DNA of 64,000 nucleotides, taken from IMG/VR virus record IMGVR_UViG_3300030107_003448, positions 36,679 to 100,678 of that record; one strand, given 5' to 3'. The notes beneath the pieces are model-generated. The model ran no database searches and had not been told where the DNA came from. It was given only the letters and a program-made list of their open reading frames with translations. Below are positions 1-64,000 of this stretch, piece after piece. The position numbers and the translations under genes were made by a program. The first letter of the stretch is position 1, and every line of letters begins with the position of its first letter. This stretch comes from a virus.

Positions 1-230
1 GGCAAGCAACCGAAGAAGGTACAATACCAAATGAAACTCAAGAAGATATTGATGCTGATAAGAAAAGATTTGCAGAAGGTGCACCAGAAGAAGGAGCATC
101 TGCAAGTGCTCCAGTTCCTACAGGACAAAGAAGCCTAGATGAATGGATGAGCGATGAAAAGAAAACTTCCTTTGACCCACACCCCGGAGACGTAATGCTA
201 AAAGCCATCCGTGCACGTCTTGGATGGTGA
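1..230 (+). CDS. C-terminal end of an unknown structural-region protein (partial)
   Basis: An open frame enters from the left edge (first full codon at 3) and ends at TGA 228-230, giving about 75 residues. The visible part is acidic and rich in E, D, A and P, with a possibly folded end (SLDEWMSDEK, then VMLKAIRARLGW). It lies directly upstream of the neck/connector gene, so it is likely the tail of a head protein such as portal, protease or scaffold. The sequence does not show which. No start is visible and no family is recognised. Confidence 0.6.
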   Translation, partial: QATEEGTIPNETQEDIDADKKRFAEGAPEEGASASAPVPTGQRSLDEWMSDEKKTSFDPHPGDVMLKAIRARLGW

Positions 231-242
231 GGGGGATGAAGG

Positions 243-1829
243 ATGCCAATAGTTTACTCACCCGGTGAAGCAGAAGTAAGACCTCTTGACCCTACTGCTG
301 TTGTATATACTACTGCACAAAGAGTAGCAGATTTACTTGAAATTGATAAACCAGAGCCAGTCTTAGTTTCTGCTAATTCTGACACTGGGGCTATGTATAT
401 TCTTGGCTCTGATTTAAGAGAACATGGTTTTGAAGCAGGAGATACTGTATTTGTATACAGCGATGCAGACCCTGTTGGTGAAACATTAACAATTAACACA
501 GTAGCAAGTAGTGCAGGAGGAGATAGTGCAGGTGTAGGATATGTTAAAATTACATTTACTACTAGCCCTTTAACTGCTGCTGATTATCAAGTAGCAGATA
601 ATGCATATATTCAAAATCAAGCAAGTTTCACAAATCGTAAAGGCAGAGGAGTTACTAAATCTAAAGTAGAAAATCTTATTCTTCGTGCCCAAGATATTAT
701 CGATAATAAAACACATAATTCTTGGAGACCATATTTGGTTGCTGGAGAATACCTTAATTTTGATACATATAAGCCATATAGAAGGCGATATTATACAGAT
801 TATGTAGGTACAGCCCCTCTTTTATTCCGTAATGTTCAACAAATCCTTCGTCTTGAATTATGGCAAGGTGACGATTATAGGGAAATAGGAGCAGCAGAAG
901 CACGAATTCATTTACCCGAAGATGTAAGAGCCATTTCTGGTTCTATTGTGATGTCTCCCGGTAATGGTAGTGCGGCTACACTTACTGCTGGAACTAGTAG
1001 TGCACAATGGAGAGCAGACTTTGATTCAACAACTACTGCTCAAAATCTTGCTGACTTAATTAACAAAGAAGATAGAGTAAGTAAAGGCCAAGTTGCATTT
1101 TCTCCTACTTTTACATTAGAAGGTAGTTCTAATCCTGTAGCAATTCATAATGAGTTTTTGGCAAGTGCTAATTCTGATTATGGAACTGGTAAAGTTAAAG
1201 TCACTAGTATGAGACCAGTAAAAGCAGGAGAGAGTTGCTCTATTGTTACTACAGATAGTAGTATTACATTTAAAGAAACTTCAACCCATACTGCTACTGT
1301 TACTAGTGTTGTCTCTACTACAATTAACGTAGACTCTACTGCGGATTTTGCAACTGCTGGAGTTTGTGTAAAAGGAGATACTGTCTTTAGGTATACAGGA
1401 AAAACAGCAACAAGTTTTACTGGTTGTGTATCAGTTACAGGTAGCCCTATTGCTGATATTACTGCAACTATTACTCAAGATACATTTGTGGTAGACCTCC
1501 AAGGAGGCAGCAGTAGTGGAGATAGTGGCCGTCTTAGAGATTGGTGGTATGATGCAGAAATGGGTATTATTTATTTTAACAACTCATATCCTTTCTTTGA
1601 ATGGAATGCTATTAAAGTAGCATATATTTATGGAGAAAGATATATAGAAAAAGCCATTGAAGATGTATGCACTAAGATGGTCGCAATTGAATTGTTAATG
1701 AGTGATGACCGTAGTGTGCTTATTCCAGAGGGTACACAGAATGTTGATTTAACATCTAAAATACAACTCTGGCAAAAAGACATTGAAACTATATTACCCC
1801 GATACCGAGAAGTGGTGGTGTTTGAGTAA
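243..1829 (+). CDS. Putative head-tail connector (neck) protein with inserted beta modules
   Basis: A 528-residue protein starting at ATG 243 behind a GA-rich ribosome site. The C-terminal part (IEKAIEDVCTKMVAIELLM, then ...WQKDIETILPRYREVV) is helical and resembles small phage head-tail adaptors of the gp6/gp15 type, which are usually only 100-200 residues. Here the central region (about 70-130 and 230-430) carries Ser/Thr/Gly-rich beta-strand modules, including a TINVDSTADF...YTGKTATSFTGC stretch that looks like a decorative module of tail and baseplate proteins. It is the first complete gene of the structural block and its stop overlaps the next start (TAATG). The adaptor role is inferred from position and the C-terminal helices. 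Confidence 0.45.
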   Translation: MPIVYSPGEAEVRPLDPTAVVYTTAQRVADLLEIDKPEPVLVSANSDTGAMYILGSDLREHGFEAGDTVFVYSDADPVGETLTINTVASSAGGDSAGVGYVKITFTTSPLTAADYQVADNAYIQNQASFTNRKGRGVTKSKVENLILRAQDIIDNKTHNSWRPYLVAGEYLNFDTYKPYRRRYYTDYVGTAPLLFRNVQQILRLELWQGDDYREIGAAEARIHLPEDVRAISGSIVMSPGNGSAATLTAGTSSAQWRADFDSTTTAQNLADLINKEDRVSKGQVAFSPTFTLEGSSNPVAIHNEFLASANSDYGTGKVKVTSMRPVKAGESCSIVTTDSSITFKETSTHTATVTSVVSTTINVDSTADFATAGVCVKGDTVFRYTGKTATSFTGCVSVTGSPIADITATITQDTFVVDLQGGSSSGDSGRLRDWWYDAEMGIIYFNNSYPFFEWNAIKVAYIYGERYIEKAIEDVCTKMVAIELLMSDDRSVLIPEGTQNVDLTSKIQLWQKDIETILPRYREVVVFE

Positions 1830-2245
1830 TGCCCGATAATAGCGTGCAAGTGGGTTCTAAGTTTTTCCCTGCTGACCCTAAATTTGAACCAGATAAATGG
1901 GAAAAAGAAACAATTGGTAGAGACCCTACATCTCGTGCTTATGCTAAAGACTTAAGAAAAGAGTTTGATATAACTACTAATGCTCAAATGATGCAAGAGA
2001 CATTAGACCAAATGAGGAATAGTGACCCTGCTAAAAAACAACGATTAATGAATATAGAAGCACAAAATGAAGATTATTTCATAAGTGAAACAGGAGGATA
2101 TATACATGCAGATAGTAAGAGGCCAGCGACAGAAGGAGCAATTAAAAAATGGGAAACAAGAGTTAATCGCACCTTAGTTCTAAATCACCCTTCAATGAGA
2201 GACTTTCCACCATATGCCCGTGATGCAATAAGGAGGGCTGCATAA
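1829..2245 (+). CDS. Hypothetical neck-region protein
   Basis: A 138-residue, charged, mostly helical protein. It starts at ATG 1829, overlapping the previous stop, and its own stop overlaps the next start. There are no transmembrane segments or recognisable catalytic motifs. Between a connector-like and a tail-completion-like protein, it could be a second adaptor or stopper, or a tail-joining factor. No family is recognised. Confidence 0.6.
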   Translation: MPDNSVQVGSKFFPADPKFEPDKWEKETIGRDPTSRAYAKDLRKEFDITTNAQMMQETLDQMRNSDPAKKQRLMNIEAQNEDYFISETGGYIHADSKRPATEGAIKKWETRVNRTLVLNHPSMRDFPPYARDAIRRAA

Positions 2246-2694
2246 TGGTAGCAACATGGACAGAAACAATCCCTTTAGTAAAAGGGCTATTAGATGATGG
2301 ATGGAATAGAGGTAACACAAATAACATTAAACCTATTATTCAAGATATTGCAGAAATAGCACCAGAGAGAGGAAAGCGTTTAGACCTCAATAAACACGAT
2401 TATGTGTTGATTTATGAGACAGCACATAACGAAGAAGCACCAGAACTATTCTATGATTTTGTAACAACTCGTGTAAATCTAACTGTAGATATGAGAACAA
2501 TAAGAAGCAGAGAACATTTATACAAGATGGAAAATGAAGTGCGGAGAGTTATACACGCAAACAGAAAGGGAGATGCGACCAATTATGACCGTTTACTATT
2601 TAAAGTAAGGACAGATTTGAGTGACAGAACTAAGCGCTTATGGCGGTTTACATTTCAAATCGAGGTCATTACATTTGCAGAATTGATTCCATAA
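2245..2694 (+). CDS. Putative tail-completion / tail-terminator protein
   Basis: A 149-residue alpha/beta protein. The pattern is an N-terminal helix, then YVLIYET, then a long strand (FVTTRVNLTVDMRTI), a helix (HLYKMENEVRRVIHAN) and a final strand (WRFTFQIEVITF). This matches the size and order of tail-completion proteins of long-tailed phages, in which small alpha/beta subunits cap the tube. Its position, just before the large tube-like gene, supports this. The start overlaps the upstream stop (TAATG). The assignment rests on position and secondary-structure pattern, not on sequence motifs. Confidence 0.45.
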   Translation: MVATWTETIPLVKGLLDDGWNRGNTNNIKPIIQDIAEIAPERGKRLDLNKHDYVLIYETAHNEEAPELFYDFVTTRVNLTVDMRTIRSREHLYKMENEVRRVIHANRKGDATNYDRLLFKVRTDLSDRTKRLWRFTFQIEVITFAELIP

Positions 2695-2732
2695 GGTTTA
2701 GAGGCTAATTAGTTATCGGAGGGACGAAGCGC

Positions 2733-5264
2733 ATGCCATCAACAGTATACAAGGGAGATTTAGCAGAAGTAACAATGGGTCACGAAAGTGGTCTATATAT
2801 CGAAGATGACCATTGGGGAGCATTAGTTTTTACAACATCAGCAGGGACTGGAGATTCTTCAATTATTACTTTTTCTGGCACAAGTAGTCACGCTACTGGC
2901 TATCTTTTTGATAGTAGCCATAGATTACTTTATCCAACTAATATGCTTGTAGGAGCACGTTTAATTGTAAAAGGTGGTGGAAATTTTGGGGATGATGATT
3001 GGGAGGCTACTGGTAGAGAATATACAATTATCGCTAATAGTCTTACTACAATCACAGTATCTCCTGCTATGAAGTATACTGGTGGTTCTGATACTGGTGA
3101 TGTTCTTATTATACCTGCATTTAGTGTGCCTTCGCCAGATGTAACTAATACATCTTATGCTGTTGGAACATCAGCAAAAGAAGCCAAAGAATCATTACTT
3201 ACAGACCAATTTATTGGAATTGCTGGAACAGTAGGATTACCAGAAACTAAAGTAGATTTGAAACGTTATCATGTAGTTGGTGTCGGTAGAGATGTTGTAG
3301 TACAAGCGCCGGGTAAATTCACTAATGAAGGAGGTTCATTGGAAGTTATGGTAAATAATGCTAGATGGTTTTATTATTGTTTAGGTAAAATGTCATCTGT
3401 CCCAAGCCATAAAGCACTTATCGAAGCGTCTAATTGGTACACAACTGCACCAATTGCTTCTGCACTTGATGCAGGACAGATATATATTGATACACCAGAT
3501 AGAACCCTAAAAACAACTGCTGGTTCTACTCTTGCTCCCGGCCACTATGTGTATATTAGAGACGGTAATGCAGGTTCAGATGCTAACGATGTTGTCGGTT
3601 CTAATTTGCTACCTATACATCAACATAAAGAAGTGAATTTGGCTACCGCAGGTGATGTGACAAGTAGCCCTTCTTATTTTGGTTCATTACATTCTGCTAA
3701 TGTACCTAGCCACGATGCGCCCCATTTTGATGCAACTGGTAGGTCTGAAATTAGAAGAATCGCAGCGATAGATACTGATAACGATAGAATTTATTTAGAT
3801 GAACCGCTTTGTTTTTCACATAAAGTATCAGCAACAACTACTACAATCAACGATGTTAGTGGATATGCAATAGGAGAAACTGGTGCGATGACTGTAGATG
3901 AAGGGGGCAGTGCTGGTGTAGCATTACAACACTTTGCAGTAGGAGATACTATTTTTACGGCTAATGGTGCTGAAATTGGAGTTTTAACTGCTGTTACAGA
4001 TACCCAACTTACTTGCGGTGGGGGCACTAGAACAGCAGTTGCGAATAATGATATTATACATTTATCTGCTATTTCGTTCCTTGAATTTAGAGCGGCTGTA
4101 GCAAATACTACTATAAAAATAAATAATGGTGGAGGATATGCAGTAGGAGAAACTGGTGCTATGACTGTAGACACTACTAACCCTAATACAATATTGGCTG
4201 TTGGGACAACTCTTTACAATGCTAGTGGTGGAATACTAGGTAAAGTTACAGTAATGGCTTCTAATTCAATTACAATAGGCGGTGGATTAGAAATAGCAGT
4301 AATTGATAACCAAGATTTGTATTGGATGAGAAGCCCTAATATTACTTCTGATGGAGAATTAGGAGATTCTGTAGACCATCTTATATTTAGTAAAGATACT
4401 ATTCCGTCTTTTTCAATTGAGACATCTCTGCGTAGCCGTGATGTAGGGGCGTATAACCAAGAAGATGCTTCTAATGCGCCGGGTAGTTCTACTGATGCTA
4501 AAATATTGACTAGAGTATTCCGTGGTTGTAAAGTAAAAGATTGGTCTTTAACTGCTGATACAGATGCCGCAGTAAAAATGAGTGTGAATTTTGATTCGGC
4601 TTATTGTTATACTGATACTGGTAGACTAGAAGCAACAGCCTCTAATCGTGGTGACCGATTACAAGCACATAGAATGTTTGAAAATACAGCCAATACATTA
4701 GAAGCACGTAAAGAATCTGGTATTGCTCAATATGGACAAAAACCATATTTCTTTTACAATGGCACACTTACTGTTGGTGGAGTAGCAATAGCACAAGTAA
4801 CTAACTTTACCCTAAGTGGAAGCACTGGTGTAACTTATCATCACACAATTCGTGGCACACCAGCCGCTAGTAGCACAGGTATGACTGGAGCAGCAGGTCA
4901 TGTTTTATCTACAGAACAAGTGCCATTTGGTGGTAGCCGTAATGCCTCTTTAGCAGTTGAAGGAAAAGAAACCTTTGATTTGAATATGGAAGTTATCGTA
5001 GATGACCCAATTTTCTGGCATCATATGAGAACTACAACTGAATTTAATAATGCTATTGGTTCTAATGCAGATGGTATAGTTTTGAAATTACACAAACAAG
5101 GAGCAGGTACAAGTAGAGAACGTATGACAATAATTATAGATGATTTCTTTATTACAGAAGCACCTTTACCGATTCCAGAAGATAAAGGTGTAATCCGCAG
5201 CAGTCTAAAAATTGCACCAAAGCATGTGCGTATTTTGGCTACTGATACATTGTATCATTATTGA
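2733..5264 (+). CDS. Putative major tail (tube) protein with large inserted modules
   Basis: An 843-residue protein, two to four times longer than usual tail-tube proteins. The N-terminus (about 1-60) and C-terminal region (about 580-843, ending in a strand-helix-strand pattern around RERMTIIIDDFF) look like the tube fold. The middle holds Gly/Thr/Asn-rich insertions, including two tandem copies of a module of about 75 residues (about residues 366-445 and 459-531) that recurs once in the giant protein downstream. It is preceded by 38 bp of non-coding sequence with a GGAGGG site before ATG 2733. It follows tail completion and precedes the assembly chaperones, the normal place for the tube gene. 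A sheath or tube-decorated variant is also possible. Confidence 0.5.
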   Translation: MPSTVYKGDLAEVTMGHESGLYIEDDHWGALVFTTSAGTGDSSIITFSGTSSHATGYLFDSSHRLLYPTNMLVGARLIVKGGGNFGDDDWEATGREYTIIANSLTTITVSPAMKYTGGSDTGDVLIIPAFSVPSPDVTNTSYAVGTSAKEAKESLLTDQFIGIAGTVGLPETKVDLKRYHVVGVGRDVVVQAPGKFTNEGGSLEVMVNNARWFYYCLGKMSSVPSHKALIEASNWYTTAPIASALDAGQIYIDTPDRTLKTTAGSTLAPGHYVYIRDGNAGSDANDVVGSNLLPIHQHKEVNLATAGDVTSSPSYFGSLHSANVPSHDAPHFDATGRSEIRRIAAIDTDNDRIYLDEPLCFSHKVSATTTTINDVSGYAIGETGAMTVDEGGSAGVALQHFAVGDTIFTANGAEIGVLTAVTDTQLTCGGGTRTAVANNDIIHLSAISFLEFRAAVANTTIKINNGGGYAVGETGAMTVDTTNPNTILAVGTTLYNASGGILGKVTVMASNSITIGGGLEIAVIDNQDLYWMRSPNITSDGELGDSVDHLIFSKDTIPSFSIETSLRSRDVGAYNQEDASNAPGSSTDAKILTRVFRGCKVKDWSLTADTDAAVKMSVNFDSAYCYTDTGRLEATASNRGDRLQAHRMFENTANTLEARKESGIAQYGQKPYFFYNGTLTVGGVAIAQVTNFTLSGSTGVTYHHTIRGTPAASSTGMTGAAGHVLSTEQVPFGGSRNASLAVEGKETFDLNMEVIVDDPIFWHHMRTTTEFNNAIGSNADGIVLKLHKQGAGTSRERMTIIIDDFFITEAPLPIPEDKGVIRSSLKIAPKHVRILATDTLYHY
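3830..4326 (+). repeat. Two tandem copies of a GGGY-type module inside the tail-tube gene
   Basis: Copy 1 runs about 3830-4068 and copy 2 about 4108-4326. Both encode the pattern GYA(I/V)GETGAMTVD, then a hydrophobic VG(D/T) step, then an NG or SG turn, then a Gly-rich IGGG/CGGG end. A 39-nt core (3861-3899 against 4134-4172) differs at only about three bases by eye, so the duplication looks recent or is being homogenised. A third, more diverged copy lies at about 10783-11005 in the giant gene. Confidence 0.7.
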
Positions 5265-5273
5265 GGTGACAGA

Positions 5274-5690
5274 ATGGCTAGAATTTACATGAATCCATCT
5301 ACTGCTCAAAACATGATGAAATCTATAGATGACCCGTCATGGGTTAAATCTGCTAAAGAAGTATTAGCATCAGCCGATACATTTGACCCAGAAGCAGGTA
5401 AAGCAACCGATGTTCCTTTTGTAGAAGAAGTTACAGACGAATATGATAACCTTACTGTTGCTGAATTAAAAGAATTATTAAAAGCAAGAGGGTTATCTAT
5501 TGCTGGCGTTAAAGCCGACCTTATCCAACGTTTGCGTCTCGATGATGCAAATACATCAAATTCCACCGAAGCCCCCGTTGAAGAAGCGGCTGTTGAGGAG
5601 GAAACGGAAGCACCATCCACGCAAGAGGATGCTGTTACCAATGAAGCCAATGAAGGTGAAGTAAGTGAGTCAAAGGAGAATAGCGGATAA
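5274..5690 (+). CDS. SAP-domain protein of the tail block
   Basis: A 138-residue protein. Residues about 58-90 form a SAP-type helix-turn-helix (LTVAELKELLKARGLSIAGV followed by KADLIQRL), a motif known for binding A/T-rich DNA. The remainder (91-138) is an acidic, disordered, Glu-rich tail. It sits between the tube gene and the tail assembly chaperone, where a DNA-binding motif is unexpected. Phages do carry SAP-like helices in some structural or packaging proteins. The coding end overlaps the next gene by 26 bp. The SAP fold is well supported; its function here is unknown. Confidence 0.7.
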   Translation: MARIYMNPSTAQNMMKSIDDPSWVKSAKEVLASADTFDPEAGKATDVPFVEEVTDEYDNLTVAELKELLKARGLSIAGVKADLIQRLRLDDANTSNSTEAPVEEAAVEEETEAPSTQEDAVTNEANEGEVSESKENSG

Positions 5691-6048
5691 AAATACACTA
5701 ATAAGAAATGAACAAACAGTGCAAAAGCATGAAATTGAAACAGACCCAGAAGACCCCGATGTCTTTATGGAGGTCTGGATTAAAGAATTAACATTTCTGG
5801 ACATACAAAAAGCAGCACAGAATATGCTAAAATTAAATGATTCCGGAGGAGTTGATTTTTCTTTTGAAGGTTATTGGTCACATGCTTTTGAAAATTTCAT
5901 AGTGAAAACAAACCCTCCTATGACAACACAAGAATTATTAAATCTCAAAGGATTTGTCGGTGACAAACTCTCTAAAGTGCTTCCTCAACCTAATGAATTA
6001 GTGGAGGAAATGCAAGGGGGGTTTCACAACGCTACCGAGACAGAGTAA
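5665..6048 (+). CDS. Tail assembly chaperone, short (gpG-like) form
   Basis: A 127-residue acidic protein starting at GTG 5665, with GAAGGTGAA just upstream, inside the end of the SAP gene. No in-frame ATG is available nearby. Its length, the strand-then-helix pattern (FMEVWIKELTFLDIQKAAQN) and its place immediately before the tape measure are those of phage tail assembly chaperones, which coat the tape measure during tail assembly. Near its end lies a run of six G followed by TTT (6016-6024). An open -1 frame continues from there to the tape-measure start, the classic layout for a programmed frameshift. Confidence 0.65.
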   Translation: MSQRRIADKNTLIRNEQTVQKHEIETDPEDPDVFMEVWIKELTFLDIQKAAQNMLKLNDSGGVDFSFEGYWSHAFENFIVKTNPPMTTQELLNLKGFVGDKLSKVLPQPNELVEEMQGGFHNATETE

Positions 6049-6323
6049 AGAGATTCTTATCTCAAAAACAGGTAGCGAGCCCAGAAGACCACGCTTTACA
6101 TTTAGAATATTGGGCGGTAATAATTGCTCAACATTTTCATATTTCTCCAATGGAGGTTTATTCAATGCCTCCTTTAATGGTACAGAAATTATTAGGATGG
6201 GTATTAGCACTAACTGATGAGAGGGAGAGGATGATGCAAGAAACTAAAGGAAAAAGCAGCACTACAAGCAAAGATGTTGTAAGCCTTGACTATTCTGCTT
6301 GGTTCAACGAGGAGGGCATCTAA
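5665..6323 (+). CDS. Tail assembly chaperone, long (gpGT-like) form made by -1 frameshift
   Basis: If ribosomes slip back one base at the G-run (6016-6021), reading continues from GTT 6021 through about 100 open codons (VSQRYRDRVKRFLSQKQVAS onward) to TAA 6321-6323, for a product of about 219 residues. That stop overlaps the tape-measure ATG (TAATG). The extension has a plausible protein composition, with aromatic helices (HLEYWAVIIAQHFHI) and a charged linker. It lacks a well-placed start of its own, so it would otherwise be an unexplained 300-bp gap. This mirrors lambda G/GT and equivalents in most long-tailed phages. It is inferred from sequence only. Confidence 0.6.
6016..6024 (+). promoter_or_regulatory. 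Candidate -1 frameshift slippery site
   Basis: Six G followed by TTT. Zero-frame codons are GGG GGG TTT. A -1 slip lets glycine tRNA re-pair with GGG. G-runs are used as slippery sites in tail chaperone genes of some phages (for example Mu-like). The zero frame stops 24 bp downstream and the -1 frame stays open for 300 bp. Confidence 0.6.
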
Positions 6324-7585
6324 TGGTAGCAGTATCGGCGGCAGTTACTTTGGCTAATGCTTTTTCGGCAGCAAGTGCTGGTGCTGCTAAAGTTCAACAA
6401 AAAATAACTGAAATAAGTAATACTTTGAGCACTAAATGGAATGAATTCAAAAACAAAGTTAAAGAAAATTGGCCAGATGTTTTAACTAAATCATATTGGA
6501 CTAATGAAGAAGGGACAGGAGTATTTGATTTTAATATTGATTGGGGAGCGTTATTTGCGTGGATTCCAGAAGGAATATTCACTAAGGCATATTGGACTAA
6601 TGACGAGGGGTCGGGTGTTTTAGACTTCGATATAGATTGGGGCGCATTATTTTCATGGGTCCCAGAAGGAATTTTTACAAAAGCATATTGGAGTAATGAT
6701 GAAGGTACTGGTGTTTTAGATTTTGATATAGATTGGGGTGCTTTATTTTCATGGGACCCTTCTCCCAATAGTGTTTTTCATGAAGATTATTGGTTTAATG
6801 ACGAAGGTACAGGAGCATTAGATTTTGATATAGATTGGGGTGCTTTGTTTAGTTGGGTGCCCGATGGCATTTTTACTAAAGATTATTGGACAAATAATGA
6901 AGGGACAGGTGTATTAAATTTTGATATAGATTGGGGAGGAATATTCTCATGGGTGCCTACTGGTGTCTTTTCAAAAACATATTGGACAAACAACGAAGGC
7001 ACAGGTGTATTAGATTTTGATATAGATTGGGATGGTATTTTTTCTTTTTCTCTACCCGCAATATTAACTAAAGATTATTGGACAAATAATGAAGGCACAG
7101 GTGTATTAGATTTTAATATCGATTGGAGTGAAATATGGAGTGGTTTTATTCCAGATTGGTTAGAAGATTTTAGTATAGGAGATAGTATGAATGCTATAGG
7201 AGATACTCTTTGGAGCGCTGTAAAAGGCCCTTTAAACGATATGATTGGCGGACTTAATTCATTGGTGGCTTATGATTTACCAGTGATTGGTCCTATACAA
7301 GATTTAGAATTATTAAGCGGTATGTTTCCTATCCCTGCATTGGCGGCAGGTGGTGTAGTAACAGGTCCTACTCTTGCTATGATTGGTGAAGCAGGACCAG
7401 AAGCCGTAATACCATTAGATAGGTCTGGTTTACAAACTGGTAGTCAAACTTTCAATATGTCATTCAACTTAAGTGGTATGACAGACCGTTCAGATAAAAG
7501 ACAAATGGCTCGTGAAATCAGTGATTTAATTCAACAAGAATTGAGAAGAACTGTGGGAGCAAATACAACAAGAGGTAGGTTCTAA
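6323..7585 (+). CDS. Tape measure protein with seven 32-residue repeats
   Basis: A 420-residue protein from ATG 6323, behind GAGGAGG. An earlier TTG at 6299 lacks a ribosome site. The order is an N-terminal Ala-rich helix (1-55), seven tandem repeats of about 32 residues (55-281) with the core YWTNDEGTGVLDFDIDWG, then a region with an amphipathic helix (about 285-335). The C-terminus carries AAGGVVTGPTLAMIGEAGPE and AVIPLDR, a hallmark of tape-measure C-termini, and a final helix (MAREISDLIQQELRRTV). At the usual ~0.15 nm per residue this would specify a tail of roughly 60 nm, short for a tape measure. The DIDWG repeats could be length units. No membrane segment or peptidase domain is seen. 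Confidence 0.75.
   Translation: MVAVSAAVTLANAFSAASAGAAKVQQKITEISNTLSTKWNEFKNKVKENWPDVLTKSYWTNEEGTGVFDFNIDWGALFAWIPEGIFTKAYWTNDEGSGVLDFDIDWGALFSWVPEGIFTKAYWSNDEGTGVLDFDIDWGALFSWDPSPNSVFHEDYWFNDEGTGALDFDIDWGALFSWVPDGIFTKDYWTNNEGTGVLNFDIDWGGIFSWVPTGVFSKTYWTNNEGTGVLDFDIDWDGIFSFSLPAILTKDYWTNNEGTGVLDFNIDWSEIWSGFIPDWLEDFSIGDSMNAIGDTLWSAVKGPLNDMIGGLNSLVAYDLPVIGPIQDLELLSGMFPIPALAAGGVVTGPTLAMIGEAGPEAVIPLDRSGLQTGSQTFNMSFNLSGMTDRSDKRQMAREISDLIQQELRRTVGANTTRGRF
6485..7163 (+). repeat. Seven tandem ~96-bp coding repeats in the tape measure gene
   Basis: Each unit encodes (T/S)KxYWxNxEGxGxxxFxIDWxxxFxWxPxxx(F/L). Units are 32 residues, except the third, which has two extra residues (SPNSVF). Protein conservation is strong while the DNA differs at many third positions, so the repeats are old and kept by selection at the protein level. 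Confidence 0.85.
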
Positions 7586-8775
7586 TGGCTTCGACAGGTG
7601 TACCCATTCGTTTAGTTAGAAATGATGGTGAACTTATTCCTTTAATGGCTGAAAATATAACTTTTACAGTCGATAGAAGTGTGCCTACTATGTCTATGCC
7701 TTTGACTGGAAATACTAGAGTAGGTATGGATTTGAATCGGTCTAAAGCAATGATTGTCGTAACTGGAATATTAACAGACGATGAATCAAATCTTATTCAA
7801 ACAGGTTCATATTCCAAAGCCACTGTTGATTTTTCTTTTACACAAACAAATGGTCAAACTTGGTATCATAGTGATTTTGCTTCTGATTCTAATTTTACCA
7901 GAACGTTAGGCATATATTCCGATGAAGGTAGTAAAAACTTTGTTTTTTATTTAGATAGCAGTGTGTCTATTGGTACGGGAGTAAGTAGCATGGGAGTTGG
8001 TAATACAATAGTAAAAGTGCCTGTGGGAGGTGCGTCAAGTGCCAGTGCTATTACTGCTAAATTAGTAACTGCGATTACTCAAACTAGTCATCCTACTGGC
8101 TATAGCGCAGGGCAAAGACCGGGTGATTTTTTTACAGCCACACAAGCAAATAGTTCAAGAAATAGTTCTAGTGTAGGAACTAATGCTGTTCTTGAAATTA
8201 CACATAAAAAAATTGGACCAACAAAGAGTAGTACACCTAACTGGGGAGGAGGATGGGGTGTTGGTAATGAGACTTATTGGAAACATCCTTACATTACTAC
8301 ATTTGCTGGAGGCAGTGAAAATGTAGGAAAATCGGCAGGAGATAAAGCCATGGATTTGTATGGCACATTAAACAATATGAATAACGGTGGTGCTGTTGGG
8401 GGTAGTCTTACTTGGATAGCAGGATTATTCGGTGTTGATGATGAAGAAGGTTGGGGTGGGCCGCAAGCCGCTTTAGATAATAAATATGGAGATTATATTA
8501 TAGGTATTCAAATCCCTTATGATTCTAAAGTTCAAGCGACTACAGGAACAGTCCAACGTAATTTTTTCATGCCCACAGGAGGCTCTCATACAAGACATAG
8601 TAAAGGCTCTACAGCAAATGAAAATGAAGTCAGTGTGGATTTTAACCCATATTGGAAAGAAGGAGACTATACTGGAATAAAAGGCACTGTTAAACAATTC
8701 CAAATGAGTTATGATGCTGGTGAAACAGTTTATAATTACCAACTATCATTTTTACCAGTTGATTGGATTTTATGA
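7585..8775 (+). CDS. Putative distal tail / baseplate hub protein
   Basis: A 396-residue protein starting at ATG 7585, overlapping the tape-measure stop. It is beta-rich. The N-terminus (VPIRLVRNDGELIPLMAEN) and end (VKQFQMSYDAGETVYNYQLS followed by FLPVDW) are typical in style of proteins that follow the tape measure and form the tail tip. There are Gly/Asn/Ser-rich loops in the middle (about 180-290) and no enzyme motif. By position it should connect the tube to the giant fibre protein downstream. No specific family is recognised. Confidence 0.45.
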   Translation: MASTGVPIRLVRNDGELIPLMAENITFTVDRSVPTMSMPLTGNTRVGMDLNRSKAMIVVTGILTDDESNLIQTGSYSKATVDFSFTQTNGQTWYHSDFASDSNFTRTLGIYSDEGSKNFVFYLDSSVSIGTGVSSMGVGNTIVKVPVGGASSASAITAKLVTAITQTSHPTGYSAGQRPGDFFTATQANSSRNSSSVGTNAVLEITHKKIGPTKSSTPNWGGGWGVGNETYWKHPYITTFAGGSENVGKSAGDKAMDLYGTLNNMNNGGAVGGSLTWIAGLFGVDDEEGWGGPQAALDNKYGDYIIGIQIPYDSKVQATTGTVQRNFFMPTGGSHTRHSKGSTANENEVSVDFNPYWKEGDYTGIKGTVKQFQMSYDAGETVYNYQLSFLPVDWIL

Positions 8776-8784
8776 GGTTTTAAT

Positions 8785-11700
8785 ATGGTAGTAGTATCAA
8801 AGGCAGGGCACGCTCTTGTATTAAATGGTATCAGTGATGGTATTATTATCCCAGATTCTCATTTTTCTCATACAGGTATTCAAAGTGAAAGAGGGGATTT
8901 TTCTGGCCCTAGTATAGATAATGTTGCTTTAAACACACAATCAGATACAACTGGTATAGGTAGATTACATACTTTAACTATTGAAGCATGGGTAAAACCA
9001 GATTGCGGTGGAGTGGTTCTTAGTAAAGATGGTTTGTTTGAATTAAAAGTAGGACAAGTAGGAGAACCCGGGCCTGCTGTTTTAACTGCTCATATGAATA
9101 ATCCACATCAAAATAAAACAATTATCGTTGCTAGTGCTATTAAAAATACAGGCACCCCTAGATGGGAAGGTACAGTTTTTCCTCGGCATGGAGTTGATGT
9201 ACACGGCTCTTACAATAGTGATGCTTCTGCTACAATTGCTACTGGATTAAATATAGGACATAGGGAATTATTACATGTAGTCGGTCTTATCAGTAGCAAT
9301 AAAGTTGCTTTATTTATTAATGGGACTTTAATGGCTCAAGAATTATTACCGACAGGAGATTTCATGCTTGATTTTTCTAGCAGTGATATATTTATCGGGG
9401 GTAAAGGAGGAGAATTTCGTGGAGCAATTGAATCTGTTCATTTATCAAGAGGGTTTGATGCTCAAATTCTTAAACCAGACCCCCCTATAATAAATAATAA
9501 TACAATTGCTATTTGGAGATTTGAAGAACCTGCTGAAGTCCATAATACTGTTTATCAAAGTGGAGGGGAAACAGCAGCAGCCGATGGTAGCACGAAAACT
9601 GTTTCATTGTCAACTGCTGATGCTCAATCTTTAATTGCTACAATTACAGGTAATGCATATGATTCTACTTCTCCTTCCCTTGATTTAACTGCTTCTCCTT
9701 ACTCTAGTGGTAATTATAAAGTAATGGATTTAGTTAGCGCCCCTGCTAGTCCTACTACAATTTTAGTGCCTCATACTCCTTATAATATTCTATTTAACCC
9801 AGATGGTTTAAATTTGAGCACTAAAAAGCCTAATCAAAAACCCCCAGAACGTTTGCGTTTATTAGGAATAAATGGCTCTACTGGTGTAATTAGTGTTGAA
9901 AGTATTCATTTAGATTTTTCAATAGCAGGGGCACGTAGAGGGTTATTGCATAGTAAAACAGCAAATGTAGATGACCATTTTGTATTAATTTCTGGAGATT
10001 TATTAATTGATGGTGGAACTGGTCAACCTTATCAGCCCCCTCATTATGGTTCACAAGTTATTGATAGAACAGGACAAATGGTAATTGACGAAGGTAACTT
10101 TCAATACCATGGTTTAATTTATTCTTCCAGAATGGCTACTACTACAACAGATAGTGATAATCCATATGCTGTCGTCTGGCCTTCTATAGATACAAAATTC
10201 CAAATGGGACATACTGGTAGACACACATTATCTATTCAAGAAGGACATCATTATTTACGACAATTACCAACACCGAATAATGAAATTATACACCAAAGCA
10301 CAGACGCATCTGCTGATATTGCAGAAATTTATTTTGACGCATCCCACAAAGGATTAGAATCTGTTATACCTATTAATAGTAGATTAGATATTTATCGTGA
10401 AAGTCTAATATCGCCTGTTAGTAATATTATTAATTCTAGTTGGGCCTTTGGATTAGTCGATAATGGTAAAGCAGAAGGAAGTGGTCGAGAATTATTAGCC
10501 ATAGGTGGAGTAGGTGCTAAAACTGGAATAGGGCAGACGATATTTGACTATACTCCATTTTTATTGAAAGGTCCTATTGAAGCGCCATCGATGTCGCACG
10601 ATTTTACTAATTATCGTAAACATCATTTGCGACCAATTACTAAAAGTAGAATTGCTATTTTATCTGTACCTTCTTTAAATGATGCCTCTTTTGTAGGTGC
10701 AGGAAATCAAATAGCGCCTTTTGTTCAAATTCATTATAATGCTGTAGATATAACTGGACAAAGCGTAGGCTGTAAAGATAGTGGAGTAGAAATTGATAAT
10801 GGTGGTGGATATACCGCAGGTACTGCAACTTCTATGCAAGTATCTACTGTGGATATTAGAACAAAATTTGTAGTAGGCGATGCCGTATTTACTTCAAACG
10901 GAGATTTACTTGGTGTGATTACTGCTATACCAGATGGTACACATTTTACTATAGGAGCAGGGACTAATGTAGCAGTAGCAGATAATGATAATTTATTTTC
11001 AATTAATCCTTTTTTACTAATAGAAAAAACTGTGCCTTCTGCTGATACTGTTTTAAATTCTACTGGGCCTGTAACAGTATACGATGCTATTCTTAATGAC
11101 TTAGCAGATGCTGCAAAAGATACACAATTATATGCGCCGGGTGGTTTAATTACTTTAGATACTTCAAATTCAGATGGGCAGTTACCCGATGTTGAATTAG
11201 AAAGTTTATTTCAATCAGACCCAGAAGAAGGAATCCATAATGAAGACGAATTAAATGAATCTTTAACTCCTCAAAATTATAGTTTGGTTCATCCTAGTGA
11301 TGTGGCGAAAGCAAATCCTCAACTCATCAATGCAGAACATACTACTATTGCTCATGATGCTGTATTCCATAGACTAGTGATTAATCAACAAAATATAGAT
11401 TTAATAAATCAGTTAACAGAAAGTGCAAATTATTTTAGAAGAAATTCAAGTATTACAGGTAGTGGCGCAGGCGGTTACGATATAGGCAACACTAGTGCTG
11501 CTAGTCATTTAAATGAATCTTTTGATATTATATCTGCTAGAAAAATAGATGGGATGGAAAGTCAGTCTAAGCAGTTTTTGATACACCCTAGCGATAGGGC
11601 TCGTTTTTCTCAATTAACTAAATTAAATACTACAAATAGTCGCCCCGAAGAACCAAATATAGTTTCTATTCAATATTTAATGACAAAAACAAGAGCGACT

Positions 11701-14700
11701 TCTATATCTTCTCAAGAGGGGTCTTCTGATAGACAAGTAGAAATGATATGCACTGGATTAATAGGAGATGCTGGAGCAATAGGTATTGATGTATTAGGTA
11801 GTGGGGCACCAGATTCTCATGCTATTAAAGAAGTAATGCCGGGCGCACCTGTTGTAACTGTTACATTAGGAGGACCCGGGCAAGGTGCTGTGAATACTAA
11901 ACCTACGTATGACCCATCACCATTCACGAGACTGGGTTGGAATACTCGTAAAGATTGCGGGGCTATTATTACTAATATAGCAGCCACTGGAGGCACAGTA
12001 GCATGGACTGTCGCTCCTTTAAATAACGCTTCTACAGATTTGGCCAGTTGGGGAACATATTGTTTCCCTAGGGTAGGAAGAATTTATTTAGAAAATGGAG
12101 CGCACGCTGCATATAATGCTAAATCGGGTGCTTCTTTCACTATGGATGGCACTGCTTCTGGCCTAGCCTCATCTGGTAAATATATCAAACCAGATGGCAC
12201 CCCTGCTGATGGATATGCTGAATGGTTAGTTGCTTGTGGTTTAACTGCTAATTCTAAATGTAATTTCAAAGTATTTGTTGATGGTAGTTTTGGAGAAGAT
12301 ACTGTTTGTAATGACGGCTCTACTATTAATGATAGAATGTTTCAAACTATGGACAGTGTCACCCATGATTATCAATTAGGGACACAATATGCTTCTACTC
12401 GTTCATTAGTAGAAATACCAATATTCCCAGATTTATTATTTACTAATACAGAAAGATGTATTAATCCGGGACCAGATAACTCATTAAAACTCCATATAGA
12501 TGCTACATATACAGCACACAATTGGGCACCAAGCCCTGTAGGAAGAAGATGTCCTTCTTATTCGCCTAGAGATAGAACTGCTTTTGGTGTTTCTGGGCAT
12601 AAAATATCATTACAAAGTTCACTCAAAGGCGCTCATATTACAGGCGACCCTTATCTAAATGGTGGTGATTTACGTTTACCAGTTTCTAATTACTCATTAT
12701 TTCAAAATAGCACAACAACCCCTACTACATTAGGGGGTAAAAATCTCAGCACTCGTTACTTTAAAGCATTTTTAGCAAATGGAGAATGGGCTACTTATAC
12801 GACATCTCATTCTGGTGGCTATTTAATTTTAACAAATGGACCAAGCACCGATGTAGGTAAAGATATGTCGGATAATTTCTTAGAAACTGTTGAGCCCGGT
12901 ATGAGTATTTTTCCGGGACCTTCTTTAATTAATGATAATCTTATGCCTATTAGAGACCACCCAACAGTAGCATCTGCTGCTTATGAAGGCAGGTCTTCGT
13001 ATTATTATAATAGGTCTAACGTGCAAACCCAAGGCGGAAATATAGATTATGGTTTAAGGCAATATGTATCAGCAATCGAATTGAAAGCAGGCCCTCGTGA
13101 GAATCCTCATTTACCTAAAACCAAAAATAAAAGAGCACGCAGCACAGTAGTTTCGTGGACTGCGGGCAGTCATCTTTTGATATTAGATGATGCGTCTGAT
13201 TTCCCGTTAGGTGGAACTACTCTATTATATTTGAATGGGGCTACTCATCAATTTCAATATAGAGTAGCATATATTGACACCAGTGGAAATGAGCAAACTG
13301 CTCATTATAAAGCCGAAGCCGTTACTGGAAATAATATTATTTTATCTTCTGGATTATATAGTGGAAGTTGGAATCCTCCTGTAGGCACAGAAATTTATGT
13401 TAAAGATTTCCATAATATTACAGCAAATAAATACCCCGAAGTAATAGAAGAAATACCATTGAGTAATGCTTGGCTTAATCCATATGCTGCTGGTGGTTTG
13501 AGAGAAGGAGATACTGTTTGGATGAATATGCATTATACAAATCCGCACGCAGTTGAAGGATTGTTTTGTAAAAGCCATGGAGTATTCGATGAATCAAAAG
13601 TGCATACTATGTTTAATGGGGGCGAAGGTCTATTTACTACAACCCCAAGAAGCAGTATTCCTATGGAAAATTTCCTTATTGGTAATACATGTTTAGAAAC
13701 AGCCAAAAATTTAGTGCAACATATTAACCAAACTGTAACTAAAAACTTTGAAACATTAGGAAGAAAGAAGACTTTTACTGATAATACTTGTGATACTAAC
13801 CACACTTCTGGTTTATCTGATGGCACAACTACAAGCGTTAGGCATATCACACACACTGCTAATTCTAATATTGTAGCAGGTTTGTTGGTAAGCGGCACAG
13901 GCATCCCAGATGGGGCATATATTACTGCAATTAACACTGCTACTTGTTTTACTATAAGTGCAGATACTAGTGCCACAAATACAAATACAACTCTTACTTT
14001 TACCACTCCTACACATGCTCCTGTTGCCTTTTTAGACCCATATCAAGCAACAGAAACATTTGCTCGTGTATTACTTTATGATGTATCGCAAGATAGAGAA
14101 TTTATCGCTATGCAAGATTTACATATGCAAGTGCAAACATCTCCTCAAACACCTAAACTTGGCAGCCCTGCTAGTTACTTAGTATCAGGGCCTGCTGCCT
14201 TTGATGGGACTCCAGTTAGTGCTAATTATAGCACAGAAATAGATGTTGCTAATGGTTTCCCGTCACAAGTTAAATCTCATTCTCCTACTGCTGCTTCTGA
14301 ATATATAGAATCTGCATACACACATAGTGCTCATTGGAACCAATATGCCCCTGTAGGTTTAAGCGCAGGATTTGAACATACAATCAATTCTTTTAGTTGT
14401 TTAGGAGATTTTGGTCATGCAAGAGTGAAAGAGTCTGCTTGTTGCCCCGATACTGCTTATTTGACACATGCGTATAGACAAAGCGGTGCTGCTGAGACTT
14501 CAGAAACAATTTATTCTACTACTTTTGATACCCCAATGGGAACAAGAGTAATTCCTTCTTTTTTATGTTTGAAAGGAATTCGTAATGAAGCATTAGATTT
14601 ATCTCAATATGCTGACACTAAGTTGCAATATTTACCTCAATGGACTCAAATGGATTTCGTAAGACGATTGACTGTCGACCTTGGTGAAATTGGGCTAAGA

Positions 14701-17700
14701 GAAGGAGTAACAGATATAGAAGCAGCCATAAATGAAGTAGTGCGCTTAATTAATCAAGCAGGAGCATTAAAAGGCAGAACACACGCTAGAAGACCTGCTA
14801 GTCAATATCCCGGTGAAACAGATAGATTAGATATTGATAACGTTGGTCCTAACCCAGATGTATCTCATTCTGATTCTGATGCATCTGCTCCTCATTTATC
14901 TGCTGATTTCTCTGCAACAGGCTCTACTCATGACCCTGCTCCGTTTTGGGAAAATAGTATTAGTTTTGCAAGTCATGATAGAGGTTCTCATATGGGTTAT
15001 GTAAGAGCCCATGTAGGTAGAGTTGTAGAAGATTCAGATGGAAATGAAGGCTATACTATAGTCATACACAGCACTATACCGGGAGCAAGTGGGCGTAATT
15101 TCTGTATATGGTTGGATAATTCTAAAGGACAATCCGCATATAAGCCTCAATTTTTAATTGGCCATGGTGGAAGATTCCGTAATTTCTGGTGTAGACCAGA
15201 TGAAATGACTTTAGAAAACATGCACCCTGCTCCTATGCCTATCAATAAAGACGGGAGGCCCTTTGCTCCTATTACAACTCTTAAAGAAATATTACCACCA
15301 GAAGAATCGACTGATGAATATGTGAATAATTTGTATTTAGGTAAAGGAGTATTAAGCACAGCAGGGGCTTCTAGTGATGGTACAGAAAATGCCAATACTG
15401 TAGGTGTAACTGGTAATCACCAAAATACTGTATATGACGAATCTTATGAAACTCAAGGGACAGAATCTGTATTAGTAGAAGGACTGCGTGCAGGTACTCC
15501 TGCTTTGGCTCGTATCAATTTTGGAGGTATGGTCATGGCAGGTATTCCCGGTTGGTCACCTAAAGCGGGCCAGTGGGGTTGTGGCCGAACTGGTAATACC
15601 CGCTACCTAGCAGCATATGGTCAAACTACTGTTGGGGGTTTTAATTATGTTAAGTATAATTCAAGCACTAATGGACATGTTCCTAGCGATGATTATAAAG
15701 ATGAAAATATCGGTAATGGTAATTTATATGGAATTAAATTAACTGACCATTTAGGTAGAACTCATATTATTCGTTTTATTTATTCCCAATTTGAAGAATC
15801 TTTCACAAACGATTTAACAGAATTACCCCCAACAATCGACCAAGAAATTTGTATTTGGTTTGACGATAGGGATGTAGGACAAGGCGGTTTTACAATTGGC
15901 CGACATATGTTAGGCGAAGGTGATGTATGTGCTAAATCTGCTTTAAGTGTAAACGATGAGTTTGTAGGAAATAAATGGGGCCCTTACCCTTCTCCATTCG
16001 TAGGATTAGGAGTTACTGCTAGTACAGCATGGGATGCTGCCAATACCAAATTAACTGTAGTATTAGCGGCACCTTATGATACATCTAGTGCTTTAGGTGC
16101 TCACCCAGATATATTAGGATATATGGGATTCCCAGATTCTGGTGTCTTACAATATAACGGTAATAGTAAATCTGGTGTTACTTTATCTTATACATCTCGT
16201 ACCCATAATAATGAAAACGGACCACATGTATTTTATGGAGTGACAGGTAATGGTGCTTTGGCTCATAATCAAGCAGGTAATATTACTTCTCGTATAAATT
16301 GGAATACGTTATTAACAGACGAAATTATTGCTGCTGCTGTCGAATTTGCTATTAATATGGATGACCCTAATAGTATTAGTGTTACTAAAACTAGATTTGA
16401 TTGCACAGAAATGTATGCTGCTGATGGTAAAAAATTAAAAGATTGGGGTTTAACTAAAAATTCTATACGAATAAGAGCGCATAGTAAAACAAGTAGAGTT
16501 ACTCCTTTAAATTGTTTATTTGAAGCAACTACTGCAAAAGATTGGGGAATCCACGCTAGTACTATTTTAGCAGAACACGGCACTGCTGAAACTAGTGAAA
16601 CACGTATACCGACAGGGTATTTACCTGCCACTGTATTAAATTTAAAAACAAGATATTATGGAACTAATGCAAATACTGCTACACCTGTTGTAGTAGATAG
16701 TGCAAATAATGTTATCGATACTACAGTATGGAAAGATAATTTACGTGGCACTCGTTTTATAGATACGCCCGGAGATTTAATCATACCTAGGATTGACAGC
16801 CCTTCTGTCGAAATTGATGGCAGTACACATAGCGCAGGCGAAGTGCAGACTACGAATGGGGATTCATTCTGGCATGTATTAAGACCTACATCAACTGGTG
16901 GATTTGGAGAAAGAAAACGTATTTGGTGGAATGAAAAAGAATGGGCATTAGTTACTGGTTCTGTCCAGAGTGGGCCTCGTCATCAGTTCGATTGGCCTAC
17001 TACAGCAGAACAAGCAATATCTGCTAACTGGGAAACCGAATTAACAGATTTAGGCACTAATGCCGCTTTGGTTTATACTCATACAAATATAGAACATGCT
17101 AACGAATTTGATGGACTAAGGTTAACAGGTAATACAGGTGGGGAGCCATTAGTATATTTCCGTGGAGCACGAGATAGTGTTGACCATGAGGTTCCACTAT
17201 ACTTTGGTGGTGGATTTAGTGGTGTAACATTAGATATTAATGATGGCACACAAAATGACTATAGTGATTTCTATACTCACCCATATGCTAATGGTCCAAC
17301 AGGTAGCACAGGTTTACAAAACATAGGTGAAAAATCTACTTCTTATTGTTTGCTAGATGCACATGCTATGTTGGCTATGTTCCCCGGAACTCCTTATTTA
17401 GATGACCATAAAGGACAAAACAATCCTCCATATTTTAATCAAAATTCTATTTTGAGTCATGATATGGCAGGAGGGGCTATGACTCATCCTGACGGAAATA
17501 CTCGATATGGTGCTGTCGCAAGAGGTAGTAGAAGTGTTAGTAAATACGTCCCAGTTACAGTCCCTAGCCCTATAGTATTGCGGTTTTCACATCCACACGC
17601 TCGTTATCATCCTGCTTTATTTTCAGAAGGAGGCTATCAAGATTCAGATACTTATAGTATGTATGTGGTATTTGGTCCCGGACAATCTTTTCCTATGAAT

Positions 17701-20700
17701 AATGCGGTTTCTACTGAACCCCAAGTAGGTATATTCCATGCTCTATCAGGTAATATGTGGTCTTCTACACCACCATATAGTGATTGGACAGGCGGCGGCA
17801 CTCCTGAATCTACCTATTTACCTAATTTATTAGTTTGTGGAGGAGGAGACCATATAAGTATGGCAGGTTCTTTAGATGTATATTTACCTCCTAGTAATAA
17901 TCAACAAAGAGGAAATTTAGCAGGGTGGAATTATGAAATGAATTGGGAGCCTGCTCAAGGCATGCCTAATCTTATTACAGAAATTAATTCTGCTACTTCT
18001 TCTATCCGCTATGGGTTTGACCAAGGGGCTAACGAAGGAAGATATTATGGTAATCATTTTAAAGCACCTACTACTAATTCAACTTCTCCACCATTTTCGC
18101 ATCCATTCGATTCTCCTGCTCTTAATTCAGTTCCTGCGAGCACTTCTGTTATACGGACTAGTGGATTTAAATGGCATATGGATGGGGGTTATCATCCCGG
18201 TGGACATTGGCTTGATAATTGTGTATTGAAAAATACATATCAACCTATAGCCAATGCCCCTATTCCTAATAAATTCACTTCTGGAAGCAGTCCCGGTGAC
18301 AAAGGCACCCCTTATCCTGCTGCTTTTAGAGTAGGCTCACTTTTAACAGCAGCATATATGAATAGTGATTCTGCACAAGCGGCAAGTGGAGATACTACTG
18401 GTAACGATGTAATTTTAATTGATGCTACCCGTTGCCAAAACGCAGAAGAATTAGCCACAGTTATATCTTGCGCTATTAATGAATTTCCCGGAAAGGCAGG
18501 ATTAAAATCATTAGGAGGTACATTTTTACCTTCATTCCAAAATAGTCATAAACAAGATAAATATGGGTGGGTTCCACTTCTTGGAGAAAATGCTAGTTAC
18601 ACCGAAGGGACTTCTATACCTAATGGTCATGTAACTATAACTAACCCTAATGGAGGAGGTTCGACTGTTATGCCTCCTATACCACGTTATGGTTGGATTA
18701 GAACTGTTAGAGGAGGAAACCATGGTCCTATAGTCGGAGATTATAGTGCAGGGGCAACAGGAACTTTTGCTCCATATGTTGCTGTAGATTCTACTACTAC
18801 AGCAGGAGACCTCAAATTTATTCTTGGAGCAAATGGTGGAGGGCATATGAAATTTTGTGACCCTATTAGCACAACAGCCACTCCTCCATATGTTACTGCC
18901 GCTACATTAAACGCTGAATTAGACCATGGTGTATATGTTTGGTCTAAAACTGGTAATTGGATTTACAACAATGGTAGACCTACTGGTAGAATGTCTAAGA
19001 ATGCAGATACTAGTAGTGCTATCAACGCTAATAGCCAAGACCATATGTGTCATGTTCATTTTAATGGTCTCACTGATGCAATAGACCGCACTAGACCTAT
19101 TGGGGCAATAGGCTGGCATGGAGAAAGATATTCTTATTTAAATAGTTTAATTTTAGATAACGGAGCGCCTGTAGCAGGCACTGCTGTATATTCAGCAGGA
19201 TTAGGAGCATGGTATAGTGAGTTAGGTTTTTCTCCTTATGGTTCTATGACAACTTGTAATTCTATAGCAAGTAAAGTATCAAGAAATGATAATCAACAAC
19301 TTTTCCCTGCACAATGTCCTAGTGGTTTAAGTTCTCGACATTTAATAGCCGTAACATATGAATCAGAAATGGCTATAGTAGCCAAGGCTATGCAAGATGG
19401 TCAAGTGTGTGGTGGAGATTGGTTGTATAAAGCACAAGCAGTTGGAACAGGTACAACTTCTGCTGTTACCCCTCCTAACACAACCGCAGGCACACGTAAA
19501 TGGAGTCCTAATATTCAAAATCTTTCTCGATATACTGCTCCTGCTACAGGAGGACCTAATGTTGAGGCTCAATTCATTAAAGACCAAATCCAACCTTATC
19601 AAGCAGGAGTAATAACTGGTCTTACTATCACTAGTGGAGGAAGTGGGTATAGTGCTGGCACTGCTGATTTAACTGGTGGTTCTGGAAGTGGAGCATCTAT
19701 TACTTATACAGTAAATTCTGGTGCTGTTAACGCTATCACGGCTATCGCATCCGCAGGGACAGGTTATCAGATAGGTGATGTGTTAACAGTCGGTGGCGGT
19801 GGAGGTAATGCTACAGTTACTGTAAGCGCTGGTACAGGTTATTGGTCTTCTGAAGTTACCACTACTGCTCATTTATTGCATCCTGTAATTAGTGCAGATG
19901 GTGGAGCATCTGAAGGAGTGTTATCTACTCCTTGCGCTTCTCCTACAGGCGATTTATTTTGGGAAGAATCTACTGTTGTAGGTAATAGGTTTCATGTAGA
20001 TGACAATAATTATCGAGTAAAATGCACTGAAAATACTGATGCTAATTTTAATGCTGTCGAAGATGATACAGACCCTTGGGGATATTGGAAAGATAAATCA
20101 GCAGGGCGTAATTTCAATGTTGAACATATTGTTTGGAAAAGAATGGATGGCGGAAATCTTACTATGCCTGCTTCTAATGCTCGTGGTTTAGGAGCAGTGC
20201 CTTGGTTATGGAGAGGAACTCCCGGATATGCAGGTAGTTACAAAACAGGAGAGACCATTTATGGTAATTGTAGATTTAGTTTTGAAACTACTAATTCGGC
20301 AATGTTCCCAATTATACAAGCACAAGAGTTAAGCCATCCTCAATTGGCTGAACAACATCCTTTTGAATTAAGAAATATTTTGATGATACCTAATGAAGAT
20401 TTACAATTTGAATCTATGGAAGTAATAGATGATACAGGCCAAACCCACACAATAGAAGGTGGGTCTCCATTAGGTACAATTATTCGTGACTTTGAAAAAA
20501 TTAGCGATAGAGGCTCAGAAGGTTTGTCTCCGTCTTTAGCAAATAGTGGATTAGCACCTAATATGAAAATTCAACTACCTCATCCAGATGCTATTCCGGG
20601 CAACATAGTAGTTCGTTCTGGATTCGATAGAATACAATCATACCAAAATGAAACAATTGGTAGTGGAGGTATGATGCATCCTGCTCAACCAGAACAAGGG

Positions 20701-23700
20701 GTCAAAGACATGTTTGCAGAACCAGATAGTGCACTTGGTCCAAGGACGTGGCCTACATGGGAAAATAAAGGATGGGAACATATTTCTCAAGATGCAGATG
20801 ATGTTAGTATAGAAGCAGGTAAAACTAGATTATCTTTCCCAGACACCCATAGTCAAGGCTGGCCGAATCATACTAATGATAATCCTTTAGAAACAGCATA
20901 TGAACAACACGATAGAACTCTATATTTCCATATTACTAAAATGGGTCACACTAGTACAAGCAGAGAGCCTACTTGTATTAGCACCAGCACTGGTATGGTA
21001 GAAAGTCAAACTATTACTTATTCAAGTCATAATGCTTCTGCGGGCACATTAACTGCTAGTGCTACTATTAATGCTAATATATTCAAAGCAGAGACAGGAA
21101 CTTCTGATAGTAGATATTTTGCTCGTGTAGAAGATAGCACAGGGCAAGGTGCTGTATTTTCTTTTACTAATACGAGCAGTGCTAATTTTACAGGTGTTAA
21201 ATTTGAGCCAAACTTTGAAACATTTATAGCAGGTAAAACAGGATTAACTATCAAGCCTTCTTATTATGTACCTGCTGGTTCTACTAGATTTTTTGCTGCT
21301 AGAAGATTAAGAGACCACTGTGAAATTTCTGGTAATAGTCCAGATATGAGAAAATTACCATGGCATACAATCATTAATGACGCTGCTGATGCGTTTTCTG
21401 CTATAATTGTACCAGAAACCATGATGACTCCTATGCCTATTCCAAGAATGGGCCACCATTATGTGACACCTACTATGTCTTTTATGCCGGGGCATTTTAC
21501 TCATCCGTTTTATGAAAATGCTTTTTCATTACAATTTGGTTGTAGCAATGCTAATGTTTCTCCTGAAGAAGACAAATATACACAAAGCGCTTTAGACCCA
21601 GACACAGGAGTACATCCTGTCATTAATAATATATCTACACATAATCCTTTAGTTTGGTTTTCAACTCCTTCTAGTCCTTATCGTCCTAGTGATATACATG
21701 GAGGAGCATTTACATTACTTACGGAAACTAAAGTAGCCTACGATGGATATGGAATTGCTGCTTCTAAAGGAGATGCAGGAACAGAAAATGCTACAGGCCG
21801 ACATATATTATATTTAGAAGCGGCTTCGTCTTATAGTTTAAAATCACATTTCCCCGACCCTATGGAAGTAGGTGCATATCAAATCATAATTCAACCTAAT
21901 GTGCACAAACAACAATTACAAGGGTTTCATAATAATCATGGCACAGCCACTAAAGGTCCTGATGAAGGAGGGACTAAAGTAGTAGAGTTAACTGGTCAAC
22001 AAGTCAATTTGGTAGTAGGTATTTCCCATGACCCGGGAGGCACTGTGAACCCAGATGGTAGTATAGCCTTATTGTTAGCAGAAGCAACCATGGCTGATAC
22101 TCGTGGGTGTGAAATTTTTATCAACGAAGTCATGTTAGATTTCAGTCCAGATTCTGGAGAACAATTTACTAATATTCCTCCGTTGGGATTATACAATCCA
22201 TTAGGTGTAAATGAAAATACATCACCGCCTTTCTCAAGAAAGAGCCTTCCATATAGACCGGGAACTTTTGATAGGGCTACTCCGGGATATACTATTACCG
22301 TTCCTTGGTGGGCTATTTTACATAGAGAAAGACCACCAGCGCCCGGCGCTTCTGCTAATACAACTGCTGGATTTAGGCATTTAGAATGGCATAAGCCAGA
22401 TGATTATTATCAATTTTGTAGAGCGACATATGGGGCAATAGGAGCGCAGATTACTTTAGCGGGTTACCCTTCTTTATATGCAGATACATATGCCCCACAT
22501 CAAAATTTACGTAGTTTAAATCCTCATTGTAAAGTATTGAGTGCTACATTAGATAGTGGTAGTGGTATTGGAGGAGTAGGCACAATCGTTGTCGACAATA
22601 ATGAAACATTCCCAGTTTATCCATATTATGGAGAAATATTAGAATACATAGATTACCTTGGAGTTAGACAACGTGCTACATATGCGACTAGAGATGGTCA
22701 TTTAGGTTCTAATATAACTAATGGTCCTGCTATATTCAAAAATGTAACTGCTCTTACTTTGGATTTTTGGCCTAATATAGTATCAGTCCCTAAAATGAAA
22801 GATGGTATTATTAAATTATCAAGACCTTATGATAATTTTGTTACAGGAGATATTTTCACAAAATCTACTAGCAGTGCTATTACTCGTGTATTACCTCAAA
22901 CATTACATGGTACAAGAGATACTAATAGTCTGCATATGGGAGATGCATATCTATGTTTATGGCACCCTAATTTAGGTAGACCATATACTTTTTATAGTGA
23001 TAACACAAGTAGAAGTTTCCAAGTATATGCTGCGGTAGATGCTTCTGTAAATAAAAATCCATACAACGCTCCTCCAGAACATTTTGAAACTATACACTAT
23101 CATGATTTCTTATACAGTATTAGTAAAGGTCCTTTCGGCTTCCATATGGGAGCAACTGACCCCGAAGGAGACGGTACATATGCTGAAATGAAAGGGCTGT
23201 TAACAGGTACTATTACGGCAGGTGGTAGTGGACATGCAGCCACAGATGTACTTACTTTAACCGCAGGGACTGGATTCTTAGGCACTTCTGCGACTGTTAC
23301 AGTTTCTACCGTAAGCACAGGAGCAGTAACTGCGTTTGCTATAACTACAGCAGGGGCAGGATATTCAGTAGGTGACGTTTTATCACAAACAGCCACTACT
23401 GGTAGTGGTTCTAGTTTCCAATTAACGATAACTGCTATAGGTTCATTTGATTCAACAAAAGTCCCTCAAGGAGATGCTACTAGACATTACACAGGTTTCT
23501 GGCCCGGAGGTAGTCGTGGTGGTCCGGGAGCAAGTAGATTAGATGGTTATGGATATATCAAAGCGGGGTGGGGAGACAATGATTTCGGTATGGATTGTAA
23601 ACCTTATGCTTTAGATGGGGGTGTTGCTGGTGGTATTGCAAGAAGTACCCACGCTACTTTATTAGCAGCAGGCGATAATATACACGGTAGACAATTTTGT

Positions 23701-25887
23701 TTTGGATATAGATTTGCTGTAAGACCTCCGTTCAATAGGCCACGTTGGGCATTAAGTGTAAGAGGAATAGATGAAGCAGGCGGTAGCGCCACTAGTCCAC
23801 ATTTATTAGCAGGTTATGGGCATGGTCCTTTTGTTGCTCAAGATAATTTAACAAGCGGGTGGAAAGAAAATGCCCATGCTAATTTAGGCACAACAGATGT
23901 AAATTGGAGTGCTACTACTACAGGTATTCTGGAGAGACAGACACAAGCCAGCGCTATGTTACAGAACGACCAATTAGGTAAACAAGTAAGATATAGTGAA
24001 GGTAGGCGTATTACTCGACCATTTGGTTGTCCTGTAAGAACAATACGTAATGCTTCTACTATGAGGAAGAAATTCCCGGGCGACAATAGAGGAAAAGATA
24101 TTGATGAATTAGCCGATGCTCATCGTTTCTATATGATAGATTGGTGGGGTAATACTCGTGGTGAAGATGTGCGTAGATTCCCTGCACGTGGATTTGGTAT
24201 ACGCCCTGCTTGGGACCCACAAGATGTATACACACACGCAGGTAATACTACTAATCCTCAACTCCATGAGACTACTGTTATGTTATATCCTGCTGGTCTT
24301 AGTGATTGGTCTAGTGTGGGTGGAGTTGTTGCGGCGACCATCAGTGCAGGTGGTAGTGGATATAGTGCAGCCACAGCAGCAACAACTGGAGGAAGTGGAA
24401 CAGGCTGCACTGTTACTTATACAATAAGTGGCTCTGCTGTTAATGGTATTACTGCTTTTGCTACAAGAGGAACTGGATATGTAGTAGGCGATGTATTAAC
24501 TATTTCTGGTGGTGGTGGTAATGCAACAATTACAATAACTACTTTAGATGATTATCCAAGTGAACAACAAGGTAATGCTAATTCTGGTAACCAAGTAGGG
24601 CTGTCTCCTTCTGATATGAAAGTAGATTGGTTTAATCCTTTATCTGCACATAGAGTAGGAGATAGAGGGGATGGTAGAGGAGTTAGATGGTCTACTGCAT
24701 TTAATGAAAATTTATTACAAGAAATTGATGTGCCTGTATTAACTACTGGTCTAGTAGTTTCACATAGCACAGCAGAGCCCCCATTTGGTACAGGATATTT
24801 ACGGCCTTCAAATGATATATTAGGGGCTAAAGAGTTGCCTCGTGGTATTAGTAGTAGATTAGGTATTGCTGAACATGGTTTATTAAAACCAGAGGCTAAT
24901 GTTAGTGAAAATGTAGAAACATTAACTGGCACATTTACTAGTGGTGGTGAAACTTTAGCAGACCCATTCTCTCGTGGTGCACCTCGTATTGGTCTTGATG
25001 CTGATACAGTCTCTGAATTAAGTGGAGGTCAAGAAATAGACCACATAGGTATATCTACACAAGCCTATAGTTTACACACTGATACAGAAGTAGGACAGAG
25101 ATTATCTATTAGAGGTGCTATTGATAGTGGAGATGAAAGTGTAACTTTAGATAACTTTGATTTAACATCTTTGTCTTTTGCTACAAATCCTACTAATAGT
25201 GTTGTAAGAGTTTCTAATGCGCACGCAATATGGGCTTTAGGTGGAACATATATTTTAGAAGCCAAGAGTTATGCTGGTACATTTAATGATGCTGAATGGG
25301 GAGAAGGAAGTGCATCTAGTTCTTCTAACCCATATCAAGATTCTAACCATGACCCTACTACTGGCACAGGAGTTCAAACAAATCGTGCAGATAAAACAAT
25401 TAGATTCTTAATGAGACCATTCCGTAGATTAGATAATAGGCATATAGAACTATTTAGACCAAAAGGAATGAACACAGGTCCACAAGTAAATAATGATGGT
25501 TATCGTGCTACAGCAGGTGGTAAATATGGATTGTTTAATTATGATATGCCTAATGCTCGTAGTGGCACAATCAATCCGACTAACCCTCCTTATCAACCAT
25601 CTTATACATTCAATACTAGTGGTGTAATTACTTCAACAGGACCAAAAATACCCGGTGCTGATGTATCAACTATGGGCTTAAGCACTACAGTAGGTCGTAT
25701 TATCATAAGTGAAAATACATTAGAACACTTTAGGTCTGATGCTCCTCGTAGAACAGCCGTTAAAGACGATGGTTCAAGTGCCACTAGAACAGACTATACA
25801 GTTCAACCACGACATAGTCAAACATTACATCCGAAAGGTGAATCGGGCACAGATAGTTTTAACACAGGAGACCACAGTGCGGAGTGA
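8785..25887 (+). CDS. Giant modular tail protein with N-terminal LamG-like domain (5700 aa)
   Basis: A single uninterrupted frame of 5700 codons, more than a quarter of the window. Residues about 1-220 look like a concanavalin/LamG jelly roll (HTLTIEAWVKPD, VVLSKDGLFELKVG, VALFINGTLM, DIFIGGKGGEFRGAIESVHL), a carbohydrate- or surface-binding fold. The rest is beta-rich and full of G, T, S, N, H and P. It contains one GGGY module shared with the tail-tube gene (nt 10783-11005), a GTGIPDGAYITAIN-type module (nt about 13780-14005) and three Gly-rich modules (nt 19612-19836, 23206-23447, 24325-24545). No membrane helices, signal peptide or protease motifs were noticed. It likely forms the host-contact end of the tail. 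The start is ATG 8785 with GAGG upstream. Confidence 0.75.
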   Translation: MVVVSKAGHALVLNGISDGIIIPDSHFSHTGIQSERGDFSGPSIDNVALNTQSDTTGIGRLHTLTIEAWVKPDCGGVVLSKDGLFELKVGQVGEPGPAVLTAHMNNPHQNKTIIVASAIKNTGTPRWEGTVFPRHGVDVHGSYNSDASATIATGLNIGHRELLHVVGLISSNKVALFINGTLMAQELLPTGDFMLDFSSSDIFIGGKGGEFRGAIESVHLSRGFDAQILKPDPPIINNNTIAIWRFEEPAEVHNTVYQSGGETAAADGSTKTVSLSTADAQSLIATITGNAYDSTSPSLDLTASPYSSGNYKVMDLVSAPASPTTILVPHTPYNILFNPDGLNLSTKKPNQKPPERLRLLGINGSTGVISVESIHLDFSIAGARRGLLHSKTANVDDHFVLISGDLLIDGGTGQPYQPPHYGSQVIDRTGQMVIDEGNFQYHGLIYSSRMATTTTDSDNPYAVVWPSIDTKFQMGHTGRHTLSIQEGHHYLRQLPTPNNEIIHQSTDASADIAEIYFDASHKGLESVIPINSRLDIYRESLISPVSNIINSSWAFGLVDNGKAEGSGRELLAIGGVGAKTGIGQTIFDYTPFLLKGPIEAPSMSHDFTNYRKHHLRPITKSRIAILSVPSLNDASFVGAGNQIAPFVQIHYNAVDITGQSVGCKDSGVEIDNGGGYTAGTATSMQVSTVDIRTKFVVGDAVFTSNGDLLGVITAIPDGTHFTIGAGTNVAVADNDNLFSINPFLLIEKTVPSADTVLNSTGPVTVYDAILNDLADAAKDTQLYAPGGLITLDTSNSDGQLPDVELESLFQSDPEEGIHNEDELNESLTPQNYSLVHPSDVAKANPQLINAEHTTIAHDAVFHRLVINQQNIDLINQLTESANYFRRNSSITGSGAGGYDIGNTSAASHLNESFDIISARKIDGMESQSKQFLIHPSDRARFSQLTKLNTTNSRPEEPNIVSIQYLMTKTRATSISSQEGSSDRQVEMICTGLIGDAGAIGIDVLGSGAPDSHAIKEVMPGAPVVTVTLGGPGQGAVNTKPTYDPSPFTRLGWNTRKDCGAIITNIAATGGTVAWTVAPLNNASTDLASWGTYCFPRVGRIYLENGAHAAYNAKSGASFTMDGTASGLASSGKYIKPDGTPADGYAEWLVACGLTANSKCNFKVFVDGSFGEDTVCNDGSTINDRMFQTMDSVTHDYQLGTQYASTRSLVEIPIFPDLLFTNTERCINPGPDNSLKLHIDATYTAHNWAPSPVGRRCPSYSPRDRTAFGVSGHKISLQSSLKGAHITGDPYLNGGDLRLPVSNYSLFQNSTTTPTTLGGKNLSTRYFKAFLANGEWATYTTSHSGGYLILTNGPSTDVGKDMSDNFLETVEPGMSIFPGPSLINDNLMPIRDHPTVASAAYEGRSSYYYNRSNVQTQGGNIDYGLRQYVSAIELKAGPRENPHLPKTKNKRARSTVVSWTAGSHLLILDDASDFPLGGTTLLYLNGATHQFQYRVAYIDTSGNEQTAHYKAEAVTGNNIILSSGLYSGSWNPPVGTEIYVKDFHNITANKYPEVIEEIPLSNAWLNPYAAGGLREGDTVWMNMHYTNPHAVEGLFCKSHGVFDESKVHTMFNGGEGLFTTTPRSSIPMENFLIGNTCLETAKNLVQHINQTVTKNFETLGRKKTFTDNTCDTNHTSGLSDGTTTSVRHITHTANSNIVAGLLVSGTGIPDGAYITAINTATCFTISADTSATNTNTTLTFTTPTHAPVAFLDPYQATETFARVLLYDVSQDREFIAMQDLHMQVQTSPQTPKLGSPASYLVSGPAAFDGTPVSANYSTEIDVANGFPSQVKSHSPTAASEYIESAYTHSAHWNQYAPVGLSAGFEHTINSFSCLGDFGHARVKESACCPDTAYLTHAYRQSGAAETSETIYSTTFDTPMGTRVIPSFLCLKGIRNEALDLSQYADTKLQYLPQWTQMDFVRRLTVDLGEIGLREGVTDIEAAINEVVRLINQAGALKGRTHARRPASQYPGETDRLDIDNVGPNPDVSHSDSDASAPHLSADFSATGSTHDPAPFWENSISFASHDRGSHMGYVRAHVGRVVEDSDGNEGYTIVIHSTIPGASGRNFCIWLDNSKGQSAYKPQFLIGHGGRFRNFWCRPDEMTLENMHPAPMPINKDGRPFAPITTLKEILPPEESTDEYVNNLYLGKGVLSTAGASSDGTENANTVGVTGNHQNTVYDESYETQGTESVLVEGLRAGTPALARINFGGMVMAGIPGWSPKAGQWGCGRTGNTRYLAAYGQTTVGGFNYVKYNSSTNGHVPSDDYKDENIGNGNLYGIKLTDHLGRTHIIRFIYSQFEESFTNDLTELPPTIDQEICIWFDDRDVGQGGFTIGRHMLGEGDVCAKSALSVNDEFVGNKWGPYPSPFVGLGVTASTAWDAANTKLTVVLAAPYDTSSALGAHPDILGYMGFPDSGVLQYNGNSKSGVTLSYTSRTHNNENGPHVFYGVTGNGALAHNQAGNITSRINWNTLLTDEIIAAAVEFAINMDDPNSISVTKTRFDCTEMYAADGKKLKDWGLTKNSIRIRAHSKTSRVTPLNCLFEATTAKDWGIHASTILAEHGTAETSETRIPTGYLPATVLNLKTRYYGTNANTATPVVVDSANNVIDTTVWKDNLRGTRFIDTPGDLIIPRIDSPSVEIDGSTHSAGEVQTTNGDSFWHVLRPTSTGGFGERKRIWWNEKEWALVTGSVQSGPRHQFDWPTTAEQAISANWETELTDLGTNAALVYTHTNIEHANEFDGLRLTGNTGGEPLVYFRGARDSVDHEVPLYFGGGFSGVTLDINDGTQNDYSDFYTHPYANGPTGSTGLQNIGEKSTSYCLLDAHAMLAMFPGTPYLDDHKGQNNPPYFNQNSILSHDMAGGAMTHPDGNTRYGAVARGSRSVSKYVPVTVPSPIVLRFSHPHARYHPALFSEGGYQDSDTYSMYVVFGPGQSFPMNNAVSTEPQVGIFHALSGNMWSSTPPYSDWTGGGTPESTYLPNLLVCGGGDHISMAGSLDVYLPPSNNQQRGNLAGWNYEMNWEPAQGMPNLITEINSATSSIRYGFDQGANEGRYYGNHFKAPTTNSTSPPFSHPFDSPALNSVPASTSVIRTSGFKWHMDGGYHPGGHWLDNCVLKNTYQPIANAPIPNKFTSGSSPGDKGTPYPAAFRVGSLLTAAYMNSDSAQAASGDTTGNDVILIDATRCQNAEELATVISCAINEFPGKAGLKSLGGTFLPSFQNSHKQDKYGWVPLLGENASYTEGTSIPNGHVTITNPNGGGSTVMPPIPRYGWIRTVRGGNHGPIVGDYSAGATGTFAPYVAVDSTTTAGDLKFILGANGGGHMKFCDPISTTATPPYVTAATLNAELDHGVYVWSKTGNWIYNNGRPTGRMSKNADTSSAINANSQDHMCHVHFNGLTDAIDRTRPIGAIGWHGERYSYLNSLILDNGAPVAGTAVYSAGLGAWYSELGFSPYGSMTTCNSIASKVSRNDNQQLFPAQCPSGLSSRHLIAVTYESEMAIVAKAMQDGQVCGGDWLYKAQAVGTGTTSAVTPPNTTAGTRKWSPNIQNLSRYTAPATGGPNVEAQFIKDQIQPYQAGVITGLTITSGGSGYSAGTADLTGGSGSGASITYTVNSGAVNAITAIASAGTGYQIGDVLTVGGGGGNATVTVSAGTGYWSSEVTTTAHLLHPVISADGGASEGVLSTPCASPTGDLFWEESTVVGNRFHVDDNNYRVKCTENTDANFNAVEDDTDPWGYWKDKSAGRNFNVEHIVWKRMDGGNLTMPASNARGLGAVPWLWRGTPGYAGSYKTGETIYGNCRFSFETTNSAMFPIIQAQELSHPQLAEQHPFELRNILMIPNEDLQFESMEVIDDTGQTHTIEGGSPLGTIIRDFEKISDRGSEGLSPSLANSGLAPNMKIQLPHPDAIPGNIVVRSGFDRIQSYQNETIGSGGMMHPAQPEQGVKDMFAEPDSALGPRTWPTWENKGWEHISQDADDVSIEAGKTRLSFPDTHSQGWPNHTNDNPLETAYEQHDRTLYFHITKMGHTSTSREPTCISTSTGMVESQTITYSSHNASAGTLTASATINANIFKAETGTSDSRYFARVEDSTGQGAVFSFTNTSSANFTGVKFEPNFETFIAGKTGLTIKPSYYVPAGSTRFFAARRLRDHCEISGNSPDMRKLPWHTIINDAADAFSAIIVPETMMTPMPIPRMGHHYVTPTMSFMPGHFTHPFYENAFSLQFGCSNANVSPEEDKYTQSALDPDTGVHPVINNISTHNPLVWFSTPSSPYRPSDIHGGAFTLLTETKVAYDGYGIAASKGDAGTENATGRHILYLEAASSYSLKSHFPDPMEVGAYQIIIQPNVHKQQLQGFHNNHGTATKGPDEGGTKVVELTGQQVNLVVGISHDPGGTVNPDGSIALLLAEATMADTRGCEIFINEVMLDFSPDSGEQFTNIPPLGLYNPLGVNENTSPPFSRKSLPYRPGTFDRATPGYTITVPWWAILHRERPPAPGASANTTAGFRHLEWHKPDDYYQFCRATYGAIGAQITLAGYPSLYADTYAPHQNLRSLNPHCKVLSATLDSGSGIGGVGTIVVDNNETFPVYPYYGEILEYIDYLGVRQRATYATRDGHLGSNITNGPAIFKNVTALTLDFWPNIVSVPKMKDGIIKLSRPYDNFVTGDIFTKSTSSAITRVLPQTLHGTRDTNSLHMGDAYLCLWHPNLGRPYTFYSDNTSRSFQVYAAVDASVNKNPYNAPPEHFETIHYHDFLYSISKGPFGFHMGATDPEGDGTYAEMKGLLTGTITAGGSGHAATDVLTLTAGTGFLGTSATVTVSTVSTGAVTAFAITTAGAGYSVGDVLSQTATTGSGSSFQLTITAIGSFDSTKVPQGDATRHYTGFWPGGSRGGPGASRLDGYGYIKAGWGDNDFGMDCKPYALDGGVAGGIARSTHATLLAAGDNIHGRQFCFGYRFAVRPPFNRPRWALSVRGIDEAGGSATSPHLLAGYGHGPFVAQDNLTSGWKENAHANLGTTDVNWSATTTGILERQTQASAMLQNDQLGKQVRYSEGRRITRPFGCPVRTIRNASTMRKKFPGDNRGKDIDELADAHRFYMIDWWGNTRGEDVRRFPARGFGIRPAWDPQDVYTHAGNTTNPQLHETTVMLYPAGLSDWSSVGGVVAATISAGGSGYSAATAATTGGSGTGCTVTYTISGSAVNGITAFATRGTGYVVGDVLTISGGGGNATITITTLDDYPSEQQGNANSGNQVGLSPSDMKVDWFNPLSAHRVGDRGDGRGVRWSTAFNENLLQEIDVPVLTTGLVVSHSTAEPPFGTGYLRPSNDILGAKELPRGISSRLGIAEHGLLKPEANVSENVETLTGTFTSGGETLADPFSRGAPRIGLDADTVSELSGGQEIDHIGISTQAYSLHTDTEVGQRLSIRGAIDSGDESVTLDNFDLTSLSFATNPTNSVVRVSNAHAIWALGGTYILEAKSYAGTFNDAEWGEGSASSSSNPYQDSNHDPTTGTGVQTNRADKTIRFLMRPFRRLDNRHIELFRPKGMNTGPQVNNDGYRATAGGKYGLFNYDMPNARSGTINPTNPPYQPSYTFNTSGVITSTGPKIPGADVSTMGLSTTVGRIIISENTLEHFRSDAPRRTAVKDDGSSATRTDYTVQPRHSQTLHPKGESGTDSFNTGDHSAE
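10783..11005 (+). repeat. Diverged third copy of the GGGY module, in the giant gene
   Basis: It encodes IDNGGGYTAGTATSMQVS, then FVVGDAVFTSNGDLLGVITA and a GAGTNVAVADND end. Motif by motif this matches the two tandem modules at 3830-4326 in the tail-tube gene, so the two structural proteins share a building block. Confidence 0.65.
19612..19836 (+). repeat. Gly-rich GSGYSAGT module, copy 1
   Basis: It encodes ITSGGSGYSAGTADLTGGSG, then a strand, then a second half with GTGYQIGDVLTVGGGGGNAT. This is an internal twofold pattern (GxGY..GD/T) common in marine phage virion proteins. Two further copies follow in the same gene. Confidence 0.7.
23206..23447 (+). repeat. Gly-rich GSGYSAGT module, copy 2
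   Basis: It encodes ITAGGSGHAATDVLTLTAGT, then AGAGYSVGDVLSQTATTGSG. It has the same two-half layout as the copies at 19612 and 24325, and is the most diverged of the three. Confidence 0.6.
24325..24545 (+). repeat. Gly-rich GSGYSAGT module, copy 3
   Basis: It encodes ISAGGSGYSAATAATTGGSG, then GTGYVVGDVLTISGGGGNAT. It is close to copy 1 at protein level. Confidence 0.7.
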
Positions 25888-25891
25888 TAAT

Positions 25892-27364
25892 ATGGCTTTA
25901 GTAAAAAATACCAATACAGGCAGGTCTGATGCAGACCAACCTAGTGCTATGAAACATATTCGTTCTCCAGTATTTGTTGATAACTGTATACATTATGCTA
26001 TTTATTCCACAGATTCTACTAGTAAGAAAATGAAAGTTACACCATCCACGGGCGGGGAATTTCAACTAACTCATGACCGTTCTTATCTAACTGTTGAAGA
26101 AGAAAGCGCTATCAGATTGGTCCATAATCCTATATCGGGTCACAATTATACAGGAAGTGTGTTTTTCAATGATGGAAAATTGACTAGCACAGCCACTATT
26201 CCTTCTATTCTATATGGAGCAGAAGATGACTCTTTACGTCTAGTAGGTAAAGAGTTAGAAAACGCTACTATAGGTTCTCGTTTAATACTAAATAACATGA
26301 AAGGTAGGAATTTGTTTGGTATAGGTTTCGATGAGACCCATGTTAGATTAGGACAAGAAATAGATATAGGGTTAAGAACCACAGACCTTGCTTTAAAATT
26401 AGCAGAACCTACTATGGCTAAAATATTACCTTCTGTTAACATTTCAGATAAAAATAAAATCTCTACAACTAACGAAGAACGCATAAAACACAGTCGTAAA
26501 TTTTTATCCCAAGATTTCTATGGTGTTAATTTAGTAACAGCCTTAAGATATGTAGGTAGACATGATGGGCGCATTTTATACAATGACCGTTGGGGTAATT
26601 TGTTATATTTACCGTTCCGTTCTGGTGGTAAGGGTAGAACAATGCAAGGTTGGTATTCGTTTGGTAACCAAACTAAAACTTCTGTAGAAAATAGCCCAAA
26701 TCGAATCACTGTATTAGGTAAACAAAGAGCATTAAACCATCTTGCCCATGTTACTATGGATGACCGCTCTAATCAAACTGTAAAAGATGGAAGTAATATA
26801 ATAAAAGAAGGTCCTCCGATAAATGACCCTAGTGTTAAAAATTTATCTTCTGCTAGAAGGGTAGCAAGACAAATTTTACGCTCTCATGATGCTATGAAAA
26901 ATAAAAAAGCACAAACAGGGGTTCCACATTCTTGGGATATTAAAGCAGGGGATGTAGTTAGGTTTGAAGGGACAGCAAGTGGTGCTGAAATAGTTACAAT
27001 TTCTCGTGCTACCCATCGTTTACAGGAAAAGAAAAGTGATTTTGAATTTTTATCTTTATCTACAGGCGTAGAGGGCGTGTTACAAGGCGTGACTGAAAGC
27101 GCTTTGTCTATGGGTGATTTAATGGAAGATAATATAGTGCAATCACAAGAAGAAAATTTCAGTTTCTTTATGGGTATAGAAATTAAGATTAATTTATACA
27201 TGAGACAAAGAGTTGTCTCTGTTAAAGGGAAAAGGCTTGGTTCTCATAATGGAAGTATTATTGGGCGTAAACGTCAAACTAATTATGCAGCAGAAACTGA
27301 TAATAATGGAGAAACAATGGGCAGTAGTAAGTCAAAAACAAAAAGAATAAGGGTTGATAAATAA
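25892..27364 (+). CDS. Tail/baseplate protein of unknown type
   Basis: A 490-residue protein from ATG 25892, preceded by GGAGTGAT. The frame is open further upstream inside the giant gene, but that part lacks a ribosome site. It is mixed alpha/beta. The N-terminal half is strand-rich and the region about 230-300 has many basic and aromatic residues. A helical stretch (SSARRVARQILRSHDAMKNK) is followed by AGDVVRFEG, which resembles the beta-barrel entry of baseplate-hub or phage late-control proteins. The end is a basic tail. Tightly coupled to neighbouring tail genes, it is probably a hub or baseplate wedge component. Confidence 0.45.
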   Translation: MALVKNTNTGRSDADQPSAMKHIRSPVFVDNCIHYAIYSTDSTSKKMKVTPSTGGEFQLTHDRSYLTVEEESAIRLVHNPISGHNYTGSVFFNDGKLTSTATIPSILYGAEDDSLRLVGKELENATIGSRLILNNMKGRNLFGIGFDETHVRLGQEIDIGLRTTDLALKLAEPTMAKILPSVNISDKNKISTTNEERIKHSRKFLSQDFYGVNLVTALRYVGRHDGRILYNDRWGNLLYLPFRSGGKGRTMQGWYSFGNQTKTSVENSPNRITVLGKQRALNHLAHVTMDDRSNQTVKDGSNIIKEGPPINDPSVKNLSSARRVARQILRSHDAMKNKKAQTGVPHSWDIKAGDVVRFEGTASGAEIVTISRATHRLQEKKSDFEFLSLSTGVEGVLQGVTESALSMGDLMEDNIVQSQEENFSFFMGIEIKINLYMRQRVVSVKGKRLGSHNGSIIGRKRQTNYAAETDNNGETMGSSKSKTKRIRVDK

Positions 27365-27711
27365 TGGCAACAGCAAATAGAATAAAACGATTAATGATAG
27401 AAACATTGGCTAATAACATCAATGAAATCACATTAGGATTTGATGGAACTTATGCCACAGGAGATGATGGTGCGGCAGGCAGACCTGCGGTTACAGTCAC
27501 CCCTACAGTGAGCGTTGTAGATGACAACACTTTGCTTGTAGAGGCTACCTTGGGAGTACAGTATAGTTATGCAGAAGAATTAAAGGAAGTAGCAGTGCAA
27601 TTTAGAGCAACAGATGGGACCTTCACCCCTGTTGGTAGATACACCATCCGTCCATTGACTAAGACTAATAGCAATGAAGTCCATATACAATTACTTGTAG
27701 AGGTGGTCTAA
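27364..27711 (+). CDS. Small beta-rich tail protein
   Basis: A 115-residue protein whose start overlaps the previous stop (TAATG) and whose stop overlaps the next start. A short N-terminal helix is followed by strands (AVTVTPTVSVV, TLLVEATLGVQY, EVAVQFRATDG, VHIQLLVEVV). The layout suggests a small fibre-attachment or baseplate subunit. No family is recognised. Confidence 0.55.
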   Translation: MATANRIKRLMIETLANNINEITLGFDGTYATGDDGAAGRPAVTVTPTVSVVDDNTLLVEATLGVQYSYAEELKEVAVQFRATDGTFTPVGRYTIRPLTKTNSNEVHIQLLVEVV

Positions 27712-28895
27712 TGGCGAATCCGTTATCTGGTCATACAAATCACAACATCACTGGTGGTGTTGATGGATTAGGAGATGGCGACCATATTTTAAGCCCCTCT
27801 TTAACTAACTTATACGAAGGAATACATGGTAATGGTATTATTTTACAAAACGATGGTGCTGCTGCTGATGCTAATAGAGGGACCCCTATTGATTTGCCGG
27901 GAGCAGTTATCCAATATACTGCTGGTGGAGGTGCTCCATACGAAGGTGTGACCATCAAAGGTGGCTTCTGTGTTCTCGATGGTGTGGTGTATAAATTTGC
28001 TAACGGTCCGGGAGGAACATTGAATATTGTATTTGATTCTATAGCAGGACCAATCGCCAATGACCGCACAGGTAATACAAGCACTGGTGGAGGAGGCGCT
28101 GCTTTAACTGCTGGTAAAGAATGCCTTTACACCATCTATGTAACTGCGGATAATGGAGGAGGAAGCGCTACAGCACATGTTTGTTATATGCAAAGTAGTG
28201 TTATCACAGTTGCTAGTGATTCTTATGCTGATGGTGCTACTGATTACTTAAGTGACCCCCACGGAGATGGAGCATTAAATAATCAACAAAGTGTTGTCTT
28301 AGCAGTAGTAAGAGCAGAATATCATTCTGGTAGTGCGGGAACAGATAAGGCGAATGTCATAGAAGTTAATGATAAAAGACACTTTTTAAATGGTGGTCCA
28401 TATTATTTCCACCCCTTAAAATTAGAATCGGGCTCTGGGCCTGTAGATAGTGCTACTGACCTTGATGCTTTACATGGGGGAGGAGATGAAGCGGGCGCTT
28501 TTACAGCCAGTGATTCTGATTTAGGTGCTTTGTGGCTCACCCAAAATGCTAACAATGTGCAGTCAATATATTTTAGTGGGCTAAGAGCAGCCAATGACCG
28601 TTTTGCTAGACCAATAGACACGCTAGGAGATGTAGAAGTTATTAGCACTAGTGGTCCTCAAACATTCAAGTTTAATGGTAAAAGGATATGGATAATTACT
28701 GCGGGGGCTGGTCTTAATTTAAACCCAAGTGGTAATTTTGAAGAAGGTTATACTGTGGAGGTGCAGGCTATTGGTAATACTGTGACTTTTGATAGTGCTG
28801 GAACGTGTAACCAAGCAGTGGCCGCAGGTAGATATGCTAGATTCGTATATACTGGTTCTGCTTGGGTCAAAGTGTTCATGGTGGCTACTCTTTGA
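27711..28895 (+). CDS. Putative tail fibre / receptor-binding protein
   Basis: A 394-residue, glycine-rich, beta-rich protein. The N-terminus has HNITGGVDGLGDGDHI, a style common at the start of phage fibre proteins. The middle has strand repeats with small residues. The last ~80 residues (FKFNGKRIWIITAGAGLNLN, then VEVQAIGNTVTFDSAGTCNQ) form a compact beta domain ending YTGSAWVKVFMVATL, typical of a C-terminal fibre head. It is the last large structural gene before the convergent junction. Fibre identity is inferred from composition and location. Confidence 0.5.
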   Translation: MANPLSGHTNHNITGGVDGLGDGDHILSPSLTNLYEGIHGNGIILQNDGAAADANRGTPIDLPGAVIQYTAGGGAPYEGVTIKGGFCVLDGVVYKFANGPGGTLNIVFDSIAGPIANDRTGNTSTGGGGAALTAGKECLYTIYVTADNGGGSATAHVCYMQSSVITVASDSYADGATDYLSDPHGDGALNNQQSVVLAVVRAEYHSGSAGTDKANVIEVNDKRHFLNGGPYYFHPLKLESGSGPVDSATDLDALHGGGDEAGAFTASDSDLGALWLTQNANNVQSIYFSGLRAANDRFARPIDTLGDVEVISTSGPQTFKFNGKRIWIITAGAGLNLNPSGNFEEGYTVEVQAIGNTVTFDSAGTCNQAVAAGRYARFVYTGSAWVKVFMVATL

Positions 28896-28904
28896 GTGAT
28901 AATA

Positions 28905-29153
28905 ATGGGTAGATTATTAGACAAGTTAAAACATACATGCCCTAAATGTAGGGTTATTGGATTTCCTACTCGTATTATGGGAACTTATGCTAACCATAGT
29001 AGAAGTAAAGTATACTTATGGGAATGCGATTCTTGTGACCATATCTGGAAGGACACACAAAAACACCCTAAACCTGTAGAAAACAAAAAGGAACATGCTG
29101 TGCTTAGATTAGAGCACTGGAAAACAGTAGCAGAAAAAGAACTAGACTTGTAA
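28905..29153 (+). CDS. Small zinc-ribbon protein at the end of the structural block
   Basis: An 82-residue protein from ATG 28905, with GAGTGAT just upstream. A GTG three codons earlier is less likely. CPKC near the start and CDSC about 30 residues later make a four-cysteine zinc ribbon, followed by a basic/acidic helix. It ends 12 bp inside the convergent TFB gene. It could be a late regulator or a structural accessory protein. Confidence 0.6.
   Translation: MGRLLDKLKHTCPKCRVIGFPTRIMGTYANHSRSKVYLWECDSCDHIWKDTQKHPKPVENKKEHAVLRLEHWKTVAEKELDL
29142..29153. other. Convergent overlap of the two transcription blocks
   Basis: The + strand structural block ends at 29153 and the - strand block ends at 29142, so the last genes overlap tail to tail by 12 bp. 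There is no intergenic space and no hairpin or long T-run terminator was seen. Confidence 0.8.
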
Positions 29154-30062
29154 ATCTAATTTTAGTGATTTATTGATTTGTTTATACCTATTTCTAATTG
29201 TAACTTCTGTTACCCCAGAAACTTCTGATATTTCTTTTTGGGTCCTACGTTGATTATTGAGCACGCCTGCGATATACAGCGTTGCTGCACCTACGCTTGG
29301 TGGGCTAACTCCAATATCCATTTCTTTCTCCTCTAGTTCTTCACATAACCTAAGAGCAATTAATTCTGTAGATGCACTAACACCTAAATCACTAGCAAAT
29401 CTACCTAAGTAATCTACCCCACGTAAATGGGGCAATCTGATGCCTAATTTACGTTTGATAACACGCTCTACTCTACCTATTTCTTTTCTGCCACATCTAC
29501 TAACAGAAGTAATTTCATCTAATGTCCTAGGAACACCACATTGACGACAGGCGATATACAGAGCACTCGCTATTACTAAATCAATAGACCTTCCCCTAGT
29601 GATTCTTTCCTCTACTGATTTTTTATAAATGACAGCGCCTGCTTCTCTTACTATTTTAGGTAAAGACATCCTACTTGCCATTCGGTCTAGTTCTGCTAAG
29701 GCTACTGCTAGGTTACGTTCTAATGAATTACTCACACGTGCTCGTTTTTGCCATTTACGCATACGATACATTTGTGAACGAGAATGACTAGGTAGGTTTT
29801 TGCCACTATAGTCTTTATTCTGCCAACCAATATCTGTAGACAGCCCTTTGTCATGTAATAAAACCGACATAGGTGCACCTGTGCGCTTCTTCTTTTCTGC
29901 ATCTTCCATGCTGTAAATGCTCCATTCCCCTCTAGGGTCTATCATAGCATCTTGTAATACTAAACCGCAGTCTTGGCATACTATTTCTCCTCTGTCTATA
30001 TCCTTATCCAGATTGCGACTATCACATTCTGGACACTTTACAGTGTCGGAGGTTTCTACCAT
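29142..30062 (-). CDS. tfb: Transcription initiation factor B (TFB)
   Basis: A 306-residue protein, full length for archaeal TFB. The N-terminal zinc ribbon has C10, C13, C29 and C32. A B-reader-like segment follows (DPRGEWSIYS, about 42-55; cellular TFBs usually have DxGPEWR). Two cyclin repeats lie at about 115-200 and 210-300 (GRSIDLVIASALYIACRQ; ...SPPSVGAATLYIAGV), and the C-terminal helix-turn-helix EISEVSGVTEVTIRNRYKQI is the BRE-contacting type. TFB joins TBP at promoters to recruit RNA polymerase. As the last gene of the operon containing the thermosome, a viral copy may redirect host polymerase, for example to the repeated element described here. Confidence 0.95.
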   Translation of the reverse strand: MVETSDTVKCPECDSRNLDKDIDRGEIVCQDCGLVLQDAMIDPRGEWSIYSMEDAEKKKRTGAPMSVLLHDKGLSTDIGWQNKDYSGKNLPSHSRSQMYRMRKWQKRARVSNSLERNLAVALAELDRMASRMSLPKIVREAGAVIYKKSVEERITRGRSIDLVIASALYIACRQCGVPRTLDEITSVSRCGRKEIGRVERVIKRKLGIRLPHLRGVDYLGRFASDLGVSASTELIALRLCEELEEKEMDIGVSPPSVGAATLYIAGVLNNQRRTQKEISEVSGVTEVTIRNRYKQINKSLKLDLQV

Positions 30063-30067
30063 TTTAC

Positions 30068-31609
30068 CTACTCCATTCTTTTACTGATGATGTCATCAAT
30101 ACGTAAGATGGAGATGGCTACTTCAGATGAACTACGAATTGCTTGTGTAATAACAGATAGTGGTTCAATGACACCTATTTCGGTCATACTCACAGTGCCA
30201 CCATTTGTTACATCTACTCCTCTATCTGACATGCCTTGTGCATGGTCATTTCTTAGAGCCAGAATGGTGTCTAATGGGTCATGTCCTGCGTTTTCTGCAA
30301 TAGTAGCAGGAATAATTTCTAAGGCTTCTGCAAATGCTTCTACAGCCATTTGTTCTCTCCCACCCATGTCTGCTGCTCTTTGTCTCAAATGGTTAGCCAT
30401 ACTGATATACACTGAACCTCCACCAGTTACGACTTTACCGTTCTTATATGCTAAACTGACTACACCTACAGAATCTGCGAATGCTCTTTCAAATTCATCT
30501 AGGGTTTGCATAGTCGCTCCCCTTAGAATTAATGTAGACACAGGGCATTGTTCACCTTCGTGCTCTATTATGACATATTTCATGTCTCCAATTTTGTCTT
30601 CTCTGATAGATAAGCACTCGCCTACATGCTGTTCACCTAGAGATTCAATGTCATGTGCTACTCCTATGGTAAGAAGGCGAGACAGAGAACCAAGGCTGCT
30701 TTCTGCTACTCTCCTAACCACTGCAATATTGGCTTCTGCTAGGAATTTAACTACACGTTCATCTACTCCATCACGAGAAAAGACTACACCACCTTTTGGT
30801 AGTATGTTTATCACTTTTTCAGCATTAGCGAATAAAGTCATTTTGCCTGCATCATTATATTCTTTGGCTTCTCTTGCCGATGAAAAATGCACGTTAGTTT
30901 TTTCTTCTTTTTTGGGTGTGTTTAAACCTGTGTTAATCAAAATAGCACTAGGTGTAGCGCCATCTTTCAAAGCCACTTGAAACTCTTTGTTTAATACAAT
31001 ACCCGGGAATAATTTAGATTCATCCATGCTTCCTCCAGATTGACAAATTACTCTCACTTTAGAAGCGTCTCCTTCTGCATCTAATACTGCATTGACACAT
31101 AGTTCAGATGCTTTATCTAAACAGTGTTCTACACTTTTACCTGTCATTGCTGTTTTTGCTACTAAGTTTAAATCTGCACTACCCGAATCTAAATCATTAC
31201 AATACTCAATTGCCCATTTAGACGCTTGATGATACCCACGACAGATAACATTAGGGTGCAATCCTTTTTGGAATAGTTGTTCACTATTCGCTAATAGTTG
31301 TCCACCTAAAACCACTGTGCTAGTTGTGCCATCATAGCATACATTTTCTTGTGTCTTAGCCATTTCAATAATCATTTTTGCTCCGGGATGGGCTACATCT
31401 AATTCACGTAGGATGGTCGCACCGTCATTTGTTACAATGACATTACCGTGACCATCTACCATCATCTTGTCCATACCCGCAGGCCCAAGTGTGCTACGCA
31501 CTGTATCTGCTACAGCCTTAGCCGCACGTATATTGTGCATTTGGGCTTGATTTCTGCCTGTTTGTTGTTGTTCGTCTCTTACTACTACTACTCTTTGTTC
31601 TTCACTCAT
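30068..31609 (-). CDS. thsA: Group II chaperonin (thermosome) subunit
   Basis: A 513-residue subunit of the ATP-driven double-ring protein-folding chamber. I take ATG 31609, which overlaps the upstream stop (ATGA), over TTG 31615. Visible landmarks are LGPAGMDKMMVD, VTNDGATILREL, DGTTSTVVLGGQLL (nucleotide-binding Asp) and VVTGGGSVYISMANHL near the C-terminal equatorial domain. The length is slightly short because the flexible Gly/Met-rich tail found in cellular thermosomes is absent. Viral thermosomes are known from magroviruses. Likely clients are virion proteins such as the 5700-residue protein, though that is inference. It lies between exonuclease and TFB in one operon. Confidence 0.93.
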   Translation of the reverse strand: MSEEQRVVVVRDEQQQTGRNQAQMHNIRAAKAVADTVRSTLGPAGMDKMMVDGHGNVIVTNDGATILRELDVAHPGAKMIIEMAKTQENVCYDGTTSTVVLGGQLLANSEQLFQKGLHPNVICRGYHQASKWAIEYCNDLDSGSADLNLVAKTAMTGKSVEHCLDKASELCVNAVLDAEGDASKVRVICQSGGSMDESKLFPGIVLNKEFQVALKDGATPSAILINTGLNTPKKEEKTNVHFSSAREAKEYNDAGKMTLFANAEKVINILPKGGVVFSRDGVDERVVKFLAEANIAVVRRVAESSLGSLSRLLTIGVAHDIESLGEQHVGECLSIREDKIGDMKYVIIEHEGEQCPVSTLILRGATMQTLDEFERAFADSVGVVSLAYKNGKVVTGGGSVYISMANHLRQRAADMGGREQMAVEAFAEALEIIPATIAENAGHDPLDTILALRNDHAQGMSDRGVDVTNGGTVSMTEIGVIEPLSVITQAIRSSSEVAISILRIDDIISKRME

Positions 31610-32217
31610 ATCCAATCTACCTCTATTTCTACTATTTCCCCTGTTTCTCTGGAGCGTGATTTAATGATGCCTTCTGTATGGCCATGTGTCCATAAGCGAT
31701 GGACCAATTGGCTGTCTTTTAAACAATATGCCGCCACTTCATTGTAACGGCCTTGTTTCCACATGATGGGCGCATCTACCCCTGCGGCTGTTTTTGTATC
31801 TTCTAATGTATGACGAGATAATGTATTCAAGTCATGATAATCTGCACCTGCTTTTCGGCATAGTAATGATGTGTCTACAAGAGACTCCATTTTACCTAGT
31901 AAATCCCCTGCTGTCCAACAATCTAATGCATCCCTTAAAACAGGTAAATCAAAGTTGACAATATTATGTCCTATAACTCGGCCACCTTCTTCTATATGCT
32001 TTATTAAGTCATCCCCTAATGTTTTGGGGTGTAACTCTTTCAATATTGTGCCTTTAGGCAAAGCCGCAGGGTCAAGTGATTTGTTACAATATATTGTGCC
32101 TACTTCTCCATCCCACGTTGTTACCACAGTCGGTTCAAACATGGCTGTTTTATCCCAACCCCCAATTTCATGGGAGTAGTTTGCTGTTTCTATGTCTAAT
32201 GCTAGTAATTTATTCAT
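31606..32217 (-). CDS. DEDD-type 3'-5' exonuclease
   Basis: A 203-residue RNase H-fold exonuclease. Motif I is LALDIET (D8, E10), motif II is GHNIVNFDLPVL and motif III is YCLKDSQLVHRL (tyrosine variant, DEDDy). The arrangement resembles the proofreading domain of family B polymerases or RNase D/ExoX-like enzymes standing alone. It is translationally coupled to the ATPase gene upstream (4-bp overlap) and the thermosome downstream. It could process DNA ends or primers, or degrade host DNA. Confidence 0.8.
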   Translation of the reverse strand: MNKLLALDIETANYSHEIGGWDKTAMFEPTVVTTWDGEVGTIYCNKSLDPAALPKGTILKELHPKTLGDDLIKHIEEGGRVIGHNIVNFDLPVLRDALDCWTAGDLLGKMESLVDTSLLCRKAGADYHDLNTLSRHTLEDTKTAAGVDAPIMWKQGRYNEVAAYCLKDSQLVHRLWTHGHTEGIIKSRSRETGEIVEIEVDWI

Positions 32218-33626
32218 TTCTGGTAGTCCTCCTTTAATCTACAGTATATCGATGCTCCTTCCCGAGTGGCATGGAACATATATTCGGAACGGTTGAAATG
32301 AGTGAAACAAGAAGTTTGAGATAAATTCCTCTCCTTCCCGTAGAACTCTATTAATTTGCTTTTGCGCACCCAACCTGCTCCTCTCCTGTCATCGAGGTCG
32401 AAAGTCTCACACTTTTTGAATGCGTCCTTCCAAGCGGCTTCTTTCTTGCGCCTCTCACTTGCCTTCGACCCAACTTCAACTTCCTCCTCTAACCACACGA
32501 TTAGGTTTTGGTATAAATCAAATAAAATTTGTTCAGCCATCATGACATGGTCTCCTGTCACGGTCCATACACCTTCTACCATAGCAAGATGTGTTGATAA
32601 TATGATAGTGTAGTTCATTAACCCGGGTATGAATGACGCAATTACTTCTGCTAACTTAGGGTCCATGTTTCCTACGAGTGTATAATAATCATCTACAGCA
32701 CCTAACATAGCGCCATCATATGTGTCGTCTTTATTGAATAAAACCCTAGCCACAGATTGCACTATAGTTTCTTTTTCGGGCCTACTCATTTCATTCCATT
32801 CAGTGGCTGTAATTTTTGCCAATGAAAAGATACGAGCCAATAGTGCTGTTTCTAAATCACGGAAGTGCTGAACAATGTCATCATATTCTATTGTGACATC
32901 GCTTATATCACCCCAAGGTAAGACAGCACGTTCTTCACTAATGGATTGTCTCATATCCATAGTCCAATTACGCCAATATAATAACACACGCTGGAATATA
33001 CCCTTGTGTAATACATATTCTTTAACTCCGTCTGGGGGATATGTCGTAATCCATAGTGACACTAAAGATTCCAATTCAATTGGGCCATCTTTTGTGTGTT
33101 TCTTGAGCACATTCTCCTCACTCCCAATAGGGTTACATGCTGTCTGTAAATATAGAACTGTATTTTGGCTAAACTTGCCGGGCTTTAATAGGATTGAACC
33201 TTCATCAAAGTTCAAGGCTTTATGCCCTGCTAATAATCCTTCTTTTTGGATTAAATGTGTTTCAGTCCTGCCCCCTTCTCCTTCTATTTCTTCTCTATCC
33301 CAACCACCAATTAAACCTGCATCTGTTCCTTCTGTGTAGGCTTCTGGTTGTAAGCCTAATTCACGAAGTAATTTTGCTATCACTCCCCATGAAATAGATT
33401 TCCCAGAACGAGAACCTTGAATCCAAAAGATGTGCACTCTGGGGTCAAGGAAAATTTTGTCCATGGGTATTCTTACGTAGGGGGCAGTTAGTTGTCCTTG
33501 TATAAAGAAGAAAGATAAGAAGCCGGGAATGTCGTTATTCTTAGAGACTCGTCTATAGTGGTCTAAATACCCACGAACAATGGGGTATTTTTGCACGGCC
33601 TCATATTCCATGTAATGCTTTACCAT
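32214..33626 (-). CDS. P-loop ATPase, putative replicative helicase
   Basis: A 470-residue protein starting at ATG 33626 behind GGTGA, first gene after promoter-like element 1. Walker A is GSRSGKS (71-77) and the Walker B-like stretch is ALNFDEGS (137-144). A sensor-like region LVSLWITTYPP follows at about 190-200. The C-terminal ~60 residues (KSKLIEFYGKERNLSQTSCF and beyond) look like a winged helix. This resembles SF3/D5-like or DUF3987-like helicase ATPases. No MCM is visible in the window, so this is the best candidate for replicative helicase. It has no zinc or primase domain. Confidence 0.5.
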   Translation of the reverse strand: MVKHYMEYEAVQKYPIVRGYLDHYRRVSKNNDIPGFLSFFFIQGQLTAPYVRIPMDKIFLDPRVHIFWIQGSRSGKSISWGVIAKLLRELGLQPEAYTEGTDAGLIGGWDREEIEGEGGRTETHLIQKEGLLAGHKALNFDEGSILLKPGKFSQNTVLYLQTACNPIGSEENVLKKHTKDGPIELESLVSLWITTYPPDGVKEYVLHKGIFQRVLLYWRNWTMDMRQSISEERAVLPWGDISDVTIEYDDIVQHFRDLETALLARIFSLAKITATEWNEMSRPEKETIVQSVARVLFNKDDTYDGAMLGAVDDYYTLVGNMDPKLAEVIASFIPGLMNYTIILSTHLAMVEGVWTVTGDHVMMAEQILFDLYQNLIVWLEEEVEVGSKASERRKKEAAWKDAFKKCETFDLDDRRGAGWVRKSKLIEFYGKERNLSQTSCFTHFNRSEYMFHATREGASIYCRLKEDYQK

Positions 33627-33641
33627 ATCTTTTCACCACTA

Positions 33642-33667
33642 TTTTTATTGTTGTCGGTTCTTAAAGG
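33642..33667 (-). promoter_or_regulatory. Promoter-like element, copy 1
   Basis: Transcribed strand CCTTTAAGAACCGACAACAA then TAAAAA. The TTTAA centre is 37 bp before the ATPase ATG (33626), leaving room for a short leader with GGTGA. It lies in the only sizeable gap in this stretch (33627-33701). Confidence 0.65.
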
Positions 33668-33701
33668 AAAGTCGATAATTGCCTCTACCAGAGGGCACAC
33701 C

Positions 33702-34406
33702 TTAAGACTTGCGTGAACGTTTCTCAACTCGCACAGGTTGTTCACTAGTTAATACCTCAATCAACCGTGCTCTAAGCACGGGCCCTAATCCTCTCACTTC
33801 TTTCAATGATTTTTCATGTAACATTTCTTCTATACACCCACATTTTTCTAATAACTTTTCACACATTTCTTGCCCGAACCCGGGTATAGATAATAATAAA
33901 TCTAAACGGACATCATTTGTAGTAACTCTCCTCAATGCTTTCGCCCCATGTCTGGAAGCAGGCTTTTCCATTTTGTGATATAATTTCGCAATAAACTGGG
34001 CCGCTTCACTATGTGTAGGAGCGTAAAATACTTGACATTCAAAGTCAGACATGATGCGAGCAAGTGTTCCTGTGAGTTCGTTTTGAATTTTAGAATAAGT
34101 AGCACGAGTGTTTCCATTTTTTTTAATCTGTGCTAAGTGTTTAGCCACAGTCCCATGCACTACTAAGAAAAACCTCTCATAATTGGCATCCATATTATCT
34201 AACTGTCTCCATAAATGTCCACTATGGCTCGACTGGAATAAATCTGCAATGCTTTTTGCTTCTACACAGGCGTTACCTAATAGGTAATCTCCTACAGGTA
34301 AATTTTGTCTACTAATAGAAATACCTAAACGGTCAGCATTCCTTTCTACAGCGTTGCATAATGGGCCACGTTCATTAGTATCAATAACGATACTCAAAGG
34401 CTTCAT
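33702..34406 (-). CDS. XPF/ERCC4-family structure-specific nuclease with helix-hairpin-helix
   Basis: A 234-residue protein. The N-terminal ERCC4 nuclease core has DTNERGP (D9, E12, R13), VGDYLLG (39-44) and VEAKSIADL (the usual VERKxxxDL, with Ala for Arg). The C-terminal tandem helix-hairpin-helix region (about 165-225) has LLSIPGFGQEMCEKLLEKCG and VRGLGPVLRARLIEVL. This is the architecture of short archaeal XPF and Hef C-terminal fragments, which cut branched DNA near forks. It is coupled to the primase (4-bp overlap). Archaeal XPF often uses a PIP box at its extreme C-terminus. Here the end is basic (EKRSRKS) with no PIP box. Confidence 0.88.
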   Translation of the reverse strand: MKPLSIVIDTNERGPLCNAVERNADRLGISISRQNLPVGDYLLGNACVEAKSIADLFQSSHSGHLWRQLDNMDANYERFFLVVHGTVAKHLAQIKKNGNTRATYSKIQNELTGTLARIMSDFECQVFYAPTHSEAAQFIAKLYHKMEKPASRHGAKALRRVTTNDVRLDLLLSIPGFGQEMCEKLLEKCGCIEEMLHEKSLKEVRGLGPVLRARLIEVLTSEQPVRVEKRSRKS

Positions 34407-35656
34407 ATATTCACCCCTTGTCCAACAAGTCCATTAATTTCTGTAGTGGCCATAGTAATATTATCAGCATTCCTGCTATCCCTATTGTTAGCAGTGCTGC
34501 CGTCAATGATATTACCCATAGAAACACCGTTTGCCATGAATTCACTGTCTCTGGTGGCTCTATCATGTATGACCCCAGTGCCATCATGGAATTGACATTT
34601 TCCCATACAGTAGCCCTTCCCATACAAAGTAGCACAAGAAGGATGGTCGTCATATTTATCTGCAATGTATCTTACATGCTTGCGTGTGACATCTGGGTCC
34701 CAATCTGCCCACCCTAACGTAGACATGAAACTTATAACTTGGTCTACTGCCTTTTCTTTTTCTTCATCGGACTGTGAATTGCGCCCATTAAACCAACGTA
34801 ATCTATGTAATAAAAATTGAGCCAAATACACTCTAGGATAGTGGTCTGGGTTCCCCTCTTGACAAGCCACTGCATTTAAGCAGGGTAAGATTTTTACCCC
34901 ATCCATTTTAGCAGTAGGGATATTCATTTTAGGGGTGTTTCTTTTGAATGGAGTAGCAGTTTGTTCTTTAACTTCTAAGTGAACCCCTAATTCTCCATAA
35001 GAAAAGTAACCACGTCTAGGATTGATAGCCAACTCCATAATAGATTCTGGGGTGCCTGTCAATATTTCATTGCTAGTCAAAGGTATGCTCCACAATCCCT
35101 TTTTATCATTAAAAGAGTTAGGTATACGAATCATACCTGCGGTGTCGAATGGAACAGCAGGGTCAGAACATGATAAATCTAAATCTGCTTCCCATATATT
35201 GAGTAGTCTCCTGCCTGCCTCTTTTATACGTGACACTTCTCTACCATTAGTAGGCATATAGTCTTCTTTTAATTTAATCCAAACATGAAAACCTCCACCA
35301 CTAAACCATACCCCATGATGGATGTCATGGTCTAATAGATACGTATGTAATGTTTGTATTTGTGATAATGGCACTGCCATATCTACATCTTTTCTTTTTC
35401 TAAAATCTTTACAATCAAAATCCATAACAAAATGACGGATTACTGGTGTATTATAATCACACCTATGATGCTTAGGGGGAGTGGTGGCTCTATATCCATA
35501 CACTGTCATGTATGCATTTGCTAAACCATTTTTACCTGCCCAATATCTTTCTAATTGTGTTCCAGTAGAAACTAATCTTCTGAAACCTTTTGCTCCAGAC
35601 GCTTGAATATCCAAGACTTCTCTTGGGAAATCCAAACGCAACAAATTCACGCACAC
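34403..35656 (-). CDS. priS: Archaeo-eukaryotic primase (PriS-like catalytic subunit)
   Basis: A 417-residue primase-like protein. Metal-binding FVMDFDCKDF has D79 and D81. The SxH-type motif is WFSGGGFHVWIKL (S119, H124). The third motif region is DLSCSDPAVPFDTAGMIRIP. Near the C-terminus a Cys/His cluster (HPSCA, YCMGKCQFHDG) may bind zinc. It makes RNA or DNA primers for the viral polymerase. The start is GTG 35656 or, better spaced from AGGAG, GTG 35650. No ATG is in frame. No separate PriL was recognised. The gene overlaps both neighbours and sits beside a PIP-box protein. Confidence 0.82.
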   Translation of the reverse strand: MCVNLLRLDFPREVLDIQASGAKGFRRLVSTGTQLERYWAGKNGLANAYMTVYGYRATTPPKHHRCDYNTPVIRHFVMDFDCKDFRKRKDVDMAVPLSQIQTLHTYLLDHDIHHGVWFSGGGFHVWIKLKEDYMPTNGREVSRIKEAGRRLLNIWEADLDLSCSDPAVPFDTAGMIRIPNSFNDKKGLWSIPLTSNEILTGTPESIMELAINPRRGYFSYGELGVHLEVKEQTATPFKRNTPKMNIPTAKMDGVKILPCLNAVACQEGNPDHYPRVYLAQFLLHRLRWFNGRNSQSDEEKEKAVDQVISFMSTLGWADWDPDVTRKHVRYIADKYDDHPSCATLYGKGYCMGKCQFHDGTGVIHDRATRDSEFMANGVSMGNIIDGSTANNRDSRNADNITMATTEINGLVGQGVNI

Positions 35657-35952
35657 ATCTCCTGTTCATTTAACAATGCGGCAAATTCTAATATTTCTTG
35701 GAGGACTTTTCTAAGTTCTTGTGGTTCTTTTATCAATACTACATTGATATGTATTGTAATGTCAGGCGGACCACCTTGTGTTTTATCGGGGAAAACATTT
35801 TCTCCGAAAAATTCATCCAAGGTAGTTTGACGAGACACAAACTTATCCCACGTTCCTTCTTTACCCATAGGTAAAAATTTCACATCTACCACACCACAAT
35901 TTAGAACACTTTGTAACAAAGTTTCAATCGCTACGCTTAATGCTTCTTTCAC
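35647..35952 (-). CDS. Small PIP-box protein, possible clamp-binding factor
   Basis: A 101-residue protein starting at GTG 35952 behind GAGGTGAT. Residues 42-49 read QTTLDEFF, an exact match to the canonical PCNA-interacting peptide QxxLxxFF, in a region predicted exposed between a strand (VVDVKFLPMG) and an acidic helix. The C-terminal half is strand plus helix (PDITIHINVVLI, then EPQELRKVLQEILEFAALLN). No other domain is recognised. Located between the Cas4-like nuclease and primase, it is a candidate adaptor tethering primase or nuclease to the viral clamp. The motif is seen; the function is inferred. Confidence 0.6.
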   Translation of the reverse strand: MKEALSVAIETLLQSVLNCGVVDVKFLPMGKEGTWDKFVSRQTTLDEFFGENVFPDKTQGGPPDITIHINVVLIKEPQELRKVLQEILEFAALLNEQEMCA

Positions 35953-36905
35953 AGTATCACCTCGTTATCGCTAGTCCATGCAGGACAATAAGCCATTTGG
36001 TCACAGAAGGAACATTTGAACGCATCGCCTACTGTTGGGAAATCTTCCCGTAGGTGTGCTCTTATCAATTTCTCCAGACGTTTTTTCATGGCTTTCATAC
36101 TTGAAGTCTTACATTCTTCATAGTTCCAATGTGCTCCTTCTCCTCCATTGATGCCACCCATAGGAAAACGCCATCCAAAATGAGTGACTGGAGCATCTAG
36201 CCCACGTTCAGCAAGCCATGCCTTCCCTTCTTCTGTTTTTCTTTTTTCATCTAACAAAAATTTGTATACTGATAATTCAATTCTCATACTTGATACTTTA
36301 TTGCCTTTCCATTTCCCACTCTTTAATTCTAATAAAGCCAGACCTCCGTTTTCATCTTTGAATATACGGTCAACTATACCACATAAATGAACGGGCACTA
36401 TCACGCCATCTATTTCTATATCTGTGACTACTTCTATCCATAACTCATTTCCTACAGGTAGGAAGTCTTCTCCTCCAGTGGCTATTAATCGTTCCAATTC
36501 CCATTCAGCCAATTGACGTATACCATCTAACTCCCCATGCTTATACACAGACGTTCCTGTTGCATCGTCTTCTGGGTGTCTATCTAATTCTTCGGGAGAA
36601 GGAAATGCTTTCAAAGTAAGATTCAATGCCTTTTGCATTAAGTCTTCATCTGCTGCTTTTAATATGCCATCTATATGATTAGGCATACGTTCATAAAATC
36701 CTTCTAAAGCATTATGTAAATTAACTCCACGTATGTGATAGTCTTGAGTAATCGAAGGCAATCTCTGCATCTTCTCAAATTCGTATTGTTTAGCACACCA
36801 ATCAAAAGTGCCTAAAGAAGACTTAGTGACTCTGAGAATTTTACCATTGTCTTGTTTAGGTGACCAAGCATAAGTAGAAATATCAGTCGGCTTCAATGGA
36901 CTCAC
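35949..36905 (-). CDS. Cas4/RecB-like PD-(D/E)XK nuclease with Fe-S cysteines
   Basis: A 318-residue protein. An N-terminal cysteine lies in FDWCAKQYEFEK. The catalytic core has CGIVDRIF and LALLELKSGKWKG (the E-x-K element), then IELSVYKFLL in the position of the conserved QxxxY helix. The C-terminal cluster CSFCDQMAYC completes a four-cysteine iron-sulfur site, as in Cas4 and AddB. Such proteins are 5'-3' or 3' exonucleases in recombination and end processing. There is no Cas1 nearby, so a replication or recombination role is likely. The start is GTG 36905, or TTG 36896, which is better spaced from GGTGA. Confidence 0.82.
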   Translation of the reverse strand: MSPLKPTDISTYAWSPKQDNGKILRVTKSSLGTFDWCAKQYEFEKMQRLPSITQDYHIRGVNLHNALEGFYERMPNHIDGILKAADEDLMQKALNLTLKAFPSPEELDRHPEDDATGTSVYKHGELDGIRQLAEWELERLIATGGEDFLPVGNELWIEVVTDIEIDGVIVPVHLCGIVDRIFKDENGGLALLELKSGKWKGNKVSSMRIELSVYKFLLDEKRKTEEGKAWLAERGLDAPVTHFGWRFPMGGINGGEGAHWNYEECKTSSMKAMKKRLEKLIRAHLREDFPTVGDAFKCSFCDQMAYCPAWTSDNEVIL

Positions 36906-37191
36906 CTTCCCCTAAGTGCACTAACACTAAAGAGCAATAACCCATTAAGTCATACCAAATATCTATATCTCTTTCCATGCTATCATTGCCACGTTTAAGA
37001 CGGCTTAGTTTGTCATCAATTCTCACGAACAACTGTTCGATAGGGCTAGAGTTACTAAATATTCTTAATGGGTCTACTACACTATCTCCATATTGTTTGT
37101 TTTTCTTACGGACCATGTTTACACATTTCCCGAATACTCTCACTATGCGTTGTTCTGTTGTTTGTTCCTTTTTCTTTTTTCTAAATCCCAT
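36883..37191 (-). CDS. DUF1599 / nucleotide-modification-associated-like small protein
   Basis: A 102-residue helical protein with a basic N-terminus (GFRKKKKEQ). The pattern KQYGDSVVDPLRIF, LFVRIDDKLSRLKR and DIDIWYDLMGYCSL matches the helical family annotated in phages as DUF1599 or nucleotide-modification-associated domain 1, related in fold to MazG-type NTP pyrophosphohydrolases. A role in managing the nucleotide pool or modified bases is possible. Acidic residues (D, E, D) suitable for metal binding are present. It overlaps the Cas4-like gene. Confidence 0.5.
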   Translation of the reverse strand: MGFRKKKKEQTTEQRIVRVFGKCVNMVRKKNKQYGDSVVDPLRIFSNSSPIEQLFVRIDDKLSRLKRGNDSMERDIDIWYDLMGYCSLVLVHLGEGESIEAD

Positions 37192-37410
37192 TTACTCACC
37201 ATCCAATAAAACTTGTAACTTTCTTTTAATAGGCTCTACTCCTACTATCAATGTGCCATCTTCTAACTCTAAAGTAGGCACGCTACTTATTGTCATAGGG
37301 GCACCATCGTCTGTTAATTTAACCTTAACAATATCTTGTAGGTTGTTATCTTGAATCCATTGTTTTAATTGTTTACAAGGTCCGCACCATTCTGTTGTCC
37401 AGATAATCAT
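37192..37410 (-). CDS. Thioredoxin/glutaredoxin-like protein
   Basis: A 72-residue minimal thioredoxin fold. MIIWTTEWCGPCKQL has the CGPC redox pair (C9, C12), the cis-proline region is ISSVPTLEL, and a C-terminal helix follows. It is about the length of viral glutaredoxin-like NrdH/Grx proteins, with the thioredoxin active-site sequence. It probably supplies reducing power for ribonucleotide reduction or for folding. No ribonucleotide reductase is in the window. It overlaps the next upstream gene by one base. Confidence 0.85.
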   Translation of the reverse strand: MIIWTTEWCGPCKQLKQWIQDNNLQDIVKVKLTDDGAPMTISSVPTLELEDGTLIVGVEPIKRKLQVLLDGE

Positions 37411-37628
37411 TACAGTGACCCCCTGTATTTACGGGGGTTACTGCCCATCCCTACACTTTCTGTTGTTCCCATATCTAACCAATCTGTAATTTTTCTTTGT
37501 CCGTCATGTAACAATAGGTCTGGGTAAAATTCTAACAGTGTCGTCTGTCTTGTTATTTTACCACCACATTGGCACAGGTATGGTTTATTTTCTTGCTCTT
37601 TGTTTCTTAATCTTTTTAGCCATTTCAT
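37410..37628 (-). CDS. Small protein with PIP-box-like motifs and a CxC knuckle
   Basis: A 72-residue protein. A basic N-terminal helix (WLKRLRNKEQ) is followed by YLCQCGGKIT. Residues 28-35 read QTTLLEFY, a full PIP-box pattern. Residues 44-51 read QRKITDWL, a weaker second match. The C-terminus is Gly/Ser/Arg-rich and probably disordered. It could bind one or two clamp protomers. It is the second PIP-box candidate within 2 kb of the primase. The motif is visible; the function is inferred. Confidence 0.55.
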   Translation of the reverse strand: MKWLKRLRNKEQENKPYLCQCGGKITRQTTLLEFYPDLLLHDGQRKITDWLDMGTTESVGMGSNPRKYRGSL

Positions 37629-37876
37629 TTTATCACCTTTCTTTTTGTTTTATATTCTATCATAGAAAGAAATTTATGAGCGTTAATTAAACACTTACCA
37701 TTATCAAATTCTAAAGTAGGTACTCCCCAATGGTATACACCACTAAGAACTCCTTCATATGAGTAGGTAGAGCCGTTATGATGACTCCATTCAATTATGT
37801 ATTTTCTACCTGTAAGGTTTTGGAATTTATCCATACCTGCTATTTTTTTAATAGGTTCATTTGTTTTTTGTTTCAT
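37625..37876 (-). CDS. Hypothetical protein
   Basis: An 83-residue basic beta-rich protein (YIIEWSHHNG, YEGVLSGVYHWGVPTLEFDN and KCLINAHKFLSMIEY), possibly a small SH3-like barrel. It overlaps both neighbours by 4 bp, a mark of coupled translation. No family is recognised. Confidence 0.55.
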   Translation of the reverse strand: MKQKTNEPIKKIAGMDKFQNLTGRKYIIEWSHHNGSTYSYEGVLSGVYHWGVPTLEFDNGKCLINAHKFLSMIEYKTKRKVIK

Positions 37877-38229
37877 TTTATCACCTCTATCTTGAAGTAT
37901 ATTTCATCTGGAAAGTCTTCAAAGTAAAAGAGTGTAGCACCACAAAGCCAACCTATATCATCATCGGCATCACGATACCAGCACCCGCCCATATCTTTGT
38001 TTACTTTCTCGACTTTAATTGAATTGGGAAACTCTACATCTGAAAACAATAATCGTATATTCTTTTCAGATTTGCTACCCATTACATTCAATGCTTTATC
38101 TATGATAGCAGGCACACCTTCTACAAAAGGTTCAGCCACTAAGTCATTCTTCTCATCATCGAAAACCCAAGTTCCCGCATGTCTGTATAATTCTAGTATT
38201 TGTATTTTATTTTTATTCATCATTTTCAT
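37873..38229 (-). CDS. Hypothetical protein
   Basis: A 118-residue alpha/beta protein. Three nearby ATGs (38229, 38223, 38220) compete. Spacing from GAGGTGA favours 38223 or 38220. Patterns include IQILELYRHAGTWVFDDEKN and WLCGATLFYFEDFPDEIYFK. It starts within the end of the upstream zinc gene. No family is recognised. Confidence 0.55.
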   Translation of the reverse strand: MKMMNKNKIQILELYRHAGTWVFDDEKNDLVAEPFVEGVPAIIDKALNVMGSKSEKNIRLLFSDVEFPNSIKVEKVNKDMGGCWYRDADDDIGWLCGATLFYFEDFPDEIYFKIEVIK

Positions 38230-38461
38230 TCACCTCTGGTGGTTCTATTGGTATCTCAAATCCACATCTAGGGCATCGTAATAACTTCGGGTCGTCTGTT
38301 AGTAAAGACTCTGGTTCGTTATCAATTAGCACTTCTAAACATAGAGCACGCTCCCAAGGTTCACAAATAAATTTCTTTTTCTGTTGTATAGATGTATCTA
38401 AAGACCCTCCCCATTGGGTATAGTCGCCTACTACATCTGGTTGTCCGTCTGGATATTTCAT
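38213..38461 (-). CDS. Small CxxC zinc-binding protein
   Basis: An 82-residue acidic protein. Two cysteines occur mid-protein (FICEPWERALCLEV) and CPRCGFEI near the end, enough for one zinc site. It is the first gene after promoter-like element 2, with GGTGAT before ATG 38461. Confidence 0.6.
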   Translation of the reverse strand: MKYPDGQPDVVGDYTQWGGSLDTSIQQKKKFICEPWERALCLEVLIDNEPESLLTDDPKLLRCPRCGFEIPIEPPEVNENDE

Positions 38462-38473
38462 TTCATCACCAAT

Positions 38474-38500
38474 TGTTTTTTTGTTGTCGGTTCTTAAAGG
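38474..38500 (-). promoter_or_regulatory. Promoter-like element, copy 2
   Basis: Transcribed strand CCTTTAAGAACCGACAACAA then an A-run. It begins immediately after the polymerase stop (TAA 38502-38504). The TTTAA centre is 35 bp from the ATG at 38461. Confidence 0.65.
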
Positions 38501-38501
38501 G

Positions 38502-40907
38502 TTAAAAGTATCTCCTTGGAGAGGGTTTTCCGACAGCCCTCTTACTGTCCCATCCCATCGCTTCTTCTAACACAGTTATTTTTGATAGGATTAATTTATT
38601 CACAATAGTAGGCCAATCAATAGTAAAACCTGTGAGGTCTTTTTTTGTTTGGAAACTTACCACATTAGTATCGGGTAAATTGTTAGGAGTGCTAGACACA
38701 AATACCCAAGGCACACTGTCTCCTTTAGTGAATTTCTCACGGCCTGCTAAATGTTTGTTATAGAAGTGTGCCGCTTTAGCACCGTTAGGCATATGGGATG
38801 GGTTGTATGTCTCGGGCTTCTTTCCTAAGCGAGTCCATGAACATACTTCTTCTATGTCTACATCTCCTTTGAGCACCTTAGCCGCTATAGGTCTAACCGC
38901 ACCAATTACGTCACTCTCATTCTTACCTTCACTGATTAGATTAAACACTACACCTTGCACATGTTTAGAAATAGGAGCAGCATGGCTCGCTTTGTATTCA
39001 TACCCTGCTACTTTCATTTGGCCTGCTTCTTCTAGTGGCCATGATTTAATACCAAAGTATCTATTCTTTTTAGCCACTGTCCAGTAAGGGAAATAGCATT
39101 CTAATTCTACAAACAATTCTGGGGCATTCAGTTCACTCTGCACTTTTTCTGTAAGATGATTAGCAAGTTCAGTCGCTTTATCAAAAGGAACTTGTATCAT
39201 ACTAGAATCAGTGTGACCATATAGCGCTTTGAATCCTTGTTGTTCTGCTTCATTAAGAAGGAAATGAATACTCTCCCTACCTACTGCTGTGATACTACTG
39301 GCTATTTCATACGAACTCCATCCGTAACCTGCGCTCGCTGTCGCACCATATAGTGAGGCCATCACACGCTTCACTGCTTTCTGAAAAATATCCCATCCAT
39401 CTCTTTCTTCATCTGTTTCTGCATTTCTCATATTAGATTTTAATTCATCACGTAATTCAAATAATTCTTCTACAATTTGAGGAAGTAAACCTTTCTCTCT
39501 CTGATTCCAGACAGTGCCATTAGGTAAAATGTGCACAGCCTTAGATTGAATTTCTTCCTGTGTGGGTTTGTAATCTAATAGTAATGTCTCCCATGAGAGG
39601 TTATGTGATTTTACAATCGAAGGGTATAGTCCTTTGTAATCTACTACTGCTACTCCTTCATACCTACCCGGAGAAGGTGGAGGAATGTATGCTCCTTTTA
39701 ATGCAGGGTGTTCTCTCTTGTCACGGGTAGGCGCTTTCCATTTTGTTCTTCTGCCTAATAAGCCCCTAAAGAATTTAGTAACTCTATGTGTTGAAGAAAA
39801 GGTTACCCCACAGAATTTTTGTAAAGCCAAAAAGAAATCTGTCGCATGTAAACGTTTGTCTATATCACGTAACAATAACACATCTTGCACACAGTAGTCA
39901 ACATAATCTTTGAATGAAACACTTTCATGTGTGCCTTCCCATATAGTCCAGTCCGATGCGTCTACATCATGCTTGCTCCCTAGACCCAATTCGGTAGCGA
40001 TAGTATTCAACTTACGATTAGGTAACTGCCCTTTACCACTATCCATCCATACACGCTCAAAGCCACCGCCTAAACTACCACGAGTAGAACTATCAAATAC
40101 GATACGTCCTAGTATTGGTTGGTCGGTATCGTCATAATACCCTTTAGTTTTAGGGGGTCTACGAACTTGACCAATAGGGGATAGCCTAGTGAAATCAGAT
40201 TCTAATCTACGGACTAGATGAGGGACATCAAAAAAGTTAGCACCATGTGCTACTAATATGTCTGGGTCACACTCCTCTAAAAATTGTAAGAAGGCTTCTA
40301 ACAAAGCACCTTCACTACCATACAATCTCATCTCATACCCACCAACATCTTCACACCAATAGGTATCTGTGCAAGGCTTACCTTGTTCTTTAAGCGCTTG
40401 CTGTTCTTTATTCCAAGCAAATGTTACAGGGTATTTTAAGATAGAATCGTGCACACAAATAACAGTGGTCATTTCATTCTTAGTCCCTACATACACTGCT
40501 TCAATATCGAAGTGCCAAACACGAGGTGCCCAATCTGGAATTTTATTATATGTATCTATAAGATAACGGTCTGCATGATGCACGTCTGCTTCATAGGTGC
40601 GATAGAATTCATCACGCATTGACCCTATTTCAGAGGGCTTATGCGCTACAACTTTAACTAAATCTATTGACCCTTCTTTAGGGTCTGGTAATGACTTAGC
40701 CTTACAGTCCCATTCCACTCTTGAACCCGGGTATCTATTCAATACATTCTGTATCAAAGGTTTAGATGTAGAAGCAGGAATCCAAAAGTAAGGTTCATAT
40801 TCTCTAGGGGATATATTATTCTCAACCAATCTACCATCCTTATCACGATACCTTGTATAGAGCCACGCTCTACCATCGTAGTCTGGATAGTATTGGTCGA
40901 TTATCAT
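38502..40907 (-). CDS. polB: Family B DNA polymerase
   Basis: An 801-residue polymerase with intact proofreading and polymerase domains. Exo I is FDIE (D134, E136), Exo II HGANFFD (221-227) and Exo III YCVQDV (338-343). Motif A is DYKGLYPS (423-430), motif B starts at K513 with SLYG (518-521), and motif C is YGHTDS (563-568). Motif C has His in place of the usual first Asp (YGDTDS). The catalytic second Asp (D567) is kept. The length is near archaeal PolB1/PolB3 and shorter than T4-like enzymes. No C-terminal PIP box is evident (ends SPRRYF). It is coupled to a 45-residue zinc protein and the clamp just upstream. Confidence 0.96.
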   Translation of the reverse strand: MIIDQYYPDYDGRAWLYTRYRDKDGRLVENNISPREYEPYFWIPASTSKPLIQNVLNRYPGSRVEWDCKAKSLPDPKEGSIDLVKVVAHKPSEIGSMRDEFYRTYEADVHHADRYLIDTYNKIPDWAPRVWHFDIEAVYVGTKNEMTTVICVHDSILKYPVTFAWNKEQQALKEQGKPCTDTYWCEDVGGYEMRLYGSEGALLEAFLQFLEECDPDILVAHGANFFDVPHLVRRLESDFTRLSPIGQVRRPPKTKGYYDDTDQPILGRIVFDSSTRGSLGGGFERVWMDSGKGQLPNRKLNTIATELGLGSKHDVDASDWTIWEGTHESVSFKDYVDYCVQDVLLLRDIDKRLHATDFFLALQKFCGVTFSSTHRVTKFFRGLLGRRTKWKAPTRDKREHPALKGAYIPPPSPGRYEGVAVVDYKGLYPSIVKSHNLSWETLLLDYKPTQEEIQSKAVHILPNGTVWNQREKGLLPQIVEELFELRDELKSNMRNAETDEERDGWDIFQKAVKRVMASLYGATASAGYGWSSYEIASSITAVGRESIHFLLNEAEQQGFKALYGHTDSSMIQVPFDKATELANHLTEKVQSELNAPELFVELECYFPYWTVAKKNRYFGIKSWPLEEAGQMKVAGYEYKASHAAPISKHVQGVVFNLISEGKNESDVIGAVRPIAAKVLKGDVDIEEVCSWTRLGKKPETYNPSHMPNGAKAAHFYNKHLAGREKFTKGDSVPWVFVSSTPNNLPDTNVVSFQTKKDLTGFTIDWPTIVNKLILSKITVLEEAMGWDSKRAVGKPSPRRYF

Positions 40908-41041
40908 TCTTTACACCTACACAATGCTTTCTTTGTTTCGGTAGTATAAATCAAAGTATGAGTCCAATGCCAATAGCCCTTATCTGATATTATGCAATAG
41001 ATACATTTTGGTCCGTAGGTTTTTTTATCAAAATCTATCAT
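40904..41041 (-). CDS. Tiny zinc-knuckle protein between clamp and polymerase
   Basis: A 45-residue frame from ATG 41041 to TGA 40904-40906. Its start overlaps the clamp stop and its stop overlaps the polymerase start, both as ATGA. It contains CIYC and, near the end, CRC, spaced as a small zinc site with aromatic residues between (YWHWTH). Exact coupling on both sides argues that it is real. Confidence 0.6.
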   Translation of the reverse strand: MIDFDKKTYGPKCIYCIISDKGYWHWTHTLIYTTETKKALCRCKE

Positions 41042-41817
41042 TCCCACCCCTCCTCATAGTCACAGTCGAATACAATCAAACATGCATCACTACCTTCGTG
41101 GGTAATTATCATGGGTGCGTCATCTCCCATATACACAGCAAGTTTGCCACTAGGTAATGACTTTAAGTTAATAGGAAAGTTAGCCCCGTATGTAGATGAG
41201 GTTTTCTTTTCTACTCCTTTGACATTCTCTAATGGCACAACAGCAAACATCCTACCTTTACTTTTCTTACCTGCTTTAACAATCATTTCTGAATTGTTTG
41301 TATAGAAATCAGTAGTATACAATGGGTTTTCACCTAACACTGTGTGTATAGCACTCACTTCTTCTAGGGATGATTTGTCTATCACTGCTGAACAAGTCAA
41401 AGGTCTGTCTGCCCATTTGGTCCATAGGTTTTTCTTGGTTTTTTCTAATAGTTTTTCAATAGAACCAACCAATGAATTGGAACTTATGTTACCTGCGCCG
41501 GGTAAATGTATTTTGGCTTTACCGCATGTTACATATAACATCTTAGACATACCATCTTGGAGAAGGGTGACTGTATCTTCTTTACCTGTTCTCAAGAATG
41601 AGGTCATAGTATTGACATCACTAATAGAGAACGCTCCTTTACTGTCTGTTGTGCAAGGTGTTGTCAATCTAAGATAGTGTGTATAATACCCAATAGATGC
41701 CGAGAGTGTAGGTGTTTCCTTATCGCCTGTAATCCTTAAACATAAGTCACCTATATTAGAACCCATAGAGTTGATTAACTTCAATAGGTTCTTTCTATTT
41801 ACTGTGCACTGAACCAT
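41038..41817 (-). CDS. pcn: PCNA-like DNA sliding clamp
   Basis: A 259-residue protein, close to archaeal PCNA (about 245-250). There are two similar halves, each with a helix-then-strand pattern (NRKNLLKLINSMGSNIGDL; DKSSLEEVSAIHTVLGEN) and a linking stretch. The end, APMIITHEGSDACLIVFDCD, matches the last PCNA strands, where cellular proteins have PMxxxxEF followed by hydrophobic strands. It lies directly upstream of PolB and within the same block as the clamp loader and two PIP-box proteins. Sequence divergence is high, so the assignment leans partly on context. Confidence 0.7.
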   Translation of the reverse strand: MVQCTVNRKNLLKLINSMGSNIGDLCLRITGDKETPTLSASIGYYTHYLRLTTPCTTDSKGAFSISDVNTMTSFLRTGKEDTVTLLQDGMSKMLYVTCGKAKIHLPGAGNISSNSLVGSIEKLLEKTKKNLWTKWADRPLTCSAVIDKSSLEEVSAIHTVLGENPLYTTDFYTNNSEMIVKAGKKSKGRMFAVVPLENVKGVEKKTSSTYGANFPINLKSLPSGKLAVYMGDDAPMIITHEGSDACLIVFDCDYEEGWE

Positions 41818-41832
41818 ATAACCACCCCCTCA

Positions 41833-42828
41833 TCAAAGGAGGTTGTCTCTTAGTTCTGGCAGACCATACCATATCGGTTCTTTACCCTTAGTCGTGCTAA
41901 ATATTATACGCTCTTGCCCTTCTAAGGCAGCATTGGTTTTACACTTAAAGAACTCAACAGCATACTGTGTCTCTCCTGTGAGTGAACCATCTGCATCTCT
42001 TACCTTTTTCTTACGGAACCATAAGATTTGATGTAAGTAATTACTCGCATGCTTTTCCCAGTCTGGTTTCCATCCACCTGTTTCTTGGTCACGGAATACC
42101 TCTGGTTTGATATGAGTCTCCCAAAATACAGAGACTCCATTGGCTACAAGTCTGCGACACAAAGCAGTTAGTTGATGGAAACGGGTAGTTCTAATACCCC
42201 AGTTCCATTGATTACCCACTGTCTTACTTGGGTCACTGGCTTCAATACCATCCTTCGCTATACCCATGTCTGTAATTTTCATGTTCACTTTACATACACT
42301 ATCCCATGAATCTACACTAGTCACCATAAAGTGAGTTAACATTGGTCCATCATAATCTGGTTGCATTTGTTTAACACTTTGCTCTACAGCATACTGCCCC
42401 CAATCCATTACACGTTGATGAGTTGCAGGATAATCATACGCTGTCCTGTCATCTGTTTGCATTACATAGGGGTCAATACATCTAATGTGAGGGGTGTTAT
42501 TCCAATGGGCACTACGACAAGCAGCCGCACCCCCATCAAAATCCAAGACCCACATCATACTTTTCGGTTCATTGTTTAGATGATGCATAAAAGCATCCAC
42601 TACTGTCCCTGTTTTTGTGGTGTTTTCATGTCCTACTACACCTGCAAATATAGGACGGGATGGTTTATAATCTGCCAACCTATTCATTTCTTCTTCTAAA
42701 GATGCGAACTTACCTGTGCTAACTACAGGTATTGCCTCTGCTATGACAGCCTTGTCTTTTACTTCGGCCTTTTTCTCCGCTACCTTTACTTCTTGTTTTT
42801 CTTTTTTTACCTTTCCAAATCCGCTCAT
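41833..42828 (-). CDS. RecA/Sak4-like recombination ATPase with altered Walker A
   Basis: A 331-residue protein. A charged Lys/Glu N-terminal segment (1-35) is followed by a RecA-type core. The P-loop reads GHENTTKTG (66-74), where the usual second Gly before Lys is Thr. The Walker B-like strand is HFMVTSVDSWDSV. A later strand, GVSVFWETHIKP, matches the motif near the end of Sak4/RadA cores. Sak4-like proteins help single-strand annealing and pairing with an SSB. Located between clamp and the putative SSB gene, it fits a recombination mediator. ATP binding may be altered. The start is ATG 42828 behind GAGGAGAT. Confidence 0.6.
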   Translation of the reverse strand: MSGFGKVKKEKQEVKVAEKKAEVKDKAVIAEAIPVVSTGKFASLEEEMNRLADYKPSRPIFAGVVGHENTTKTGTVVDAFMHHLNNEPKSMMWVLDFDGGAAACRSAHWNNTPHIRCIDPYVMQTDDRTAYDYPATHQRVMDWGQYAVEQSVKQMQPDYDGPMLTHFMVTSVDSWDSVCKVNMKITDMGIAKDGIEASDPSKTVGNQWNWGIRTTRFHQLTALCRRLVANGVSVFWETHIKPEVFRDQETGGWKPDWEKHASNYLHQILWFRKKKVRDADGSLTGETQYAVEFFKCKTNAALEGQERIIFSTTKGKEPIWYGLPELRDNLL

Positions 42829-42838
42829 TTATATCTCC

Positions 42839-42967
42839 TCATTTATTTATTTCTCCTTTAGGATTACTCATACCACATTGAGGACAACTAGGTATTTTCA
42901 TACCCTTGTGTAAATCCTCACCTTCGTCATATCCATAATCACAACATGTCAATTTGTATTTTTTCAT
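42839..42967 (-). CDS. Tiny zinc-ribbon protein (42 aa)
   Basis: A frame from ATG 42967 (GAGGAGAT upstream, good spacing) to TGA 42839-42841. It has a CC pair near the start (KYKLTCCDYG) and CPQCG 19 residues later. The layout (CC, about 19 residues, CPxCG) is almost the same as the 38-residue protein at 45450-45566, so the two are probably paralogues. Confidence 0.6.
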   Translation of the reverse strand: MKKYKLTCCDYGYDEGEDLHKGMKIPSCPQCGMSNPKGEINK

Positions 42968-42977
42968 TCATATCTCC

Positions 42978-44267
42978 TCAATCAAATTGTCCTAGTCCTG
43001 TGTCCCCGCCGCTTTGTCTCCTACGTGCTCTGTTAGGGATAGCATGTATACCAAGCACATTCAGTTTAGGCACATACTTATCTCCTCTAACTTGTAGACC
43101 AATACGACCACACAATAACACAGTGCTACGTTCTGCATACTCTGCCCAACCAGAACCATCATTGAATTCAAATGGATGTCCTAGTTCACCTAATGCACCA
43201 GAAATCCAACATCTAACTTCTGCTCTTTCATCTCCAAAGGCTTGCTGTAGAGACATGCTAGATATATCCATGCTGTAATTCTTACCTGTTTGGTCCCAGT
43301 CTGCTGTTTGTGGTTCAGTGCTCATACGAGCCACGAAACCTTTTGTAATTACTATAGGACCAAAGTGCCCTTCACCATTTGACAATGATTGTTTACCTGC
43401 TTCATAGGCTTCTGCTAATTCATCCAATCCTACATAGTGTTCATGGAAGTCATCATTAGTCCAAAACTTATCTGCTCTCAAGTCACGTCTTAGGTCTGGG
43501 TCTACAAACTCATCTGTATATGATATGCTGCTTGCCCAATCATCCCATACTTCTACGACATCATCCCAACCTTCTTTTGCATCATCACGTATAGGCTTAC
43601 CATTAAACTTACATGGCACACCTAGTGTTACAACATCTTCTGGTTTCGCTGCTACACGTAGCATTCTAATCTCATCTTCAAAGTGTCCTTTCTGATTCCC
43701 AAGGAAATACAAGTATCTCACTTGGTCATATGCTGGATATGCTTTACCATAATTAGAAGACTCTGCGTTTTGCACAAGCAAACCTAACACACTATCTCCA
43801 AAACGGAATGCATTTTGTGGGAGTGTTCCTTCCACTACAGCCTCTCCTGTTTCTACTACACCATTCTTACCTTCCATGACCCATTGTCCTTCTTTAACAC
43901 GGAACACACCAACAGCACCACTTTCTATCAAAGCGTCTGGATTTTGTGCATAAGCCTTAGCAACTTTAGTTCTGTTAGATTCTCTACGGTCATTCCACTT
44001 GGCGGCAATGCCTATGAAATGTCCTACATATTCTACAGTGCTGCTACTGCCTGCTCCTTTGCGTCTAGTTTCCATAAAGAAACCTTCAGACAGGTCAATC
44101 AATACATCATCTTCTTCTACAGTCCAGTCATCCATACCGAAATCTTTCACTAGATATGCACTAAATTCTTTTAGCGCTTCATCTAAATCAATACCTACAC
44201 GGTCTGCATAGGCTTGAAGTCTTTCAGTTACTTCGTCTGGCCACTCTCTATCTTCGTTTTCATACAT
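42978..44267 (-). CDS. Putative single-stranded DNA-binding protein
   Basis: A 429-residue acidic protein from ATG 44267, behind GAGGTGA. A TTG at 44303 lies inside the promoter-like element and is rejected. An N-terminal helical domain (about 1-60) is followed by strand-rich stretches that could be OB folds (FFMETRRKGAGSSSTVEYVG; TLGVPCKFNGKP; GPIVITKGFVARM). The C-terminus RRRQSGGDTGLGQFD recalls the linker-plus-acidic-tip of SSBs. It is next to RecA-like and clamp-loader genes, as expected of an SSB or RPA. There are no zinc ligands. The assignment is by context and pattern. Confidence 0.4.
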   Translation of the reverse strand: MYENEDREWPDEVTERLQAYADRVGIDLDEALKEFSAYLVKDFGMDDWTVEEDDVLIDLSEGFFMETRRKGAGSSSTVEYVGHFIGIAAKWNDRRESNRTKVAKAYAQNPDALIESGAVGVFRVKEGQWVMEGKNGVVETGEAVVEGTLPQNAFRFGDSVLGLLVQNAESSNYGKAYPAYDQVRYLYFLGNQKGHFEDEIRMLRVAAKPEDVVTLGVPCKFNGKPIRDDAKEGWDDVVEVWDDWASSISYTDEFVDPDLRRDLRADKFWTNDDFHEHYVGLDELAEAYEAGKQSLSNGEGHFGPIVITKGFVARMSTEPQTADWDQTGKNYSMDISSMSLQQAFGDERAEVRCWISGALGELGHPFEFNDGSGWAEYAERSTVLLCGRIGLQVRGDKYVPKLNVLGIHAIPNRARRRQSGGDTGLGQFD

Positions 44268-44308
44268 TTTTATTTTCACCTCATTTGGTTTTTGTTTCCT
44301 CAATTACT

Positions 44309-44331
44309 TTATTTTTGTTGGTTCTTAAAGG
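44309..44331 (-). promoter_or_regulatory. Promoter-like element, copy 3
   Basis: Transcribed strand CCTTTAAGAACCAACAAAAA then TAAAG. The centre is 60 bp before the SSB-like ATG (44267), the longest leader of the set. It doubles as the end of the clamp-loader gene (codons FKNQQK then stop). Confidence 0.6.
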
Positions 44332-45271
44332 AATTTGATTTTTGGGCTAATTTCGCCACAAAATATTCAAAGAAAGAACGGTCATCAGCAGGCCACTCAT
44401 TGGCCATGCTCATGAACTCGCCCCATGTTAACATGAAGTTGAAGTAATCTTCATCCTCAAGTAAATCTCGGATGCGCCTACGGAGACCATGCAAGATAGA
44501 AAATCTATCGTCACCTCTCTCCAACGCTCCATTTAATCTAACAGATACTAATGATAAGTCACCCGCCATCAGCGCCATGCTTGCATCACTTAACTCACTA
44601 GACTCACTACGCACCGCACCTTCGATAGATGCCTCTGTGTATTCGGGTAGGCTTTCAAGAATAGATATAGCCTTACGTAGGTCTCCATTACATACTGCTA
44701 CCAATTGCTCAAGTTTTTCTTTCTTATCACATACTTTCATCCATTCCATTGGTGCTTCTTCTTTCAATATTTCATGGAGGAATAACACACCATCCTCTGG
44801 AGTCACTGGCCCAAACTTATAATGTCTACATCTTGATTTGATAGCAGGTTTTAATTTCTCTGGGTGATTTGCAGTGAGTATGAATAATGTGCTCTTGTTA
44901 GTGTTCTCAATGATTTGCCTCAAAGCATCTTGTGCGGCAGGGGTAAGTCCATCTGCCTCATCTAATAGTATAACTTTACGACCACCTGTAATAGAGCGAG
45001 TGCGTGCTACTTGTTTTAATTCATCACGAATGAAACCAATACCTCTGTCATCACTAGCGTTAGTGACAATAAGATTACCACTTAGGTGTTCACCATGCAT
45101 CATCTTAGCGATGGCTATAGCGGCTGTTGTTTTACCTGTGCCCGGCCCGCCAGAAAATAATAATGCAGGGGGGTAGCCTTTTTCTTCCCATCCCTTAGCG
45201 TCACGTTTCAAATCTGAAACTCCTGCCATGTCTGCTATGGTTTCTGGTCTATACTTCTCTGTCCAATTCAT
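44309..45271 (-). CDS. rfcS: Replication factor C small subunit (clamp loader)
   Basis: A 320-residue AAA+ protein. MNWTEKYRPETIADMAG is the typical RFC N-terminus. Walker A is GGPGTGKT (41-48), Walker B is ILLDEADGL (101-109), sensor 1 lies in LFILTANHPEKL, and the SRC arginine-finger motif is in AIKSRCRHYKF. A C-terminal helical collar follows. It loads the clamp onto primed DNA. No RFC large subunit is in the window, so it may act as a homopentamer or with host RFC-L. Its last codons (FKNQQK, stop) are formed by promoter-like element 3. Confidence 0.94.
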   Translation of the reverse strand: MNWTEKYRPETIADMAGVSDLKRDAKGWEEKGYPPALLFSGGPGTGKTTAAIAIAKMMHGEHLSGNLIVTNASDDRGIGFIRDELKQVARTRSITGGRKVILLDEADGLTPAAQDALRQIIENTNKSTLFILTANHPEKLKPAIKSRCRHYKFGPVTPEDGVLFLHEILKEEAPMEWMKVCDKKEKLEQLVAVCNGDLRKAISILESLPEYTEASIEGAVRSESSELSDASMALMAGDLSLVSVRLNGALERGDDRFSILHGLRRRIRDLLEDEDYFNFMLTWGEFMSMANEWPADDRSFFEYFVAKLAQKSNSFKNQQK

Positions 45272-45453
45272 TCTATCACCTCAACATAGTCACGACTTTT
45301 AAGACTATAACCACACACTTCACATTCAATATATACTCTAAACACTATATCTCCATTAACCACTATTGGGTCAACTTCGGAAGACCATACATGTCCTCCA
45401 TGATAACATTCATGTTCTTCATTTTTCATTCCTTCCATGTCATCATACTTCAT
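45268..45453 (-). CDS. Small zinc-binding protein
   Basis: A 61-residue acidic protein. The cluster ECYHGGHVW followed by IECEVCGY gives three Cys and two His, enough for one zinc site. It overlaps the clamp loader start by 4 bp (coupled) and is itself coupled to the tiny zinc gene upstream. Confidence 0.55.
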   Translation of the reverse strand: MKYDDMEGMKNEEHECYHGGHVWSSEVDPIVVNGDIVFRVYIECEVCGYSLKSRDYVEVIE

Positions 45454-45566
45454 GCTGTCACCTCATCTAATATAGTTCCACACTTAGGACAATTAATTTC
45501 ATACACTTTTATTACTTCATATAACCCATTAGAGTTAATGTAATCTTCACAACATTTGTAACTCAT
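45450..45566 (-). CDS. Tiny zinc-ribbon protein (38 aa)
   Basis: A frame from ATG 45566 (GGTGACAGC upstream) to TGA 45450-45452, overlapping the next start as ATGA. It has CC near the start (MSYKCCEDY) and CPKCGTI later, the same design as the protein at 42839-42967. Confidence 0.6.
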   Translation of the reverse strand: MSYKCCEDYINSNGLYEVIKVYEINCPKCGTILDEVTA

Positions 45567-45570
45567 GCTG

Positions 45571-45786
45571 TCACCTCACCTTGTTGACCCTCTGGCATCT
45601 TTCCCATAGGTAATCCATAGCCCATTCAATATCTTCTACTGTGCAAATGAGAGGCGCACCGAATGTATCTGTGCCCCCATTGACTTCTTTAAAGTAGTCG
45701 TAACCGTTACCTTCAAGTTGAGTGTATTGCATAATACAGATATTCAATGCCTGTATCTTTCCTTTCGATTTAGGGAATCGTTTCAT
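45571..45786 (-). CDS. Hypothetical protein
   Basis: A 71-residue protein. A basic start (MKRFPKSKGKIQ) is followed by a helix, a Gly-rich turn (YFKEVNGGTDTFGAPL), then a helix DIEWAMDYLWERCQRV. It has GGTGAGAGC before its ATG and is coupled to a 34-residue upstream frame. No family is recognised. Confidence 0.55.
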   Translation of the reverse strand: MKRFPKSKGKIQALNICIMQYTQLEGNGYDYFKEVNGGTDTFGAPLICTVEDIEWAMDYLWERCQRVNKVR

Positions 45787-45887
45787 GCTCTCACCTTTAA
45801 GGGGTTTTCGCTAAGTAGGGGGGGAGGGGGGGTAGAAAAATTTCCCGTGCGAGGCATATTTATTATTGTGTTCAATTTCGTTTTCAT
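45783..45887 (-). CDS. Possible 34-residue polyproline leader peptide
   Basis: ATG 45887 lies 27 bp from the centre of promoter-like element 4, so it would be a leaderless start. The frame ends at TGA 45783-45785, overlapping the next ATG. It encodes MKTKLNTIINMPRTGNF, then STPPPPLLS. The proline run is made by two seven-base C tracts. It could be a small gene or a translational attenuator for the next gene, since proline runs stall ribosomes. The coding status is uncertain. Confidence 0.4.
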   Translation of the reverse strand: MKTKLNTIINMPRTGNFSTPPPPLLSENPLKVRA

Positions 45888-45893
45888 CAATAG

Positions 45894-45918
45894 TTTTATT
45901 GTTGTCGGTTCTTAAAGG
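45894..45918 (-). promoter_or_regulatory. Promoter-like element, copy 4
   Basis: Transcribed strand CCTTTAAGAACCGACAACAA then TAAAA. The TTTAA of the element contains the stop codon of the upstream gene (45912-45914). The centre is 27 bp before ATG 45887. Confidence 0.65.
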
Positions 45919-46304
45919 ATTGAATCAACATAGGTGACATATTCACGGAATGCGGGTATATCATCGTGAGGTGGAGGGTTCATCAAAATATACTCGGCTG
46001 CCTTTATTGGTTGTGTAGATGGGAAATAATCAGACCAAGGTTTGAGCATGTCCAGTAATTTAAGCAGGCTCTCCTCATCAGTCACTTGGTTACCCTCGGT
46101 TGTCTGTATATCTCGCCTTAGCAGGAAATCTCGTAGGAGGGATTTTGTGGCTGTAGATTTACGTAAACCTATATCAGCACTCACAAATAACCTATGCCCA
46201 CAAACGTTCCTTACACTGTTTTTCATACTTACTTTCAAATTAAAACATTGAATGAGCATACCTAAAGCAACACGGTCAGATTTGCTTAATTCATTCAAGA
46301 GCAT
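45912..46304 (-). CDS. Hypothetical protein
   Basis: A 130-residue mostly helical protein (LSKSDRVALGMLIQCFNLKV, KSTATKSLLRDFLLRRDIQT, DEESLLKLLDML). The start overlaps the ligase-like gene stop by 10 bp. There is one Cys and no zinc motif. No family is recognised. Confidence 0.55.
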   Translation of the reverse strand: MLLNELSKSDRVALGMLIQCFNLKVSMKNSVRNVCGHRLFVSADIGLRKSTATKSLLRDFLLRRDIQTTEGNQVTDEESLLKLLDMLKPWSDYFPSTQPIKAAEYILMNPPPHDDIPAFREYVTYVDSIL

Positions 46305-47716
46305 GCCTCCACTATATCTGTAAATTGACTAGTATCTCCTCTACCTAATTCTCCATTAATACCTGTAAATTCAAAGTTCAAAAACTTGTATGTTTCGGCC
46401 TCTATATTTGTGCAAGTGCCCTCTACTATAATGCCTAATTTCTCTATATCTTCCCAATCTTCTTCTGGGCTCACTCCTCTACGATTGAGTATCAAAATAA
46501 CATTTGTGCTCGCCTCTGCGTCAAGGGTAAGAGTGTGAATCGGGAAAGAGTCAAACCCGTCTAAAACAGCCAATCTTAAACAAATGAATCCTTCTTTGTC
46601 TTTTTTCATTTCTGTAATTAATAGGCGGAATTGGAATGCGTGGTGCACAAGAATCCACCCGTTATTATCTCCGGGTTTGTATGGGCCTCCATCGACAATA
46701 CGGGCTAGTTCATTATCGTCTAACAAAGACATAATTTGTGTAGCAGATTCATTACCTGTTAATTCCATTGGCTCTATCACTTTCATTCTTTTACCACTAC
46801 TAGCCCAAAAACGTAGTATGTGAATCCTGTCTTTGTAAGGGAGGTGTATTTTAGATTCATTGTAATATAAGCAATCAGTCACACACCATAATTTATTATT
46901 CATAGATTCTACTTCTACAATCCAATCTCCTCTAGGTTTGTAACCATCCCACATTGTTTTGAGACCAATTACCTTAGACCCGTCTCTATTTCTTAAGGTG
47001 GCTTTTCTGTTATGGATATATAAAAATCTACGTGGTCCTCTCACTATATCTACAAATGAGTCTTCGGGCATCGTAGTTTTTCCCCACTGTTGATAATGCC
47101 CCCCTTTCATAGCACAATCTGGTCTAGGTGTTAGCATGGGTAATGTTTCTGGTGATTTTAATAGTCTGATAACTACCTCAAGAAAAGGGATAGTAGAATA
47201 AGCGGCATGTATATCATTTGGTTTAAATTTCATATGAGGCACATGTGACCATGCTAGAGCATATAAAAACGAACCTTGGCTCATAGAAATGGGCCTACTT
47301 GTTAGAATAGTAGACCAAAATAATAGTGCTTCTAGTTCATCCATTTGATTGCATAATGTAAGAATATCATGATTGTATAAATCCTTAGCGATAGCCAAGC
47401 ATTGAGTAATGGTTATGCCAGTAGATGTTATTCCTTCAGATTCGGATGCTAATATTTCTGGTAAAGTTTCATGTCCTAAAGATTGTGAAATAGTATGAGG
47501 GTAAACATTTAGTTCCTCAGATAATTTAAGCCGTAAATTTTTGCTACTAATATAAGGGCCACAGAAAAGGAAATCACATAATTCTATAATTTCTTCGTGG
47601 TTTTTAGATTCCTCTATCACACCTTTGACAAAATCTTTACGATTCTCAAAATGGGGTTTTTTTATCCATAATTCAGCCGCTAGTTCAGCCACTTTTCTTA
47701 ATCGCATTTCAACCAT
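46295..47716 (-). CDS. Large protein with weak ATP-dependent DNA ligase resemblance
   Basis: A 473-residue protein. A helical N-terminal half (1-200) is followed by a region that recalls nucleotidyltransferase ligases in order. FVDIVRGPRRFLYIH takes the place of the KxDGxR lysine motif, then RNRDGSKVIG, then WCVTDCLYYNESKIHLPYKD and RIHILRF, much like the ligase pattern FDxLYxxG...LPxxxRxxxL. If the alignment is right, the catalytic Lys is Arg and the Asp-Gly is lost, so it would be inactive as a ligase. It could equally be an unrelated DNA-binding protein. It overlaps the mini-TFB gene by 19 bp. Confidence 0.35.
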   Translation of the reverse strand: MVEMRLRKVAELAAELWIKKPHFENRKDFVKGVIEESKNHEEIIELCDFLFCGPYISSKNLRLKLSEELNVYPHTISQSLGHETLPEILASESEGITSTGITITQCLAIAKDLYNHDILTLCNQMDELEALLFWSTILTSRPISMSQGSFLYALAWSHVPHMKFKPNDIHAAYSTIPFLEVVIRLLKSPETLPMLTPRPDCAMKGGHYQQWGKTTMPEDSFVDIVRGPRRFLYIHNRKATLRNRDGSKVIGLKTMWDGYKPRGDWIVEVESMNNKLWCVTDCLYYNESKIHLPYKDRIHILRFWASSGKRMKVIEPMELTGNESATQIMSLLDDNELARIVDGGPYKPGDNNGWILVHHAFQFRLLITEMKKDKEGFICLRLAVLDGFDSFPIHTLTLDAEASTNVILILNRRGVSPEEDWEDIEKLGIIVEGTCTNIEAETYKFLNFEFTGINGELGRGDTSQFTDIVEACS

Positions 47717-48018
47717 CTCGGCTTAGGTTGTGTGCTTACTCCATAATTGTCTTTCAATTTTTTAGCGAATTGTCTAATTGTGACTTTCGCCCCATACTTA
47801 TTTGCTGTAAAATAAAGACAATCTACCATTGTCCCTTGTAAAGTGCGTGGAGCCTTGCCTGCATATTTATCATACAGAGACAAGGCGTGCTCTATAATAT
47901 CGGGAGACAAACCTAACGCTTGTCCCATTTTTATTCCTATATGATGTGCATTATCTTTAAAGCCACGGTAAGCATTGGCTTTAACTCTCATTCTTTCGGA
48001 ATGTCCTTTAACTCTCAT
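47698..48018 (-). CDS. Mini-TFB: single cyclin-repeat protein
   Basis: A 106-residue basic protein. Residues about 18-95 follow one TFB cyclin repeat: MGQALGLSPDIIEHALSLYD, then TMVDCLYFTANKYGAKVTIR and QFAKKL. These match LxLPxxVxxxAxxIYxK...AxxYIAxRxxGxPxTxxEI. There is no zinc ribbon, B-reader or second repeat, so it cannot be a complete TFB. It may bind TBP or BRE DNA as a regulator or decoy beside the full viral TFB (29142-30062). The start is ATG 48018. A second ATG at 47991 follows a repeated GAATGAGAGTTAAAG sequence. Confidence 0.5.
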   Translation of the reverse strand: MRVKGHSERMRVKANAYRGFKDNAHHIGIKMGQALGLSPDIIEHALSLYDKYAGKAPRTLQGTMVDCLYFTANKYGAKVTIRQFAKKLKDNYGVSTQPKPRWLKCD

Positions 48019-48746
48019 TCTTCCTCATCGCCTTCATTTGTAGGTGAATAAAGACAGTATGTTCCTCTCATGTGAGGAGGCACTGGTTCATCGTTTAATG
48101 TTGAACCCAACGGAACACAAACAGTAGGGGCTAGATTGCTATCTACCATGTCTACAACTTGTTCACGAGTTAACACTGTATAGATTCCTTCCTCAGTAAC
48201 CCAACGGAAAAACAAATTATCTCCACCTAGTAAACCGTAGTCTTTCGGGTCAATTCTAATTACAGTATCACATTCACCACAGGGGAACTCCACAAACCAT
48301 CTTTCCATTTCTATACCTTGTGCATTTTCATCAAGGGCCGCCTGCATTCCTACAGTAACCCACCTAGAATCTTCTAATGGCATGTCGACTAATTTACAAT
48401 CACAACCTTCTGCGAGACATTCCCATTGTGCTGCTATTGCTTGTTGTCGTAAAAGTTGTTGATATTGTTCTTCTTGTGGATTAAGAGAAGGTAAAACCAT
48501 CTCTGCGTCTTCTTCTGTAATAACCCAATCTGTCCCATCTAAAGTTAGTAAAACCCTTCTATGCATTTCTCCAGAATCTGGATGCTGTGTAATTTTACGA
48601 AGGGCTAAGGAAGTCTCTCCTGTCCTTTCATATTCTAACCCAGAACCACCCGGGGCCCAGATACCCCCTACATTAATACTAGTCAAATGACTAATAGTCC
48701 ATTCTATATCCTGTTCTGTAGGAACCCATATTTCTTCTTCGCTCAT
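48015..48746 (-). CDS. Hypothetical acidic protein with cysteine clusters
   Basis: A 243-residue acidic protein. The central cysteines CLAEGCDCKL and FPCGECDTVI could bind one zinc. The rest is mixed alpha/beta with a C-terminal YTVLTREQVVDMVDSN helix. It overlaps both neighbours by 4 bp. No family is recognised. Confidence 0.55.
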   Translation of the reverse strand: MSEEEIWVPTEQDIEWTISHLTSINVGGIWAPGGSGLEYERTGETSLALRKITQHPDSGEMHRRVLLTLDGTDWVITEEDAEMVLPSLNPQEEQYQQLLRQQAIAAQWECLAEGCDCKLVDMPLEDSRWVTVGMQAALDENAQGIEMERWFVEFPCGECDTVIRIDPKDYGLLGGDNLFFRWVTEEGIYTVLTREQVVDMVDSNLAPTVCVPLGSTLNDEPVPPHMRGTYCLYSPTNEGDEEE

Positions 48747-51214
48747 TTTCTCACCTCATATTCTCGGTCACTAGTTCCACCCCATCCACGTTGATGTGCT
48801 TTAACCCAAACCACTTTGCCCTGTTCTTTATATCTCTCGGATTTTAGCACTCTGAAATGTCTTCTTACTAAGTGGAACTTCCTCCCGTTGCCCTCTCCCA
48901 AGGCAATAGAGTTTACATATCTTTTGACTTCGCCCGTCAATCTAACGACTTGTGTTTTACCCCAAATAGGCTTGCCTTTAAGTTTCCTATTTCGTTTTAA
49001 TTTATCATGGAACTTTGATTTTGGTTTATCTACAAAACTAACATTGGGTAATTGGATAAAATATAACAAACCTATAATAAAATCTACTATCTCTCTCAAA
49101 TATTTAGTAGGCCCAGATTTTCTCGGTCTAGGAGGTAACATATTATCCCATGTAGATACTCCTATTTTGTTTGTTGTGACATATCGATATTTGCCATTTG
49201 TAATAACTGCTGATATTATCCAATGCCTTTTATTCGGTTGAGGGGGGTCTACCTTATCGTGACCTTCTAAAACATCTGTTTTCACATGAACTGCTTTTGA
49301 CCCATCGTCTTCTATATCTATTATCACACCTGCGTTTTGGTCTGCTAATCTTTTCATTCCTGTGTAATTATCGACACCAGTGTAAGAGCCTTCTTTAGCA
49401 TTATATTCACCAGCAAAAAGGACTTTTTTAGACCATTGTTCGTTAGTATACTCATCGAATTCTTGCCCTATACAGGCTGTGACCAATTTGTCACCTATAC
49501 TTTCTGTGTTTAGATTTGTTAAAAGCCCTTCTTCACCTGTTAGTAAATTACAATATATTTGGTCTCCATGTCCCTTTTCTACATATTCAGCATATTGTTC
49601 GTCATCTAATTCATGAATTAAAATACCTTCACATAACTCACCAGAAGATAATGGTAAATTGACATCTAAAAACATAGATTGATATGGTAAATACAAAAAT
49701 TCAGCATTAATTTTACTAGGTAAACCTGTGTTCAAAATAAGTTGTTTAGTGTCTGGGTCTATTACAAAATTCATAGCCTCTTTGGTGCGTTTGAAATAAG
49801 GACAATTAACCCTTCCTTGTAAACGATTTACAAAAGAGGCAGAGGCATGTGTGAATCTTTGTGTAGTTTCAAAAGAAATAGGGCTTTCTAATTGTATGAA
49901 ATCCTGCCTAAAAGGACCAAACTTACTAGTCATATAGTCTACTGACGCATATTGGTCAAATATACGATATAACAATGAATCGAATAAGAAATCTCTTGGT
50001 GGTGTATTAGTTTCTTTATGTAATACTTTGTCCTCATTCATGTCAAATGTAGGCACTGAATCATCTGTTAATTGTATTCTATAATTACTTGCGCTCATGT
50101 CCGATTCTATTTCCCATTTCTTAGCATAATTTATCAAATCTGTGATATAAGGAAGATATAAAGATATAGGAAGCATCCATAGTTTCCCACACAACCAAAG
50201 TAAATTATGACTCATTTCACGATTGATGTGTTGTTTATATATGTCTTCGTGGTTTCCCATTGTGTCTATAATGGTCCTTAAACCCCCAGTAAACTTATCC
50301 CTTGTAAAACAACGGAAAGCATAATTGAAATCATTATCTTCCATGAAGCCTACTTTTTCAAAAGGATTAAGAGTTTCCCACCATTCTCCAAATATACTCC
50401 TAAGAAAACTAGGATGAAAACAATCTGGTGAATTAAATTCAATATCAATAAACTTACCATTTATTGTAACGTCATCAATACTCACACGACTAAATTCATT
50501 AGAAAGGTAGAAATAAACAACAAATAAATGAAGATAGTCTATGTTATTAAATAAGTTAGTATCTATTAAAGCGTGCGCAATATTATATGGTTTGGGTTTA
50601 CTTCCAAATTTTAAACCTAGTGAATCCAATATTTTCTTATTGAGTCGTTTACCTCCGTGTATGAGGTTACTATATTCTGTTTGACCCAACATCAATATGT
50701 TTAATATCTCACTAGTTGTAAATATAGCCAAACCCTTAGTCGCAAATTTTGTCTGTTGGTGTTTATTTGAGTTAACTAAACAACACAAATCATGATACAA
50801 TTCTATATTAGGTGGCACATTTTTATTAAACCTTTTTAGTGCCATTCTCATTGTATCTATACTATCGCCTGTAGGTATTTTACCAAAACTAATCATGAAT
50901 GCTGTGTATAATAACGCACATTCCGCCCTATTTATTTCATTTATCATGAAATTACGTAATTTTGTTTTTTTACCACTTATATTATCCAGAAAGTTATCAA
51001 ATTCTTGTGGGCTTACAGAAATATCAAACTCCATTTCTATATCATCATAGTTATCTTTTGTTTGGAGTTCTATCATAGTTTGGAATAATTTATCTACAGC
51101 AAAGCGTTCTCTTTGCCTGTAAACTTTCTTCTTCTTCTGTTTTTTCTTATACTGATGTGCAATCGCCTTGCGTCTAGCCAATTCCCTTTTGGGGAGTTTG
51201 TTAGGTTTACCCAT
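48743..51214 (-). CDS. Large hypothetical protein (823 aa) with basic ends
   Basis: The N-terminus is strongly basic (KKKQKKKKVYRQRERF). A long helical body (about 40-420) has many aromatic and Asn residues. The C-terminus (about 700-823) is basic with KFHLVRRHFRVLKSERYKE then VVWVKAHQRGWGG. This end resembles a short phage module of the type H-x-VRGHxR...WVxxHxRG, known from many unrelated phage proteins. There are no catalytic motifs. It could be a nucleic-acid-binding or large early host-takeover protein. Confidence 0.55.
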   Translation of the reverse strand: MGKPNKLPKRELARRKAIAHQYKKKQKKKKVYRQRERFAVDKLFQTMIELQTKDNYDDIEMEFDISVSPQEFDNFLDNISGKKTKLRNFMINEINRAECALLYTAFMISFGKIPTGDSIDTMRMALKRFNKNVPPNIELYHDLCCLVNSNKHQQTKFATKGLAIFTTSEILNILMLGQTEYSNLIHGGKRLNKKILDSLGLKFGSKPKPYNIAHALIDTNLFNNIDYLHLFVVYFYLSNEFSRVSIDDVTINGKFIDIEFNSPDCFHPSFLRSIFGEWWETLNPFEKVGFMEDNDFNYAFRCFTRDKFTGGLRTIIDTMGNHEDIYKQHINREMSHNLLWLCGKLWMLPISLYLPYITDLINYAKKWEIESDMSASNYRIQLTDDSVPTFDMNEDKVLHKETNTPPRDFLFDSLLYRIFDQYASVDYMTSKFGPFRQDFIQLESPISFETTQRFTHASASFVNRLQGRVNCPYFKRTKEAMNFVIDPDTKQLILNTGLPSKINAEFLYLPYQSMFLDVNLPLSSGELCEGILIHELDDEQYAEYVEKGHGDQIYCNLLTGEEGLLTNLNTESIGDKLVTACIGQEFDEYTNEQWSKKVLFAGEYNAKEGSYTGVDNYTGMKRLADQNAGVIIDIEDDGSKAVHVKTDVLEGHDKVDPPQPNKRHWIISAVITNGKYRYVTTNKIGVSTWDNMLPPRPRKSGPTKYLREIVDFIIGLLYFIQLPNVSFVDKPKSKFHDKLKRNRKLKGKPIWGKTQVVRLTGEVKRYVNSIALGEGNGRKFHLVRRHFRVLKSERYKEQGKVVWVKAHQRGWGGTSDREYEVRK

Positions 51215-51224
51215 AATATCACAC

Positions 51225-51587
51225 TCACGCTAAGTCGTTTAAGAAATTGTTATAGCCACCATTACGAATCCAAATCATATTACTACAACATAAAGCAGGG
51301 TAAATATGGAACTGTTCTAACATAAGAATCATACAATCGTTAGTTATTTTTTTCTTACAGTTAGGACATTGTTGATAATGGTCACATGCATTTAGCACAG
51401 CCATGACATGCTGTTCTTTATATGGCCCGCCTTTTACATGCTCTGGAACAGTAAATGATAACGATGTTATATCACAAGTAAGCCCATCTTCTCCTACCCA
51501 TTTACCATCAGTTAAACTATCTGGTGTGATTTTAAGACCAGAAATGTATATGGTTTCTTCATCGTCTTCACTCATCTTATCACTCAT
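51225..51587 (-). CDS. Zinc-binding hypothetical protein
   Basis: A 120-residue protein. ACDHYQQCPNCKKKI and ALCCSNMIWI supply Cys/His ligands. The acidic N-terminus precedes strands. Starts at 51587 or 51575 are possible; the latter sits behind GAGTGATAAG. It overlaps the upstream stop. Confidence 0.55.
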   Translation of the reverse strand: MSDKMSEDDEETIYISGLKITPDSLTDGKWVGEDGLTCDITSLSFTVPEHVKGGPYKEQHVMAVLNACDHYQQCPNCKKKITNDCMILMLEQFHIYPALCCSNMIWIRNGGYNNFLNDLA

Positions 51588-53208
51588 TCAATACTTTTAG
51601 CACTTCTGATACAGTAGGAACATCTTCTCCTAACCCTGTGATTCCTGCATCTTTCACATAGGATTTGAAATCGCCCCAATCAGTAATTGCTTCGCCATTT
51701 TCTCTAGCGTAGTCTTTCATTGTATTTGTTCCTATAGTGGTCAACAGACTATCGATTTTCTGTAGCCTCTTATTGAAAGTGTTCATCTTCAATGTGTTAC
51801 CTGTTAACTTACGTCTACCATCTGTCCATTCTGGTTTATGTGTTACTGCGCCTGTCATAACTTGGTATGCATGGAACAATGTTCCTTTATTCTCGGGTTG
51901 AACTGCTACCCATGGTTCATTGTAATTTGTCCAACCATGACCGAACAATTCCCACATATGACTACCAATAAGATTACCATCTTTGTTGGGTCTTGGATAT
52001 GAAATTAAGCCCGCTCTTTCAGATAATGTGATTAGTCTTTCAAATTGAGCATCTTCAAGTCTTACATGTTTCAATGCTTCGACATGTCCTAGTCCTCTTT
52101 GTGCATCTACAATTACACTATCGATTGTGCCTGCAAAATCATCCCAATTAACAGGCTCCATCACTCCTCTAGTATGTCTCATAGCCGCAATAGTTCGCTG
52201 GCCACCAATAACACCTGCATTGGTGCAAGCATTACGTCTTGCTACTGCTTGTAGTTTGAGTGAACCGCTACCATCTAAAGAGTTATGAATACTGAATCCA
52301 TAACGCCACATTGAATGCACTTGTTCTTGTAATCCCATCATAGTTTCTGGGGCTAACCAACCACTATCTGCTTCTGCTACAGTAGTCCATTTATCCGATA
52401 TTACATCAGTGCCATACCCTCTCTTAAAGTGAACTGCTCCACTTACGTCACAATCTAACCTCATTTGTTTACCTCTATCAAAGGCTAACACACTTGCTTG
52501 CCAACCATTCAAAGCGGCTCTTTGTAGAATCGGCCTACATAATGTAGGATAAGATAAAGGATAGTATCTATCACTATATGTGCCTAATAATGCACCCGCA
52601 GGTTCTCTTGCACTTTTGAAATTAGTATTGAAACCCAAATATACTGCTGAATCCCCTTTAGTGTTATTCACTCTTTGCATACGAGGTGCTGTTTGTATTT
52701 TGAGCGGGTTGTTGTCTCCTTCTTGCACAGGCACATAAGCAGGTAAAAGGACTGGTTCAAAATCCCAATCACATATAGTTTCAAATCTACCACCTGTTAT
52801 CAATGCCCCTCCCCATATATCTTGTGGGATAGGGTCACCATTAGCATCTTCTAACTTAATGATATTAGGTGTATCAAATTTATGAAACGATGGTTTAGAA
52901 TCATCTAAAGACAATTCTGGTATGTCTTCATTGTTTTCAAAAGCAGACACAATCATAATATCTTTTTCATCTGTCACCAATGGTGCTGAATTTCCCATAA
53001 ACTGCTTATGGGGATTATATGTTCCTGCTTCTGTTTGTATCGTTTCTAAACTAAATACACTTCTTCCGTCTGTCAAGGCTTCCTGCCTTGTTATCGCTTT
53101 TCTAGGCACCCATTGATGTTGACCTCCAGTCTGTGCTTCGTATTGAATCAAAATCCTTTGACCACTAGCATCATCAACTTTACCTATTACAATTATTTTT
53201 TCTGTCAT
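51580..53208 (-). CDS. DUF932-like phage protein
   Basis: A 542-residue protein from ATG 53208, behind GGAAGTGAG. A GTG at 53217 is nearer the element but lacks a ribosome site. Features reminiscent of the DUF932 phage/plasmid family are a central YLGFNTNF, then RYYPLSYPTLCRP, SVLAFDRGKQMRLDCDVSGA, and a late HMWELFGHGWTNYNEPW...HAYQVMTGAVTH. In that family an Asn-rich ending with a His close by is typical. The function of the family is not established. It is the first gene behind promoter-like element 5. Confidence 0.4.
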   Translation of the reverse strand: MTEKIIVIGKVDDASGQRILIQYEAQTGGQHQWVPRKAITRQEALTDGRSVFSLETIQTEAGTYNPHKQFMGNSAPLVTDEKDIMIVSAFENNEDIPELSLDDSKPSFHKFDTPNIIKLEDANGDPIPQDIWGGALITGGRFETICDWDFEPVLLPAYVPVQEGDNNPLKIQTAPRMQRVNNTKGDSAVYLGFNTNFKSAREPAGALLGTYSDRYYPLSYPTLCRPILQRAALNGWQASVLAFDRGKQMRLDCDVSGAVHFKRGYGTDVISDKWTTVAEADSGWLAPETMMGLQEQVHSMWRYGFSIHNSLDGSGSLKLQAVARRNACTNAGVIGGQRTIAAMRHTRGVMEPVNWDDFAGTIDSVIVDAQRGLGHVEALKHVRLEDAQFERLITLSERAGLISYPRPNKDGNLIGSHMWELFGHGWTNYNEPWVAVQPENKGTLFHAYQVMTGAVTHKPEWTDGRRKLTGNTLKMNTFNKRLQKIDSLLTTIGTNTMKDYARENGEAITDWGDFKSYVKDAGITGLGEDVPTVSEVLKVLNE

Positions 53209-53220
53209 CTTTCTCACTTC

Positions 53221-53245
53221 CTTTATTGTTGTTGGTTCTTAAAGG
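53221..53245 (-). promoter_or_regulatory. Promoter-like element, copy 5
   Basis: Transcribed strand CCTTTAAGAACCAACAACAA then TAAAG. The centre is 33 bp before ATG 53208. It also encodes the end of the upstream gene (FKNQQQ, stop). Confidence 0.65.
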
Positions 53246-53849
53246 CTTCCAACTTTGCCTCTACTAATCCAGTAGCATCTAAAGTAGCCATACCAATTGG
53301 TATTGCTTCTACTTTGACTAAGGTGTCACCAGCACGAGTAGTCCAAGTCATATCCTTAATGTTCTGAACCACTATCTCGATTGCTTGTTTGTGTTTAGCA
53401 TATTCATCCTTCCAATGTTTGGCTAACTCTTTATCAGTGTTAATACACTTTTCTTGAGCCTCCACCATCGCTTCCGCAATTCTATTATAAGCCGCTTCTG
53501 CTAATGGTCCTACCTTTTCTGGAGGAGCATCAGAGGGCACTATCATCTTGACAAGCATGTCGAGCAGTATGCCTACCTGCAAGCCGGGTGGAACCTTGTG
53601 GGGTATTCTTTGACGCACATCTGGGCATCTACGATACCCATGCCCATCCGTCTTACCTCCACTATGCGCTTGTGTGTTTAGCACTACTGTCGTGCCTGTG
53701 ACTAAATCTTGTATCAATAACTGTGGGTCAGAATAGGTATCACCATTCCTGTCCGCACGAGCCATTTCTTGTTTGTGTATTACTTGTCCTAATTTGGTGA
53801 GAACCTTTCCTGCACCATCAGTCCATTCCATTTCTCCTGCTTGTTTCAT
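53223..53849 (-). CDS. Hypothetical protein
   Basis: A 208-residue mixed protein. The N-terminal segment has a strand-rich part (LIQDLVTGTTVVLNTQAHSG), a basic turn (GYRRCPDVRQRIPHKV), then long helices (PLAEAAYNRIAEAMVEAQEK; ELAKHWKDEYAKHKQAIEIV). The final six codons lie in promoter-like element 5. No family is recognised. It is coupled to the coiled-coil gene. Confidence 0.55.
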   Translation of the reverse strand: MKQAGEMEWTDGAGKVLTKLGQVIHKQEMARADRNGDTYSDPQLLIQDLVTGTTVVLNTQAHSGGKTDGHGYRRCPDVRQRIPHKVPPGLQVGILLDMLVKMIVPSDAPPEKVGPLAEAAYNRIAEAMVEAQEKCINTDKELAKHWKDEYAKHKQAIEIVVQNIKDMTWTTRAGDTLVKVEAIPIGMATLDATGLVEAKLEAFKNQQQ

Positions 53850-54061
53850 TCTTCATTCCTCCATTCAAGATATTCTTCTGTCGTCAATACTTTTTCCATG
53901 ATGGATAACAAAAATCCCGAAGGGTTTCTATCCATCTTACCTACTTCTCTAATGTAATCTATGGTGCTACGCAAATCCTTGACTTCTGCTTCCAGATTTC
54001 CATTTGCTTTATCCAGTTCAACTACTCGCTTATGCCAATAATTCATTAAATTCTTACTCAT
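53846..54061 (-). CDS. Small coiled-coil protein
   Basis: A 71-residue protein from ATG 54061, behind GGAGTGAT. The upstream GTG 54070 is rejected. Helical heptads run through VVELDKANGNLEAEVKDLRS. The rest is a short helix (LLSIMEKVLTTEEYLEW). It is probably a multimerising accessory factor. Confidence 0.55.
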   Translation of the reverse strand: MSKNLMNYWHKRVVELDKANGNLEAEVKDLRSTIDYIREVGKMDRNPSGFLLSIMEKVLTTEEYLEWRNEE

Positions 54062-54467
54062 TTTTATCACTCCAATCTACTACTGCAAATGATTTGCAAC
54101 CTATGATTCTACCATCGTCATCTCTTACAGTATCATTAACCATAAGTAAATCCTTACGTTCAGGGTAAGCATTTGCTACAAGTGCTGATACAATATAGTA
54201 TACACCTTCTTCATAGTCGGGTAAGTTAGACTCACCATAAACTACTTGCTTTACATCCACAATAGTAGTTGGTTTATAGTCATCCATTAATGGGCTTAGA
54301 CCCATAGTCATCCATAAATTTAACTTACTATAACATGGTATATTACCTACTACTTTTTGTGATGACTCTAATCTTATTGGCTCATCGCTTTTAGGGATTC
54401 TTATCAATACGTTCCCATCATCATCTACTAGGTTAATATCATGTGGTGTCCTATTCACTATCTTCAT
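54054..54467 (-). CDS. Conserved phage-type hypothetical protein (TPHDINL start)
   Basis: A 137-residue beta-rich protein. VNRTPHDINLVDDDGNVL at the start and VYYIVSALVANAYPERKDLL, then VRDDDGRIIGCKSF, match a small conserved family seen in many dsDNA phages (NLTPHxVxI start, GLPxxxxGxxYIVSxxV, RxDLxxP). Its function is unknown. It overlaps the large gene upstream and the coiled-coil gene downstream. Confidence 0.5.
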   Translation of the reverse strand: MKIVNRTPHDINLVDDDGNVLIRIPKSDEPIRLESSQKVVGNIPCYSKLNLWMTMGLSPLMDDYKPTTIVDVKQVVYGESNLPDYEEGVYYIVSALVANAYPERKDLLMVNDTVRDDDGRIIGCKSFAVVDWSDKNE

Positions 54468-56430
54468 CTTTCTTCACCTCTGGTATTCCTATTTCCATTT
54501 GCTTTACATGTTCAATCATATCAATTATTTTTTGTTTCCTTAGTTTATTATCATAGGTCGCTTTGCCAACACACGCCAACTCTGTATGATGTTTGTCAGC
54601 AACGATAACTATACCAGACTGAAGACCAATATCCTTCCAGTCTTTATCTACATACCAAGGGAGGAATGCTTCTGTAGGGGATAATTGTTCTGGTTTTTTG
54701 TATTTCAAATGGTCCGTTTTTTCTGTGGATTCCCAAGCCTCTGCATCCCAAGGAGTTACATATTTTAATTCCACGTTTCTATTCTGTTTTGATACTGTGT
54801 ATATAGGTGAACCACTTACCATCCACTCTATGAGATGGTTAGAATCATGGATTACCTTCTCAACATCTGCATTCAATTTCTTAGCAATATCTAATGCTTG
54901 GTTTTGGTCTATGTAATATTTGTCAAATACTTTCCTGTTTGTGAGTCCGCCGTTCTGGACTACGTTGTGTCTCTGAATATGATACACAGGCACCAAACCC
55001 GTCCATTTCCCTTTGGTTGAATTACGCCCAAGACTTTGAAATTTCCAACCATTAATTCGGTTCTCTTTACATTTATCTGCTATGAACTGTTGTCTCTCAA
55101 GTTTAGTCCTTTCTGTTTGTATTCTATTCCACCATCGTAATTGGTAATGGCCACGGACACCCATCTGTTTTTCAAGGTATACTTTCTTCGCATGGACCGT
55201 TCCATCGTATTTTGTGTATGTCTTCATCTCCCATTTCTGATTCCCATCTTCATCACGGTCTGGTTCTGTCCATGTAGATTTTAGCCAACATTTACTTTCA
55301 GTTCTGGAACGTTGAATTGCTTTACGGATTTCGTCTAACAAGAATGTTTCATCTAAACATTCTTCAAGCCATTTGTCTGGGTCTTCAAGGTCATTCAATC
55401 TCAATACTTGTGCAAGATATTGTTTACCATTATAAGTATAAGATTGAGGTTCTCGCACCTTCCATCCATACCCATACTGTTGCCAACTTACTTTCATAGG
55501 TAAAGGGTTACCTTCGTGGTCTGCATAGTAAACTAAAGCATTTTCATATGTTTGGCCATCATGATATAAACAATGATGGTCACCCTTATCGCTCCATCCG
55601 CATTCTCCTTTGTATGATTCATATCTAAACATGTAATAACTTAGAGTCTTATACCACCAATCTTCTGTATATGTTTCTGGTTTACTCAACATCCATTTAA
55701 GTTGAGCCCCTACTAATGTGGGCTTACCTTCATTTGTCACCCATTTATCATACTGGGGTAAAGAACCCCAGATAGATTCATCCATGTTCGTGCATGAAAT
55801 GATTCCCTTCCATGTATCACCTGTTGGTGCTGGCCAATCCTTTGTCATATCTCTCCATGAATCTAATTGCTTCCTTACATATTTCATTAAGAAATCTTTG
55901 TCTTTCTTTTCATTACCAATCACACGAATTTGTTTAATGTTTTTACCAGTTCTCCAATGTGATTGTGCTGCTAAATTAGAATTGCTATATCTTGGGTCCA
56001 TCTCTCTAATATAAAGTAATTGACCATTGAACATATCATGTCCACAAGACTTTAATCCTCTCACTGGCACATTCTTTTGACGTATAAGATGCCAGTAGGC
56101 TGCCGCTCTACGTGTATATTTGTTATACAAATCTTTAGCACGAGAGAATTTCTCTGGCCCTTTATCATAGAAGGTATCTAACACAGCCGCATCTATTGCC
56201 ATTAATTCTTTCGCTTGCCTATACCAACCACGTTTTTGTCCTATGCACGTCATCATTTCTGCTATTTTTCTTTCGTCACGAGAAGGCACTATACCCATAT
56301 CTCGCCATGTAGTCATCGTTTCACGAACATCAGTGCCATACCCATTATGTGATTTATAGTTTATATCTTCTATAGGTATTGCGCTCATCTTCGCTTTTTT
56401 CTTTTCTTTTGTTTTCATTTCCATTTGCAT
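54451..56430 (-). CDS. Large hypothetical protein (659 aa), Trp/Tyr/Lys-rich
   Basis: The N-terminus is basic (KTKEKKKAKMSAIPIED). The body is unusually rich in Trp, Tyr and Lys, with helical segments at about 60-115 and 440-480 and scattered Cys/His (GHDMF, ECGWSDKGDHHCLYHDG) that may form a zinc site. The C-terminal quarter is alpha/beta. No enzyme motif is recognised. It lies between the SAP-domain gene and the TPHDINL gene in the operon started by element 6. Confidence 0.5.
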   Translation of the reverse strand: MQMEMKTKEKKKAKMSAIPIEDINYKSHNGYGTDVRETMTTWRDMGIVPSRDERKIAEMMTCIGQKRGWYRQAKELMAIDAAVLDTFYDKGPEKFSRAKDLYNKYTRRAAAYWHLIRQKNVPVRGLKSCGHDMFNGQLLYIREMDPRYSNSNLAAQSHWRTGKNIKQIRVIGNEKKDKDFLMKYVRKQLDSWRDMTKDWPAPTGDTWKGIISCTNMDESIWGSLPQYDKWVTNEGKPTLVGAQLKWMLSKPETYTEDWWYKTLSYYMFRYESYKGECGWSDKGDHHCLYHDGQTYENALVYYADHEGNPLPMKVSWQQYGYGWKVREPQSYTYNGKQYLAQVLRLNDLEDPDKWLEECLDETFLLDEIRKAIQRSRTESKCWLKSTWTEPDRDEDGNQKWEMKTYTKYDGTVHAKKVYLEKQMGVRGHYQLRWWNRIQTERTKLERQQFIADKCKENRINGWKFQSLGRNSTKGKWTGLVPVYHIQRHNVVQNGGLTNRKVFDKYYIDQNQALDIAKKLNADVEKVIHDSNHLIEWMVSGSPIYTVSKQNRNVELKYVTPWDAEAWESTEKTDHLKYKKPEQLSPTEAFLPWYVDKDWKDIGLQSGIVIVADKHHTELACVGKATYDNKLRKQKIIDMIEHVKQMEIGIPEVKKDEDSE

Positions 56431-56439
56431 TCTTTCACC

Positions 56440-57291
56440 TCAATTTTCAGAATATTTTAAAGCACGACTTACTAAGTCTGCTTTCTTACCTGCAACAGGT
56501 AATCCTCTTTCCACCATCCAATCAACTAACTCTGCTTTCTTCATAGATTCTAATTGCTGTGTTAACAGATGGTTGCCTGCCTCTACTGCTGATAATACTT
56601 CACCAGTAGTAATGCGCCCATCTTGCACAGCCTTCCTTAATTGTTCTTGAACCGATACAGGTTCTTCCTCGACAAGATTGAATGTGTTGTTTATGAACTC
56701 CTCTATCCTTGTCAACCGTTCATCTGCTACTGCATCTGTTAGTTTATTGGTATCTGCTACTGCATCTGTTAGTTTATTCCATTCCTCTTTAGTAACGACT
56801 TTGTAATCACACTCATCATAGTCATCTGCATCGGTTGCTCTCACTAAGATGTTCAAAGCCATGTCATCCATGACATCACATCCGTCTTCCACTAAGTCCT
56901 TTACTTTATTTTCAACAAATCCATCTAAATCTAACACGTCATCTGGGTCTACATATTCACCTACAAGGACGGTATCTAAAAGTGAGCCTGCATCTATGTG
57001 GTCAGTCCAGTCTACATCTCTTAATGTTCTCTTTACTTCGTAGTTAATGTCTATCCCTTGGTCTTCCCAATCTATATCTTCTATCAAATCATCTACATCT
57101 ATGTAATTATTTAGTATAACATCCTCCAAAATTGAGTCTGCGTCTATGTGTCTTATGTCTTCAACGACTCCTGCTATGGCTCTACCTAACTCCGCATTCT
57201 TATTTGTTAACGTAATTACACGTTCTTCTAGTTCTTTCATCTTAAGCAGCATCTTAAGCATGCTCGTCTCTGTCTGTGTATCATCCTTCAT
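56440..57291 (-). CDS. Acidic protein with C-terminal SAP domain
   Basis: A 283-residue protein. An N-terminal coiled coil (KMLLKMKELEERVITLTNKN) is followed by a long, highly acidic region with repeating units of the type HIDADSILEDVILNNYIDVD, then DDLIEDIDW (about 45-160). A short tandem duplication (NKLTDAVAD, twice) precedes a linker. The end is a SAP-like motif (SMKKAELVDWMVERGLPVAG, then KKADLVSRALKY), near-identical in design to the tail-block SAP protein. Acidic DNA-mimic or partner-binding roles are possible. It is the first gene after element 6, with AGGTGG before ATG 57291. Confidence 0.6.
   Translation of the reverse strand: MKDDTQTETSMLKMLLKMKELEERVITLTNKNAELGRAIAGVVEDIRHIDADSILEDVILNNYIDVDDLIEDIDWEDQGIDINYEVKRTLRDVDWTDHIDAGSLLDTVLVGEYVDPDDVLDLDGFVENKVKDLVEDGCDVMDDMALNILVRATDADDYDECDYKVVTKEEWNKLTDAVADTNKLTDAVADERLTRIEEFINNTFNLVEEEPVSVQEQLRKAVQDGRITTGEVLSAVEAGNHLLTQQLESMKKAELVDWMVERGLPVAGKKADLVSRALKYSEN
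56722..56778 (-). repeat. Short tandem duplication (30-bp period)
   Basis: On the + strand, atctgctactgcatctgtta then gtttatt occurs at 56722-56748 and again at 56752-56778, identical by eye. It encodes KLTDAVAD twice in the acidic SAP protein, a recent in-frame duplication. Confidence 0.85.
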
Positions 57292-57315
57292 AATAGTTCC
57301 ACCTTTTCTTCATTC

Positions 57316-57341
57316 TTTTTATTGTTGTTGGTTCTTAAAGG
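57316..57341 (-). promoter_or_regulatory. Promoter-like element, copy 6
   Basis: Transcribed strand CCTTTAAGAACCAACAACAA then TAAAAA. It lies in the 91-bp gap before the SAP gene, with its centre 46 bp from ATG 57291. An in-frame-stopped 10-codon frame (MKKRWNYYEG) starts 24 bp from the centre. Confidence 0.65.
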
Positions 57342-57382
57342 AATTGGCTTCCTATATAAATAACGGACACCTCTGTGCATAC

Positions 57383-57883
57383 TCACTCACACTCCTCTAA
57401 TGCTATGCGTAACATCGCAAGCGAAGAACGTCCGTCTAAGAATTGTTGCACTGCTTCTCGTAAACCTGCATGCTGTCTGTCTATTTCTTTACGTAGCATT
57501 ACAATTAATTCATCAACAGTGTGTTTAGGTTTTCGTTTTTGTTGTTCACCTTTGTAATAATTATGTGTATATGGTTCCTTGGGCCGTTCTCTAAATCTAG
57601 TTGCATCAAGTATAGGATTATTATATCCACTACTTTGTAGGTCTTCCCATGTTGTTTCATTCGCAAAATCTATTGCATGGTATTGATGCGACCCTATCTT
57701 TCTTATGTGCCCGTCCCTTGTTAGTTCTTCTAAATAGTTCTGACAAGTGGCACCAGTTATACCATACTCTTTTTGCCCCCATACATAAATTTCTTTTTCA
57801 GTCATTCCTTTCCAGCCCTTTAATCGCATATGCTCTACAAGTGCTTTCATTCTTTCTTTCTTTGTTGTTCCTTTCTTCATCAT
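57383..57883 (-). CDS. Winged-helix DNA-binding protein
   Basis: A 166-residue basic protein. Residues about 10-65 form a winged helix: helix MKALVEHMRLKGWKG, then MTEKEIYVWGQKEYGITGAT and CQNYLEELTRDGHI as helix-turn-helix, then a HIRKIGSHQYHAI wing. The C-terminal region has a Lys/Arg patch (KGEQQKRKPK) and a helix. It is a likely early transcription regulator, coupled to the 48-residue zinc gene and the SNF2 helicase upstream. Confidence 0.65.
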   Translation of the reverse strand: MMKKGTTKKERMKALVEHMRLKGWKGMTEKEIYVWGQKEYGITGATCQNYLEELTRDGHIRKIGSHQYHAIDFANETTWEDLQSSGYNNPILDATRFRERPKEPYTHNYYKGEQQKRKPKHTVDELIVMLRKEIDRQHAGLREAVQQFLDGRSSLAMLRIALEECE

Positions 57884-58026
57884 TGTTCACCCTTTTTCTT
57901 TCTCATCTCCGCTTTCTTTTTTAAATAACATTTACCACAAGTATTCTTTTTATCTTTTTTAGTATACCAATAAGTGCTTGTGTTTCTTCTATTAATATAT
58001 TCGCCGCATACCTCACATTTACTCAT
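57880..58026 (-). CDS. Tiny zinc-finger protein (48 aa)
   Basis: A frame from ATG 58026 to TGA 57880-57882, overlapping the next ATG. It contains CEVCG and CGKC 26 residues apart with a Lys/Arg-rich tail (KKKAEMRKKKGEQ), a typical small nucleic-acid-binding zinc finger. It starts 2 bp after the SNF2 stop. Confidence 0.6.
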   Translation of the reverse strand: MSKCEVCGEYINRRNTSTYWYTKKDKKNTCGKCYLKKKAEMRKKKGEQ

Positions 58027-58027
58027 A

Positions 58028-60343
58028 CTATCGCCCAAGGAAACTTTCGTTCTCTTGTATCTTTTTAAGTAATGCGGACACTATACCCGCACGTTGTTCT
58101 TGTTCTCCTCCGTCTAACACAGCCTTAACTACTGTTCTCTTTTCTTCTATGATTCTATCGAAGTGCTCATCTATCGTGCCTGCGCAGGATAAATATATAG
58201 CATGGACTTTATCACTTTCTTGTCCTATACGTAACACTCTATCTTCTGCCTGTTCTTCCCAAGCAGGAGTCCACTCACGCTCTATGAATACTACTGTGTC
58301 GGCTGCTGTTAATGTGATACCTTCCTTGGCCGCTACTGTGGAGCACACTAGAACATCTAAGTCTCCTCTCTGAAATTCCTCTACAATTTCAGCACGCCTA
58401 ATAGAGGGAGTCTCTCCTGTTATTTTCTCATAAACAAATGGTTCTTTCTCTTGTTCCATGAGTTCACATAACTGGGTAATCACTTCCCTATGATGAGCAT
58501 ACACTACCAATGGTTTGTCTGTTTGGTATCTATACTCACGCATCCATTCTATAGTCGGGCCTACTTTTAATTGACCACAAGTATGTCTTAGGTCTGTAAG
58601 CATATTCAATACGAAACCTTTAGGCATACCTCCTCCTGTTTGATAACTCTCATATTTTCTTATCCAATCTAAACGTGCTTGTCTATATTGTTTCCTTGCT
58701 TTAGCATCCATAATCACAGGCACAAAGGAACGAGTCTTAGGAGGTAACTCGGAGAGCACTTCACTCTTTAATCTACGAATACAAAAGTCTCTAATCCTTT
58801 CATTTAATTCTGTGACATTAGAAGACCCAGAATAATTCCAGCCCCAACCATTATGATATGGGTTACAATATCTTTGTGCAAATTGAAACCAATTGTTGAA
58901 ATTAGATGGGCGCAATAAATTGAGTGTAGTATAAAATTCAATAGGTCTGTTAGTAATAGCAGTGCCAGATAAACATAGAACTGCTTCGCATGTATTGGCT
59001 ACATATAATGTGGCTTCTGTTCTTTGTGTATTAGCATCTTTAAGATAATGTGATTCATCTATGATACACGTCTTGACTCCTGCTATGACTAAGTTCTCAC
59101 ATTGTTTATTCATTAACGAATAACTAATCACAACAAAGTCTGTAGGCTCTATGTCTTGTTTACCATTATCTATTACAGAACAAGTAGCATTAGGAATCCA
59201 TTCTTGTATTTCTTTTAGCCAATTGTATTTGACATTAGCAGGGCATACTACAACTACAGGCCATTGCTCTGGGTGTAAAGATGCATAGGCTAATGATTGT
59301 ATTGTTTTACCTATACCCATATCATCACCAATTAAACATCTACCCTTTGAATACTCAGCAAAGGCGAGCCCTGCATACTGGAATGGGTAGAGTTCTTTAC
59401 CTGCTGGTAATACTTTCGATAGCCTCTCTTTATATGAGTTCAACAAATCAATGTCTTCTAGTTCTGGTGCTTGGCTTAACTCTACTCTCTTAATAGCCTC
59501 TCCTAGATATTCATCTACTTCTGGAATAGATGCTATAGCATTCGCTAAAGGAGGGTAGAGTTCATCTAACTCTTTGTATAATGTGTGGCCGTGTGATAAT
59601 GGTATCGACCAATGCAACTTAGTTCCATCAAATTTGAAACTAGGTATACTCTTTACTGCTAACCTAACCTTGTCTCTTAACTCTGCGTTAGGTATAAACG
59701 GCCAACGTAATATTAGTTTGTCTTTATTTAATTGAGCATACTTATGTATCTGTTTACTTTGATAACAATAAAACTCATGCTCTTTTGATTCTGAAGTGGA
59801 GGAGGGGGGAGGTGGCTTAGAGTCACCGATAAGGGAGGTTGTTTGGCTTCCATACCCCTCCTCCGTTAGAAGCCATGTTGAGAAATCATATCCATGCTTC
59901 TTGAGTATATTTACTGCTGTTCTTATTATGTGTTCGTCATCCATAATAGACCAGACTTTATCGTTTTGTTCCCACCTACTTTGTGGGAAAGGTAATGTAT
60001 TCTTTAATTCGTTTTTCGCCTCTTGATTATAAGGCATGTGTAATGCTATCCTAGGACCATACTTATCTTTGAATCTCATGATACTAATCTTAGGTGCGTC
60101 AGCCACAGGCTGTCTGCTAAAATGGTCTAGTGCTTCTGCATCAAACTTAATACCTAACTCACTAGCGAGTATAGGTAATTGTTTGTCGCTATATCTTTTT
60201 AATCTCTTAGCCACAAAGATTGATTGTTGGGTAGTTAGATGTGATAGGTGTGACAACTTATTGAAGGCATCGTAATCTGATTTACTATTACAGCCACGCT
60301 CGGCCATGCCTTTCACCAGTAGGTGTATCACTTGGTTGTCCAT
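58028..60343 (-). CDS. SNF2-family DNA-dependent ATPase/helicase with HARP-like N-terminal repeats
   Basis: A 771-residue protein. Two similar N-terminal modules (about 90-145 with FPQSRWEQNDKVWSI, and about 205-262 with FKFDGTKLHWSIPLS) resemble HARP-like repeats of SMARCAL1-type annealing helicases. Then come SF2 motifs: I GDDMGIGKTIQSLA (339-352), II DESH (428-431), III near CLSGTAITNRP, V near VAAKEGITLTAAD and VI EDRVLRIGQESD. A C-terminal helix ends the protein. It is likely to remodel forks or reanneal DNA in viral replication or repair. The start is ATG 60343. Confidence 0.88.
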   Translation of the reverse strand: MDNQVIHLLVKGMAERGCNSKSDYDAFNKLSHLSHLTTQQSIFVAKRLKRYSDKQLPILASELGIKFDAEALDHFSRQPVADAPKISIMRFKDKYGPRIALHMPYNQEAKNELKNTLPFPQSRWEQNDKVWSIMDDEHIIRTAVNILKKHGYDFSTWLLTEEGYGSQTTSLIGDSKPPPPSSTSESKEHEFYCYQSKQIHKYAQLNKDKLILRWPFIPNAELRDKVRLAVKSIPSFKFDGTKLHWSIPLSHGHTLYKELDELYPPLANAIASIPEVDEYLGEAIKRVELSQAPELEDIDLLNSYKERLSKVLPAGKELYPFQYAGLAFAEYSKGRCLIGDDMGIGKTIQSLAYASLHPEQWPVVVVCPANVKYNWLKEIQEWIPNATCSVIDNGKQDIEPTDFVVISYSLMNKQCENLVIAGVKTCIIDESHYLKDANTQRTEATLYVANTCEAVLCLSGTAITNRPIEFYTTLNLLRPSNFNNWFQFAQRYCNPYHNGWGWNYSGSSNVTELNERIRDFCIRRLKSEVLSELPPKTRSFVPVIMDAKARKQYRQARLDWIRKYESYQTGGGMPKGFVLNMLTDLRHTCGQLKVGPTIEWMREYRYQTDKPLVVYAHHREVITQLCELMEQEKEPFVYEKITGETPSIRRAEIVEEFQRGDLDVLVCSTVAAKEGITLTAADTVVFIEREWTPAWEEQAEDRVLRIGQESDKVHAIYLSCAGTIDEHFDRIIEEKRTVVKAVLDGGEQEQRAGIVSALLKKIQENESFLGR

Positions 60344-60352
60344 CTACTCACC

Positions 60353-60601
60353 TTATTGGTTCTTTAGTTTCCATTCAGCAGGGTAACTATATTTATTAAC
60401 ACGCTCAAATTCACTGTTTACATTTAGAACACACGCTAGTTTTTGTATGCTCGGTGTATGTTTAACTCTAACTATGCGCCCGCAAGTTTCATATTCTCTA
60501 TTCGCTATCGCTGATTGTATTTGTATAGTAGACAGGACTTTATCGCCTAAAGCATCCTTAATCCATTTCTTTAATCTAGCATGTCTTTCGGGTCTAGGCA
60601 T
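60353..60601 (-). CDS. Small winged-helix-like protein
   Basis: An 82-residue basic protein (PERHARLKKWIKDAL, then STIQIQSAIANRE, then TPSIQKLACVLNVNSEFE and YPAEWKLKN). The helix-turn-helix spacing and a Trp-containing final strand match small archaeal viral wHTH proteins. It overlaps the upstream gene by one base. It may be a regulator. Confidence 0.5.
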   Translation of the reverse strand: MPRPERHARLKKWIKDALGDKVLSTIQIQSAIANREYETCGRIVRVKHTPSIQKLACVLNVNSEFERVNKYSYPAEWKLKNQ

Positions 60602-60825
60602 TATTCTTCCTCTCCCCAGAACCCAATCGGTAGTTCTCGTAACTGCATAGCATAGTATCTAGTCATAGAGTTCTCGTCTACGCAAGATAGTATTATTGAG
60701 TGATACCCATCTGCTGCGGCCTCAAGAAATAAATAGTCACGGTCTTGGCAACTATGTAATTCCTGTTTCACTCTGCCTATCATTTTTAGTTCTCTATTGT
60801 GTGCTTCAATTTGTAGTTCATTCAT
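60601..60825 (-). CDS. Hypothetical protein
   Basis: A 74-residue protein from ATG 60825, behind GGAGAAGAT. ATG 60840 (24 bp from the element centre) is a leaderless alternative. It has a basic helix (QIEAHNRELKMIGRVKQELH), then strands (YLFLEAAADGYHSIILSCVD). It is the first gene after element 7. Confidence 0.5.
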   Translation of the reverse strand: MNELQIEAHNRELKMIGRVKQELHSCQDRDYLFLEAAADGYHSIILSCVDENSMTRYYAMQLRELPIGFWGEEE

Positions 60826-60843
60826 TTTTATCTTCTCCATATA

Positions 60844-60868
60844 TTTTATTGTTGTTGGTTCTTAAAGA
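60844..60868 (-). promoter_or_regulatory. Promoter-like element, copy 7
   Basis: Transcribed strand TCTTTAAGAACCAACAACAA then TAAAA. It is directly after the upstream gene's stop (TGA 60871-60873). The TTTAA centre is 24 bp from ATG 60840 and 39 bp from ATG 60825. Confidence 0.65.
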
Positions 60869-60870
60869 AA

Positions 60871-61365
60871 TCAATACTCCACATTGTTGTCTCTTGTCTT
60901 AAACATAGATGAGGTATCGACACGATAAGCCCCAGTGTTTGTTTCTTCTTGGTTTAGTCTCTCTCTTGACTCTTTAAACTCTTTAACTTGTTGTTGCGCA
61001 TTAGCGTTCAACTCATCAATGGCTGTTGTATCAACCAATTCATCATAATCCCATTCAATCTCTGGTTCTTCATATACATCCTCTACAGTCATGTCTTTGA
61101 ATGGACCAGAGTCCCACCACCATGAACCACCATCGTTTTCATCTCCATTATCCTTGATTGAAATTACAGCATTACAGCGCTTGCATTGATATGATACTCT
61201 ACTCCCGCCATTAAAATCTATATCACTTTCAAGGAATTCTAAGTGGTGTCCTTTCCTTTTACATTCTCTTAGTGCTTCGACAATTACAAGTTTCTCTTGT
61301 AGTAGTCTGCCTTCTTCTGTTACCCTTTTCATTTCTTCTTCTATCTGTTTTCTATTCATAGTCAT
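60871..61365 (-). CDS. Zinc-binding hypothetical protein
   Basis: A 164-residue acidic protein. The N-terminal helix is coiled-coil-like (RKQIEEEMKRVTEEGRLLQE), then CKRKGHHLEFLE and YQCKRCNAVISI give a Cys/His zinc site. A Trp/Asp patch (GGSWWWDSGPF) and an acidic C-terminal helix follow. ATG 61365 overlaps the tiny upstream frame stop (ATGA). MNRK at 61359 is an alternative. Confidence 0.55.
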   Translation of the reverse strand: MTMNRKQIEEEMKRVTEEGRLLQEKLVIVEALRECKRKGHHLEFLESDIDFNGGSRVSYQCKRCNAVISIKDNGDENDGGSWWWDSGPFKDMTVEDVYEEPEIEWDYDELVDTTAIDELNANAQQQVKEFKESRERLNQEETNTGAYRVDTSSMFKTRDNNVEY

Positions 61366-61454
61366 GCCTCCTCATATGTCCAGAGTTCCCACATGGGTAA
61401 CCCTGTTTGTTCATCTATTGGCCCTATTGTATATGTTACGTAATCGTCTTTCAT
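61362..61454 (-). CDS. Possible 30-residue protein
   Basis: A frame from ATG 61454 (GGAGGACTAAAA upstream) to TGA 61362-61364, overlapping the next start. It encodes MKDDYVTYTIGPIDEQTGLP, then MWELWTYEEA. Coupling and the ribosome site argue for translation. Nothing is known of its function. Confidence 0.4.
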   Translation of the reverse strand: MKDDYVTYTIGPIDEQTGLPMWELWTYEEA

Positions 61455-61456
61455 TT

Positions 61457-61681
61457 TTAGTCCTCCTTGAATATGATAACACAGGGTATAGGTAAACCTT
61501 TCTTTTTAGATGCATTAGATTGTAGTAATATACCCCTGTGTTTGTTTGTGCCATCTAATCCCTCATCTAATACGTGTAACATATCTTGCACTGTTTTACC
61601 ATCTTCGGGAAAGAACTGAACACATTGTCTACCTTTCACTTCATGTATCTTAATAGTGCCAACATCTGTGAAGTCAATCAT
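61457..61681 (-). CDS. Hypothetical protein
   Basis: A 74-residue protein from ATG 61681, behind GGAGGTGACAGC. The GTG at 61708 lies upstream of that site and is rejected. It is alpha/beta (TIKIHEVKGRQCVQFFPE, then helix VQDMLHVLDEGLDG and strand IPCVIIF). No family is recognised. Confidence 0.55.
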   Translation of the reverse strand: MIDFTDVGTIKIHEVKGRQCVQFFPEDGKTVQDMLHVLDEGLDGTNKHRGILLQSNASKKKGLPIPCVIIFKED

Positions 61682-62193
61682 GCTGTCACCTCCACACCTT
61701 TCCACCAACTAGGAGCAGGTGTTCCCTTCTCCCACTTGGCGAACTGCTTGGAATGGTAGTAGGCTCGGTATGCCTTGACCACATCATCGTCACGATACTC
61801 CTCGGGCATAGCCAGTGCGAATGGTGTGAGATATCTTGAATCTGTAAATGGAATTAACCCACATATACAGTGCATATCTATGATAGGGTCGTGACAAGCA
61901 TGACGCTTACCAAACCTCTTTGTATATTCTTCACACAAAGCAACTGCGTGTCGAACAAGCCATAGAAAATTGGAACGACTGTTACCTGCCCATACTGTGC
62001 AAGGGTGATGTTTATGACCACCCTTGTATGGTGTTCCCGCTTTAGTCAACGGCATCTGTTCATCAGTCGCACCGTGGTAACGCAAAGCACTAGCCATCAT
62101 CTGTGCTGCTTCTACACACATCTTGGGGATGTGTTTGTCACAGTGCATACGTGCTGCTGCTACTGGGTCTAAGTCTAATACGAATATGTTCAT
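61678..62193 (-). CDS. Conserved marine-phage-type hypothetical protein (MNIFVLDxDP family)
   Basis: A 171-residue protein. The start MNIFVLDLDPVAAARMHCDK, then HIPKMCVEAAQMMASAL, HHPCTVWAGNSRSNFLWLVR and EEYTKRFGKRHACHD are the landmarks of a widespread but uncharacterised family in cyanophages and other marine phages. Conserved His, Cys and Asp residues suggest a metal or nucleotide site. It is coupled to the zinc gene upstream. GC is higher here than in its neighbours. Confidence 0.6.
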   Translation of the reverse strand: MNIFVLDLDPVAAARMHCDKHIPKMCVEAAQMMASALRYHGATDEQMPLTKAGTPYKGGHKHHPCTVWAGNSRSNFLWLVRHAVALCEEYTKRFGKRHACHDPIIDMHCICGLIPFTDSRYLTPFALAMPEEYRDDDVVKAYRAYYHSKQFAKWEKGTPAPSWWKGVEVTA

Positions 62194-62315
62194 TCTGTCA
62201 CCTCATCACAAGTGCATGTAGATTCTTCATAATCCCACCAAGTATTTTCACATTCATTACAACCCAGTCTGATGTAAAGTATTTCCCAACTATTTAGTTG
62301 AAGTATGTGTTTCAT
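62190..62315 (-). CDS. Tiny zinc-binding protein (41 aa)
   Basis: A frame from ATG 62315 (GGTGACAGC upstream) to TGA 62190-62192, overlapping the next start. CNEC and CTC are 11 residues apart, a four-Cys zinc site. Confidence 0.55.
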   Translation of the reverse strand: MKHILQLNSWEILYIRLGCNECENTWWDYEESTCTCDEVTE

Positions 62316-62587
62316 GCTGTCACCCCTTTGTCTAAACAACTACCACACATGTTTAGTCTACCTGTTTCTTCTTCTATCTCTCCACCATAATCGGGGTCGA
62401 AACTACCACCACAACCATTACATCCGTATTGGTCAAGCACTGCTGAACAGCAATTGAAATCATCTACACATTCAGCGTCTCCAATTGATGTGTCACATAC
62501 CCAACACACACCGTTGGATATTGCATCATCTAATTCTTCTTTCTTATATTCATATAAGTATGGTATTTCAAACACCTCCCATTTCAT
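62312..62587 (-). CDS. Cysteine-rich zinc protein
   Basis: A 91-residue acidic protein with about nine cysteines (CWVC, ECVDDFNCC, GCNGCGG, MCGSC), enough for two zinc sites. It overlaps both neighbours. No family is recognised. Confidence 0.6.
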   Translation of the reverse strand: MKWEVFEIPYLYEYKKEELDDAISNGVCWVCDTSIGDAECVDDFNCCSAVLDQYGCNGCGGSFDPDYGGEIEEETGRLNMCGSCLDKGVTA

Positions 62588-62780
62588 TTACAATCATATC
62601 TTGTTTGTTCACAAACTCATGGTAAGTCATGTGTCCTGCTATGAATCCACCTGCACCACGCTTGGTGCCAATGAACTCCTCTCCACAAGCAGGGCAATAC
62701 ACACGCACAATCTCTGCTTCAATACAAACTCCTTCTGCTGTCTCTATTGTTTTAATCGTTCCTATATCTTCTTCATTCAT
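62568..62780 (-). CDS. Small zinc-ribbon protein
   Basis: A 70-residue protein. CPACGEEF at mid-length plus His residues (AGHMTYHEF) could form a CCHH finger: C-x2-C-x17-H-x4-H by eye. It is a possible viral zinc-finger regulator. Confidence 0.55.
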   Translation of the reverse strand: MNEEDIGTIKTIETAEGVCIEAEIVRVYCPACGEEFIGTKRGAGGFIAGHMTYHEFVNKQDMIVNEMGGV

Positions 62781-62940
62781 CTTCCATCTCTCCTAGTATT
62801 TCATTTTCAATATCACTCATTTGATTTAATATTTCTTGAAACAGAAAAGCGTGTGTATCTTGGCCCCAAGATATAAATTTGCGCCTCCGTTTATGCAAGT
62901 AGGAATGTAATGCATCCCAACATTCTTCATAAGGTGTCAT
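62773..62940 (-). CDS. Small hypothetical protein (55 aa)
   Basis: A frame from ATG 62940 to TGA 62773-62775, overlapping both neighbouring genes. It has a helix with a basic patch (LHSYLHKRRRKFISWGQ) and an acidic end. Its position in the coupled chain supports it. Confidence 0.5.
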   Translation of the reverse strand: MTPYEECWDALHSYLHKRRRKFISWGQDTHAFLFQEILNQMSDIENEILGEMEDE

Positions 62941-63242
62941 TTTGTTTCACACTCCACACACAATCTATTTTTCTCCCAGTCTTTACTCATGACTGCTCCG
63001 TCTCCATCAACATCATTACCACATTCATCACAGTAAGCGGCTTCATACACTTCTTCTCTTGTGCAGTTAGTCCTCTTACATACGTGACATAACCATGCTT
63101 CATCTTGCATACCCTCATTGACCAAAGTAAACATAGTAAAGTCACTACGCTTTTGGTCTACTGGTATTGATTCTAAGTTATCACATCCGTTAGTGTTATC
63201 ACACAGCACACATAAAAATGGGTCAATCATATCTTCACTCAT
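62937..63242 (-). CDS. Double zinc-finger protein
   Basis: A 101-residue acidic protein with cysteine pairs CVLC, CHVC, CDEC and CVEC and extra Cys (GC, NC). These could make two or three zinc ribbons. It is coupled to the tiny zinc gene upstream. Confidence 0.6.
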   Translation of the reverse strand: MSEDMIDPFLCVLCDNTNGCDNLESIPVDQKRSDFTMFTLVNEGMQDEAWLCHVCKRTNCTREEVYEAAYCDECGNDVDGDGAVMSKDWEKNRLCVECETK

Positions 63243-63361
63243 TCTTCCTCGTCTCCTTTGTTTCTTTTACCTCCGCAATCTTTACTGTAACAGAATCTAA
63301 ACCCTGCTCTAGTTATGTTTGCGCATCCTCTCTTGTTACATATATTAACTGTAAATCTCAT
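63239..63361 (-). CDS. Tiny zinc-binding protein (40 aa)
   Basis: A frame from ATG 63361 to TGA 63239-63241, overlapping the next ATG. C-x4-C (CNKRGC) and C-x4-C (CYSKDC) are 10 residues apart. The tail is charged. Confidence 0.55.
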   Translation of the reverse strand: MRFTVNICNKRGCANITRAGFRFCYSKDCGGKRNKGDEEE

Positions 63362-63595
63362 TTACTCATCTCCTAATACCTTTTTCTTTGTCATCTTTCT
63401 GTCACCTAGTGTCCAGCGTAATGCATTGATTACTCCTTCCAATCCTTTGAATGCCCTTGCATGAGCCATTCTTTCTTTCTTCTTAAGAGAACTATCTCCT
63501 GTCTTGATAGAGTGAAAGTGTTGCTTACGCTCTGCGTGGTCTAGCATTTCTTCTATTTCTTCCCATGTTCTATTGTATGTATATTCTTCAGCCAT
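63362..63595 (-). CDS. Small basic helical protein
   Basis: A 77-residue protein from ATG 63595, with GGTGATT upstream. The GTG 63607 is rejected. It is charged and helical (NRTWEEIEEMLDHAERKQHF; KKKERMAHARAFKGLEGVIN). No family is recognised. Confidence 0.5.
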   Translation of the reverse strand: MAEEYTYNRTWEEIEEMLDHAERKQHFHSIKTGDSSLKKKERMAHARAFKGLEGVINALRWTLGDRKMTKKKVLGDE

Positions 63596-63596
63596 T

Positions 63597-64000
63597 TTAA
63601 TCACCAACTGTTCTGTGTATCATAGTCCATTCTACTTCACATCCCTCGTCACATAATCCACTCTCAACATTCTCATCGCAAGTGGGACATCGCTCAACCA
63701 TGCTCTCGCAATACAAGTCTAAACATGAATGTTCTACATCATTAAAACCACAACGGTTTATAGCATCTTTTAATTTCTTATTTTCTTCTTGTAACCGCTT
63801 GACTTCTGCTAGGAGAAGTGGTGCGTTTCTTGCTAAGTCTTGGTTCGCCTCTGCTACAAGATATAAATCAGGGTCACACGCTTGCATCTGTGCTAAATCA
63901 TACACCTCTACATTCAAACCAAGCATCTGCTTGTCTTTACACCAAGTAGTGAAAACCATACGCCATTCATCAGCAGGTGTATGTCCTTTGTATTTATCTG
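63597..64000 (-). CDS. Coiled-coil plus zinc-cluster protein, probably cut by the window edge
   Basis: The frame is open from stop 63597 to the right edge. An ATG at 63959 exists but has no ribosome site, and the codons beyond it (DKYKGHTPADEWR) look like real protein. Visible parts are a helix with heptads (APLLLAEVKRLQEENKKLKD) and a Cys-rich end (CLDLYC, CPTC, CDEGC), enough for one or two zinc sites. It is a possible DNA-binding dimer. Confidence 0.55.
   Translation of the reverse strand, partial: DKYKGHTPADEWRMVFTTWCKDKQMLGLNVEVYDLAQMQACDPDLYLVAEANQDLARNAPLLLAEVKRLQEENKKLKDAINRCGFNDVEHSCLDLYCESMVERCPTCDENVESGLCDEGCEVEWTMIHRTVGD

Follow-up and report, generated by a model that had tools for sequence, protein, structure and literature searches.

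What use would a virus with a complete TFB have for a second, much smaller protein that looks like a single TFB cyclin repeat? This question is raised by an open reading frame of 106 residues (P0001, hereafter mini-TFB) at positions 47698-48018, minus strand, of the window, i.e. the whole 64,000-nucleotide stretch of DNA analysed here. The window is part of the 100,678-base record of an archaeal tailed virus that encodes PolB, an RFC-like clamp loader, a thermosome-type chaperonin, a SNF2-type helicase and a full TFB. Archaeal cells are known to have truncated TFB paralogs, which act as regulators.

The mini-TFB gene and its ortholog

Mini-TFB lies between two genes of unknown function on the same strand, one upstream (243 aa, 48015-48746, minus strand) and one downstream (473 aa, 46295-47716, minus strand), both conserved in relatives by alignment and both without a Pfam match. 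Its start overlaps the stop of the upstream gene by 4 nt (ATGA) and its 3' end overlaps the downstream gene, which makes operon membership very likely. A ribosome-binding-like GAGG (48023-48026, minus strand) precedes the start. Searches with the downstream neighbour and PolB retrieved two related virus records. In one of them, IMGVR_UViG_3300030117_006323 (G002; locus L004), an ortholog of 107 aa, 62% identical, is found between the same two neighbour genes, with the GAGG element in common. At codon positions 1, 2 and 3, respectively 31, 20 and 65 of 103 sites differ between the orthologs, and this third-position-heavy divergence is the pattern expected of a protein under constraint. A chance or artefactual reading frame is ruled out by the ortholog together with the codon-position pattern; judged by this comparison and by the profile and fold matches described below, the interval is a real, constrained gene. 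A further possibility, that the gene arose recently by truncation of a copy of the viral TFB, was rejected as well (BLASTP E 0.49). At the start of the gene, ATGAGAGTTAAAG occurs twice, 27 bases apart (47979-48018, minus strand), so that the protein reads MRVK...MRVK.

Similarity to a TFB cyclin repeat

The preliminary description had matched the protein to one TFB cyclin repeat, and had proposed profile-profile comparison and fold prediction as checks. Taken alone, P0001 gave no TFIIB match and nothing meaningful in Pfam, and single-sequence searches of Pfam, PDB, PHROGs and phage records by tblastn returned chance matches only, with no meaningful match among 50,697 phage records for the latter. 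No third family member was found in IMG/VR with the single sequence, a two-row profile or two degenerate patterns, and a scan of a genome collection, within its sensitivity, yielded no relative. As a pointer to the host, matches to Bathyarchaeota TFBs may only reflect the seed patterns used. The sole Pfam match of the ortholog was TFIIB, at an E-value of 0.061 that is under the curated cut-off. When PF00382 was searched across six virus records, it matched the full TFBs and the mini-TFB ortholog (E 0.006), and nothing else.

The two-ortholog profile was aligned by hhalign with an alignment in which repeats 1 and 2 of 27 TFBs were pooled, giving Prob 82, P 1.1e-5 and a score of 33.8, as against a best score of 18.5 among 150 column shuffles. 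Against repeat 1 alone P was 5.5e-5, and against repeat 2 it was 0.013. In the reverse search, performed with a two-sequence HMM on 3075 unique ORFs enriched in TFB loci (50 TFBs among them), the 20 best non-self matches were all TFBs. Restricting the search to ORFs of at least 250 aa, where 50 out of 168 are TFBs, left TFBs in all ten top positions (P 2.7e-6, with related TFBs counted as independent). In one stretch, the hmmsearch alignments lead from the B-linker end (RLRKW) through to helix 2 of repeat 1, and in another they cover the corresponding part of repeat 2, so that the assignment to repeat 1 rather than repeat 2 is probable, not certain. By sequence homology mini-TFB thus belongs to the TFB cyclin-repeat domain family, its Pfam TFIIB match lying below the curated cut-off, and the similarity seems to extend over the B-linker end and one cyclin repeat, probably repeat 1.

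Predicted fold and missing elements

AlphaFold2 models were obtained for P0001 (pLDDT 79.6, pTM 0.69) and for the ortholog (pLDDT 85.8, pTM 0.77); the input consisted of the two sequences only, each model using the other ortholog as alignment, and the models are consequently not fully independent. Both are predicted to adopt a cyclin fold, with TFIIB, TFB, Brf1, cyclin C and other cyclin-fold proteins as best Foldseek matches (probability of about 1.00, with modest E-values from 0.016 upward). The initial match to a single TFB repeat is therefore borne out by profile-profile comparison, reverse search and both fold predictions, which agree.

Three segments can be distinguished. Residues 2-28 (47935-48015, minus strand) are basic and align with the end of the B-linker and the start of helix 1 of repeat 1, as seen in weakly scoring hmmsearch alignments of RVKGHSERMRVKANAYRGF to RLRKWQ..RV. 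Residues 29-86 (47761-47934, minus strand) form the cyclin-repeat core, with the end of H1, H2, H3 and the start of H4, as delimited by the hhalign alignment of 29-86 to repeat 1 and the helices of the model. Residues 93-106 (47701-47742, minus strand) correspond to a degenerate, proline-broken helix 5 carrying neither KEIGR nor TIRNRYKEL, according to the alignments and the secondary structure of the model. After helix 4, P0001 reads NYGVSTQPKPRWLKCD and the ortholog KYGVGTEPRPSWLQCVLEN, and the prolines in both segments leave room for a short helix 5 at most. In the aligned TFBs this position is occupied by KEIGR or KREVGR (repeat 1) and by TEVTIRNRYKEL (repeat 2); mini-TFB has no H4-H5 helix-turn-helix with either KEIGR, as in repeat 1, or TIRNRYKEL, as in repeat 2. 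As first described, the protein has no zinc ribbon, neither P0001 nor P0003 containing CxxC pairs, and no second cyclin repeat, the 106 residues being modelled as one cyclin domain. It thus lacks both hallmarks of the general transcription factors TFB and TFIIB. Its likeness to the first repeat of the archaeal TFB and TFIIB core lies in the fold, the H1-H4 sequence pattern and the preceding B-linker end, and it differs by its single repeat, its degenerate helix 5 and the loss of KEIGR and ribbon. Altogether, alignments and models indicate that mini-TFB is very probably a divergent, reduced relative of archaeal TFB, in which the B-linker end and a single cyclin repeat, probably repeat 1, have been retained.

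In TFIIB, the lysines of KKEIGR make contact with TBP. The N-terminal repeat of Brf2 touches DNA via its helix-turn-helix (PMC4671959). Since KEIGR and a proper helix 5 are missing, canonical binding of mini-TFB to TBP or BRE DNA is, from its sequence, unlikely. This bears on the earlier proposal of a decoy for host TBP, in which the lone repeat would occupy TBP-DNA and keep the full TFB out, so that transcription of the host (or early transcription of the virus) would be shut down. Such a role would fit a relative of the first repeat with a net charge of +11.8 in P0001, and we found no TBP gene in these viruses, which do carry a full TFB. But the ortholog is weakly basic (+2.6), a decoy would also strike the virus's own TFB-dependent promoters, and where TFB repeats touch TBP and DNA, the KEIGR segment that the aligned TFBs retain is missing and helix 5 is shortened. 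The proposal is weakened accordingly and we consider it quite improbable.

The full TFB, the promoter-like motif and the gene slot in related viruses

The complete viral TFB (306 aa, 29142-30062, minus strand) has a zinc ribbon and two cyclin repeats (Pfam TFIIB E 9.8e-36, Zn_Ribbon_TF 3.2e-12). The preliminary description had placed the small protein beside it; the two do share genome and strand, but they lie 17.6 kb apart and are adjacent only in a loose sense. The TFB gene adjoins an archaeal-type chaperonin gene (Cpn60_TCP1 E 4e-132; 30068-31615, minus strand), and the same pair occurs in L004.

The distinctive promoter family that had been noted was recovered as a promoter-like motif, TTTAAGAACCRACAACAATAAAA, with 7 copies in the window at up to 3 mismatches where 0 are expected. 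All are on the minus strand, close upstream of genes or operons (33643-33665, 38476-38498, 44307-44329, 45894-45916, 53221-53243, 57317-57339 and 60844-60866), the copy at 53221-53243 being the nearest upstream of the gene run that includes mini-TFB. From its position, we infer that TTTAAGAACCRACAACAATAAAA is a promoter. Its conserved block runs well downstream of the TATA-like TTTAAG, which is unusual for archaeal core promoters. Near copies are present in both related records, with 5 in G001 (3300030419_003599; locus L003). Mini-TFB is absent from the whole of that record, where 3 bases separate the two flanking genes, and the full TFB is kept. Mini-TFB is thus dispensable in this close relative, and the comparison of three records suggests, without establishing it, that the motif does not require mini-TFB. 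The idea of a dedicated transcription switch, or of a dedicated factor of this promoter family, is weakened by the same relative, which has motif and full TFB and a closed slot.

The content of the slot flanked by the 243-aa and the 473-aa gene varies: empty in G001, the slot holds in G002, ahead of mini-TFB, two further small ORFs (L004:2571-3233), one of 147 aa and one encoding a cysteine-bearing protein of about 70 aa, and in the distant L010 a DUF3860 protein (10690-11172). It looks like a variable accessory-gene slot. A gene from such a slot could encode a cyclin-fold protein-protein adaptor directed against a host target outside basal transcription, for example in anti-defence. We regard this as unlikely, for the TFB-like stretch seems to take in the B-linker end, a feature that a general adaptor role would not readily explain.

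Comparison with known systems and proposed role

Sulfolobus and Thermoproteus TFB3 is, like mini-TFB, a TFB paralog with a single cyclin fold encoded alongside full TFBs in the same genome. TFB3, which is without one cyclin fold, activates in trans through the DNA-TFB1-TBP complex but cannot replace TFB1 (PMC3189178; PMC2246294; PMC7289017). It is a cellular protein with an N-terminal zinc ribbon, whereas mini-TFB is viral and ribbon-less with an abbreviated helix 5; the two are compared here by description. The Arabidopsis AtBRF5 has been described as a linker plus one cyclin fold without a zinc domain (PMC7865254); by description it shares this organization with mini-TFB and differs in being a plant protein. 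The viral TFBs of Aoguangviridae, Acidianus rod-shaped virus 3 and Halorubrum tailed virus belong to the same virus-encoded TFB family but are full length. In the open-access papers searched, we found no archaeal virus described as having a TFB derivative with a single repeat and no ribbon. Mini-TFB is a real viral variant of the truncated TFB paralogs, not a TFB proper, and as far as we found an undescribed one.

Orc6 offers another precedent, since it uses a TFIIB-like cyclin fold in replication. Mini-TFB could likewise be a replication-linked DNA-binding or adaptor protein that reuses a TFB-like cyclin domain: its gene shares a module with PolB and the RFC-like clamp loader, Orc6 is among the fold matches of the model, and the TFIIB-like cyclin-box domains of Orc6 bind DNA in metazoa (PMC3791464). 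Yet no function is assigned to the immediate neighbours, membership of an operon is in itself weak evidence given that early viral operons mix functions, and at the sequence level the similarity detected is to TFB, the comparison with Orc6 being one of folds. Orc6 is moreover eukaryotic, with two TFIIB-like domains and a C-terminal ORC-binding region, whereas mini-TFB has one domain and no C-terminal extension. A replication role seems rather unlikely.

By analogy with TFB3, the best explanation of the whole, which we favour tentatively and at slightly less than an even chance, would be that of a reduced TFB relative acting in trans as an initiation cofactor. Mini-TFB, which without the RNAP-recruiting ribbon and the BRE-reading second repeat cannot replace TFB, would be expressed from an operon of several genes in the replication module, as the gene overlaps suggest. 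It would act in trans on an initiation complex of host RNA polymerase, host TBP and viral or host TFB, possibly docking at the site that the B-linker and first cyclin repeat normally occupy, and might from there raise or lower initiation, as TFB3 does with TFB1 in Sulfolobus. The presence of a full TFB without a TBP gene in these viruses argues for a cofactor; the replication or unknown character of the surrounding genes, the zinc ribbon kept by TFB3 and lost here, and the absence of mini-TFB from a close relative with TFB and promoter motif argue against it. In a more elaborate and very unlikely version, the full viral TFB and a ribbon-less B-linker/first-repeat partner would form a two-part system through which host RNA polymerase is retuned towards promoters of the AAGAACCRACAACAA family; mini-TFB would then be an optional modulator that close relatives have gained or lost. 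Should mini-TFB indeed act on the initiation complex, it would rank as a very small regulator of initiation and would offer a natural minimal means of probing what the B-linker and first cyclin repeat do by themselves.

Other features of the window

The plus-strand half of the window contains an ORF of 5700 aa (8785-25887, plus strand), very large for a tailed virus. A pyrimidine dimer DNA glycosylase-like protein is encoded at 61678-62193 (minus strand), with two related ORFs in L012.
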